DNA of 41,597 nucleotides from an uncultured Fibrobacter sp. (GTDB lineage: Bacteria > Fibrobacterota > Fibrobacteria > Fibrobacterales > Fibrobacteraceae), in the NCBI GenBank assembly GCA_946413655.1, contig CAMKLO010000028.1:1-41597 (forward strand). Direction: 5' to 3'. The first letter of the stretch is position 1. The number at the start of each line of letters is the position of its first letter. A program made the translations under genes and the position numbers. Positions 1 to 41,597 of the stretch are shown here, piece by piece. Below the pieces are notes generated by a model. It did no database searches, had not been told where the DNA came from, and worked only from the letters and a program-made list of their open reading frames with translations.

Positions 1-302
1 GGAGGACTTTCCGACGTTCGGTCGTCCAATTATGCACACTATAGGTAATTTCATCGAATGTAAATATAGAAATTGTGTCTAGGGGGGGATGGTAATTAGG
101 AGGTTGGAGTTACTAGTTCTGAGTTACTAGTTACTAGAGAGAATCACTAATGACTATTGACCTATGACCAATAACTATTGACCAATGACTAAAGACCAAT
201 AACTAACATCTTTTTTCATTCTTTCCCGCAAGAATAATATATCTTTGTAGTGTATTTATTTAGAGTTTTTCCCCACAGGTGGGAAGGACATACGAGGTTA
301 CT
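1..302. other. Intergenic region upstream of aroE
   Basis: No gene is supported here. The right two thirds is AT-rich and is dominated by the heptameric repeat block annotated at 103-206. Positions 11-22 contain a small inverted repeat (CCGAC/GTTCGG type) that could be the end of a feature outside the window. A run of seven G lies near 82-88. The promoter of the aro operon should lie between about 207 and 290, but I cannot point to a convincing -35/-10 pair. Confidence 0.5.
103..206. repeat. Degenerate 7-bp tandem repeat block
   Basis: From 151 to 206 the sequence can be cut into eight successive heptamers of the form TGACTAT, TGACCTA, TGACCAA, TAACTAT and variants. From about 103 to 135 a similar heptamer appears in the opposite orientation (TAGTTAC, whose complement is GTAACTA), so the block is roughly an inverted array around an AT-rich centre. 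The same unit reappears just before mutY (about 7290-7318). A related AGACGAA/AGACGAG heptamer occurs inside the coding regions near 11180 and 19205. The function is unknown. It is not a CRISPR, because the units are contiguous and have no spacers. Confidence 0.7.
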
Positions 303-1220
303 TTGGCTTCCATAAACGGAAAGACGGAAACTCTTTGCATTTTCGGGCATCCGGTTGCACACAGCAAATCGCCCGCCATGCACAACGCCCTTTTTGACGC
401 TCTCGGCATCAATGCGGCGTATCTCCCCTACGCTCCAGAACCTGAAAATTTTGCCAAAGCCATAGAAGGCTTCAAGGCGATGAAGTTCCGCGGCGCAAAC
501 GTCACAATTCCCTACAAGACGGAATTTTTCAACGCAGACGGTTCTCCCCGCCTTGTCGATGAACTTTCGGAAATTTCGAAGTTCACCGGCAGCGTGAACA
601 CGCTCTACTGGAAAGACGGAATTGTTGGCGGATCTCTCTGCGGTACGACCACAGACCCGTATGGTTGCGTGCGAAATCTCGAAGAGAATGGGGTCAATCC
701 GACAGGCAAAAAGATTGCATTACTCGGAAACGGAGGCGCCGCCCAATCCATTGCGTTTACGCTTGTGGAGCAAGGAAACGAGCTTACAATTGTTTGCCGC
801 ACCAAAGAAAAAGGCGAATCGCTCGCAAGTTCATTGAACAAGTTTTTCCAGTCAGGCAAAGCGGGCAACAAGAATTTCAAGGATGCTCAAGTCACGACGT
901 TTTCCGACTTTGCAAGTGTCTCCACCAATTTCGACATTATCATCAACGCCACTTCGGTCGGCATGACTCCGAACGTTGACGCATCACCGCTCACCGAAGA
1001 TAGCCTCCACGAAGGTCAAGTCGTCTGCGATATCGTTTATACCCCACCTCGCACCAAGCTTTTGCAAATGGCAGAAGCCAAGGGCTGCAAGATTGTGACC
1101 GGCGAAGGCATGCTAGTCCACCAGGGGCTGGAAAGTTTCAAGAAATGGTTCCCTAAAGAAACAGAGAACAAGACAAACGAAGAACTCACCGCGATTATGC
1201 GCAAAGGAATGCAGGGCTAA
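303..1220 (+). CDS. aroE: Shikimate dehydrogenase
   Basis: It reduces 3-dehydroshikimate to shikimate with NADPH, the fourth step of the chorismate pathway, in the cytoplasm. The family motifs are present in order: SKSP near the N-terminus (shikimate binding), NVTIPYK with the catalytic lysine, the Rossmann loop LGNGGAA, NATSVGM, and a C-terminal EGMLVHQG segment. I chose the TTG at 303 because GAGG at 294-297 lies five bases before it and the protein then begins a few residues ahead of the first strand, as is usual. An in-frame GTG at 279 has no visible ribosome site. The stop is followed after one base by the aroKB start, so the two genes are surely cotranscribed. A length of about 305 residues is slightly longer than the usual 270-290. 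Confidence 0.93.
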   Translation: MASINGKTETLCIFGHPVAHSKSPAMHNALFDALGINAAYLPYAPEPENFAKAIEGFKAMKFRGANVTIPYKTEFFNADGSPRLVDELSEISKFTGSVNTLYWKDGIVGGSLCGTTTDPYGCVRNLEENGVNPTGKKIALLGNGGAAQSIAFTLVEQGNELTIVCRTKEKGESLASSLNKFFQSGKAGNKNFKDAQVTTFSDFASVSTNFDIIINATSVGMTPNVDASPLTEDSLHEGQVVCDIVYTPPRTKLLQMAEAKGCKIVTGEGMLVHQGLESFKKWFPKETENKTNEELTAIMRKGMQG

Positions 1221-1221
1221 G

Positions 1222-2844
1222 ATGAAGAAGCATTTATACTTTACCGGATTTATGGCCAGCGGCAAAAGCCGCACAGGTCGAGCCCTCGCAGACCGTCTCG
1301 GACGCCCGTTCGTCGATACAGACAATGTCATTGTCGAACGCGCCGGAAAATCCATCAATGATATTTTTGAACAGGATGGAGAAGCCGCATTCCGCAAGAT
1401 GGAACGCGATGTGATTGCAGAAATCGCACAGAGCGAGAAACCGTTGATTGTTTCCCTTGGCGGTGGCGCCCTGACTCAACCCGAGAACCTGAAAGTCATC
1501 CGTCAAAACGGAACCATCATTCGCCTGTGGGCAAGACCCGAAATCCTTTCAGAACGCATCGGACGCAAGAACACGCGTCCGCTGCTTGCCAACCTCACAG
1601 ACGAAGAACGTCTTGAGAAAATCAAGGTCATGCTCAAGGAACGCGAAAAGAATTACGCCAACGCGGATTTCAGCGTCGAAAGTTCAAACGACTGTTCCGA
1701 AGCCCATGTTTCGGAACGCATCATGCACATGCTCAAGTTCTGGGAAAGCCATGCGCTGGACGTCTATCCGAGCGAAGGTGGGCGCTACCCGATTTTCATC
1801 GGCAAGAACATCGTGCCGGATGCGGCCATCATGCTCGAAGGACTACGGCTCTCGCCCACGTATGAATTCTTGATTTGTACAGACACGACAATTGCGAGGG
1901 AACAGAGCATAAAGCTTTCGGAACTCCGCGGCCAGGCGGGCCGTTGCCCGATTTTCAAGTTCCAGGCTGGCGAAGGCCACAAGACGCTCCATAACTTGAA
2001 CCAGCTGTACAGTTTTATGCTGCATCGCGGCTATACCCGCAAGAGCTGCCTTTTGCAGTTCAGCGGCGGTGTTGTCGGTGACATGGCAGGCTTCGGAGCG
2101 GCTACATACCAACGAGGCATACCATTCGTACAATTCCCGACAACGCTTCTGTCGATGGTCGATAGTTCCGTTGGCGGCAAGGTCGCCGTGAACCATGCCG
2201 AAGGCAAGAACATGATTGGCGCATTCTACCAGCCGAAAGCGGTTGTCTGCGACATTTCCGTACTGAACACGCTCCCGGCCAACGAGTACCTCGCGGGGCT
2301 TGCGGAAATCGTTAAGTACGGCGTGATTTACGACGAGGAATTTTTCACTTATCTTGAAAACAACGTCGAGAAAATCAAGGCTCACGACTTTGACGTGTTA
2401 AAGCACATGATTTTCCGCAGTTGCCAAATCAAGGCCGAAGTGGTCGGCATCGACGAAAAGGAAGCCGGACTCCGCGCCATCCTCAATTACGGGCACACAT
2501 TCGGTCACGCCATCGAAAAACTGACCCATTACGAACTGTTCAGCCACGGAATAGCGGTATCGCTTGGCATGAGAGTGGCAGCACGCGCCGCAGTCCTCCT
2601 CGGAAAGCTCACGAAAGAAGAGGAACAGCGACAAAACGCCCTCCTCGACGCCCTCGGTTTCCCAAAGACCTTCAATGTGGATGTCGAAGGGGCGTGGACC
2701 GCAATGGCCGTCGATAAGAAGGCTGAAAAAGGCACTCGTGTTTATATTTTGCCTACAAGGATTGGAAAGGTCGAAAAAGTTTGTAATATTGATAAGGGTA
2801 TTATCGCAAACGCCTGGAACGCCATCCGGGCAAGTGAGGTTTAG
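1222..2844 (+). CDS. aroKB: Shikimate kinase / 3-dehydroquinate synthase fusion
   Basis: This is a two-domain enzyme for two non-consecutive steps of the chorismate pathway. Residues about 1-170 are shikimate kinase: P-loop GFMASGKS, the DTD shikimate site, SLGGGA, and the lid GRKNTRPLL. Residues about 180-540 are 3-dehydroquinate synthase: GGVVGDMAGF, the PTTLLSMVDSSVGGK stretch, AEIVKYG with a zinc ligand and a catalytic lysine, and the zinc histidine motif LNYGHTFGHA. The join is continuous, without a stop or obvious linker. The gene starts one base after aroE and touches the next start, so it is the middle gene of an operon. Kinase-synthase fusions occur in several bacterial groups, and the intact motifs suggest that both halves are active. 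Confidence 0.95.
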   Translation: MKKHLYFTGFMASGKSRTGRALADRLGRPFVDTDNVIVERAGKSINDIFEQDGEAAFRKMERDVIAEIAQSEKPLIVSLGGGALTQPENLKVIRQNGTIIRLWARPEILSERIGRKNTRPLLANLTDEERLEKIKVMLKEREKNYANADFSVESSNDCSEAHVSERIMHMLKFWESHALDVYPSEGGRYPIFIGKNIVPDAAIMLEGLRLSPTYEFLICTDTTIAREQSIKLSELRGQAGRCPIFKFQAGEGHKTLHNLNQLYSFMLHRGYTRKSCLLQFSGGVVGDMAGFGAATYQRGIPFVQFPTTLLSMVDSSVGGKVAVNHAEGKNMIGAFYQPKAVVCDISVLNTLPANEYLAGLAEIVKYGVIYDEEFFTYLENNVEKIKAHDFDVLKHMIFRSCQIKAEVVGIDEKEAGLRAILNYGHTFGHAIEKLTHYELFSHGIAVSLGMRVAARAAVLLGKLTKEEEQRQNALLDALGFPKTFNVDVEGAWTAMAVDKKAEKGTRVYILPTRIGKVEKVCNIDKGIIANAWNAIRASEV

Positions 2845-3828
2845 ATGAGCATCTTGGTTACCGGAGGTACGGGATCGCTTGGATTCAGCATATTGTCAAA
2901 CTTGACTGGTACTAATCACGAACTCTACAGTTTCAGTGACGAACTTCCGCAGCCCTGGCAAAAAGTCGAAGGCGTCCAATACTTGACGGGCGACCTGCTG
3001 GATTTCAGAAACGTCCAGGAAATGATTCAGAAAGTTTCCCCGACGCACATCTATCACTTGGCTAGCCAATCTTCCGTGGGACTCAGCTACAAGAAGCCTT
3101 ACGAAACGCTCAACATCAACTTGCTTGGCACGCAGACGCTCCTCGAAGCCGTGCGCCAGGTCGTACCGAAAGCAAAAGTGTTGCTCCTCAGCAGTAGCGA
3201 AATCTACGGCCGCACGGAACAGCAGCTGACTTACCTGCACAAGGAAACCGACCCTCCCAACCCGCTCACGCCGTACGCCACATCCAAAGCGTGCATGGAA
3301 ATTCTCGGCAACCAGTTCCGCAACGCGAACGGCCTCCATATCGTGTTCGCACGCCCGTTCCACTTTACGGGGCCCCATCACAGCCGCCGCTTCGTGATTC
3401 CCTCCATCGCCTACCAGCTGGTCAAGATAAAGTATTACGGAGCCGAGCCGGTCATCTATTCGGGAAGCCTTGACGTAAGCCGTGACGTCGTCGATGTGCG
3501 AGACGTTGCACGCGCCGCCATCCAGATTTTGAATACGGCCGAATCGGGCGAAGCGTTCAACATCTGCTGCGGAAAATCCTATACGTTCCGCGAGCTCGTA
3601 GAAATGCTCGTCGATATCTCCGGCGTCAGCGTCGATTTCAGGTTCGACCCCGGTTACGACCGCAGCAACGACATCCCGCTTTTGATCGGCGACCCCACAA
3701 AAATTATGGCACTCGGCTGGAAACCCATGATTTGCATGGAAGATTGCCTCTCCGACTTGTTCAACGAGATGGTCGTCCGCCGCCGCGTGGAGCTCAAAAT
3801 GGGCATGGGTCGCGACTTGCGCCTGTAA
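2845..3828 (+). CDS. NAD-dependent epimerase/dehydratase, GDP-6-deoxy-mannose reductase-like
   Basis: This is an extended short-chain dehydrogenase/reductase acting on nucleotide sugars. Seen: an N-terminal TGGTGSLG dinucleotide-binding loop, the HLASQSSV strand-4 motif, catalytic serines in LLSSSEIYG, the YATSK catalytic Tyr-Lys pair, and an RPFHFTGP loop followed by SRDVVDVRDVARA. The last segments and the NICCGKSYTFRELVEML stretch fit GDP-4-dehydro-6-deoxy-D-mannose reductase (Rmd) best, so a role in making GDP-rhamnose for surface polysaccharide is likely. A GDP-mannose 4,6-dehydratase or another epimerase is possible. The start codon directly follows the aroKB stop, so it is the last gene of the aro operon, an unexpected partner for aromatic amino acid synthesis. 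Confidence 0.85.
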   Translation: MSILVTGGTGSLGFSILSNLTGTNHELYSFSDELPQPWQKVEGVQYLTGDLLDFRNVQEMIQKVSPTHIYHLASQSSVGLSYKKPYETLNINLLGTQTLLEAVRQVVPKAKVLLLSSSEIYGRTEQQLTYLHKETDPPNPLTPYATSKACMEILGNQFRNANGLHIVFARPFHFTGPHHSRRFVIPSIAYQLVKIKYYGAEPVIYSGSLDVSRDVVDVRDVARAAIQILNTAESGEAFNICCGKSYTFRELVEMLVDISGVSVDFRFDPGYDRSNDIPLLIGDPTKIMALGWKPMICMEDCLSDLFNEMVVRRRVELKMGMGRDLRL

Positions 3829-3889
3829 CTCGCTCAATTTAGAAGCCATTCATCCTCAAAAAACGCAGTTCAGCGAATTTCTACAATAA

Positions 3890-3917
3890 AGCTGTTCCAC
3901 TGGAGCCGCTTTTTTTT
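3890..3917 (+). terminator. Probable intrinsic terminator of the aro operon
   Basis: A nine-pair stem (3890-3898 with 3902-3910) has one mismatch and one G-U pair, a three-base loop, and a run of seven T after it. It lies 61 bases after the reductase stop codon and just before the next gene. Confidence 0.6.
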
Positions 3918-3928
3918 ATTTTTTTAGC

Positions 3929-4981
3929 ATGAGATTACAAATAAAAAATTTTGCTTTGGGGATTTGTACCCTCTTTTTCTTTTCTACGGCAATACACGCC
4001 GCAGAAGTTTCCGCTCCACAAGGTGCTGACAGGGCGCTCACCGTGAACGACTTTATGCCGCACCAGGCAATTTCCAAGGAATATAACGAAACCTGGAGTT
4101 ACCAGTTCGTGTTCGACAACGGGACACGTGCTTTCGTGAACTATTCCGTCCTCAACGTGCCAGGATCTGGCCGTAAAATCGGCTGCGACCTCAATTTCTG
4201 GAACTTCAAGGGAAAAACCTATTCTGTCGGTCGTCAATATCCGCCCGAACGCCTTGTCGCCAACAAGGAAAAGGCGACCATCACCATCAAGACCGATGAG
4301 TACTTGCTCGAAAACAAGCCGGGCAAGGGCCACCACGTCATGTTCAGCGCCGACAAGGGCGGAAAGTTCCTTTTGGACGTGACGTTCGAAAGCGCCGTGC
4401 CGGGCATGGTCCCCGGAAACGGAGTTTGGACTTTCGGCAAGGAAAAGTTTGCGCAGTACATCCACATCCCGTATGGCAGAGTTACTGGTAAAATCGCCTA
4501 CAACGAAGACACCTTGACCGTCAAGGGTTACGCCTACATGGACCAGACATGGCAAACGGCCCAGGCAACAGACATTGCCAGCCGCACCATCAACTTCAGC
4601 ACTAACGAAAAGGCCTCCATGTATGCCGGACGCATTACCCTCACGACAGACGGTCAGCTGATGGGTTATGCTCTGTACAATGGCCAACAGGGTACGAAAG
4701 TCGCCATCCCGACAAAAATCAAGGAAGGTGGCACCGACTACAACGGCAAGAAGTTCCCCAAGACGACGTTAGCTTTTGAATGGAAAAACGGGATTCCGCC
4801 GATGGTGTTCCCCGTGAACAAGGTGCTGCAGAAGGCTTCGCTTTTGGACAAGGTCGAAGGCTGGTTCGCCAAGAAGGCTATGAAAATCGCTGCGGGCGGC
4901 GAAGTGCTGTTCTACCGCGGTCGTAGCCAGAACGGGCTCGGCAAAAAAATCGACTGGGCAATTACCGGGGTCAAGGATTAA
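3929..4981 (+). CDS. Secreted lipocalin-like (CrtC/AttH-type) protein
   Basis: Residues 1-24 form a signal peptide (basic start, hydrophobic core, cleavage after HAA), so the mature protein is probably periplasmic or exported. The rest is beta-strand rich. The middle motif GYAYMDQTWQ, flanked by long strands, resembles the repeated lipocalin-like fold of carotenoid 1,2-hydratase (CrtC) and AttH-type proteins, where an Asp/His-Trp stretch of this kind is conserved. I infer the fold rather than a reaction; no carotenoid genes are nearby. No Shine-Dalgarno sequence is visible before the ATG, which lies directly after the upstream terminator's T-rich tail. The stop codon overlaps the hisA start by one base. 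Confidence 0.7.
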   Translation: MRLQIKNFALGICTLFFFSTAIHAAEVSAPQGADRALTVNDFMPHQAISKEYNETWSYQFVFDNGTRAFVNYSVLNVPGSGRKIGCDLNFWNFKGKTYSVGRQYPPERLVANKEKATITIKTDEYLLENKPGKGHHVMFSADKGGKFLLDVTFESAVPGMVPGNGVWTFGKEKFAQYIHIPYGRVTGKIAYNEDTLTVKGYAYMDQTWQTAQATDIASRTINFSTNEKASMYAGRITLTTDGQLMGYALYNGQQGTKVAIPTKIKEGGTDYNGKKFPKTTLAFEWKNGIPPMVFPVNKVLQKASLLDKVEGWFAKKAMKIAAGGEVLFYRGRSQNGLGKKIDWAITGVKD

Positions 4982-5763
4982 TGACAAAATTTAGACCCTG
5001 CATTGATCTGCACGACGGAAAAGTAAAGCAGATCGTCGGGAGTTCACTCTCCGATAGCGGAGCGGGGCTCCAAACCAATTTCGAGACAGACCGTTCGTCT
5101 GCCTGGTTTGCCGAACTCTACAAGAAAGACGGCATCAAGGGCGGACACGTGATTATGCTTGGCAAGGGGAACGAAAGCGCGGCAAAGGACGCGCTTTCAG
5201 CGTATCCGGGCGGGCTTCAAGTGGGCGGAGGAATCAACGCCCAGAACGCTCAAGAGTATATTGAAGCGGGAGCTTCACACGTGATTGTAACGAGCTGGAT
5301 TTTCCCGGAAGGGCGCCTCGACCGTGAACGGTTGACGGAACTCGTCAAGACCGTAGGCAAGGAACATTTGGTTCTGGACCTGAGCTGCAAGCGTACAGGA
5401 ATTGTCGATGGCAGACCGCAATGGAAGATTGCGACAAACCGCTGGCAGACGATTATCGATATCGAGATTACCAAGGAAACGCTTGAATACCTCGCCAAAA
5501 GTTGCGATGAATTTTTGGTTCACGCAGCAGACGTCGAAGGCAAGCAACAAGGCATGGACGACGACTTGATTCGATTCCTCGCCGAAAACAGCCCCATCCC
5601 GGTCACATACGCCGGCGGAGCAAAATCGCTCGAAGATTTAATTCATTGCAACGAAATATCCAACGGAAAAATCGATCTCACCATTGGGAGCGCTTTAGAC
5701 TTGTTCGGTGGCAAAGGAGTGAAGTATGACGACTGCGTCAGATTCAACAAAGCTCAAGGCTAG
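4981..5763 (+). CDS. hisA: HisA, eukaryotic-type ProFAR isomerase
   Basis: A (beta/alpha)8-barrel enzyme converting ProFAR to PRFAR in histidine synthesis. The sequence carries the features of the eukaryotic (yeast HIS6/plant) subgroup rather than ordinary bacterial HisA: FRPCIDLHDGKVKQIVG at the N-terminus, GGHVIMLG, GGLQVGGGIN, SHVIVTSWIF, LVLDLSC, EFLVHAADVEGK and PVTYAGGA. The catalytic Asp in CIDLHDG and the phosphate-binding glycine loops are intact. It overlaps the lipocalin-like gene by one base, and the next glycosyltransferase gene starts inside its 3' end. No other his gene is in the window, so it is not in a histidine operon here. Confidence 0.92.
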   Translation: MTKFRPCIDLHDGKVKQIVGSSLSDSGAGLQTNFETDRSSAWFAELYKKDGIKGGHVIMLGKGNESAAKDALSAYPGGLQVGGGINAQNAQEYIEAGASHVIVTSWIFPEGRLDRERLTELVKTVGKEHLVLDLSCKRTGIVDGRPQWKIATNRWQTIIDIEITKETLEYLAKSCDEFLVHAADVEGKQQGMDDDLIRFLAENSPIPVTYAGGAKSLEDLIHCNEISNGKIDLTIGSALDLFGGKGVKYDDCVRFNKAQG

Positions 5764-7156
5764 CGACAAACTGGATACGCGCCCGGCTATTTTTGGCCGC
5801 AAGGTGACGAGTACCTTCCGCAAGTTTTTCTCGTTCAAACACAAGCCACCTGGAAATATCCGCACCTGCTGGATACCACCGCTGGTGTTTTTTACGCCCA
5901 TCATCAACTTGCCGAAGCTATTGAAGTTGCGCTTCTATTTGAAAAAGGAACGCAAGCAGAGAGATCCGGACGATGTCCGCATTCTGTTTTATTCGGACAA
6001 CCTGGACGAAACAAACGGTATCGCCAACAACTTGAGAAACGTGATTCCGTACATGCGCGATCACGGCATGAAGGCCTACCTTGCAGGCAGTGCGTTCAAC
6101 ACGCGACCGTGCGGTGTTGTCGAAAACAGCTACTGCATTTTGCTCCCACGTTTGTTCAGCATGGAACAACTCGGATACGCGAACAGCGAACTGGCAATTC
6201 CCCGAATTTCGCCTGTGCTCCGCCTACTCAAACGTTACCCGATAGACATGATTGAACTGGAGACGCCAAGCCCAGGCGCTTGGGTCGTCTGCCTATGCGG
6301 AAAGATTGCAGGAATCAAGGTGTTCAGCCATTACCGCACCGATGTGCCCACTTATGCCAAAACTCTTGTGAAAGCAAAATGGATGCACACTTACGTGCTT
6401 TGGCTCATGCGTATTTTCTACTGGATGGCCCGTCCGGTCATTAGTCCATGCGATGACTACGCAAACATTCTAGAAAAAGATTTGAAAGTCCCTGCAAATC
6501 AAGTGCAGATTCTCCCACGCGGACTCCCGCTTGAAAAGTTCTCGCCGGAATTGCGCGGAAAAGGCGCTTGGGAAAAGTTCGGTAGCGATCGTTCAAAGAA
6601 CAAAGTGCGCTTTGCCTATATCGGCCGAATTTCGAAGGAAAAGAATCTGGAATTCCTGAATTCCGTGTGGGAAAAGTTTTCGAATAAATTCAACGATGTC
6701 GAGCTGATGTACGTCGGATACGGTTGGTATCTCGAAGAAATCAAGAAGCAGTTCAAGGACAATCCAAGCGTCTGCTTTGCCGGTGAGCAAGGCGGAGAAA
6801 TGCTTGCGAGCCTTTACGCCGATGCGGACTTTTTCTTGTTCCCAAGCACCACGGATACATTCGGAAACGTCGTTGTCGAGGCAATGTCCACGGGAACGCC
6901 TGCCATCGTGAGCAATTACGGCGGTCCGAGGAGCATCGTACAGGACGATAGCTGCGGGCGCATTCTGCCGATTGACGAAACAAAATGGCTTGAGACATTG
7001 GAAGAATGCCGCACCATCAAAATCGAAAAACCGGAAGTCTATGAGCAGATGCGAATCGACAGCCACAAGCGCAGCGAACGTTACACGCTCGAAAGTTCGA
7101 CGAAGACGCAGTTTGAATTCTTTAGGAAACTGAAGAGAGATACGTTCGGGATTTGA
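5726..7156 (+). CDS. Glycosyltransferase family 4 protein
   Basis: A retaining GT-B glycosyltransferase. The N-terminal half carries the acceptor domain with a hydrophobic segment (WIPPLVFFTPIINLP, residues about 49-63) and the SDNLDETNGIANN loop typical of family 4. The C-terminal half has the donor-binding domain with FAYIGRISKEKN and the E-x7-E region in DTFGNVVVEAMSTGTP. The layout resembles GDP-mannose- or sulfoquinovose-type lipid glycosyltransferases, but donor and acceptor cannot be read from sequence. The start at 5726 is supported by AAGGAG seven bases upstream and lies within hisA (38-base overlap), so translation is probably coupled. Likely role: membrane glycolipid or envelope polysaccharide synthesis. 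Confidence 0.88.
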   Translation: MTTASDSTKLKASDKLDTRPAIFGRKVTSTFRKFFSFKHKPPGNIRTCWIPPLVFFTPIINLPKLLKLRFYLKKERKQRDPDDVRILFYSDNLDETNGIANNLRNVIPYMRDHGMKAYLAGSAFNTRPCGVVENSYCILLPRLFSMEQLGYANSELAIPRISPVLRLLKRYPIDMIELETPSPGAWVVCLCGKIAGIKVFSHYRTDVPTYAKTLVKAKWMHTYVLWLMRIFYWMARPVISPCDDYANILEKDLKVPANQVQILPRGLPLEKFSPELRGKGAWEKFGSDRSKNKVRFAYIGRISKEKNLEFLNSVWEKFSNKFNDVELMYVGYGWYLEEIKKQFKDNPSVCFAGEQGGEMLASLYADADFFLFPSTTDTFGNVVVEAMSTGTPAIVSNYGGPRSIVQDDSCGRILPIDETKWLETLEECRTIKIEKPEVYEQMRIDSHKRSERYTLESSTKTQFEFFRKLKRDTFGI

Positions 7157-7318
7157 GGTATGGGGTCGTGCTTCGCACTCTGAGGCCGCTTCGCTCTGGG
7201 GTTTGAGCTTTTCAAGTTTCCCCATAGCCCAAAGCACCCCTTCGATGAAACTCAGGGTAAACTCCGGTGCGAGCCCATAGCTCATACCTACATACCATAA
7301 ACTATTGACAAACAACTA
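7157..7318. repeat. Intergenic dispersed-repeat region before mutY
   Basis: No gene is seen. The stretch begins with AGGTATG and, 120 bases later, contains CATACCT. In between are GTGC-TTC-GCAC (a small hairpin near 7170), CCTTCGATGAAACTCAGGG (7231-7249), and GGGCTATGGGG on the complementary strand. The CCTTCG-N7-CTCAGGG element matches one inside mutY near 7620. Positions 7290-7318 carry three to four copies of the heptamer seen at 151-206, running into the mutY start codon. This looks like a mosaic of mobile or expanding palindromic repeats. Confidence 0.5.
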
Positions 7319-8452
7319 ATGACTCCAGATTCTTTGAAACGACTGCGTGATTGGTTCAGGGCGAATGCAGCGGAGCTTCCATGGAGGCTTGCGAATCTGG
7401 ATGCTTTACGCGATCCGTATGTCGTATGGATTAGCGAAACCATGCTCCAACAGACGCAAGTTTCGACGGTCAAGGATTACTTTATCCGATGGATGAGACG
7501 ATTCCCCGATGTAGAGACGCTAGCCAAGGCCGACGAAGCAGAAGTTTTCAAGTTCTGGCAAGGACTTGGCTATTACAGCCGTGCAAGAAATATTTTAAAG
7601 ACCGCAAAAATTGTTGCAACCCTTCGGCAGGCTCAGGGACCTAGCAAGATGCCCGAGACGCGGAAGGAACTGGAAGCGTTGCCTGGAATCGGAGCATACA
7701 CCGCAGGAGCCATTTTAAGCCTTGCGTACCACAAACGCGAAGCGATCTTGGACGGGAATCTCGTCAGAATTTTCAGCAGGCTGTACAAGCTAGATTTTTT
7801 GCCAACGTCCCGGAACAGGGTCCGGGATGACAGATCGGGCATGACAGAAAAGAAAGCCACACAATCGTCCTCTGAAATTTATTGGGGATATGCGCGGGAG
7901 ATAGCGGATTCACCGAAAGCATACATACATAACGAAGCCTTGATGGAACTCGGAAGAACCGTGTGCAAAACGAAATCGCCACTCTGCGAAGCCTGCCCTC
8001 TCCACAACGAATGTTGCGCATTCATAGACGGACAAACAGCTGAATTTCCACCCGTAAAAAAACGTTTGGAAAAAAACTGGCACGGAACTGTTCTCGTCGT
8101 AGAAAGCAAAGACGGAAAAATTCTTGCCGTGAATGGCGGACAAAAATTTTTAGATGGACAGCTATCGCTCCCGCACTTCGAAAGCATGCGCGGAGCAACC
8201 GTGGGATTCCCAGCCAAAGCAGAAGACTACATCAACGCAGACGATGTCGAAACAGTTGAACAGCGCGGAACATTCCGTCATAGCATCACAGTGCATAAAA
8301 TCGAATGCAACGTGCTTCATGTGCAACTCTCCATAAACGCAAAAAACTCAAGAACAAGCGGCGCATACACAACAAAATGGATAGAAAAAGCGAAAGCCTT
8401 TGAGACTTTCGCAAATTCATTCAGCTTAAAAGCGTTAAAGAAAGTGTTTTAG
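7319..8452 (+). CDS. mutY: A/G-specific adenine glycosylase
   Basis: Removes adenine mispaired with 8-oxoguanine. Seen: PWR near residue 20, the catalytic Glu in SETMLQQTQ, the helix-hairpin-helix LPGIGAYTAGAI, the catalytic Asp in LDGNLVRIFSR, and the iron-sulphur ligands C-x6-C-x2-C-x5-C (CKTKSPLCEACPLHNEC). The C-terminal third is the NUDIX-like 8-oxoG recognition domain. Two family-atypical inserts are encoded by dispersed repeats: LRQAQGPSK (from the CCTTCGGCAGGCTCAGGG element) and SRNRVRDDRSGMTEKK (from a GTCCCGGAACAGGGTCCGGGA palindrome). Both keep the frame. The ATG is embedded in a heptamer repeat and has no clear ribosome site. It converges with the barrel-protein operon. Confidence 0.93.
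   Translation: MTPDSLKRLRDWFRANAAELPWRLANLDALRDPYVVWISETMLQQTQVSTVKDYFIRWMRRFPDVETLAKADEAEVFKFWQGLGYYSRARNILKTAKIVATLRQAQGPSKMPETRKELEALPGIGAYTAGAILSLAYHKREAILDGNLVRIFSRLYKLDFLPTSRNRVRDDRSGMTEKKATQSSSEIYWGYAREIADSPKAYIHNEALMELGRTVCKTKSPLCEACPLHNECCAFIDGQTAEFPPVKKRLEKNWHGTVLVVESKDGKILAVNGGQKFLDGQLSLPHFESMRGATVGFPAKAEDYINADDVETVEQRGTFRHSITVHKIECNVLHVQLSINAKNSRTSGAYTTKWIEKAKAFETFANSFSLKALKKVF
7800..7836. repeat. Palindromic repeat inside mutY
   Basis: An inverted repeat with arms GTCCCGGA and TCCGGGA around ACAGGG, followed by TGACAG. The tail GATGACA is shared with the intergenic palindrome at 13165-13190, suggesting one REP-like family. It encodes the in-frame insert after residue 162 of MutY, between the helix-hairpin-helix core and the iron-sulphur cluster. 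Confidence 0.6.
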
Positions 8453-8455
8453 GAG

Positions 8456-8479
8456 ATGCCTGCTCTCGGAGGCAGGCAT
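8456..8479. terminator. Palindrome between convergent genes, possible bidirectional terminator
   Basis: A perfect 8-bp inverted repeat, ATGCCTGC (8456-8463) with GCAGGCAT (8472-8479), and an eight-base loop lies between the mutY stop and the end of the minus-strand barrel gene. There is no T-run on either strand, so termination is only inferred. The form matches the other REP-like palindromes in the window. Confidence 0.45.
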
Positions 8480-8504
8480 AACAGGTCGGAATGATTAGAG
8501 CAAG

Positions 8505-10214
8505 TTAGAAAGCTTTCTTCGCAGTACAGAAGAAGCGCAAGCGACTAAATTCACCATTTGGAGTTTCGATTTCTTCCTTGCCAAGAGCCTGAATAATAGT
8601 TCCAGTCAAAGAAATACCCCACTTCGGAAAACGTTGTTCAAAAGTAGCATCCCAGAACCAGTCACCCTTGGCAACAAACGGATCCCTGGAGCGGAGATTC
8701 CATTGTGCATCGCTTCTATAACGTATAGAATGCGATATGCGGAACATCTTTTTAATGAGCCATTCTGCATTAAACTGCACGAAAAATTCCGATGGGTTGA
8801 CTTCAAAGCGTTTTTCTTCACCGTCAATACGTTCAAAGCCAGTCAGCGCAGTAAAATTAAACACATCCTTGAGCCAAAGCTTTAGCCAGAATTCACCCGT
8901 AACGCCTTTAATCCAAGAGTTTATGCGGGAGACATCTCCATGGCGGAACGTGTAAATCTTATCATCGACAAATTCTTTCGTTTCAAATGTTTCCGCACCA
9001 TATTCTGCCCAGAAACTACTGCGAAGACCAAAGCCGAGGAAACTCGTAAGAGAATCTTCAAAGCGGACATAACCTTGCAACAAATCCATGTGGCCAGCCG
9101 CCGTAAGCGAAAGCGTATCGCCGTCAAAGAACTCGTGGGTGTCTGCAATCGGATTCAAACGCGTTCCAGAAATATTCTTAGCTCCGATAGTGACGTTCAT
9201 TTTTTCAAGAACTGGAATGTTGTACTCAACGCTATCCTGGACTAGCCAATCCCTATCGTTGATACCAAACATCACGTCGAATTTCAAATGTTCTTGCGGA
9301 CGAACGTTCATTTCGAGGAATGGCCACAGGACTCGATCGTTTTTGAGCCTGGTATAAACAACGCCATCGTCACCAACAAAGCGGAATGCAAGCCCGGCAG
9401 AAAGTTGCAACATGCCACGACGGCAGCTTTCACCGCATTTATAAATGACGGAGCCGTTCACTTCCGTACGCTCGCCAGTTTCCTTTTTTTGTTTATTCTG
9501 ATATTCAGCATTTTCATAGACTAGTGTTGTCGAGAAGTTGCCAAAGTCGGCACGCGCTTCAACACGCGGTTTATACTGTACAGGGATCCACCTAGAACTT
9601 TCTGTAAAAATCCACATGTATTCCATTCCGGCAAGCACCGAAGCGTCTATAAAATCGTTCGTAAAGCCAAGTCCGCCATAAGCCGAACTGAACATGGGCC
9701 AGTTTTCACCAAAGAAAGAGAAAAAGCCATCAACTTGTCTTTCTCGAACTCCATAAGAGGACCTGAAGCAGTTAAAATCATCCTGGAACAAGCGGAATGT
9801 GGCCCACAAGCCATGAAACAACGGTGTACGGAATCCACCTTCCAAAATAGGAGTTCTGTTGGCAGGACGTTCTTTCGTATCAGTCAAAAAGTCCTGATAA
9901 ATTAAATCACCCAATTCGTTACCCGTTTTCATCCAAACAGAAGGCGCCTCTATCGGATCCCAACTTGGCAATACCGACATGCGATTGAAAAGAAGACGAT
10001 AACGCAACTTGCGGGGAGTCCACAATTCACTTTCGGAGTGAATCCCGCCCGCCCCCAAAGTGCGATCAAAATAGAATGTCGGGGAACCAATCAAGAATGT
10101 TCCATCGTCGCGTGAAGCGACTTCCATGCCTTCCATTTCAGCATTAATAGAAGCAAAAGCAAAAGAAGTTGGGATTGCCAAAGTAGCAATTATTTTATTA
10201 AACAAGGAGTTCAT
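8505..10214 (-). CDS. Predicted outer-membrane beta-barrel protein
   Basis: I do not recognise a named family. Residues 1-27 are a signal peptide (MNSLFNKIIATLAIP, cleavage near FAFA or SINA). The remaining 540 residues are strand-rich, with alternating aromatic and polar residues, many aromatic residues and a C-terminus ending in phenylalanine, typical of outer-membrane barrels. I start at the ATG at 10214, with AAGGAG nine bases upstream; a TTG two codons earlier (10220) is less likely. The ATG overlaps the TAA of the upstream small barrel gene, so the two form one translational unit. Possible roles are porin or envelope scaffold; no substrate can be read. Confidence 0.7.
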   Translation of the reverse strand: MNSLFNKIIATLAIPTSFAFASINAEMEGMEVASRDDGTFLIGSPTFYFDRTLGAGGIHSESELWTPRKLRYRLLFNRMSVLPSWDPIEAPSVWMKTGNELGDLIYQDFLTDTKERPANRTPILEGGFRTPLFHGLWATFRLFQDDFNCFRSSYGVRERQVDGFFSFFGENWPMFSSAYGGLGFTNDFIDASVLAGMEYMWIFTESSRWIPVQYKPRVEARADFGNFSTTLVYENAEYQNKQKKETGERTEVNGSVIYKCGESCRRGMLQLSAGLAFRFVGDDGVVYTRLKNDRVLWPFLEMNVRPQEHLKFDVMFGINDRDWLVQDSVEYNIPVLEKMNVTIGAKNISGTRLNPIADTHEFFDGDTLSLTAAGHMDLLQGYVRFEDSLTSFLGFGLRSSFWAEYGAETFETKEFVDDKIYTFRHGDVSRINSWIKGVTGEFWLKLWLKDVFNFTALTGFERIDGEEKRFEVNPSEFFVQFNAEWLIKKMFRISHSIRYRSDAQWNLRSRDPFVAKGDWFWDATFEQRFPKWGISLTGTIIQALGKEEIETPNGEFSRLRFFCTAKKAF

Positions 10215-10816
10215 TACCAAATACTCCTTTCGAAGGTGATTCCCGCAGACAACATATTAGAACTTTCTGGAAGCGTCCAAAGATGTTCCCACATGACATT
10301 AAAACCTAGACTATATTCCTTATATTTAAATACAGGCAAACTAACTCTAGCATACCAACCGAATTCTGTTTCGTTATCCGTCAAGGTACCACCAGGTTTA
10401 CTCCAATTTTCATCCTCGGAATCAGCATGGGTCCAGCTGCAAGTGAATCCGCCCCCAAGCACCACCGGATGAATAGGTTTCCATTTCCAATCGGCACCGA
10501 CACGCCCCATAAACTGATGGACACCGTCAATATCGGTATCCACATTCGGTTTAAAATAAGTGTATTGGAACATCACGACGCCATCGACATTGTCCCAATA
10601 AGTATAACGGATACCGACGCCGCCATACAAAGCATTTTCCACAGCATCCATCAGGTCGCCCATGGGGTAAATTTCGCCACCTTCCAAGAATACGGCGAAA
10701 TGTGAAAATGAAATATCGTTTGCTACTGCAGCAGAGTCGTTTCGAAATTGAAGCGGATCTTCAGCATGCAAAAGCGATACAAGAGTTAATGCTAGAAGCG
10801 TAATGATTTTTTTCAT
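10214..10816 (-). CDS. Small predicted outer-membrane beta-barrel protein
   Basis: A 200-residue exported protein. MKKIITLLALTLVSLLHAE is a clear signal peptide with cleavage after LHA. The mature part of about 180 residues has eight or so amphipathic strands (FAVFLEGGEIYP, GVGIRYTYW, VMFQYTYF and others) and ends in an aromatic residue (ERSIW), as small OmpA/OmpW-like barrels do. The ATG overlaps the rsmB stop (ATGA), and its own stop overlaps the start of the larger barrel gene. The pair may form a complex or share assembly. The family is unknown. Confidence 0.7.
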   Translation of the reverse strand: MKKIITLLALTLVSLLHAEDPLQFRNDSAAVANDISFSHFAVFLEGGEIYPMGDLMDAVENALYGGVGIRYTYWDNVDGVVMFQYTYFKPNVDTDIDGVHQFMGRVGADWKWKPIHPVVLGGGFTCSWTHADSEDENWSKPGGTLTDNETEFGWYARVSLPVFKYKEYSLGFNVMWEHLWTLPESSNMLSAGITFERSIW

Positions 10817-12219
10817 TTTTTGTATTCCAAAGCTTGTGCATAAAAACCATCGAGGCGAGAATCTTTAAGTCCCGGCAACACAGGTTCGCCGACTTTAACA
10901 AATTCAGGATGTGCCTTGAGGAAGCGCGCAATGACGCGAGTCGTTTCGGCGGGATCCGGACTGCATGTCGCATAAACGATACGTCCGCCAGGAGCTAGTG
11001 CGGTCGATGCGTTTTCAAGAATTTTGTATTGCAGTTCGGCAATTTCGTTAATGGATTCCGGAGTCAATCGATAAATGGATTCAGGACGGCGAGCGATAAC
11101 GCCCATATTGCTACAAGGAACATCGAGAAGGATGCGGTCGAATTTAGACGAGAGACGTGGTTCGGCAGGCTCACCAACCGAGACGAAAGACGAAAGAGGC
11201 GAGTGTCGCGACAACAAGTTTACTTGTTGGCATGACCGAGCCTTACTGTCTGACGCCGAAGGCGTCAAAGACGAGAGAGACTTATCAGACGCTGTAGGAG
11301 ATGCGGCGAGTTCGCTTAGCTTTGCTGTTTGGGGTACTGCGGCGAGGTCGAGGACTTCGGTCTTGATGTTCTTGAGTCCGAGACGGTTCATCAAGTCCTG
11401 CATTTTTTCGAGACGCGAGGCAGACGAATCGCTAGCGAGAATTTCTAACGAACTATCCATTTCGGCCATAAGCGCGGTTTTACCGCCAGGGGCCGCACAT
11501 GCATCCCAGACTTTCAATCCAGACTTCAAGTCAAGAAGTTTCACCACTTCGTAAGCAGACGGATTCTGGAACGAGAAAAGTCCATTCACAAATTCCGGTG
11601 TTGCAAGCAAAAGCTTGACGCCAACGTCTCGCGGGATTTCAATGTAACGATCGTAAAGAATCGAAGAGCCCGTGATACCAAGCTTTTCGGCAAGCACCGG
11701 AGCGCTCGTCTTTTGCAAGTTTACGCGAATCCATTCCGTCGGACGTTCAAGCGTCGCTTTCGCCAAAGCTTCGGCGCGGTTGCCACCATACACGTCAAAC
11801 CAACGACGTACAAGCCATTCGGGCACAGAGTTTTCGATACTTACGCGACGCACTCGCTGCGGTGGAAGAGCAGGAGCTCCTTGACGACGAGCACTACGGA
11901 GAACCGCATTTACAAGTCGCGCAATACTTTCGCCAAGATTGGCAGACTTCGCCAGTTCCACACTGTCATTGATTGCCGCATAATCCGGCACGTCCATGAA
12001 GAACATCTGGAAAAGTCCCATTTCAAGAATGACGCGCGCTTCGAGTGAAGGCAATTTTTTCGTGAGCGACTTGACAAAATACTCCAAGTACAAATGCCTG
12101 CGGCATACGCCCAAAGCAAGTTCCATCGCAAAAGGCGGAAGTCCGGATTCCTTGATAAAGGCGCCGTCTTTCAGCCAAAGCAGAAGGACGCGATAAGCAT
12201 CTTCACGTTCCGTTAGCAA
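10813..12219 (-). CDS. rsmB: 16S rRNA (cytosine-967-C5)-methyltransferase
   Basis: Methylates C967 of 16S rRNA with S-adenosylmethionine. The N-terminal 140 residues form the NusB-like RNA-binding domain. The methyltransferase core shows VWDACAAPGGKTA (SAM loop), the catalytic cysteine in LDVPCSNMG, and a second cysteine in YATCSPDPAE. Between the SAM-binding strands and DRILLDVPCSN there is a Ser/Ala-rich insert of about 50 residues (about 300-352), encoded by repeats: AGACGAA heptamers and a GGTTCGGCAGGCTCACC element that gives VGEPAEP. The start is TTG, overlapping the fmt stop by seven bases. The order fmt-rsmB is conserved in many bacteria. Confidence 0.92.
   Translation of the reverse strand: MLTEREDAYRVLLLWLKDGAFIKESGLPPFAMELALGVCRRHLYLEYFVKSLTKKLPSLEARVILEMGLFQMFFMDVPDYAAINDSVELAKSANLGESIARLVNAVLRSARRQGAPALPPQRVRRVSIENSVPEWLVRRWFDVYGGNRAEALAKATLERPTEWIRVNLQKTSAPVLAEKLGITGSSILYDRYIEIPRDVGVKLLLATPEFVNGLFSFQNPSAYEVVKLLDLKSGLKVWDACAAPGGKTALMAEMDSSLEILASDSSASRLEKMQDLMNRLGLKNIKTEVLDLAAVPQTAKLSELAASPTASDKSLSSLTPSASDSKARSCQQVNLLSRHSPLSSFVSVGEPAEPRLSSKFDRILLDVPCSNMGVIARRPESIYRLTPESINEIAELQYKILENASTALAPGGRIVYATCSPDPAETTRVIARFLKAHPEFVKVGEPVLPGLKDSRLDGFYAQALEYKK
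11155..11300. repeat. Repeat-derived insert in rsmB
   Basis: This stretch contains GGTTCGGCAGGCTCACCAACC, AGACGAA-AGACGAA heptamers, a GCGAGTGTCGCGAC palindrome, an ACAAGTTTACTTGTTG palindrome, a GACGCCGAAGGCGTC palindrome, and another AGACGAG unit. Together they encode the low-complexity insert of RsmB. The 13-base core TTCGGCAGGCTCA is identical to the one in mutY at about 7623-7635. Confidence 0.65.
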
Positions 12220-13136
12220 AACTCTAGTCCCTCACGCTTTTGGATTCCACGCATAAAGTCTGCGACAGGCATCGGCTTTTTGCCTTCGGCCTGAATTTCA
12301 AGCACTTCGAGAGCACCATCACCCGTACCGACAAAGAAGCGGTTGTCCTTGAATTCGACAACACCCGGAACAAGTTTCGGACCGTTTTCAGGAGTGTCCG
12401 TCTTGCGGAGATAAACCATGCGACCGCCCAGCTTTCCATAGCCACCCGGCCACGGATTGAATGCGCGAATGCGGTTGTGGATGGTGAGCGCAGACTGACT
12501 AAAGTCAATCAAGCCTTCTTCTTTCTTGATTTTCGGAGCGCCACTCGCCTGGGCATGGTCCTGCGTCAAATCTTTTTCACAGCCGTTCTTGAGCTGATTG
12601 ATAGCATCGTCCAAGGCATCGCAACCTGGGGCAACCATCTTGTCGAGTAAGCTTGCGGTCGTATCTTGATGATCGATTACAACCGTGCGCTGAGCAAGAA
12701 TCGGACCGTGATCCATCTTTTCATCCAAGCGGAAAACGGTCACACCAGTTTCTTTAAGGCCATCGGCAATAGCACGCTGCACAGGAGCAGCTCCACGGTA
12801 TTTCGGGAGCAAACTTCCATGAACGTTCACGGCACCAAATTTCGTGACTGCCAAAATATTTTTAGGCAAGATGGAATACGCCACGACAACATACAAGTCG
12901 GCATCATACTTGCGAAGTTCCACTTCGAATTCGGGAGACTTTAAATCCGTCGGCTGCAATACCGGCAGATTGTGAGCAAGTGCAGCCACCTTGACCGGCG
13001 GAGGCGTAAGCACGCGACCACGGCCTGCCGGACGATCCGGCTGAGTGACAACTGCTAAAACTTCGTTATCAGAAGCAACAAGATGTTCCAAAAAATGAGC
13101 CGCAAAATCCGGCGTTCCCATAAATACAATTTTCAT
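12213..13136 (-). CDS. fmt: Methionyl-tRNA formyltransferase
   Basis: Formylates initiator Met-tRNA with 10-formyl-tetrahydrofolate. Seen: MKIVFMGTPDFA at the N-terminus, QPDRPAGRG, the folate-binding and catalytic NVHGSLLPKYRGAAPVQRAI with Asn, His and Ser, and KMDHGPIL with the catalytic Asp. The C-terminal part (residues about 205-307) is the OB-fold tRNA-binding domain. I start at the ATG at 13136, because the family begins exactly at MKIVFMGTP; a longer reading frame upstream is an artefact of the repeat at 13165-13190. It heads the minus-strand fmt-rsmB-barrel operon. The ribosome site is weak. Confidence 0.95.
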   Translation of the reverse strand: MKIVFMGTPDFAAHFLEHLVASDNEVLAVVTQPDRPAGRGRVLTPPPVKVAALAHNLPVLQPTDLKSPEFEVELRKYDADLYVVVAYSILPKNILAVTKFGAVNVHGSLLPKYRGAAPVQRAIADGLKETGVTVFRLDEKMDHGPILAQRTVVIDHQDTTASLLDKMVAPGCDALDDAINQLKNGCEKDLTQDHAQASGAPKIKKEEGLIDFSQSALTIHNRIRAFNPWPGGYGKLGGRMVYLRKTDTPENGPKLVPGVVEFKDNRFFVGTGDGALEVLEIQAEGKKPMPVADFMRGIQKREGLEFC

Positions 13137-13164
13137 GCTGGGAAATATAGTTATTGAAATGGTG

Positions 13165-13190
13165 ATCCCCGCACGGAGGCGGGGATGACA
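13165..13190. repeat. REP-like palindrome between fmt and lrgA-like gene
   Basis: ATCCCCGC (13165-13172) and GCGGGGAT (13179-13186) form a perfect 8-bp stem with a six-base loop and then the tail GACA. The tail matches the palindrome inside mutY. It sits in a divergent promoter region, so it is unlikely to be a terminator for either gene. Confidence 0.65.
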
Positions 13191-13244
13191 AATAAGGAAA
13201 ACATAGTCTTTGCACGCCTTAAGCATTATTCTATCTTTGGCCGC

Positions 13245-13598
13245 ATGCGAATTCTTTTACAACTGGCCCTGATATTAGGGATTTGCTATGTAGGTGAACT
13301 CATACACGATTACACCGGCATCCCCATCCCCGGCAACATTCTCGGAATGCTCATTCTGCTTTTGTTACTTTGCCTCAAGGTCATCAAGTTGGAGCAGATT
13401 CGAGAAGTGAGCGATTTTTTCTTGAAGCGGCTTGCATTCTTTTTCTTACCGCCTGCGATTGGGCTTATGCTTGTCGGTGACGATGTCAAGAGCCAATGGC
13501 CTCTACTACTGATTCTTTGTATCGTCCTCACAATCGTGACGATGGCGGCTACGGGTTGGACAGTTCAACTTTTCAGCAAGAAATCGAAGGGCAAGTAA
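13245..13598 (+). CDS. lrgA: CidA/LrgA-type holin-like membrane protein
   Basis: A small integral membrane protein of about 117 residues with four hydrophobic helices. It carries the family signature IPIPGNILGMLILLLLL, then a charged loop and FFLPPAIGLM. CidA/LrgA proteins are holin-like and, with LrgB partners, affect murein hydrolase export, cell death or small-acid transport. I start at the ATG of MRILLQLAL (13245), because the longer frame from 13185 runs through a repeat palindrome. No strong ribosome site is visible. The lrgB-like gene follows after six bases, the usual pair. Confidence 0.85.
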   Translation: MRILLQLALILGICYVGELIHDYTGIPIPGNILGMLILLLLLCLKVIKLEQIREVSDFFLKRLAFFFLPPAIGLMLVGDDVKSQWPLLLILCIVLTIVTMAATGWTVQLFSKKSKGK

Positions 13599-13604
13599 CG
13601 CACC

Positions 13605-14273
13605 ATGTTCGGAATTATTCTTACCATTATCGCTTTTGAAATCGGCGTTACCATCCGCAACAAGTGGCGCAACCCGCTCCTGAACCCGATTCTCATCGCC
13701 ACCATTCTCATCATCGGATTTTTGACAGTCACAGGAATCAGTTACGATACATACAAAGTCGGTGGCGACTACATTTCGTTTTTCCTTGGCCCTGTAACGG
13801 TTCTGCTCGCGGTCCCGCTATACAGGCACATTCAGGCTCTCAAACAGAACTGGTTCCCGATTCTTGCGGGAATTTGCGTCGGCAGCACGACTAGCGTTTT
13901 TTGCGTAATTGCTTGTGCAAAAATTTTCGGTTTGAGCAAAACGCTCATGCTTTCGCTCATTCCAAAGTCCATCACCATTCCGATGGGTTCTGTTGTTTCT
14001 GAACAGATTGGCGGCATACCTTCAATTACAATCGTATCTATTGTCATCACGGGAATCACAGGCGCGGTAACGGCTCCGCTCGTTTGTCGATATTTCCGCA
14101 TCAAGAATACTGTGGCACAAGGTGTTGCTATCGGCACATCCAGCCATGCACTCGGCACAACGAAAGCGATGGAAATAGGCGAAGTGCAAGGCGCCATGAG
14201 CAGCCTGTCCATCGGTGTGGCAGGCGTGATTACCGTATTTATAACGCCGGTACTCTTGAAAGTATTTGCATAA
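13605..14273 (+). CDS. lrgB: CidB/LrgB-family membrane protein
   Basis: A polytopic inner-membrane protein of 222 residues with six or more hydrophobic segments. Conserved LrgB stretches are present: GGDYISFFLGPVTVLLAVPLY, GSTTSVF, LIPKSITIPM and SHALGTTKAMEIGEVQGAMSSLSIG. It normally works with the adjacent LrgA-type protein as a two-component transporter or export system. The length matches the family. It ends 68 bases before a convergent gene. Confidence 0.92.
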   Translation: MFGIILTIIAFEIGVTIRNKWRNPLLNPILIATILIIGFLTVTGISYDTYKVGGDYISFFLGPVTVLLAVPLYRHIQALKQNWFPILAGICVGSTTSVFCVIACAKIFGLSKTLMLSLIPKSITIPMGSVVSEQIGGIPSITIVSIVITGITGAVTAPLVCRYFRIKNTVAQGVAIGTSSHALGTTKAMEIGEVQGAMSSLSIGVAGVITVFITPVLLKVFA

Positions 14274-14283
14274 ATGTAACTGG

Positions 14284-14330
14284 ATTCTTCGGTCATTTCA
14301 CTCCCTCAGAATGACGAAAAGTCCTCGCAT
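14284..14330. repeat. REP-like repeat between convergent genes
   Basis: On the minus strand this reads CGTCATTCTGAGGGAGTGAA followed by ATGACCGAAGAATCC. GTCATT and AATGAC form a 6-bp stem. Sequences of this form are widespread dispersed repeats in bacterial genomes (established knowledge, from memory). It may act as a bidirectional terminator between lrgB and the SagB-like gene. Confidence 0.5.
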
Positions 14331-14341
14331 AAGGGGTATTA

Positions 14342-15721
14342 TCACCGACCGCTTTTCCCGACAACAATCGTGGATAGAATGCTTTCGGATTCGGGGATTT
14401 CAAGAAGCTTTTTGAGTTCATCGTGGTAGAAGAAATGTTCTTCGCGAGCAACCTTGTTCAGCAATCGCGCCGAGACATAAAGCGATTCCGTGAGAACGCC
14501 TGCATTCAAGTTCATATAGCGATAACCGCGATTGCCAAGTACATTACAAGATTCATTCAAATCCGATGTCAGCACGACCGCAAACATCGTATTCTGAATT
14601 TGTTCTGGAACGGCAAAGCACTTGCAGAACTTTTTCACGTTGGCCGAGCCGCCTTGCATGTAGATGGACTTGCGTAGAGGAATATAGCGATACACGCCAG
14701 AATACACAAACATCACATCAAAGACGACAACCCAAATTTTAATCAATCCTGCTCCAAAGGCATTCAACTGGGCTAGTTCCAGCCAACGTAACATCGACGA
14801 AAAATCGTCTAAATCAAGCGTTCCATGAGAAAACGGCGTCAGTCTTCTACGGTCGGGGGGCAAATACCAAAATTCGCGCAAATAATATTCGTTCGTAAAT
14901 TTTGATGGCGTCAGCGGGAATTCATCGCCAGGCAACGCCTGCGCATTCAAGCGGCGCACCTTCATACACAGATTCAAGTCATCAATATTTTCCAAATGGT
15001 TCTGCAACATGAAGCGCGACGGATAACGGGAGATATCGAAAGTTTGTTCGTCATCCCCCACATAGGCATTCATTTCCGCATGATTGGAATAGGCCAGTTC
15101 ACCGACTCCATCATCGACGGAATTGAACGCAACCATGCTCTTTTCAGGGAAAACCGCGATGGCTGCCATCGGCATTTCTGTCGTGCCAAGTTTAAGCGCT
15201 ACAGCAACGGCATCATCAACAAATCCTCCAAGGGGAAAAACCTTTTGTCCTCTCGACTTCGCAAGGAGAATCGTATTCGCGCAAGCCGAGCCTACGTCCA
15301 TCTGCACTTGGCGATACGATGCCTCGCGGAACCGCCAGACCGCCCTTTCGAGAAGCCCCGTATAAAGGAAAATAGTCTGAGCTTCTGTTATAAACTCCGG
15401 CTCCGGAAATGCAGAAAGAATCGCCTTGCGAGCGTCTGCCCCGCCCAGTTTCACAAGCTTAGACGTTTCACAATCAACGAAATAAACGCCATCGGGAACA
15501 TCAATACCATGCACCACCGCATAAACACAAACTGGATTCAAATAATCTGCAGAAACAGGCGCAAGAAGCGGCGTAAATCCTGATGTAAACGGGAATCTTT
15601 GGCACCCCGTATAACGCTTGTCAGCATAAGGTTGTTTTTCCCAGTGCATAATGACAGGATCCCCGCTACCATGGGGTATGTACTGGGTCGATTCATGATA
15701 AACTTCCGAGAAATAGCGCAT
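14342..15721 (-). CDS. SagB/nitroreductase-type oxidoreductase, two tandem domains
   Basis: A 459-residue protein resembling SagB-type FMN-dependent dehydrogenases. The N-terminal YHESTQY is the usual SagB opening, followed by nitroreductase-like segments in two halves (about 30-225 and 250-459). The second half contains LRWLELAQLNAFGAG, then YRYIPLRKSIYMQGG, and NRGYRYMNLNAGVLTESLYVSA, which looks like the core helix region contacting FMN. SagB enzymes oxidise azolines in thiazole/oxazole-modified peptides, but no cyclodehydratase or precursor gene is nearby, so another redox substrate is just as likely. It is transcribed alone. Confidence 0.7.
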   Translation of the reverse strand: MRYFSEVYHESTQYIPHGSGDPVIMHWEKQPYADKRYTGCQRFPFTSGFTPLLAPVSADYLNPVCVYAVVHGIDVPDGVYFVDCETSKLVKLGGADARKAILSAFPEPEFITEAQTIFLYTGLLERAVWRFREASYRQVQMDVGSACANTILLAKSRGQKVFPLGGFVDDAVAVALKLGTTEMPMAAIAVFPEKSMVAFNSVDDGVGELAYSNHAEMNAYVGDDEQTFDISRYPSRFMLQNHLENIDDLNLCMKVRRLNAQALPGDEFPLTPSKFTNEYYLREFWYLPPDRRRLTPFSHGTLDLDDFSSMLRWLELAQLNAFGAGLIKIWVVVFDVMFVYSGVYRYIPLRKSIYMQGGSANVKKFCKCFAVPEQIQNTMFAVVLTSDLNESCNVLGNRGYRYMNLNAGVLTESLYVSARLLNKVAREEHFFYHDELKKLLEIPESESILSTIVVGKSGR

Positions 15722-15919
15722 CTAAAAAAAATTTAAAAAGTTTAACGATTAAAGCAATCCAAAAGTGAGCCTAAATAAAACATTTTTGTGCAATTTTTTT
15801 CAGCAAAAAGGACTTTTAGACCAAAACAGTGGTTACACTAGTAACCGATTTCTATTTTTTCACCCTGTTTACACAAGGTCGATAATTATACTTTTTAAGA
15901 AAAACAACAAGAGGGCTTT
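15722..15919. promoter_or_regulatory. Divergent promoter region with 16-bp palindrome
   Basis: This AT-rich region lies between the SagB-like gene (minus) and the cellulase gene (plus). At 15831-15846 GGTTAC and GTAACC face each other across ACTA, forming a 16-bp palindrome that could be an operator for either gene. A TTTACA at 15868-15873 and TATACT at 15887-15892 are only 13 bases apart, so I do not call a promoter from them. Confidence 0.35.
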
Positions 15920-17902
15920 ATGCAACTCAAGAATTTTTATCCAAAAATGAGCATTTTAGGAGCCGCCGCGCTGTTGGCTCTTGCCGCCTGTGGCGACGAC
16001 AATTCCACTTTACCTCCGTACACAGGCAATCCTGAAATTGCACAACCGGGTACGAATCCCAGCGATACCCAAGCGGGGAAAGATTCTATTCCATCGCGGG
16101 ACTCCACAGCGACACCTCCTGCCGATTCTGGAACGACACAAACACCGGGCACGCTCCCTGCCGAAGGCCCTATCACATTGCCACAGGGTCTCGGTGTTTT
16201 GGTCGATGATTTTGAAGACGGCGACAACGAAAGCAAAATTGGCGATTACTGGTACACCTATGATGACAAAGGCAACAACGGCGCCTCCGTTATCACGACT
16301 CCGCTAAACGACGAAGAAAACATCATTCCGGGACGCGTCAACAACGGTTCCAATTACGCGTTGCAGGTGAACTATACGCTTGACAAGGGCGAGTACGAAT
16401 ACGACCCGTATGTGGGTTGGGGATTACAGATTGCTCCTGACGATGCCAACGCTCGTTTTGGCGGCATTACCTACTGGTACAAGGGTGGCGCACACGAAGT
16501 GCACATCGAAACATCCGACGTGTTGGACTACGACGTTCATCTGGCAAAAATGCCAGCATCCCGCACTTGGAAGCAGGCTGTTGTACGCTTCAAAGACTTA
16601 GTCCAAGGCGGTTGGGGCGCTGAAGTTCCCTTTGAAGCCAAGAACATCATGGCTATCAGTTTCCAAGCCAAGGGCAACAGAACTAAAGTCGTCTCCGATT
16701 CTCTCTTTATAGACAACATTTATCTGCAAGATTCCACGGAAGTCGAAAAAGACAAACCCGATATGGAAATCAAGGATCCCGTGATTCCGGAAGTGACATT
16801 CACCGAAGCCGAAATCACGGTAACGAACCCGTTGCAAGAAAAAGCGATGAAGTACCTGAACAAGGGCGTAAGCTTCACCAACTGGCTTGAAGATGCCAAT
16901 GGCAAATTCAAGAAGTTCGAATTTGGAGAAAAGGATATCCAGATTCTCGCCGAAAACGGATTCAAGAGCATCCGTTTGCCGATTGACCTTGATTTGTACG
17001 CCACGAACCGCGATGCATTTGTCAAAGGCACCGATGCAGAACTCAAGTTCGATGACGATACGTTGTTCATGGTTCTCGATTCCTTCGTCGAATGGACCGG
17101 CAAGCACAACATGTCCTTTGTGATTGACTACCACGAATACGACAACAGCTACAACTTGACAAGCGCAAAGGATTCGAACTACGTCAAGATGATGGCGGAA
17201 GTGTGGAAGCATGTCGCCGCGCACTATGCCGAAAACACTCGCGAAGACGTATTCTTCGAACTGTTGAACGAACCCGACATGTCCGACGGAAAGGTCACGG
17301 CAGCCCTTTGGACAACCGCCGCACAGGCTATAATTGACGCCATCCGTTCGGTCAACACCAAACAGACGCTACTCTTTGGCGATGTCAAGTGGTACTCCAT
17401 CACCGAACTAGCCAAACGCACTCCGTTCACTGACGACAACATAGTCTATGTTATCCACACTTACGAACCGTTCGCCTTCACGCATCAAGGCGGTTCCTGG
17501 ACGGATTACGCGACAATCAAGGGGCTTCCGTTCCCTTATGACCCGGCCAAGTGGTCCACCGTTTCAGGCGATTTTGGCGTAACAGCAAGCACGAAGGCTT
17601 ATGTGAAGACAGCCATCAAGGACTACTACAAAGCCGGCAACAAGGAAGCCATCATGGTTGAAATGTTGAAGGCCAAGAAGTGGGCCGCCACGAACAACGT
17701 TCCTGTGATCCTGAATGAATTTGGCGCACTCAACCTGCGTTCCACCGCAGAATCCCGCCTCAACTACTTGACTGCCATGCGTGAAATATGCGATACGCTT
17801 CAGATTCCGTGGACGCATTGGGGCTACACCGGCAACTTCTCCGTCATCGAGGACGGCAAGCTGATTGAGGGCTTGGACAAAGCGCTCGGCGTCGGCAAGT
17901 AA
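15920..17902 (+). CDS. Lipoprotein endoglucanase, CBM11-like plus GH5
   Basis: A cell-surface or periplasmic cellulase of 660 residues. Residues 1-24 are a lipoprotein signal with lipobox LAAC (Cys24 acylated). Residues 25-90 are a Pro/Thr/Ser/Asp linker. Residues about 92-275 are a carbohydrate-binding beta-sandwich of CBM11 type (VLVDDFEDGDN opening, WYTYDD, ITYWYKG, SLFIDNIYL). Residues about 305-655 are a GH5 (beta/alpha)8 catalytic domain with NKGVSFTNWL, SIRLPID and DYHEYDN. The acid/base is Glu451 in LLNEPD, the nucleophile Glu600 in VILNEFG, and the histidine is in VIHTYEPF. Beta-1,4- or mixed-linkage glucan is the expected substrate. AGAGGG precedes the ATG. The gene has its own terminator. 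Confidence 0.92.
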   Translation: MQLKNFYPKMSILGAAALLALAACGDDNSTLPPYTGNPEIAQPGTNPSDTQAGKDSIPSRDSTATPPADSGTTQTPGTLPAEGPITLPQGLGVLVDDFEDGDNESKIGDYWYTYDDKGNNGASVITTPLNDEENIIPGRVNNGSNYALQVNYTLDKGEYEYDPYVGWGLQIAPDDANARFGGITYWYKGGAHEVHIETSDVLDYDVHLAKMPASRTWKQAVVRFKDLVQGGWGAEVPFEAKNIMAISFQAKGNRTKVVSDSLFIDNIYLQDSTEVEKDKPDMEIKDPVIPEVTFTEAEITVTNPLQEKAMKYLNKGVSFTNWLEDANGKFKKFEFGEKDIQILAENGFKSIRLPIDLDLYATNRDAFVKGTDAELKFDDDTLFMVLDSFVEWTGKHNMSFVIDYHEYDNSYNLTSAKDSNYVKMMAEVWKHVAAHYAENTREDVFFELLNEPDMSDGKVTAALWTTAAQAIIDAIRSVNTKQTLLFGDVKWYSITELAKRTPFTDDNIVYVIHTYEPFAFTHQGGSWTDYATIKGLPFPYDPAKWSTVSGDFGVTASTKAYVKTAIKDYYKAGNKEAIMVEMLKAKKWAATNNVPVILNEFGALNLRSTAESRLNYLTAMREICDTLQIPWTHWGYTGNFSVIEDGKLIEGLDKALGVGK

Positions 17903-17927
17903 AAATCACACCTTAAAACCCCTAAAG

Positions 17928-17952
17928 GCCACGCAGAAATGCGTGGCTTTTT
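17928..17952 (+). terminator. Intrinsic terminator of the cellulase gene
   Basis: A perfect 8-bp stem GCCACGCA/TGCGTGGC with a GAAA tetraloop is followed by five T, starting 26 bases after the stop codon. Confidence 0.93.
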
Positions 17953-18154
17953 ATTGTTTAGTTGGGCAAAAGGCACAGTCGATACAGATTGTAAAAAACC
18001 AATCCTTTGAAGTTACTTTTAGAAGAAACAATTTCTTATTTTTTAAAGCAGGAATTATATTCCTCATCTCCTCCAAATAGCCGCATGAGCAATCGTGCGG
18101 TTTTTCTGCATGTACACCTTTTTCTGTGCGCTCCCAAATTTCTAAATTACTATT
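17953..18154. other. Intergenic region before the large peptidase gene
   Basis: An AT-rich 200-base stretch. It contains CCGCA (18081-18085) and TGCGG (18096-18100) followed by five T, a weak terminator-like hairpin that could end a short transcript started after 17952. I see no supported small gene. The last 50 bases should hold the promoter of the following gene. No Shine-Dalgarno sequence is visible before its ATG. Confidence 0.3.
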
Positions 18155-21100
18155 ATGAAACTAACGATTAAGAGCATTATTGCAGTCTGCTCCGCATTAC
18201 TTTTAGCGGAAGCAGCAAGCGCAGCCGGATTTTACGGTAATCAAAGCGATATCAAGTGGAAAACCGCTGGCACGGAACATTTCCAGTTCATTTATCCCGC
18301 CGAATATTCAACACATGCCGCAAAAGTTTCCGCCTACGCAGAAGCCGTCTATGATTCTGTCACAAGCCGTTACCACAAAGCGCTCCCAGGTCGCGTCAGC
18401 GCCGTCTTGAACAACGCCCTTTACAGTAACGGAAGCGCCATCCCCAGCGAAAACGCCCTAAATCTTTGGCTCACCAACTGGGATTTCAAAATCCGCAGCA
18501 GCCACGGTTGGATTTCGGATGTCGTGACACACGAATTCAGCCACCTTGTGAGCATCGAAAGCGGAAGCAAGACTTTCCCGAACCTTTACGGTTTTCAGTT
18601 CAGCTATTCCGATTACTACAACGAACGCACGAGAACAGACTTTGTCACAATGATTCCGTTCACGCTGCAACCGCTTTGGTTTGCAGAAGGAACCGCCCAA
18701 TACGAATCCGCACGAATGGGATTTGACTCCTGGGACACGCACCGCGATATGCTACTCCGTACAGCGGCGCTCAACGACAGTCTTATGCCCCTCACCTATA
18801 TGCACGACTTTTCAGACAATTCGCTGCTAGGGGAACTCGGGCCTTACACACAAGGTTTTTCCTTGGTACTCTACATCGTAAAGCATTACGGTGACGAAGC
18901 AATTCCAAACATTTGGAAAGAACTCGGACGCCCCTACCGCGCCACACTCAACGGAGCCATTCAAAAAGTTCTAGGCATCAGCGAAGATGAACTCTACGAT
19001 GCATGGAAAAAAGAAATCACGGAATACTATAAGGCGCAAAAGGATTCCCTCGGCACGCTGGTCGAAGGCATCAAGATGACCAAGGACGCTTTCTGGCAGG
19101 ATTTCCCTGTCGTGAGCGGAAACCACCTCTATGGAATTTCCAACTTTGGCGGGCTCTGGTTTGACGGAAGTGTTTTCAAGATTCCGCTGAAAGATACAAT
19201 ACAGACGAAAGACGAGAGACGAGAGACGAAAGATAGTACAGCATCAGCGGACTCCAGTAAAGCTGATTCCAGCAATATCATCGACGGAGTGGAAATTGGA
19301 GATATAGAAATCGAGACCGAAACCGCAGACAGCCTGCTCGACATCACGGATTTTGCGAAATCCGGTTTCAGGGCGAAAAAGCCATGGTTTGACAAGGGCA
19401 TCGACATCTACGATGACAGTTTGCACGGCCCTATTCTCGCTTACATCAGCTACCAAAATCGCGACAAGGACGGGCACGCCCACTTTGACGTGGCATTGAG
19501 CGACACAAACAAGAACGAAGTTGCCATCACGTACCTCACTGATGCCGTCTATCCGTCGTTCAACAAGCAGGGAACCGAAATCGTTTTTGCAAGACGAGAA
19601 CCGTTCAGCACGCGTTTCGTATTGAGCAAGGTACCCTTTACAAGCGACTTGAAAAACACAACTGCCGAAGACCCCATCGACATTTTCAAACCCGACTCCA
19701 CCTTACTTTATTACAACATCTACAGCCCCAAATTCAGCCCGGACGGCAAGCGTATCGCGTTCAGTTTCTTTGACGATGTCCAACGCGGCATTGCCGTGGT
19801 TGACACGAACGGTGCAAACTTTAAAGTTGTAAGCACTACGGGCTACGACGAGCGCGATGTCGAATGGATTGACGACAACAAAATTATCTTTGCCAGCAAC
19901 AGGAACAATATTTTCAACCTTATCGAAAAGGACTTGAATACAGGTAAAGAACGAGTACTCACAAACGTTGTCGGCGGTGCGTTCACTCCAGTTCTCGCGG
20001 GCGACACGCTGTACTTTACGCAATACGACAAGGACGGGTTCTCGCTCTACAAACTTCCGTACAAGAAAGAAGCCGAGCCAGTATTCCGCGACAGCATAGT
20101 CGTTTCGACTCGCGACAGCGTTTTACAAATTGCCGACACGATTCAAGTTGCCTGTGCAGATACCGCAAAGGCAGCAGATGACACGACGAATGTCAAAACG
20201 GAAAACGCCTCGACCACGACAAGCTCCACCGATTCCGCCAATTGCACGGTTCCACAAGTCATCTTACGCAAGGACGTTATCAAAGTCGAAGTACGCGACA
20301 CCATCAAAGTCGCCGTTACCGACTCGACGCAACGCGAAATCAAACTCTACGGAACGATTCCGCCTAAAGTACATAAGGAAATCGAGCTCGTCGATCGTGA
20401 ATTTGCAGGCGCAGAACGCAACTACAAACCTATACCGAACGTACCCCTGTTCGTCCCGATTTTAAGTTTTACCGAAAACGCCCCGAACTTGACCGTCTTT
20501 GGCGAAGGCGAAGTCAAGGCGAAACTCGGCCTTGCAGTCGTTATCAGCGACGCGCTCAAGAAGAACAACGTTCAAATCGGGCTTCTACTTGAACTCGGCA
20601 AAGGAATCGATTACATCAATAGCGACGGTCTTAACCCCGAACAAGAAAAAGAATTCTTTATCGCATGGGATAACCACAGCACACCTCTTGACCTTGGACT
20701 TTCATACAGCTACGCGAATTACACCAGCAAGGATACCGTCCGCTACGAGGATGTCAATGCCCACGGCGGCGACAGTCTTGGTATGAATCATTATGCCATT
20801 TCAATGCAGGCTATCACAGGAACCGCAGGCTACAGCATTTTCAAAACGATTGACACTTTGCAGGCAGCCATCAGTTATGACTGGGCCGATTTCAACCTCT
20901 ATGAAGACAAATTCTCATGGACTTACCAAAAGAAGTTTAGCGCAACGGCTGCATTCGGACTTTACGGCGACAACGAAGGCGAAGGCGGTTCAGGAATCTC
21001 CGGGCAAGGGAACGGGATGTTCCTTTATTACCAATACGCCAATAGTGATCTCTACCGTCCAGGCACATTCGCCGAAAGTTTCTACGTCACCGAAAGCGGT

Positions 21101-21733
21101 TCCATCAAGCCCAAATACCGCAACTTTACGCTGCACGAATTCGGCCTGAACCTTTACGGAAGCGTGCAAACACCTCTTCTCGGAGCAAGGCTGGCCGCAG
21201 GCGGAAAAATCTCCAGTATATTCAACTGGAATACGGACGCTCCCGAAGACACGTTGGACTCCTACTACTACACGCCGATATTCCTCGACGGTTACCCTTA
21301 CTTGCGCAGCTCCGAAGACTACACCCGTGCAGGCACAAAAACAGCCATGGCAGAGCTCCATTACCTCTACCCCATTTACGACGATTGGAGGCATAACCTC
21401 TGGATATTCTCTACACGCAGTTTGTACGTAGATTTATTCGCACAGATGGGCGCTGCATGGAACGGCAAATTCTTTACAAACAAACTTACAAAACACGAAT
21501 TTTGGGATCGATCTGTGGGCCTAAGTTTCCGCATGAGCAACAAGATTTGGGGAAGTATTCCGTTCGATATTTCGCTCACGTTCGCCCGCGCACTCAGCCG
21601 CATTGACGAAGACGAGGATTTACGCGGAGGCTACAAGCTGAATCCGATTGGTCTATCGTTTTTGCCCAAGAGCCTACGTCCGACGAGAATCAAGTTCTCC
21701 ATTGGGATGGGGTTTGCTAACAGTTGGCAATAA
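18155..21733 (+). CDS. Large secreted HExxH peptidase-like / beta-propeller / beta-barrel protein
   Basis: A 1192-residue envelope protein. Residues 1-24 are a signal peptide (cleavage after ASAA). Residues about 35-295 resemble a gluzincin metallopeptidase: HEFSH at 126-130 supplies two zinc histidines and the catalytic Glu127, and LWFAEGTAQY has the probable third ligand, Glu178. Residues about 310-650 hold TolB-like propeller repeats (SPKFSPDGKRIAFSF, DVEWIDDNKIIFASNRNN). A Thr/Ser/Asp-rich linker with many DT/DS pairs follows (about 660-740), and the last 430 residues look like an outer-membrane barrel of surface-antigen type. A low-complexity stretch near residue 350 (QTKDERRETKDS) is encoded by AGACGAG heptamers. 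Substrate unknown; possibly envelope protein processing. Confidence 0.75.
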   Translation: MKLTIKSIIAVCSALLLAEAASAAGFYGNQSDIKWKTAGTEHFQFIYPAEYSTHAAKVSAYAEAVYDSVTSRYHKALPGRVSAVLNNALYSNGSAIPSENALNLWLTNWDFKIRSSHGWISDVVTHEFSHLVSIESGSKTFPNLYGFQFSYSDYYNERTRTDFVTMIPFTLQPLWFAEGTAQYESARMGFDSWDTHRDMLLRTAALNDSLMPLTYMHDFSDNSLLGELGPYTQGFSLVLYIVKHYGDEAIPNIWKELGRPYRATLNGAIQKVLGISEDELYDAWKKEITEYYKAQKDSLGTLVEGIKMTKDAFWQDFPVVSGNHLYGISNFGGLWFDGSVFKIPLKDTIQTKDERRETKDSTASADSSKADSSNIIDGVEIGDIEIETETADSLLDITDFAKSGFRAKKPWFDKGIDIYDDSLHGPILAYISYQNRDKDGHAHFDVALSDTNKNEVAITYLTDAVYPSFNKQGTEIVFARREPFSTRFVLSKVPFTSDLKNTTAEDPIDIFKPDSTLLYYNIYSPKFSPDGKRIAFSFFDDVQRGIAVVDTNGANFKVVSTTGYDERDVEWIDDNKIIFASNRNNIFNLIEKDLNTGKERVLTNVVGGAFTPVLAGDTLYFTQYDKDGFSLYKLPYKKEAEPVFRDSIVVSTRDSVLQIADTIQVACADTAKAADDTTNVKTENASTTTSSTDSANCTVPQVILRKDVIKVEVRDTIKVAVTDSTQREIKLYGTIPPKVHKEIELVDREFAGAERNYKPIPNVPLFVPILSFTENAPNLTVFGEGEVKAKLGLAVVISDALKKNNVQIGLLLELGKGIDYINSDGLNPEQEKEFFIAWDNHSTPLDLGLSYSYANYTSKDTVRYEDVNAHGGDSLGMNHYAISMQAITGTAGYSIFKTIDTLQAAISYDWADFNLYEDKFSWTYQKKFSATAAFGLYGDNEGEGGSGISGQGNGMFLYYQYANSDLYRPGTFAESFYVTESGSIKPKYRNFTLHEFGLNLYGSVQTPLLGARLAAGGKISSIFNWNTDAPEDTLDSYYYTPIFLDGYPYLRSSEDYTRAGTKTAMAELHYLYPIYDDWRHNLWIFSTRSLYVDLFAQMGAAWNGKFFTNKLTKHEFWDRSVGLSFRMSNKIWGSIPFDISLTFARALSRIDEDEDLRGGYKLNPIGLSFLPKSLRPTRIKFSIGMGFANSWQ
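19203..19238. repeat. AGACGAR heptamer repeats inside the peptidase gene
   Basis: Four to five contiguous copies of AGACGAA/AGACGAG encode a charged low-complexity insert between the peptidase and propeller parts. The unit is of the same length and form as the intergenic heptamers at 151-206. Confidence 0.65.
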
Positions 21734-21981
21734 AAGATTCCCAACAATAAATCAAAATAGTACTTCATGCGGGCGGGGCCCCAGCTCAGAGTTGACGCTT
21801 ACGCGTCCGTGGCTGCATTCGGTCATTGCACACTTTTGCGAAGGCCGCACGGGCCCCTCCCTGCACCCTCCCCATCGCTGCACAAGCGCCAACCTTACGG
21901 CTCAGAAATGAGCCTGCGAGCAGTCTCGCAGCATTCGCCTTTTAAGGTTGTGGCCGACGCTTTATAACGCGGCGGTTTTAA
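21734..21981. other. Structured intergenic region at the host-prophage border
   Basis: No gene is supported in this stretch. An imperfect inverted repeat links GCGGGCGGGGCCC (21769-21781) with GGGCCCCTCCCTGC (21851-21864). A second structure is formed by CAACCTTA (near 21889) and TAAGGTTG (near 21943), enclosing CTCA-GAAA-TGAG and CTGCGA-GCAGTC-TCGCAG hairpins. The GC-rich, multiply paired sequence suggests a dispersed structured repeat or an RNA element, and may have been the prophage target site. Confidence 0.45.
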
Positions 21982-22010
21982 TGAGACAATTTGTCACTTA
22001 TCGTGAGACA

Positions 22011-22042
22011 AAAAAAAGGAGCGTCAAAACGTTCCTTTTTTT
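22011..22042 (-). terminator. Terminator of the prophage late operon
   Basis: On the minus strand GGAACG and CGCTCC (one G-U pair) form a stem flanked by seven A before and seven T after, starting two bases beyond the stop codon of the last prophage gene. The symmetric A and T runs would let it work in both directions. Confidence 0.85.
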
Positions 22043-22044
22043 GA

Positions 22045-23118
22045 CTAGGCACTTGGATTCACCCAGCTACCATTCTGCAACTCAAAAAAGGAAATACCAG
22101 AAGCGGTTAAACATGTTTTTTTTGGTTTATGGCCGTATAAGGACACTTCCGAATCTGAAGGAATATGCAAAATAGTAATAACACCGACATTATCGTCAAT
22201 GATATTAAAAGAAGCATCGACATTTTTTCCAATCAAAATCACTTCTTTTCTGCCGCCTGCTAAATGTTTTTCATTCTGAATATACCCAGATCCATAATAA
22301 GTTTTAAGATAATCGGCGCCACCCACCGTTTTTTCGTTTAAAGTCATTACGCCGTTTTCTGTAGAATAACCGATAGATTTCTGACCCCCAGCCGAATTGG
22401 CTTTAAACGACGCGTGTCCGTTAGAGGCCCCCATTTCTGCATATCCTTCACTATTAGAATTTTCTGTTCCACAACTAAATGAAGTCGATTTCAAAGGAAT
22501 TTGATAAACGATTGAACCGACATTGTTCCCATGTTCAATTGCAACAACTAAATTACCATTACGATCAAATTGGGCTGAAATTTTATTTTCAGAAGTTCCT
22601 ATGCTAAAAATTTGTGCGGAGACCCGTCTATAATCGGCATCTTTACCTGCTCGAATCTTTCTGGTTTTGATATCAACCTCGCCAAGCTCGCTTCCAATAT
22701 TATTCGCGTTAATGACAACAATATCTCCGTCAACGGCTGTTTGCGTGACATAAGAATCTTCAATCGATGTTCCCGTCGCTTTAACTGTAATTGTACCATC
22801 TGTGTCTAGTTCTGGTATTACAGTTATCGCTCCGGTTGTATTGGTACAACGGACAATCAGTTCTCTTGGGTAAACAGGCGTTTCGCCACGCATGGCCTTA
22901 TGAACAAGAATAACGGCATTGTAAGGCCAATCCTCCAAATCAACTGATGTGGATTCGCCGAAGACATGGATTGTCTTACATTGTTGCTTTTCTGAATAAC
23001 CAGGCGGTAAAGGAAGATGGCCAACATCTTCGTCCGTTCCTTCATAGGTAGGGTTTTGCATGGCATTGTACCATTCGGGAGGAAGCGGGATTCCTGTAGT
23101 AATTTGTTGCTTTTGCAT
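22045..23118 (-). CDS. Uncharacterised protein downstream of the DGR reverse transcriptase
   Basis: I do not recognise this 357-residue protein. The first 50 residues are Pro-rich (GIPLPPEWYNAMQNP, LPLPPGYSEKQQ). The rest is predicted to be beta-rich with many Gly, Asn, Thr and Ser, including ITVIPELDTDGTITVKATGTS, and a final segment ending FFELQNGSWVNPSA. This composition fits a phage fibre or tail-tip protein. AGGAG six bases before the ATG and a gap of only 22 bases from the reverse transcriptase place it in the same transcript. It is the last gene of the prophage and has no variable repeat of its own that I can find. Confidence 0.7.
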   Translation of the reverse strand: MQKQQITTGIPLPPEWYNAMQNPTYEGTDEDVGHLPLPPGYSEKQQCKTIHVFGESTSVDLEDWPYNAVILVHKAMRGETPVYPRELIVRCTNTTGAITVIPELDTDGTITVKATGTSIEDSYVTQTAVDGDIVVINANNIGSELGEVDIKTRKIRAGKDADYRRVSAQIFSIGTSENKISAQFDRNGNLVVAIEHGNNVGSIVYQIPLKSTSFSCGTENSNSEGYAEMGASNGHASFKANSAGGQKSIGYSTENGVMTLNEKTVGGADYLKTYYGSGYIQNEKHLAGGRKEVILIGKNVDASFNIIDDNVGVITILHIPSDSEVSLYGHKPKKTCLTASGISFFELQNGSWVNPSA

Positions 23119-23140
23119 GGTTTTTCTCCTTCTGTTAAAT

Positions 23141-24337
23141 CTATATGGTCAGCTTGTATTGCCGTTTTAAAACATTCTTGAAGGAATATTTGGGGAGCAG
23201 GTTGAAACATTGCTTCTTTTCGTTCCACTCCATGTACTTGCCGAAGAGCTTCAATCCTAATTCCTTGTATTCCATCAGCTGCTTGTAATTGTTCTTTTTC
23301 TTGGCCATGCCAGTGTAGCAGTTGATACTGGCTAGCACACGGTTCACGTTGTGTTCATTGATATGCAACGATTTCATCTTTTTGATGGTCGCCACCCCCT
23401 TCTTGCAGGTATTCCTGTTCAAATAGCAGCGGTCGAACTTGCACATGGCACCCAGCACCATAGCCCCCTTGCTGTAGTGCTGGCAGTAGAATTTTCGTTC
23501 ATTGAACTTGACATTGATGGCGGCAAGACGCCTGCGAATTTCGGGCATAAGGCTCAAAAACTCGTTTTTTCGTGTCGTAACGACAAAAATGTCATCGACA
23601 AATACGACCATCTTGAAGCCAAGTTCCTCGTTCAGCCACCGTGTAATGTCATTGATATAGAGGCCCATAGAGTTCTGCCACACCAGGAATCCAATGGCTC
23701 CACCCACCCCTATAGGCTTGTTAAAAAGCGACTTTTCGGGTGCTATTGCAGCCCAGTTTTCCCGGGGGACGAACACATTGCAATTCCTGGCAGGATCGGC
23801 ATGAAGGGCCACGTCCATCATATAGATGAGGTCTTCCTTGTCGGGGCCGTTATAATAGCGTTCAATTAGGCTTTTTTGCTGTTTGAAAGCCACCTCAACA
23901 TCGGCATTCGGAAAATAGCCCTTGAAGTCCAGGTGTATAATCCAGGCGTCACGGGTATAGTTTGCGGATTCTTCCCGAACAAAGCGCCTGAACATTTCTA
24001 CGGCAGCGTGCTGACCCATTCCCTTGCGGTTGTTAAACGATATGGGCGAAAGGACTCTTTCGTATATCGGGCGAAGTCTCCAGTCTAAATAATGGTGGAC
24101 AATCCTCGTTTCCATGGATGTAGCAAATATTTCACGAGGTTTGGGAGAGAAAACGACGAAGGCATAGTTAGAATCTGCGGTAAGCTCGCGAGAATTGATT
24201 TTTCTCTGTAGGTTTACAAGGTTTGCTTCGAAATCCACTTCGAATTTCAACGTATCGGAAGAACGACGTTTGTTCTTCCTTGCCCTGTAATACACTTCTA
24301 TCAGATCCTTCAATTCTACCATAGATCTAACCGACAA
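23141..24337 (-). CDS. DGR-type reverse transcriptase
   Basis: Reverse-transcribes the template-repeat RNA with adenine-specific errors. The 398-residue length fits DGR enzymes. Seen: KPREIFATSMETRIVHHYL (residues 66-84, the finger motif strongly typical of DGR enzymes), the first catalytic Asp in HLDFKGYFP (Asp137), GAIGFLVWQNS (residues 213-223) where most DGR enzymes have GxxxSQ, and FVDD at 246-249 with the catalytic aspartate pair. A basic C-terminal thumb follows. The start is TTG at 24337 or ATG at 24322; neither has a clear ribosome site, so coupling or internal initiation within the template transcript is possible. It follows the template repeat by about 10-25 bases. Confidence 0.96.
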   Translation of the reverse strand: MSVRSMVELKDLIEVYYRARKNKRRSSDTLKFEVDFEANLVNLQRKINSRELTADSNYAFVVFSPKPREIFATSMETRIVHHYLDWRLRPIYERVLSPISFNNRKGMGQHAAVEMFRRFVREESANYTRDAWIIHLDFKGYFPNADVEVAFKQQKSLIERYYNGPDKEDLIYMMDVALHADPARNCNVFVPRENWAAIAPEKSLFNKPIGVGGAIGFLVWQNSMGLYINDITRWLNEELGFKMVVFVDDIFVVTTRKNEFLSLMPEIRRRLAAINVKFNERKFYCQHYSKGAMVLGAMCKFDRCYLNRNTCKKGVATIKKMKSLHINEHNVNRVLASINCYTGMAKKKNNYKQLMEYKELGLKLFGKYMEWNEKKQCFNLLPKYSFKNVLKRQYKLTI

Positions 24338-24346
24338 ACATTTTTC

Positions 24347-24463
24347 AAGTTCGCAACCGCCGACACCCGGAAGGCGTTATTGAAGTTGTTGTTGTTGAAA
24401 TTTCCATTGTTACTGAAATTCCACGCGTTATTATTGTTATTGCGAACCGCGAGCCAGCGCGAA
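24347..24463 (-). repeat. DGR template repeat (TR)
   Basis: Aligns without gaps to the variable repeat at a constant offset of 667 bases. On the coding (minus) strand it holds 34 adenines by my count, and would encode 16 Asn codons of AAC/AAT type in runs, the classic design that gives wide amino-acid variation without stops. It lies between the avd-like gene and the reverse transcriptase and is transcribed with them. The clean core is 24352-24463; the five bases 24347-24351 extend it if two further adenine differences are accepted. Confidence 0.96.
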
Positions 24464-24515
24464 AACAACAATAGCACGGCAAAACAACGTCAACAAGGCG
24501 ACTACTGAAGATGGA

Positions 24516-24956
24516 TTAAATGAATCCGTCGCCTCCTCTTGATTCTTGTTTGTCAGGTCCGAGGTCGTAGTTTGACACCTTGGACGCCTGGTTCTTCGAC
24601 ATGACGCTTTTACGCCATTTCATTATGCCTTCGTCGATTCTCTGAATATACGAAAAAATTTTTACCTGCTTCGCAGGTAGGAGGTATTTGAAGTCTATAG
24701 CAAGGCGCAAATACGCTTTTAGAACTTCAAAGTCGCAAATGAACAGATCGATTTCTTCCTTTCGACGATCTGACAATTTGTAAGCCATTCCCGCATGAGC
24801 AAGCATAGAAGTAGCCTTGTCGTGAATTTTGTCTCCAAGAACAACACGATCTTTTTTTGGAAAGTCGTATATTACGCTATGAACTGCTTTTATAAGCTCA
24901 TAAGTATCGACGTAAAGCCCAGTATCTTCCCATCTTTTATAAGACCTTCCTTTCAT
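24516..24956 (-). CDS. avd: DGR accessory protein, Avd-like four-helix bundle
   Basis: A 146-residue basic helical protein. Avd proteins form barrel-shaped pentamers that bind the reverse transcriptase and the template RNA and are needed for cDNA synthesis (established for the Bordetella phage system). Seen: four predicted helices, the FPKKDRVVLGDKIHDKA segment that resembles the conserved helix-2 region of Avd and related four-helix-bundle proteins, LRLAIDFKYLL in the third helix, and a C-terminal QVKIFSYIQRIDEGIMKWRK helix. The start is the ATG at 24956, preceded by GGAGG six bases upstream; longer frames through the variable repeat are not coding. The C-terminal 20 residues are disordered and Gly/Asp-rich. 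Position between target gene and template is typical. Confidence 0.9.
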   Translation of the reverse strand: MKGRSYKRWEDTGLYVDTYELIKAVHSVIYDFPKKDRVVLGDKIHDKATSMLAHAGMAYKLSDRRKEEIDLFICDFEVLKAYLRLAIDFKYLLPAKQVKIFSYIQRIDEGIMKWRKSVMSKNQASKVSNYDLGPDKQESRGGDGFI

Positions 24957-24968
24957 GTTTACCTCCAA

Positions 24969-24992
24969 GTGGCGGCTACAAAGAGCCGCCAC
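24969..24992 (-). other. DGR target hairpin downstream of the variable repeat
   Basis: GTGGCGGCT and AGCCGCCAC form a perfect 9-bp GC-rich stem with a six-base loop, 11 bases after the target gene's stop codon. In the Bordetella phage DGR a hairpin or cruciform at this place is required for efficient retrohoming. There is no T-run after it on the minus strand, so it is not a terminator. It ends two bases before the Avd Shine-Dalgarno sequence and might also affect Avd translation. Confidence 0.85.
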
Positions 24993-25003
24993 AAAGTTAT
25001 AAA

Positions 25004-27616
25004 TTATAAGGTTAAGAGCGCAACCGCCGACACCCGGAAGGCGGAATAGAAGTTGGAGTTGTTGAAATAACCATTGGAACTGAAAAACCACGCGCCATTA
25101 TTGCTATTGCGAACCGCGAGCCAGCGCGAATCTGTCAATCTTACAATAGATCCTCCCATAGCAGCAAGAGTCTTGTTGACTATGTCATAGCCGTTATAGG
25201 ACGTATGCCCGGACAATCCTGCTTTCATTTTGCTGATCATCTCGAAGGTATCCTCGATGCCCATCATGCGCCAATCTCCTTCATGTAGCCCCGGAGAATC
25301 GAAGTTTATGGATGCTGCATATTTGGCCGCAGGGAAAGTGTCTTTGGTTGTACCGTTTATATCCAGATGTTGTCTTCCTGCTAACGCAGCAGTCCATTCT
25401 TTTGCCTTACCATAAGAAGTTTTCATTCCATAATCAAGGCAAGGCCATTTCATCATGACGCACTTTTTGATATACTCTTCAAAAGTCTTATAGGCAGCTC
25501 TTAACGAAGCACAGTGAGTATCTTCTTCAAATTGCGTTTTCGAGACAATCTCATTTGGTGTTTCTGGCGTTATATCGCTAGTTAGTACAGCCGTAGATCC
25601 TGGATTGTTACTGTATTGTTCAATCAGACGTTCTGCATTAGCACCGGCTCTTATCCCATGAGAACCGCCTCTTCTAGCATAACCGACGGACTGGTTTACC
25701 GCAGGCAAATTATTTGCCATATTCATGCTTGAGGTTGCTCCAGACGAAATAATACTTCCAGCCTGTCTATAATCAACCATATTGTCTGCAATTACGAGAC
25801 AAGCAAGTTCTCCCTGATTATTGTACCCATATTGGCAATGCCAGTTATAATTCCAACCGGCACCAGCTGCGGTTCCTCCAGGATGCTCCGTAAGCCATGT
25901 ATTCAAAGCTTCACAGAAATCGCTGATATTGTCTGCGGAGTAGGTAAACGTTCCAATCGTTACATTCGCGTTACTTGAGTTTTTTTGAACGAATACAATA
26001 TCATGAGAGTTGCCGTCAAGGACCATGCCCGTTATTTCCCATATCCAGGCAGACGCAAACTTTTTAGTTGTATCACAGCTGTAATAGTGGATTAACACGT
26101 CATCGCCATTTCGTTTGATGACTACGCCAACGGGCACCATGCCTGTTGGAATTGTAGTTCCGTTTAGCAGGTCGCCTCCCTTGTAATATACCTTGTTACC
26201 GGAACCGTCAATATAGAGCGCATCACCTATCTGCGGGTCATCAGTGACAATCGGCGTTCCCTTGGACGTGAACTTCGTATCCAGTAATTTAAGAGTCTTT
26301 GTAGTACCGTCATAAATGCAGTTGCCGAGGTACGGTATATTCATCTGCACGCGGCTTACCGCATGAGGATTGTCGTTGTCCAGCTTATGCTCGTCAATAC
26401 TCTGCGATGATCCTGTGCTTATGGCATCAAGACTTTCCTTGACAAGCTTTTCGCTGGGATAATGTGTATTGTCTGGCGTTTCCTGCCAGGATGTAACTTT
26501 ATTGGATACATTTTCCTTACCGGATTCAACAGCCGTGAGCCTGGAACTCAGTTCCTGGTCTGCCGCAGAACGTGTGCTAGCTTCGCTTTGCAGCGCTGCG
26601 GCACTTGCCGTATTGTCGGTAACGATGCTGACTCCTGTCACTTTGCCATCAACTAACGTCACTTTGACTTGAACGTTCGTGCCGTTGGTAGAGGTCTTTT
26701 CGGAATCCAGGGCTTGGATTGCAGCCGTAATTGCATCATTACGATTAGCGACTTCCGTGGCGATAGCCGTCGCTATATCGGACGGAACAGCTTTACTATT
26801 CAGCTGGCCCTGAATATTGCCCGTTGAACCGTCAAGATTATTGAGTTCCGAAGTTGAAACAAATGCTCCGTCAAGAATGTTTAATTCAGAGGCTGTCGCC
26901 GTTACGCCAAGGTCGTTAAGACTGGTATTATGAGGATTTCCAGTCTGCTGAGAATGGTCATACGCCGTTTTTCCACGATCGCCTCTATATGCAGTTGAGG
27001 ATGTTTCACCAAGCGCAAGCGACTGCGATATTTCGGTGTATTGAGAGCCACTCCAGCGATAGCAGCGGTTCGAGGGAAGGTCAATATAAATCTTGCCTGA
27101 TTCAGCCGCAATAAGGATGGTATGGTTTTCATCGCTGTAGAAATTGCCGTTGTAGAGGTAGCCTTCAAGCGTATCGTCAACAAACGACGGAAGCTGTGTT
27201 GCAGGGACCTTGCCATCACCGCCGAGCGTTGCAACCCCATTTGCCACCCCTTTCTGCGAAAGCGGGACGTAACCTTGTGTAAGTTCATCCTTGGTCGCAT
27301 AATGGTTCTTTATGATATTGCCGTCGCTATCCTTAGTCGCCTTCGTTGCGGTTTCGGCATTTCCTGAAATATCAACTGGGAGTGTTTCGCCATCCTTAAC
27401 ATGTTCGGCACGCACTGCGTCATCGTCGATATGCGTACTCTTGACTTTTTTCAAGCCAATAGACAGAACGATATTGACATTGCTGCCGAAGTCTGTAGCA
27501 ATTTCCCCAGAAACATCGCCCGAAAGAGCAAGCTGAATCTGCTGGGCAAGTTTCTTGGCAAGCAAATTGGCGGTATCGCCATTCACATCTTCTAGTCTGC
27601 TTACTTCAAATTCCAT
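25004..27616 (-). CDS. DGR target: tail fibre with C-terminal variable C-type-lectin-like domain
   Basis: An 870-residue phage fibre, probably the receptor-binding protein. The N-terminal 100 residues (LAKKLAQQIQLALSGDVSG) fit attachment to the baseplate or another fibre. Residues 120-470 have fibre repeats: GVATLGGDGKVPATQLPSFVDD, heptad-rich coiled-coil stretches, ELNILDG/ELNNLDG repeats and NPHAVSRVQM. Residues about 560-870 form a DGR-type lectin/formylglycine-enzyme fold with GDWRMMGIEDTFEM and the terminal SRWLAVRN...FRVSAVA core carrying the variable positions. The ATG is preceded by AAGGAGGA. It follows the smaller fibre gene by 11 bases and is the first gene of the DGR cassette. Confidence 0.93.
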   Translation of the reverse strand: MEFEVSRLEDVNGDTANLLAKKLAQQIQLALSGDVSGEIATDFGSNVNIVLSIGLKKVKSTHIDDDAVRAEHVKDGETLPVDISGNAETATKATKDSDGNIIKNHYATKDELTQGYVPLSQKGVANGVATLGGDGKVPATQLPSFVDDTLEGYLYNGNFYSDENHTILIAAESGKIYIDLPSNRCYRWSGSQYTEISQSLALGETSSTAYRGDRGKTAYDHSQQTGNPHNTSLNDLGVTATASELNILDGAFVSTSELNNLDGSTGNIQGQLNSKAVPSDIATAIATEVANRNDAITAAIQALDSEKTSTNGTNVQVKVTLVDGKVTGVSIVTDNTASAAALQSEASTRSAADQELSSRLTAVESGKENVSNKVTSWQETPDNTHYPSEKLVKESLDAISTGSSQSIDEHKLDNDNPHAVSRVQMNIPYLGNCIYDGTTKTLKLLDTKFTSKGTPIVTDDPQIGDALYIDGSGNKVYYKGGDLLNGTTIPTGMVPVGVVIKRNGDDVLIHYYSCDTTKKFASAWIWEITGMVLDGNSHDIVFVQKNSSNANVTIGTFTYSADNISDFCEALNTWLTEHPGGTAAGAGWNYNWHCQYGYNNQGELACLVIADNMVDYRQAGSIISSGATSSMNMANNLPAVNQSVGYARRGGSHGIRAGANAERLIEQYSNNPGSTAVLTSDITPETPNEIVSKTQFEEDTHCASLRAAYKTFEEYIKKCVMMKWPCLDYGMKTSYGKAKEWTAALAGRQHLDINGTTKDTFPAAKYAASINFDSPGLHEGDWRMMGIEDTFEMISKMKAGLSGHTSYNGYDIVNKTLAAMGGSIVRLTDSRWLAVRNSNNGAWFFSSNGYFNNSNFYSAFRVSAVALLTL
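25014..25130 (-). repeat. DGR variable repeat (VR) at the 3' end of the target gene
   Basis: Encodes residues about 829-868 of the target protein. It differs from the template at 16 sites, all of which are A in the template coding strand. Nine Asn codons of the template become Ser (four), Tyr (two), Gly, Phe or Leu, plus one silent change in a Gly codon. The 3' part GTGTCGGCGGTTGCG is identical in both repeats and GC-rich, as expected for the initiation-of-mutagenic-homing site. Confidence 0.96.
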
Positions 27617-27627
27617 TGGAATCCTCC

Positions 27628-28254
27628 TTAAATGTTTGGCCTGTAAAATTTGAGGGTTTGATAGTTCTGGTAACGCATCCCGACACCATAGTTGTTGACC
27701 TTGGCCTTTGCATCGGCCTTGGTCTCGTAAGTGTCGTCAATAGCGTCGATTTGCTCCTGGAGAGCTTCGTCAGCCTGCTCCCTTGCCGCTGTTTCGTTGG
27801 CAAGCGCGGCGGTGACAACCTTGTTCTGCACCGGATTTTGCGACACGGAGGACAAGTAGGCGTCAACCCGGAAGTTGTTCATCATGTATTCGACATACGC
27901 GATAAAGCGGCTGTAATCGGCAGGAGTAAGTTTCAGGACGGTCTTGAACCTGACTCCATCCCACATGACTACAGTGTTCGCTGTAACAGTCAACACAGGG
28001 TCACCCGCAAGAGTACCGGAATCTTTCGCCGTATAGATGTAGCCCGGTTTACGATCGTCTGCATTTATGGCGGCACAAGTCATTTCTCCACGGAAATCAA
28101 TCTCAAAACCAGCATCGATAGCCCTGTCGATTGATTTTGCGAGACCTTCGGCGACAATTTCGTTAGCAGCGTCCGAACCGCCAGGATGCTCGATATCCTG
28201 AAAGTCCTTGAAGTTCTGCAATAGGTCTTTTTTAAGCTGTTCGTATCTAGTCAT
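27628..28254 (-). CDS. Phage tail fibre-associated structural protein
   Basis: A 208-residue protein between Mu gp48-like and the variable fibre. The middle (GEMTCAAINADDRKPGYIYTAKDSGTLAG...NTVVMWDGVRFKTV) is a beta-rich module common in phage fibre proteins, apparently a tip or connector domain. Residues 140-190 are a heptad-type helix (AANETAAREQADEALQEQIDAID) that may trimerise. It may be the link between the baseplate and the large fibre, or a short fibre itself. The start overlaps the previous gene by eight bases. No function can be assigned beyond position and composition. Confidence 0.7.
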   Translation of the reverse strand: MTRYEQLKKDLLQNFKDFQDIEHPGGSDAANEIVAEGLAKSIDRAIDAGFEIDFRGEMTCAAINADDRKPGYIYTAKDSGTLAGDPVLTVTANTVVMWDGVRFKTVLKLTPADYSRFIAYVEYMMNNFRVDAYLSSVSQNPVQNKVVTAALANETAAREQADEALQEQIDAIDDTYETKADAKAKVNNYGVGMRYQNYQTLKFYRPNI

Positions 28255-28765
28255 TGAACTCCCACCTTATCTCGGTAAACGGGATTGTCTGATTTTCAAG
28301 TTCCTTCACAAGCGTGGCGCAGTCCTCTCTGTTCGCATCCACATGAATCGTCCAGATATACTGTTCTTCGAGGTCATAGACAGGTTCGCCAACTCTCGAA
28401 AGTCCCGCCCTGAAAAGTTTATGCGGTTTGTCGATGGTTACGGTGAAGCCCATCTGTTCCGCGATAAACCTGTAATGTTTAGCCGCAATGCCCCACTGCC
28501 TGTTTATAGCCACCAGTAGCGTTTGGAGACGTTCTTCCTCGGTTCCGGTTCCCGGGAGACTGTAGGCGTCTTCCCAACGTGCGAGAGTGCCTGCAAGTGT
28601 ACATGTACTTGCAAACGATTCCTTATGTGCGTCGTCAGCCGCCTCGACAAGTCTGTCGAGTTCCATGGATACTGCATAATCTTCCGCGTCCATAGGGAGC
28701 GGCTTCAGGAGCGAAAGCGCCCTGAAATGCCTGGATTCGAACGGATTGACGGTTTCTTCGCTCAT
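28247..28765 (-). CDS. Mu gp48-like baseplate protein (DUF2313/YmfQ)
   Basis: A 172-residue baseplate wedge component joining baseplate to fibres. Family features seen: the N-terminal RALSLLKPLPM, then LVEAADDAHKESFASTCTLAGTLARWEDAYSLPG, GTEEERLQTLLVAINRQWG, and the YRFIAEQMGFTVTID segment. It directly follows the gp47 gene (one base) and overlaps the fibre gene. Length and position match Mu gene 48. Confidence 0.88.
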   Translation of the reverse strand: MSEETVNPFESRHFRALSLLKPLPMDAEDYAVSMELDRLVEAADDAHKESFASTCTLAGTLARWEDAYSLPGTGTEEERLQTLLVAINRQWGIAAKHYRFIAEQMGFTVTIDKPHKLFRAGLSRVGEPVYDLEEQYIWTIHVDANREDCATLVKELENQTIPFTEIRWEFND

Positions 28766-28766
28766 G

Positions 28767-29972
28767 TTACTCCACGCTCAATGTTCCAAGGATGAATTTT
28801 TCGTCGGTACTAGCCACGACCGTCGCGGCGCTACTCCACGCGCCACCGTTCTTCCGGGTAGTAACGCTGTCAGGCAACGCCCCATGCTTAATGGCGAATA
28901 CGGTAATCTGAGCCGTTACAATCATGTCGCCCGCCTTGAGCTCGGCGAAATACTTCTGCACATCGGAACGGAAACCGGAATCATCGAACGAGCTGGAACT
29001 ATCCAAGTGAACCTTAACGTCCACGGCTGTTTCGCGTTGAACCGCCACAAAGATTTCCTTCGGAGCGACGGGCCCTTCTTCTTCGCAGTGGTCGCGTACC
29101 GTATCAATCATCTTCATCGATAGAGTGACGGGTGCAAGGAGAATCCCGACTGTTCCTTTGCCATAGGGGTTCTTGGTACATTTGGCGAAAGTAGCCTTTT
29201 CCTGCGTACCGTCATCGGTGTAAAACTCCACTCCATGACACTTGATATCGTGCAAGGATGGAGTCATCCAGTTTTCAAGTGCATCGATAGAAGTGAGAGC
29301 AATCTTCCAGTATCTGGCGGAAACGGCATCGAAAGAGTCCATTGCCCACCCGGAAGCGCCAAGAATCGACCGGAGAGCCCATGTCGTAGAATCTTCGGAA
29401 GAATACACCCTAAATTCGCCACCACGAATAGTCGTGAAGCCGATTCCCACACCCGAAATCTCTTTGTCTGTGCCGAAATCGACAATTACAGATTCCCCAA
29501 CGTTATAAGAACTTACCGAAAAGGCTATAGAGTCCTTGTTTTTCGGATCACAAAACGCATCGGCATCGATTGCAATCTGATCGGAAGAAACCATCGACGG
29601 AAGAAGCTCAACTACAGAGCCTGAGCTTACAGCTTCAAGAGCCCATCTTTCGTAGTCGGTAATCTTGCCACCGGAAGGAGGCCTGCGTAGATAAGAAAGT
29701 ACAAACGAAAGCAGTTCTGCACCAGTAAGTCCCTCGACATCCTTTCCGCGTTCCGTGGCGAACTTTTCGAGAGATTCCTTCGACATCGTGGAAGGGAAAA
29801 TTTGGTCCACAGTCCAGTCGAGCTGCTTGTAAACACCCCAAATGGCAGATGCCGCCACCGAAAAGCGGATATAAGTCTCTGTTCCCTGCGTAATAGTCCC
29901 GATCAGGGCAGGATTCATGTTCTCCGCATCGACAATCATGCGTTGGAGAATGGTATCAATACTAATGGCCAT
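28767..29972 (-). CDS. Mu gp47-like baseplate J protein with inserted discoidin-like domain
   Basis: The baseplate wedge arm of the contractile tail. The N-terminal 115 residues (TILQRMIVDAENMNP, GVYKQLDWTVDQIFPST, LRRPPSGGKITDYERWALEAV) and the C-terminal 130 (NPYGKGTVGILL, VRDHCEEEGPVAPKEIFV) are the standard J fold. Between residues about 118 and 265 there is an extra beta-sandwich with VIVDFGTDKEISGVGI, FRVYSSEDSTTWALR and SARYWKIALTS, which is the pattern of F5/8 type C (discoidin) carbohydrate-binding domains. I start at the ATG at 29972 because GGAGGT lies five bases before it; a frame from 29996 is longer by eight residues. It overlaps gp46 by 11 bases. Confidence 0.87.
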   Translation of the reverse strand: MAISIDTILQRMIVDAENMNPALIGTITQGTETYIRFSVAASAIWGVYKQLDWTVDQIFPSTMSKESLEKFATERGKDVEGLTGAELLSFVLSYLRRPPSGGKITDYERWALEAVSSGSVVELLPSMVSSDQIAIDADAFCDPKNKDSIAFSVSSYNVGESVIVDFGTDKEISGVGIGFTTIRGGEFRVYSSEDSTTWALRSILGASGWAMDSFDAVSARYWKIALTSIDALENWMTPSLHDIKCHGVEFYTDDGTQEKATFAKCTKNPYGKGTVGILLAPVTLSMKMIDTVRDHCEEEGPVAPKEIFVAVQRETAVDVKVHLDSSSSFDDSGFRSDVQKYFAELKAGDMIVTAQITVFAIKHGALPDSVTTRKNGGAWSSAATVVASTDEKFILGTLSVE

Positions 29973-30279
29973 CGGAGACCTCCACAAATCTTTCAAAGGT
30001 TACGGTTTCGCCCACATAAAGGATTGCTTCGACATGGAGAAGGAGCCGGTCGTCGCGCTGGTATGTGGCCGTCGCGGTCACGCTGCGCACGTGCTTGTAG
30101 TCAATAAGCCACTGCAACGCTTCGATAGCGAACTGTTCGGTCTTGCGGCGAGTCTTTTCGGATGCAGGAGCATTGCGAAGCTCGCGGAACCGGTGGCCAA
30201 ATTCCGGGCGTTTGAAAAAGCTGCCCTTGGCAACAGTAAGCGACATTTCAATTTCTTCTTTGACATTCTCAAAAGTCAT
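29962..30279 (-). CDS. Mu gp46-like baseplate protein (T4 gp25-type)
   Basis: A short protein of about 105 residues belonging to the GP46/gp25-like baseplate wedge group that starts sheath assembly. The segment LTVAKGSFFKRPEFGHRFRELRNAP is the family core, followed by a long helix (TRRKTEQFAIEALQWLID) and beta strands. I start at the ATG of MTFENVKEE (30279), two bases after the upstream stop; the longer frame overlaps gp45 with no support. Confidence 0.82.
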   Translation of the reverse strand: MTFENVKEEIEMSLTVAKGSFFKRPEFGHRFRELRNAPASEKTRRKTEQFAIEALQWLIDYKHVRSVTATATYQRDDRLLLHVEAILYVGETVTFERFVEVSDGH

Positions 30280-30280
30280 A

Positions 30281-30778
30281 CTATTCCACCGGAGGAGGAG
30301 GGTCAGGAACAATGGGCGGCGTTCCAGGAGAAGACGGGCCGACAGCGGTGCCGTGTACCTGGGGCTTGAGGATTGCACGCAAATTTCTAATGGATCCGAC
30401 TTCTGCAGGGTTGTCGGTATTATCCCAGATGTCCTTGCTCACGCGAAGGTCGCCATCGATATCCACACCTTTCGGAGCCTTAATTTCAATGGTTCCGTTC
30501 TTCTTGAAAATGATATACTGCTTGTCATCACGATATACGGCTGTTTCCCCTTCTTCTACGGCGGGGCGGTCCTTACCGTCGCTTGCCACGCCGACGATGA
30601 CGTTTCCGAACTCCAGGAAGAGAATGCGCGACCCGCTCGGCGGAATGGATATAAAGCCATACTGCTGCATCAGCTGACGACCTTCCACGTCGCGACCGTT
30701 CGCCTTAGCCGACACGCTGCGGAGCTTGCCTGCGATATCCTTGCAGCTCGAAATAATGCTCGTAAAGAATTTCATCAT
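30281..30778 (-). CDS. Mu gp45-like baseplate spike protein
   Basis: The central puncturing spike below the tail tube. Residues 40-100 hold the OB-fold part (QQYGFISIPPSGSRILFLEF). Residues about 95-130 are beta-helix-like strands (GTIEIKAPKGVDIDGDLRVSKDIWDN), and the C-terminus is Pro-rich (GTPPIVPDPPPPVE). Length 165 residues, slightly shorter than in Mu. The start overlaps the gpP-like stop by four bases. Confidence 0.82.
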   Translation of the reverse strand: MMKFFTSIISSCKDIAGKLRSVSAKANGRDVEGRQLMQQYGFISIPPSGSRILFLEFGNVIVGVASDGKDRPAVEEGETAVYRDDKQYIIFKKNGTIEIKAPKGVDIDGDLRVSKDIWDNTDNPAEVGSIRNLRAILKPQVHGTAVGPSSPGTPPIVPDPPPPVE

Positions 30779-31776
30779 AAAGCACCTCCCGGCTGGAGCT
30801 CAAGACGCGTGCGCTTACCGTTCAGCCTGTCAAGAGTGAATGTCACCGACTTGATGAGGTAAGAGTCTTTAGCCCCATTGTATTCATCTCGCACATCGAC
30901 AAAGCGATTGATTTCCCAATTGTTGGAGTTCTGAGAATGACCCTTGACTGTATATTCAAGGCGGATTGAACTGGCCTTTTCTACAGCCATCTGAAGTTCA
31001 GCGGTCTTCTTTGCAGGGCCCTCGTTTTCGTTCCAGTTCACGACAAGAGGCTTTGCAAACGGCATCTGGTCGTTCTTGACGGTCGCCATCACATACTTGA
31101 TGTCGTTGTCGTCCTGACTTTCGCCCATCACGCGGACTTCGCTATGGACGCCTTCGATAGTCTTTGTCACGGAACCCTCGATGTAGTCCATTTCGGATCC
31201 GTCGCCCTTGGCATGGATAGTAAACAGCGGTTTGCCTCGAACAAGCGGTTTGTCGAAACAGAACTTGCCGTCTGGAGTAGCCCAAAACAAGTATCCTTGC
31301 GAGTTGGCGGCACGCTTGATGACCTCGAAAACAGTATCTCCCGGGGACAGTTGAACGAATTTTCTGCTGACATTGGCCTTTTTCGCCCCGGAATAATACT
31401 CGAAATCCTTCTTTCCGATGAATGGGAGCCCACGCACCAGCTTTTCGGCAAGCGCGTCGAGCTTCGTAGGAAGCGTCGAAAACTTTGTTACGCAGGAATC
31501 GACCATAACGGACGCCACAGAACGACCTTCAAAGGAAAGCTTGGGGCCGCTTCTAGAGAGTTCCCGCTTGACGGTATCGATGATTCCCGCCATCACGACA
31601 TTTCTGTTAACGAATATGGTGCATGCGTCACCTGCTGAAATGTTATACTTGGAGTCCGCCTCGAATGAGAAGGAGCCTTCGGGCGCGAACAGGTCCTGCG
31701 TGATGCTGTAGTTCACGAACTTGTCCATCCGGGAGCCGTTCACGGCAACGATAACTTCATCCTTGTCATTTATCAT
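30775..31776 (-). CDS. Mu gpP-like baseplate hub protein
   Basis: The hub of the contractile tail (gpD/T4 gp27 type). Family marks are the N-terminal VNGSRMDKFVNYSITQDLFAP, then GDACTIFVNRNVVMAGIIDTVKRELS, LSFEGRSVASVMVDSC, and a C-terminal TPDGKFCFDKP domain. 333 residues, as usual. It overlaps gpN by 11 bases and gp45 by four. Confidence 0.87.
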   Translation of the reverse strand: MINDKDEVIVAVNGSRMDKFVNYSITQDLFAPEGSFSFEADSKYNISAGDACTIFVNRNVVMAGIIDTVKRELSRSGPKLSFEGRSVASVMVDSCVTKFSTLPTKLDALAEKLVRGLPFIGKKDFEYYSGAKKANVSRKFVQLSPGDTVFEVIKRAANSQGYLFWATPDGKFCFDKPLVRGKPLFTIHAKGDGSEMDYIEGSVTKTIEGVHSEVRVMGESQDDNDIKYVMATVKNDQMPFAKPLVVNWNENEGPAKKTAELQMAVEKASSIRLEYTVKGHSQNSNNWEINRFVDVRDEYNGAKDSYLIKSVTFTLDRLNGKRTRLELQPGGAL

Positions 31777-33028
31777 AGACTAGCACCTCGCCGTTCATAA
31801 AAGTGGGATTCTTGACCGCGTTCAATGCGCAAAGACGCTCCGCCGCCTTGTAGCCCAGGCCGTTGTCCAGGCATACACGATGGAGAGGCGTTTCATGCTG
31901 CAACACGACCTTCTTCGTGGTCATGTATTCCATCTTGATTCGCAGAACGGCTTCGCTAAGGGTTGCCGCCTGTTTCTTGAGCCGTTCCGGGCAAATGGCA
32001 ACAGGGAGAACCGTATTGATGAACTCGCGGACCGTGGCCACGCTATCTTCGAGTTCGGCAGGTGTGACTATATATGCAGGCTTCGTCTCGGCAATTTCCC
32101 TTCCTTCAGCATCGTCGGAAACAACGCTTTCGGCAGCGATGGATTCTCCCATCTTTCTTTCATCATCGCTGATCTGCTTCGCAGTCTCGTTTGCAAGCGT
32201 AGATGCAGCAAGAGTCGCGTATGCCGCATATACAGGAGAGCCGGCAAGACTTACAAGCATATCGGACATATTCGCTGCAAGAACCGCCGTGGAACTCTTA
32301 GATTTCGTCGCCCGGCGAGCAAGACCCGAGAACGAGTCGCAGCATCCCTGCAAACTCTCGGTCAACTTGCCCGAAAGTGTGCCCATGTAGTCTATCGTCG
32401 TATTTATCGCATCGATAGGGGCCTTTACAGTAGTGATAACGCCCTGGATTTTCGCCATCGCAGACTGGACGCCCGATGCAAATGCACGCGCGGCATCGCC
32501 AAGGGAGCCCCACACATCGAGCAAGGACCAGTCAGAACCCTCGACATCAGGGACTCCCGCCTTCTGCATTTCATCGGCTATGGCCGTTTGCACATCGGCG
32601 TTTACTTCCTTCGCCTCTTCGTAGGTCACATCCGTCGGGTCGGCAAAAGCCTGCGTTTCTTCCTGGAGATTCGCTATTTCGAAGTCGAACTGAAACTCCG
32701 CATATTTCCTGCGCTTGTCAGAGGCAAAGGAAACATTTTTCGGATATCCATAAAGAATCGTATCGTGGTCGGGGTGATACAGCTCTACAGGTTCCGGGAA
32801 ATACGAACGGAACCAGTTTCGGAGCGCACTGTAGTTTTTATCGTAGTCTTCGTTAGTGATGATGCACGAAAACCTGAAACCTTCGGGATTTACGCCCATG
32901 TCTTCAAGCTCCGCGCCATTCTTGTACGGATAGGTTGTTTCGGCCATGGCGTGGCTGATCTCGTCGCTGATGTTCGTCAGCTTCAAGTTCCATGGGCCCA
33001 GCGTGCATTCTCTAGCTTCTTCGGCCAT
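31766..33028 (-). CDS. Mu gpN-like tail/DNA circularization protein
   Basis: A 420-residue tail protein whose Mu homologue is called the DNA circularization protein. The N-terminal domain (residues 1-125) is typical: NISDEISHAMAETTYPYKNGAELEDMG, then FRFSCIITNEDY, YFPEPVELYHPDHDTILYGYP. The rest is helical, with Ala-rich stretches. It starts one base after the tape measure stop. The contact with the tape measure is inferred. Confidence 0.85.
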   Translation of the reverse strand: MAEEARECTLGPWNLKLTNISDEISHAMAETTYPYKNGAELEDMGVNPEGFRFSCIITNEDYDKNYSALRNWFRSYFPEPVELYHPDHDTILYGYPKNVSFASDKRRKYAEFQFDFEIANLQEETQAFADPTDVTYEEAKEVNADVQTAIADEMQKAGVPDVEGSDWSLLDVWGSLGDAARAFASGVQSAMAKIQGVITTVKAPIDAINTTIDYMGTLSGKLTESLQGCCDSFSGLARRATKSKSSTAVLAANMSDMLVSLAGSPVYAAYATLAASTLANETAKQISDDERKMGESIAAESVVSDDAEGREIAETKPAYIVTPAELEDSVATVREFINTVLPVAICPERLKKQAATLSEAVLRIKMEYMTTKKVVLQHETPLHRVCLDNGLGYKAAERLCALNAVKNPTFMNGEVLVYDK

Positions 33029-34993
33029 TTATCTACCCATCCCTGGTGTATTCTTCACCCTGATGTTTGCAGGCTTGCCGCCGTCGCTTTGTGCGGTAAA
33101 GCGGTTGTTAGACGCATCGAGATTGATGACTATGTTCGGAGCCACAGTCAAATTTTTCATGTATTCTTGAGCGGACACACGTTGTGCACCGCTTGCAATG
33201 TCGCGTTTCATCAGTTCGCGAGAAACGTTCAGCTGAGCATAGAGTTTGTCGAGCTTCTTCTGTGACGGCAAAAAGCTCGTTTCTTCTTCGTTGATGGCTT
33301 TCATCGTTTCGTCATAGCGTTTAGCGTGGACGTTCTTGCCATACCGTTCTTCAAAACTTTTGGCGTTCGAGTCGATAGTATTGGCTGCGATTTCGCGAGA
33401 ATTAGCGACAACTTGTCGCCATTCAATGAAGGCTTGACCGAAGTTGTAAATTTGACCCATAGCCCATGATGTAGCGGCCCCCATTACAGACATCGCTAGA
33501 GGCGAGTTCCCCAAACGATTCAGCCCTGCACGGGCATTTGAAAGACCTTGACGGAATCGCCCCACTTCCTTGGTAGTCGTTTCCATCGCGGTTGCAGTTT
33601 TCTGGGTGGTAATCGGGAAATCATCGTCCATGTAGTTGGCGTTACCCATGCCTCCACCCATGTTGACGACGAATACTTTCTGGACACCGCCCGCAGCCGC
33701 TTCAATAGCATCAGCGGTCGCGTTGCCGTTTTTCCTGGACCAGAAGCCCTTCAAGTCTCCGACAAGGCCGCCAAAAGACTTGACAAACTCGCCAACTTTG
33801 ACAGCCACTAGAGCACCAGCGGCTACCGTCATAGCCTTAAATCCAGCCGTAACAAGACCTTGATGTTCTCCAAGGTATTTAAGAGCGTCTGAAAGCTGAT
33901 TTACAGGCCCTGCAAGGTTCGTGTCTGCAAACTTTAAAGCGACGGCCTTCATCTTGTTCACGTTCGTGTTGAAATCGTCAGATGTTTTTTGAAAACGCTT
34001 GTCGAGTTCCTCGGTGTTGTTCATGCCGTCTTGACCGCTCTTGGTAATGGCATCGAGCGTTTGCCAACCATTCTTGTATTCAGCCATTACAGGGGTGAGA
34101 GCCTTCAAAGCCGATGCTCCGAACATCGGCGATATCTTCTTGATGTTGCCGTCAGTCTTCTCCATCAACTGGCGCATGATGTCGTCGAAATCGTTTAGAT
34201 TCCCGTCTTTATCGAATACACGCACTCCAATCTTTTTAAGGTCTTTCGCCTTGCCGATAAGTTCATTGAACAAAGACGAAACAGATGTAGTGAGTTCAGC
34301 TTCGCTTTTGATGGAAGTGTTCATCACCTGCAAGTAAGCCCCGAAATTCGCGAACTGGTCTTGCGACTTGATGCCAAACGACGAAGCCGCCGCAAGCAAA
34401 GCTTTGCCTTCGGCAGCGAACTTTTGCAGAGTGTATGAGCCTTGGTCGCCCTGAATGATGAGGGAGTTGAACGAACTTGCAATTTGTTCCGCACCCCAAC
34501 CCATTGACGTTTTCATCGAAGCCGCGACGGCGGCAAGTTCATCGACGCTGGCCCCGGAAGCCTTAGCGGCCTTAGCAAGCGTTTCTCCCATCTGTTCAGA
34601 AAAGTCAAAGTCGCCTGTAACTTCGCCAATGCGGGAAATGCCTGCCAAAATGGTATCTGCATCCACCCCGGTCTCGACCGCCATTTTATGCAGCGAATCG
34701 CGGAACACCTTCGTGTCCGCGTCGCTTTTCTTTGCGGCAAAGCCGTAATACATGAGCGATTCGGAGAGATCGCCCACGTTCTTGATGGCCATACCAAGAC
34801 CACCGCCAAGAACCAACGAATTGAATGGCGTAACCATGCGGTCAGCAAGCCCCTTGAGGGAACTTCCGACACGGGCAATGCTAGCACGGGCACGAGAGCC
34901 AAAGCTGTCAATGGCGGCAGAAGATTGTTTCAAGCCGTTCTGAAGCTTAGTCGGGTCTGCGCCAATCCGCAATGTAACGCTATTGTCAGCCAA
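33029..34993 (-). CDS. Tail tape measure protein
   Basis: Sets tail length and is threaded through the tube. 654 residues; at about 1.5 angstrom per residue this predicts a tail near 100 nm. Seen: VTLRIGADPTKLQNGLKQSSAAIDSFGSRARA at the N-terminus (tape-measure opening), a long helical region with LAKAAKASGASVDELAAVAASMKTSMGWGAEQIASSFNSL, hydrophobic helices near residues 340-420, and a helical C-terminus. The start is TTG at 34993, with AAAGGA ten bases upstream; the chaperone frameshift frame runs through it and stops at 34986. Confidence 0.88.
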   Translation of the reverse strand: MADNSVTLRIGADPTKLQNGLKQSSAAIDSFGSRARASIARVGSSLKGLADRMVTPFNSLVLGGGLGMAIKNVGDLSESLMYYGFAAKKSDADTKVFRDSLHKMAVETGVDADTILAGISRIGEVTGDFDFSEQMGETLAKAAKASGASVDELAAVAASMKTSMGWGAEQIASSFNSLIIQGDQGSYTLQKFAAEGKALLAAASSFGIKSQDQFANFGAYLQVMNTSIKSEAELTTSVSSLFNELIGKAKDLKKIGVRVFDKDGNLNDFDDIMRQLMEKTDGNIKKISPMFGASALKALTPVMAEYKNGWQTLDAITKSGQDGMNNTEELDKRFQKTSDDFNTNVNKMKAVALKFADTNLAGPVNQLSDALKYLGEHQGLVTAGFKAMTVAAGALVAVKVGEFVKSFGGLVGDLKGFWSRKNGNATADAIEAAAGGVQKVFVVNMGGGMGNANYMDDDFPITTQKTATAMETTTKEVGRFRQGLSNARAGLNRLGNSPLAMSVMGAATSWAMGQIYNFGQAFIEWRQVVANSREIAANTIDSNAKSFEERYGKNVHAKRYDETMKAINEEETSFLPSQKKLDKLYAQLNVSRELMKRDIASGAQRVSAQEYMKNLTVAPNIVINLDASNNRFTAQSDGGKPANIRVKNTPGMGR

Positions 34994-35626
34994 TGCTCTG
35001 CCATCCTTTATCGTTATCGACCAAATAGCCCTTCATCGCAAAGACGAGGAGCCATTGGGCGTCGTTTAGTTCTCTTGCGGGGCAACCAAAATACGCAGAA
35101 GCTTCCAGGCTACAGGCAAGCTTAAGACTTTCGAGCGAATCTGGTCCGGTTTTTTTTTGAGAGTTTCCTTGAGCTGTTCAAATTCTTCGTCCGTGAGCTT
35201 TTCCAGGTTCGGGTCGTTCTCGTCGGAAAAAGCATTGTAGGCGTCGCACAAGGCTTTCAGTTCATCATTGGTGCACAAGGTTCGCATGTGCTCGGCACTG
35301 CTGAAAATCGGCTTACCCGTTTCAGGGTCAGAGAACGCCCGCCACATACCGTGTACAGCTTCCTGTTCGCGGTAATCCGCCAAGTTCTGCATCCCGATTT
35401 CAATGCCGTCACGCTTGAACTCTTGCTGGTTATCGACTTTCGCCTTGCGGGCTTCGGAAACCGTCAAGAGTCTCATGCGGACCGTCACGCCCGGGACACC
35501 GGGCCATTCGATATCCTTGAATACATCGTGCGAAGCCTTGATTTGGTCGATAATCGCAGATTCAGCGGCATCGGCCTTTTCAGCTGCTTCGTGGGCGGCT
35601 TGAATTTTATCAGAAAGTCCGCTCAT
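34986..35626 (-). CDS. Tail assembly chaperone, predicted -1 frameshift product
   Basis: A longer form of the chaperone made by slipping back one base at the A9 run (35150-35158). It would have 159 residues in common with the short form and then 55 new residues (starting TGPDSLESL, including CPARELNDAQWLLVFAMKG) before the TGA at 34988-34986, which overlaps the tape measure start. The new frame has no stop over its whole 165 bases. Tail phages commonly make two such chaperone forms (lambda G/GT; a -2 shift is reported for Mu). The new frame is open and spans exactly the gap to the tape measure gene, so it is likely real. Confidence 0.75.
35066..35626 (-). CDS. Tail assembly chaperone, unshifted form (Mu gp41-like)
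   Basis: A 186-residue protein located between tube and tape measure genes, where chaperones that bind the tape measure are always found. Seen: a helical N-terminus (DKIQAAHEAAEKADAAESAII), a beta part with VRMRLLTVSEARKAK, and an acidic helical end (FEQLKETLKKKPDQ). It is expressed at high level from a start two bases after the tube gene. The poly-A run encoding the three lysines is the predicted slippery site. Confidence 0.85.
   Translation of the reverse strand: MSGLSDKIQAAHEAAEKADAAESAIIDQIKASHDVFKDIEWPGVPGVTVRMRLLTVSEARKAKVDNQQEFKRDGIEIGMQNLADYREQEAVHGMWRAFSDPETGKPIFSSAEHMRTLCTNDELKALCDAYNAFSDENDPNLEKLTDEEFEQLKETLKKKPDQIRSKVLSLPVAWKLLRILVAPQEN
35150..35158 (-). other. Slippery A9 site for -1 frameshifting
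   Basis: Nine adenines read in frame as AAA AAA AAA, so that the heptamer A AAA AAA is correctly phased for a -1 slip. Downstream is a continuous open -1 frame. Confidence 0.75.
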
Positions 35627-35628
35627 AG

Positions 35629-35979
35629 CTATTTCCTGTCAGCTGCGGAAAAGACTAGCTGGGATTCCTTGGCCGTCTTGCCATCAAGTTCATTCGGAGT
35701 GAACTTGAGAAGTTTAACGCCAGTGTAAGTCACCTTGTTGCCACCTACATAGTTGACGACAAGCGTCATTACCTTGCCCTTTTCCTTGAGCCAGTCGCGT
35801 TCAGCACCCGACTTCGGGAGGTATGCAAGCTCAAAGCCATAGGCCGGGGGAACATCGACCGTATCTTGACCATAGAAATGGTCAACAGTCTGGGCGACTT
35901 CAACTTCATTTTCCTTGAATTTCGAAAAGTCAGTGATCTGTTCACCGTCAAGGATGAGGGAAAGAGACGAAATTCTCAT
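35629..35979 (-). CDS. Tail tube protein (Mu gpM-like)
   Basis: A 116-residue tube protein following the sheath gene by ten bases. Beta-rich, with DGEQITDFSKFKENEVEVAQTVDHFYG and VNYVGGNKVTYTGVKLLKFTPNELDGK as in Mu gpM. It forms the inner tube through which DNA passes. The order sheath, tube, chaperone, tape measure is diagnostic for contractile tails. Confidence 0.85.
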   Translation of the reverse strand: MRISSLSLILDGEQITDFSKFKENEVEVAQTVDHFYGQDTVDVPPAYGFELAYLPKSGAERDWLKEKGKVMTLVVNYVGGNKVTYTGVKLLKFTPNELDGKTAKESQLVFSAADRK

Positions 35980-35989
35980 GTTTCACTCC

Positions 35990-37480
35990 TTAAAGATAAA
36001 GGTCAATGGTGCTGTAGATCTGGTTGAGTCCAGGCACAACAGGAGCAGGGATTTGGCAAAGCATACGACCCGGAACATTCTTAGATTCCTGCGTGATGAA
36101 CTGGTCTGCGTAATCGTCGATGTAACGCAGAATCTGTTCATCTTCGAGGTCGGAAGCGACTGCCTTGTTATCTTCGTTCAAAGCATCCGCAAGGAATGCG
36201 TGAACGACCTTGTTTTTGTACTTGGATTTATGCATCGCAAGGATGCAGTCGCGGAAGTAGTCAAGCGAAGCGATGACCCCGGTATCGTTGAGCTTGTTCC
36301 ATTCAGCACCGCTATTCTTGGTGCGCGTGGTAACGGCACGCACGATGCAGAGCATGCTATCTTCTTCCACCAGCGGAATTACACCACCGTTAAGAAGCAT
36401 ATCCTGTTCATCGCCGCTCCACTTGTCTTCAACATCAGGGATAGCAAGCCCCGGAATGGCGACACCGTTCATCGGAATATTCGGCTTAGAATTGCTGGCA
36501 AAAATTGCACCGAGACCCGCCGCAATTTCCCACACGGTCGCATTGATCTTGTTCTTGACAGCCGCAATGTGCAAGCGTTCGTAGTTCTTGGCGATTGCGA
36601 CAGAAGCGGCTGAACTTGCCGTTGCAGAGACCATTGCACAGATTGCACGCTGACCACGCTGTTCGAGCGGTGCGGCAGCGGAATCAAGATGTTCCCTGAG
36701 GTAGCCGAGGTTAGAGGCATCGTTTACCGGAGAAACGATAATGTGATAGCGTTCCGGGAATGCGGCGGCAAGGGCCGTCTGCAAATTCACGGTACCCACG
36801 CCCGGCGTGGTTGTGACAGAACCGACCGTAATTCCGTCAGCTTCTGAACTGACTGACACATTCAAGCCACCCGCCACAGCGGATACATAAGCACCCTTGC
36901 ACTTTGCGGTAAGCACCACCTCGCCGGTTGCCACATTCGATGTTTCATGGGTGGTTTGGTCCGTGACTTCTTCCGTGGTAGCGACTGCGGTAAACGGAGC
37001 ATCCGGGGTGTTGTTGATGACTTCCGCAAGATTGACTGCAACCTTCCCGCAATCATCAGGATCAACTGCAACCGTGTCCAAATTGTCTGTTTTTACGCCA
37101 ACAGCATATTCAACGCCGTTGCAAATGACAGACACCTTACCCGGCTTGGTCGCTGTACCCGCAAAGGTAAACGCCCAAGTTGCCGCAGAGCCAGTCACTT
37201 CGGCATGGCGAAGCAGCGTAATCTGTGCATACTTCCAAGCCTTCTTAGCAGCCTTGTACATCTGCATAAGTACGGAACCCGCACCAGCGAGAGAAATCGC
37301 TTCCTGTTCGCTGGAAACAGCCGTGGGCTTGTTTACGGCGAGGCTACCGGCAGACGACTTGTCACCGATAAGCAACACCTTCTGAATGTTGGCAGGGAGC
37401 CCGTTCGGGCCCGCATAGTAGTTGAATTTCGTATAGGAACCAGGACGTTTGGTTTCCGAAATGTTATTGCTCAGGTTCAT
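35990..37480 (-). CDS. Contractile tail sheath protein (Mu gpL-like)
   Basis: A 496-residue sheath subunit. N-terminal ETKRPGSYTKFNYYAGPNGLPANIQKVLLIGDK is the family opening. The domain near FPERYHIIVSPVNDASNLGYLREHLDSAA is the core, and the C-terminal part contains NSGAEWNKLNDTGVIASLDYFRDC, with the final strand used for inter-subunit linkage. A Val/Thr-rich protrusion (residues about 100-230) is likely the outer, variable domain. The start overlaps gp37 by 17 bases. Confidence 0.9.
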   Translation of the reverse strand: MNLSNNISETKRPGSYTKFNYYAGPNGLPANIQKVLLIGDKSSAGSLAVNKPTAVSSEQEAISLAGAGSVLMQMYKAAKKAWKYAQITLLRHAEVTGSAATWAFTFAGTATKPGKVSVICNGVEYAVGVKTDNLDTVAVDPDDCGKVAVNLAEVINNTPDAPFTAVATTEEVTDQTTHETSNVATGEVVLTAKCKGAYVSAVAGGLNVSVSSEADGITVGSVTTTPGVGTVNLQTALAAAFPERYHIIVSPVNDASNLGYLREHLDSAAAPLEQRGQRAICAMVSATASSAASVAIAKNYERLHIAAVKNKINATVWEIAAGLGAIFASNSKPNIPMNGVAIPGLAIPDVEDKWSGDEQDMLLNGGVIPLVEEDSMLCIVRAVTTRTKNSGAEWNKLNDTGVIASLDYFRDCILAMHKSKYKNKVVHAFLADALNEDNKAVASDLEDEQILRYIDDYADQFITQESKNVPGRMLCQIPAPVVPGLNQIYSTIDLYL

Positions 37481-38027
37481 TGTTTACCTCTTTGAAAATC
37501 ACTGTGCCCTCGGCAAGAGTCTCGTTATCAGGCGTTTCACTCTTGAACGTAGAGCAGATGGAAAGCAGTTCCCTGTAGTTTTCTTCGGCGGCTTCGGGCA
37601 CGACCGTGAACTGCGTTGTAAAATCAATCTCGATCACCATGCAGGCCACAGCCACGTGCTCTGCGGTGGTCACTTCACGCCAATTGCCTACAGTCAAAGG
37701 TTCCATATCAAGCCCCAAATCGTTATTGTGGAGCTTGCCTATCACGTAGCTTACCGCCGGGTGCGCAATCTTGCGGCGTTCCTCTTCGCTTGCAACATTC
37801 TTCAAAACAAGCGAGACGACAATCTTTGCATTTTCCTCGATCCTTCCGCTGAAATCGGCCTCGGTAAAGTCACCGGACATCACCGCACAAGCAAGCCCCG
37901 GACGGGAAAGCGCTGAAATATTGCTCTGCACGTCAATCGCCTTGAAGTTCATAGGCGTGTTGTCGTCGCGTAAAAGGTCCTTGATAGCCTTTTCAATGAC
38001 GTAGCAATTCGTTATAGCTACAGGCAT
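37464..38027 (-). CDS. Mu gp37-like tail completion/connector protein (DUF1834)
   Basis: A 187-residue protein between gp36-like and the sheath, the place of Mu gene 37. Features are an N-terminal AIKDLLRDDNTP, a central ARPGLACAVMSGDF-type strand region, ENAKIVVSLVLKNVASEEERRKIAHPAVSYVIGKL, and beta strands to the end. It overlaps the gp36-like stop (TGATG). Assigned by position and general resemblance. Confidence 0.72.
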   Translation of the reverse strand: MPVAITNCYVIEKAIKDLLRDDNTPMNFKAIDVQSNISALSRPGLACAVMSGDFTEADFSGRIEENAKIVVSLVLKNVASEEERRKIAHPAVSYVIGKLHNNDLGLDMEPLTVGNWREVTTAEHVAVACMVIEIDFTTQFTVVPEAAEENYRELLSICSTFKSETPDNETLAEGTVIFKEVNNEPEQ

Positions 38028-38467
38028 CAGAACCTCATGGATTCCATCGAGAACATGGGTTCGCGACCGTTCGAGGCGACCGCAAATCCCGTTTCTGCGA
38101 TAGGTTCTTCTGGAGCGACACCGATAGACATTTCGCCATCGGCAATGCGTTCCAGCATTTTTATTGCGTTGTTGTAACGGAGTTTCATACCTTCGGAGAT
38201 ATCCATCTCCGTTACGCGTTCATACAAGTTGTAAATCGAAAGGTCAACGCAGATGGTACGCAGCACGCTCGGGATTCCGGGCAAAGGCAGCTTGAACCGC
38301 TTGCCAATATAGGCATCGATTATGTCGCTGCTTTCGTTGATAGCCTTTTCCACGACCGTCGCCTGGACACTGCCCGAGGCATTCGGGTGCGTGTCGTCGG
38401 TGATTTCGACAAGGCGGGCTTCGGAAATATGGCCCCGTATATCTTCGAGCGTGCAGTAGTTCATCAT
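38027..38467 (-). CDS. Mu gp36-like head-tail adaptor (DUF1320)
   Basis: A 146-residue connector protein. MMNYCTLEDIRGHISEARLVEITDD is the conserved N-terminus (family usually begins with YCT or YAT near a DI/DL), followed by KAINESSDIIDAYIGKRFKLPL and LRTICVDLSIYNLYERV, both standard for the helical gp6/gp36 adaptor fold. Either of two adjacent ATG codons can serve as start. It lies seven bases after the capsid stop. Confidence 0.88.
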   Translation of the reverse strand: MMNYCTLEDIRGHISEARLVEITDDTHPNASGSVQATVVEKAINESSDIIDAYIGKRFKLPLPGIPSVLRTICVDLSIYNLYERVTEMDISEGMKLRYNNAIKMLERIADGEMSIGVAPEEPIAETGFAVASNGREPMFSMESMRF

Positions 38468-38473
38468 TCAACC

Positions 38474-39550
38474 TTAGGTGGTCTTCACCACGTCCTTCAA
38501 GAGGAAGCCCGCATCCTTGCCGACCACGACTTCCGTCTGGTAGAAACCGGCCTTGATGACTTCGGCACCCTTGAGACCGATCTTTTCGTCTTCGACGATT
38601 GCGGCATAGCGTTCACCCACCTGTGCGGTCATACCCCATGCAATGCCTTCCTTGAGGTTGGAAAGCGGTTCGGAGTAGTGCGCCCAAATGTTATTGCCCC
38701 AGCAACGTGCGAGAGTCGGATTCTTGGCGTTCTTGGTCGTGTTCACGCGGGCTTCGCCAACGAGAATTTCATCGACTTCGAACAACGCCTTGATCTGTTC
38801 GCGGGTAGCGACACCGCCGCCGTTGTTGTTCGGGTAGATGGCCTTGAGAATGTTCGGGTCGGTACGGAGCTTCGCCCACACAAAGGCGTTCATGCCAAGG
38901 ATGTTCGGACGTGCCAGCGGCTTTTCGAGGTATTCGAGGAGCACTTCCACGATATCGAAACCAGAAGCACCGATACCTTCAGCAGCTTCGTAGGTATGGG
39001 TCAAGCTGTCGCCATAGTTCGAAGTGTTCTGCACAATGCCAGCAACACGCATTTCACGACCGAGAAGCACCTGGTTCATCAAGTATTCAAGGTGGGTATT
39101 GACAAAGCGTTCCTTGTTCTTGATCTGGTCGATATCTTCCTTCGGCACGATATCCTGCAAGCCGTGGGGCACGCAAGCACCGGTCTTTTCTTCGCCGGAA
39201 AGGTGGATGATATTCGGTGCGGAAGTACGTCCGACATGGGTATCAGTAGCAGTAAAGGCGTCGCCCTTGGTGCGTTCGTAATACTTGAACGCGAGTTCCG
39301 GGCCGTCAAGCACCTTGATAGGCATCACCTGATCGGCAATGAGCTTCTTGTTCTGGTAGGCGGCCACAATCCCGGTCTGCTGTTCTCCAATCGGGAGAAT
39401 CAAGCCGGCTGCAAGATAGCCGCCGTCAGAGCCGAAAATGTCGGCGACAATCTGCGGGATGCCGCAGGCAGTAAGCGTGTCGGCACCAGCAACGGAGCAC
39501 AGAACACACACGAGGGTAACGAGCATGAGAATGTATTTGTTCAGCTTCAT
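38474..39550 (-). CDS. Major capsid protein with signal-peptide-like N-terminus
   Basis: A 358-residue capsid subunit. From about residue 42 it follows the usual capsid pattern of this group (AAYQNKKLIADQVMPIKVLDGPE, FTATDTHVGRTSAPN, VPKEDIDQIK, LEKPLARPNILGMNAFVWAKLRTDPNIL, YPNNNGGGVATREQIKALFEVDEILVGEAR). The first 23 residues (MKLNKYILMLVTLVCVLCSVAGA) look exactly like a Sec signal peptide. The start at 39550 is supported by AAGGA eight bases before it; an earlier frame from 39703 overlaps the decoration gene. The N-terminus may be removed by the phage protease or may be an odd feature of this phage. Confidence 0.85.
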   Translation of the reverse strand: MKLNKYILMLVTLVCVLCSVAGADTLTACGIPQIVADIFGSDGGYLAAGLILPIGEQQTGIVAAYQNKKLIADQVMPIKVLDGPELAFKYYERTKGDAFTATDTHVGRTSAPNIIHLSGEEKTGACVPHGLQDIVPKEDIDQIKNKERFVNTHLEYLMNQVLLGREMRVAGIVQNTSNYGDSLTHTYEAAEGIGASGFDIVEVLLEYLEKPLARPNILGMNAFVWAKLRTDPNILKAIYPNNNGGGVATREQIKALFEVDEILVGEARVNTTKNAKNPTLARCWGNNIWAHYSEPLSNLKEGIAWGMTAQVGERYAAIVEDEKIGLKGAEVIKAGFYQTEVVVGKDAGFLLKDVVKTT

Positions 39551-39570
39551 GTTTTTGTCCTTGTTAAAGT

Positions 39571-40272
39571 TTAACCCGCAGCGGTCTTGCCTGCGTAGCC
39601 AAAAGCAACCGTGATAAGGTCGCCCGATGCACCCGCAGTGAGGGCAACTCCATAAGTTTCGGTCGATGCGCCAGCCGTAACAGCCTTGCCGTTCGCATCG
39701 CAAGCGACACGTGCACCGACTGCGACAGAGCCGCCAGCGGTCACCTTCACATTGCCGCTCGTCTGCACGACGATATTTGCGCCGCTGGCAGTGTCTTCGT
39801 CACCGCTTACACCGAGCACGGCGGCACCTGCGGTGCCCTTCTTGACCTTGTCCGTGTCGGTTCCGGCCTTCACGAAAAGGTTCTTGCCGATGGCTTCTTC
39901 GGCCTTGAAAGTGGTTTCGTTGGTTGCCGCACCCTTTTCGAGCTTGATACGCACACGGTCGCCGTCTGCACCGGCAGATTCGAGCGCGATAGCAACGAAC
40001 GCATCACCGGCAGAAGCGGCGACAGCCTTGCCGTCGCTGCCGACCTTGAGCTTTGCGCCGACGGCGAAAGCGCCTCCGGCGGTAACTTCGGCGATACCGT
40101 CAAGCTGTACGTCCTGGCGTGCGCCCTGCGCTGCATCCAGTTCATAGCTCACGCCGACAGCATCACCGCCAGCGGAAGCGAGTGCAATAGAACCTTCGGT
40201 TGCGCCAAGAGCGACAAATCTGAAGGCGGGAACGGCGACAGACGCCGTGAAATTGAGGACATTACCTTTCAT
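39571..40272 (-). CDS. Capsid decoration protein, two tandem DUF2190-like units
   Basis: A 233-residue Ala/Gly/Val-rich protein encoded between scaffold and capsid. Two similar halves are seen (about 1-110 and 112-230). Each has a V-AGG-AVGA-L/V-x-D-GKAV motif (VTAGGAFAVGAKLKVGSDGKAV and VTAGGSVAVGARVACDANGKAV) and a final GD-x-I/V strand. DUF2190 proteins cement the capsid lattice. The duplication probably gives a fused dimer. Start ATG at 40272. Confidence 0.85.
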   Translation of the reverse strand: MKGNVLNFTASVAVPAFRFVALGATEGSIALASAGGDAVGVSYELDAAQGARQDVQLDGIAEVTAGGAFAVGAKLKVGSDGKAVAASAGDAFVAIALESAGADGDRVRIKLEKGAATNETTFKAEEAIGKNLFVKAGTDTDKVKKGTAGAAVLGVSGDEDTASGANIVVQTSGNVKVTAGGSVAVGARVACDANGKAVTAGASTETYGVALTAGASGDLITVAFGYAGKTAAG

Positions 40273-40292
40273 TGGATTTTCCTTTTTATTGT

Positions 40293-41597
40293 TTAAACGT
40301 TATCGCGGAAACATTCTTCCGCAGCTTCGGCGAACGTCATCACTCGCCCCTTCGCTTCCTGTTCAGCCTTGTACTTGGCAAGAGTTTCACCGGACGAAAC
40401 CTTAGGAGCGTCATGCATCCCCGGAGTTTCGCCGAACTCCACGATCTTCGGGAGCGCGGCAACCGTCTTGGCAAGCACATCCGCGACATTCACACGGTCA
40501 TCGCCTTCGCCAAAGCAGCCTTCGCCATCGACAGGCACTTCCTGGCACACGCCAAAGACCTTCATCAGGTTGTCCTTGAGCACCTGATTACAGCGGCCAT
40601 CGGCAATAGCCTTGTCCAAAGTCTCGGAGAACGCAGCCCCGGCACGCAGACGCTCCGCTGCAAGCTTGTCAGCCTTGAGGGCGTCATTTTCGGCACGGAG
40701 TGCCGCGTTCTCTTCGCTCAGCCGCGCCGCTTCGCTAGAATTACCTTCCGGGATAGATGCGGTCGGTTCGTTGCGAGGGGGCGTTTCAGGCTGAGGGTTC
40801 TGCTCCCCGTTCTCCGGCGGAACAGAGCCGTTTTCTCCTTCGTCAGTATTTTGGTTGTCCGCACCGCCGCCAACCTCCCCCGGTTCCCCGAAGGAGGAGG
40901 CGGTGTCAGCGGTTGCGTCTTTTACAGTCGTCTGTTTAGGGAATTTGTTCGAATCCTTGATTACGTCACGGACTGATTCGAGATCCTTCACTATGTATTC
41001 CGGGTAAAATTTGTTAGCGGCATCGATACCGTCCTTTTCAATCAGCTGTTCGCGCTGCGAGCGGAAAAGCGAACCGATAGATTCAAGCTTCCAGATAAGT
41101 CGTTCAAAGACCGATGCCGGGACAAGCCTATCCCAAGCAAACGATTCCGCGAACATGCACACATCCTGTTCGGTTACGCCCTTGTCCGCTTCGGCAAACA
41201 TTCCTTCGCCAAAGCAAAGCGGGGCCATACCCTTCATTGCAGGGGCGTGAGCGCCAAGTGCTCCGAGGTGTCTTAAACCCTTTTTCAAGTTGCTGTAAAC
41301 GGACGCTGAAAGGTACTTGAAGCCGCCCTTCTTTACCTCTTCGGCAAAGTCGTTATTCACGTCGTCGAGCTTCACCTTGAGCACGTTGTCTTCCACCTTG
41401 GAATCGACAATTGAGCCGACACGCGGATCATCGACTTTCGGGTGCCCCTTGACGAGCGGCGGCTGGTAACCGGCCTTGAGCTGTTCGTGAATACCTTCGT
41501 TCAAATCTTCGAGGTCCGCTTCGCTGAAGTTGTGTTCCTTGCCAGCCATGTCAGTGACCTTGCCGACCTTGAACGCTTCGACCCACGGTTCCTTGAG
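40293..41597 (-). CDS. Mu gpI-like capsid protease/scaffold, 5' end outside window
   Basis: The reading frame is open to the right edge, and the residues before the first ATG (41549), namely KEPWVEAFKVGKVTD, match the usual N-terminus of Mu gpI proteins, so the true start is off the window. The protease part spans the first 180 residues in view: PLVKGHPKVDDPRVGSIV, GGFKYLSASVYSNL (with a conserved serine) and GALGAHAPAMKGM. The middle is acidic and Pro/Asn/Gly-rich (residues 225-285). Then comes the scaffold coiled coil (EAARLSEENAALRAENDALK). It cleaves and directs capsid assembly. Confidence 0.88.
   Translation of the reverse strand, partial: LKEPWVEAFKVGKVTDMAGKEHNFSEADLEDLNEGIHEQLKAGYQPPLVKGHPKVDDPRVGSIVDSKVEDNVLKVKLDDVNNDFAEEVKKGGFKYLSASVYSNLKKGLRHLGALGAHAPAMKGMAPLCFGEGMFAEADKGVTEQDVCMFAESFAWDRLVPASVFERLIWKLESIGSLFRSQREQLIEKDGIDAANKFYPEYIVKDLESVRDVIKDSNKFPKQTTVKDATADTASSFGEPGEVGGGADNQNTDEGENGSVPPENGEQNPQPETPPRNEPTASIPEGNSSEAARLSEENAALRAENDALKADKLAAERLRAGAAFSETLDKAIADGRCNQVLKDNLMKVFGVCQEVPVDGEGCFGEGDDRVNVADVLAKTVAALPKIVEFGETPGMHDAPKVSSGETLAKYKAEQEAKGRVMTFAEAAEECFRDNV

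Follow-up and report, generated by a model that had tools for sequence, protein, structure and literature searches.

Analysis of the window, which is the whole stretch of 41,597 nt, revealed a complete diversity-generating retroelement (DGR) encoded on the minus strand, where its parts follow one another as target gene, variable repeat (VR), hairpin, avd, template repeat (TR) and reverse transcriptase (RT) gene. The overall reading, which we hold with good confidence, is that this DGR resides in a Mu-like Fibrobacter prophage and likely rewrites the C-terminal end of a predicted tail protein at template-adenine positions, using a template RNA predicted to be held by structure drawn partly from the avd and RT coding sequences.

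Organization of the cassette and its prophage

A first-pass annotation had claimed a complete DGR with a DGR-type RT, in a Mu-like prophage of a Fibrobacter-type host, and each of these claims was upheld by the analyses below. Every part of the cassette was recovered on the minus strand at, or very near, the place first proposed, and the reading frames of RT, avd and the target are all open. The VR forms the C-terminal end of the target gene and is followed by IMH and the hairpin, which is the arrangement of a DGR; this hairpin folds in six of six loci with z-scores of -4.1 to -6.2 (-6.2 for the window copy).

Table 1. Features of the DGR cassette and of its prophage surroundings (positions in the window).
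Feature	Position	Strand	Remarks
DGR target gene	25004..27616	-	ORF, 870 aa; product a predicted tail protein whose C-terminal domain has a predicted C-type-lectin-like fold
Variable repeat (VR)	25014..25130	-	Final 39 codons of target; CT (25017-25018) near 3' end where TR has AA
Hairpin immediately 3' of VR	24969..24992	-	9-bp stem; fold z-score
avd, accessory protein gene	24516..24956	-	146 aa; PF22296, phrog_3206
Covarying hairpin motif 5' of TR	24495..24535	-	Overlaps avd stop codon
Covarying hairpin, outer stem	24528-24535 paired with 24495-24502	-	
Covarying hairpin, inner stem	24523-24527 paired with 24513-24517	-	Loop CAUUU 24518-24522
Structured 5' flank of TR	24479..24679	-	In 3' part of avd and avd-TR gap; consensus fold, pair counts, synonymous constraint
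Template repeat (TR)	24347..24463	-	117 nt, 34 adenines
Predicted structured 3' flank of TR	24149..24346	-	Mostly within RT codons 1-58
DGR reverse transcriptase (RT)	23141..24322	-	393 aa counted from ATG 24322; motifs IGFLVWQ, FVDD
Gene of unknown function, 3' of RT	22045..23118	-	Outermost prophage gene at this end
Mu-like late operon	27628..41549	-	Head protease, scaffold, major head, sheath, tape measure, baseplate
Candidate prophage end	21982..22011	.	Starts with TGAGACAA, repeated 22 nt inward

The Avd protein was identified by the bAvd family (PF22296), which scored above cutoff, and by the PHROG family annotated as "Avd protein of DGR"; the NCBIfam Avd model remained below cutoff on the same protein (37.3 vs 80 bits). 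In a phylogenetic tree the window RT fell among DGR RTs, in starred sets made up solely of DGR rows, and was separated from the RTs of group II introns (99/99). The lone retron row in this tree sits unplaced on a long branch, two Fibrobacter rows (L014 and L088) are very long branches, probably in wrong frames, the group II set includes one RT without annotation (L100), and the DGR label requires two changes. Motif 4 retains IG...Q with W replacing S. A sequence search of the PDB with the RT returned one match (8ub7, a 328-aa RT of the same length as BPP-1 Brt), and PADLOC returned a generic RT model (7e-16) plus weaker models and nothing else. The NCBIfam group II intron model reached 42.4 bits (cutoff 300) and was rejected as an assignment. 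The ATG at 24322 is kept in all eight close loci and in L002-L004 the TTG at 24337 lies in a different frame, so the ATG is the more likely start.

The other half of the prophage was found on contig C10, which overlaps the window contig by 55 nt and encodes a Mu portal, F, a Mu-type transposase with its ATPase, and GemA. Together the two contigs carry the gene set of a Mu-like phage, namely transposase/ATPase/GemA, portal, F and gp48-like proteins. This overlap and an empty insertion site seen in three Fibrobacter genomes tie C10 to the window as one prophage and, with the late operon, support its Mu-like character. The 5-bp target duplication was looked for at the prophage ends and not found; the candidate ends show TTTAA and TTTCT. 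The host assignment agrees with a genome of the same genus (G038), which includes contig CAMZGI010000008.1 from an uncultured Fibrobacter sp.

Predicted RNA structure around the template repeat

A 5-bp hairpin with a CAUNN loop was present 5' of the TR in 38 of 38 loci, compared to 161 of 7600 random windows, a control that gauges the selection caused by searching with the CATNN loop. All 30 distinct rows keep the inner stem paired, and 52 double changes but not one single change were counted in it; pairing in the alignment (A6, from which the near-duplicates L042, L048, L054, L055, L059 and L060 of the 38 loci were dropped and to which L029 was added) is partly selected, because the rows were located via that loop. 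A model built from the hairpin (R1) also recovered loci outside its build set (L068, L072, L073, L118, and L119), and its matches are confined to the DGR clade of the window and one lineage of Bacteroides phages. The compact, lineage-marking hairpin provides a search handle. No Rfam family reached its gathering score within the window, and the absence of the CAUNN hairpin holds for that library. The first-pass annotation did not mention this RNA element.

The hairpin may mark where the DGR RNA ends on its 5' side, or help to hold the RT-Avd complex, and is predicted to guide copying. It could instead be a gene-control element of an ordinary DGR, acting in translation, transcript processing or avd-RT coupling and not as a template RNA scaffold. 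In the window it does span the avd stop codon, and its outer stem starts with AGGAGG, which resembles the ribosome-binding-site consensus. Against this, the position of the hairpin relative to the avd stop differs among loci, the RT start lies about 170 nt downstream, past the TR, and the motif tracks the RT lineage: it occurs in 4 of 80 Fibrobacter genomes, the four with the RT clade, and a search with R1 did not find it at 20 RT loci outside the clade. Gene control is considered rather unlikely.

On the other side of the template, the TR ends 24 nt upstream of the RT start in the window and 13-29 nt upstream in all 31 clade loci that were fully traced (L054, L057, L062, L065, and L075, not traced to the repeat end, are omitted from this range), and the clade is therefore without a BPP-1-style spacer; the non-coding TR-RT spacer of about 140 nt of the BPP-1-type DGR RNA was not found in the window. 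The segment at the TR end gave the strongest fold of ten windows in 11 of 15 loci. Synonymous change was lower in RT codons 2-62 in 24 of 28 pairs (ratio 0.56), and lower in avd codons 89-146 than in codons 2-88 in 28 of 28 pairs (ratio about 0.30), and the avd-embedded part of the predicted structure contains compensatory changes. These patterns suggest an RNA scaffold embedded in the avd and RT coding sequences.

Low synonymous change could also arise without RNA structure, if phages had recently exchanged the TR region or if the ends of these genes are under ordinary constraint. Amino-acid change is reduced as well in some pairs (0.02 vs 0.10 in the RT of the window and L079), no synonymous suppression was seen at deeper divergence, and a mild effect at the 5' end is also seen in six control genes (ratios 0.74-0.96). 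The RT and avd ratios nevertheless fall below those of the controls, some pairs show half the synonymous change at equal amino-acid change in the two parts of the RT (window and L045, 0.31 vs 0.58 at 0.16/0.16), and 12 of the 28 pairs have more amino-acid change at the avd end although synonymous change there is lower in all 28. With the compensatory changes in avd also speaking against it, we judge this explanation rather improbable.

We give about even weight to a broader proposal, in which a large lineage of gut-phage DGRs would carry its template on a transcript with two functions. The template would be capped at its 5' side by a hairpin family that is new, defines the lineage and lies around the avd stop, while the opening ~60 RT codons would fold as the 3' scaffold, for which BPP-1 has a separate spacer. 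If this is true, one stretch of RNA both encodes the RT and loads it. The main reading, too, predicts that the start of the RT gene performs the role of that spacer. The CAUNN hairpin would be a place to study how RT and Avd recognise RNA, in a natural spacer-free design.

Adenine-specific variation at the tip of a predicted tail protein

In the window, TR and VR are both 117 nt long and 86% identical, and all 16 mismatches fall on TR adenines, which account for 34 of the 117 TR positions (hypergeometric p 1.1e-10). All but one of the 34 adenines lie at codon position 1 or 2 in the target frame. The final two mismatches (AA in TR, CT in VR) are identical in all seven close loci with the VR in register and so seem to be a fixed difference between IMH* and IMH that did not arise by mutagenesis; with these set aside, 14 variable differences remain in the window copy. 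The same AA to CT difference was seen in 29 of the 31 loci traced to the repeat end (the TR of L051 has CA).

In accordance with these results, 115 of 115 mismatches fell on TR adenines in the window and six relatives, whose repeat pairs were picked by plain similarity, without an adenine criterion; non-A letters peculiar to one locus were common to its own TR and VR. In a wider set of 36 loci the count was 672 of 675, which is partly circular because these repeats were selected by an adenine criterion; the conclusion therefore relies on the 115 of 115. That scan covered 41 loci (L071, on a contig without the upstream part, was excluded) and gave 36 usable pairs; L068 yielded a spurious pair and L043, L072, L073, and L081 none, the pair of L081 being found later on its other strand.

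The expectation that the VR would vary at template adenines against a constant template agrees with natural variation between near-identical phages. Among nine pairs compared, seven have an identical TR, and in six of these seven the VR differs, with 141 of 142 differences on TR adenines (five of the seven pairs stem from repeats selected by the adenine criterion). L041 and L042 show 20 VR differences, all on TR adenines, between flanks that are 99.6% and 98.7% identical, and L058 and L059 show 32 of 32 between flanks that are 100% identical. In the two pairs with unequal TRs (L046/L047 and L066/L070), 13 and 2 VR differences lie off TR adenines, where the TRs differ too. The near-identical phage pairs represent clean natural evidence of recent targeted change in phages of fibre-degrading gut bacteria. 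That the cassette of this prophage is an inactive remnant is very improbable: it is known from one draft assembly, the related locus L005 has a VR 1 nt longer than its TR, and the expected 5-bp duplication was not found, but the RT, avd and target frames are open, TR and VR of the window are identical at every non-A position, and L044, with an identical TR, differs from the window at 18 VR positions, all TR adenines.

By analogy with BPP-1, the TR RNA would be copied by the RT with Avd, copying errors would arise opposite adenines, and the cDNA would replace the VR. The target gene sits at the end of the tail operon, and the N-terminal part of its product matches a PHROG minor tail protein. 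The 870-aa product had no Pfam match and no match in a sequence search of the PDB, and profile comparison with BPP-1 Mtd found nothing. AlphaFold2 modelled residues 540-870 poorly (pLDDT 53.9); residues 692-870, with more diverse relatives, reached a pLDDT of 78.5, and from a fold comparison of this model a C-type-lectin-like fold is provisionally predicted for the tip. Such a variable tip would bind host surfaces; the virus thus likely keeps changing a protein that would grip its host, and the hypervariable tail tip may permit host-range switching.

Comparison with known systems

The Bordetella phage BPP-1 (mtd, avd, TR, brt) has the same order of parts, with the TR between avd and RT, and likewise shows mismatches at adenines only and, as described there, a hairpin 3' of the VR. 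It differs in the distance from annotated TR to brt (144 nt vs 24 nt in the window) and in the RT motifs (IGSLTSQ and YMDD, compared to IGFLVWQ and FVDD), and no CAUNN hairpin was found 5' of its TR. The literature searched yielded no account of DGR RNA structure for systems other than BPP-1.

The nearest named RTs are those of the Bacteroides uniformis phages F2 (34.4%), F4 and Bacuni_F1 (both 31.8%), and the F2 RT joins the clade of the window RT at 100/99. The CAUNN hairpin is present in F2 and F4, as in the window, and the TR of F2 ends 38 nt upstream of its RT, whose motifs (IGNLFSQ and YVDD) are unlike those of the window. Both F2 and F4 have an annotated recombinase.

Hankyphage of Bacteroides (PMC6199706), compared by description and not by sequence, is a siphovirus in a different host phylum with a target of more than 2,200 residues, whereas the window phage has a sheath gene and a target of 870 residues. 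Like the window phage, it is a prophage with a Mu-like transposase, 117-bp repeats mismatched at adenines, a small avd-like gene and a large protein that ends in the VR (PMC6199706). In Hankyphage this protein has a C-type lectin domain, the fold provisionally predicted for the tip of the window target. The DGR itself is a member of an already known kind, to which Hankyphage is close; what is new here is the surroundings of the template, namely the hairpin and an arrangement that dispenses with a separate spacer.

The cassette and its reverse transcriptase

The complete diversity-generating retroelement (DGR) proposed by the first-pass annotation was confirmed on the minus strand, where target, variable repeat (VR), hairpin, avd, template repeat (TR) and reverse transcriptase (RT) were all found in canonical order. 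The TR and the VR are each 117 nt long and share 86% identity; all 16 mismatches fall at TR adenines, A is absent from the VR at every one of these sites, and 33 of the 34 TR adenines lie at the first or second codon position in the target frame. A hairpin following the VR was found in all six loci folded. The most likely RT start is an ATG kept in 8/8 close loci.

Features of the window and of contig C10 of the same assembly
Feature	Position	Strand	Remarks
Interspersed repeat	about 21748-21965		adjoins prophage end
Candidate prophage end	21982		TGAGACAA
Gene 3' of RT	22045-23118	-	no family match in searches run
DGR	23141-27616	-	target to RT
RT start (most likely)	24322	-	ATG
CAUNN hairpin within outer stem	24495-24535	-	directly 5' of TR, across avd stop
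Hairpin 3' of VR	24969-24992	-	9-bp stem, z -6.2
Baseplate J protein	28767-29996	-	internal F5/8 type C match
Candidate prophage end (C10)	ending 19303		TTGTCTCA

The RT matched PF00078 above the cutoff, and a sequence search of the PDB at E 0.001 returned as sole match 8ub7, an RT of 328 amino acids, which is the length of Brt from Bordetella phage BPP-1. In the RT tree, every starred set containing the window RT consisted of DGR rows; the RT adjoined Bacteroides phage F2 (100/99) and stood apart from group II introns (99/99), and the one retron row and two odd rows formed long branches. The clade carries the motif IGxxxWQ, compared with IGxxxSQ in the other DGR RTs of the set. In the tree, 8/9 clade rows show this W; W215 and FVDD were invariant in all 25 aligned RTs. 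The window assembly (G000) has one RT of this clade, which occurs in four of 80 genomes of the genus (G000, G038, G047 and G114). Viral contigs of 215,310 and 213,231 bases (L057 and L058) also bear a clade RT, so the clade is not confined to Mu-sized phages. Another DGR clade is represented by four RTs in genome G053, and two in-frame TGA codons were noted in one of these RTs and in one RT of G035 (loci L013, L086 and L092 belong to these genomes), reflecting either decay or a recoded phage.

The window is one whole contig of an assembly of 3.7 Mb in 184 contigs (88% complete), and its late genes, from the head protease to a gp48-like baseplate gene and including the tail sheath, point towards the DGR. 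The predicted Mu-like prophage was borne out by an overlap of exactly 55 nt between the right end of the window and the start of C10, which encodes terminase, Mu portal, Mu F, virion morphogenesis, Mu-type transposase, AAA ATPase and GemA proteins, and by an empty site in three genomes (G014, G004 and G043), where the two host flanks lie about 30-60 nt apart with no phage between them. The candidate ends would give a prophage of about 38.9 kb. Mu is expected to be bordered by a 5-bp duplication, which was not seen at these ends (TTTAA vs TTTCT). The late genes fall into two divergent blocks (window 41549 to contig end; L034): the genes for protease, head and tail run one way, those for terminase, portal, F and morphogenesis the other. 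G038 has the latter four on one contig in the same divergent layout as C10. Among the matches listed, pieces of the interspersed repeat recur at many sites in Fibrobacter genomes, including G000. The gene 3' of the RT is only 48% identical between G038 and the window, against 91% for the RT and 83% for the target, and is thus fast-changing; it perhaps encodes a second surface protein. The F5/8 type C match of the baseplate J protein is weak (E 2.3e-5, below cutoff) and may mark a sugar-binding insert within the baseplate.

Natural variation in the variable repeat

Seven contigs, six from IMG/VR and one from a genome, encoded RTs 83-97% identical to that of the window, and in six of these seven loci TR and VR were located by plain similarity to the window TR. 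Together with the window, these six relatives showed 115 TR/VR mismatches, all at TR adenines. The TR sequence varies among loci, and at non-A positions each VR follows the TR of its own locus, the pattern expected of repeated homing. The A-site diversity against a constant template expected from the first-pass annotation was seen in related phages and speaks for an active element: in seven pairs with identical TRs, the VR differed in six, with 141 of 142 differences at TR adenines, although the repeats of pairs outside the close group were picked by an adenine criterion that favours this result. L006, identical in TR to the window, is the same contig as L044.

Differences between VRs in pairs of loci with identical TRs (W, window locus)
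Pair	VR differences at TR adenines	Flanking identity
L041/L042	20/20	RT side 99.6%, target side 98.7%
W/L044	18/18	
L046/L048	28/28	
L053/L055	19/20	99.9% and 100%
L052/L054	24/24	
L058/L059	32/32	100% and 100%
L058/L060	VRs identical	

Near the 3' end of the repeats, the TR reads AA (CA in L051) and the VR reads CT in 29 of the 31 loci followed to the end, the exceptions being L076 and L077; by analogy with IMH*/IMH, this is read as a fixed mark rather than random change. In L005 (about 7203-7320) the VR exceeds the TR by one nucleotide, either a frameshift or an assembly error.

The CAUNN hairpin family

A 5-bp Watson-Crick stem with a CAUNN loop was present in 38/38 loci, compared with 161 of 7600 random windows. 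In the hairpin alignment (30 distinct rows, found by their CATNN loop), no cell of the inner stem is unpaired, with 52 cells of two-sided and none of one-sided change. The covariation score of the whole structure was 0.604; shuffles gave 0.199 and slid controls no more than 0.183. The 10 pairs with double change in these rows were no excess over shuffles (9.5). Pair 12-53 is G-U in 20/30 rows; read from the opposite strand, it would become an A-C mismatch, which makes sense-strand RNA the likelier form.

Run over 368 kb from 41 sources, a search model of the hairpin (R1) gave 15 matches, all on the RT strand and at DGR loci of the clade or of the Bacteroides uniformis phages F2 and F4. These included L068, L072 and L073, outside the building set, whereas no match fell in 20 RT loci from outside the clade, among them BPP-1. 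In a separate search R1 also matched the F2 relatives L118 and L119, likewise outside the building set. Among the 80 Fibrobacter genomes, R1 matched exactly the four with a clade RT, and since these belong to its building set, this search tests specificity only. No description of the hairpin was found in the literature searched, and no Rfam family matched the window at gathering score. The CAUNN hairpin itself is regarded as firm. In L016 and L017, of another Fibrobacter DGR clade, the repeat match runs to 191 nt by simple extension, reaching close to the RT, and the hairpin was looked for and not found.

Constraint around the template and comparison with known systems

Among eight close loci, avd synonymous change was lower in codons 89-146 than in codons 2-88 in all 28 pairs (176/1328 vs 817/1875 in total), amino-acid change in codons 89-146 being higher in 12/28. 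The last-58/middle ratio was about 0.30 for avd against about 0.8 to 1.04 in control genes except the VR-bearing target, which at 0.60 lay below the others. RT synonymous change was lower in codons 2-62 in 24/28 pairs (0.25 vs 0.45 overall), also where amino-acid change was equal, and the first-62/middle ratio was 0.56 vs 0.74-0.96 in six other phage genes. The 200-nt window from the end of the TR was the strongest fold of ten in 11/15 loci, and covariation was clear 5' of the TR (7 pairs vs 3.0 in shuffles) and moderate 3' of it (4 vs 1.9). A scaffold embedded in the RT coding sequence is likely rather than firm: RT synonymous suppression was absent in groups C and D and in between-group comparisons, and the structures of groups A and B had 0 exact pairs in common, both of which count against it; group A pairs form in 60% of group B cells vs 32-44% when slid.

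In BPP-1, the annotated TR lies 144 nt from brt, and this spacer is reported to fold, recruit bRT-Avd and prime cDNA, while a motif in the end of avd stops cDNA (PMC12875486). The gap is 24 nt in the window, in contrast to BPP-1, and 13-29 nt in 31/31 fully traced clade loci; it is 38 nt in F2, so that short gaps are no peculiarity of this clade. Hankyphage already provides an example of a DGR on a Mu-like phage (PMC6199706), and one survey counted 948 non-redundant DGRs (PMC6642488). Within the portions of the literature searched, mentions of DGRs with Fibrobacter were limited to a Pfam domain, a phylum group and a rumen phage with an RT possibly of a DGR. The cassette itself is a known kind of system, and its novelty lies in the RNA architecture.
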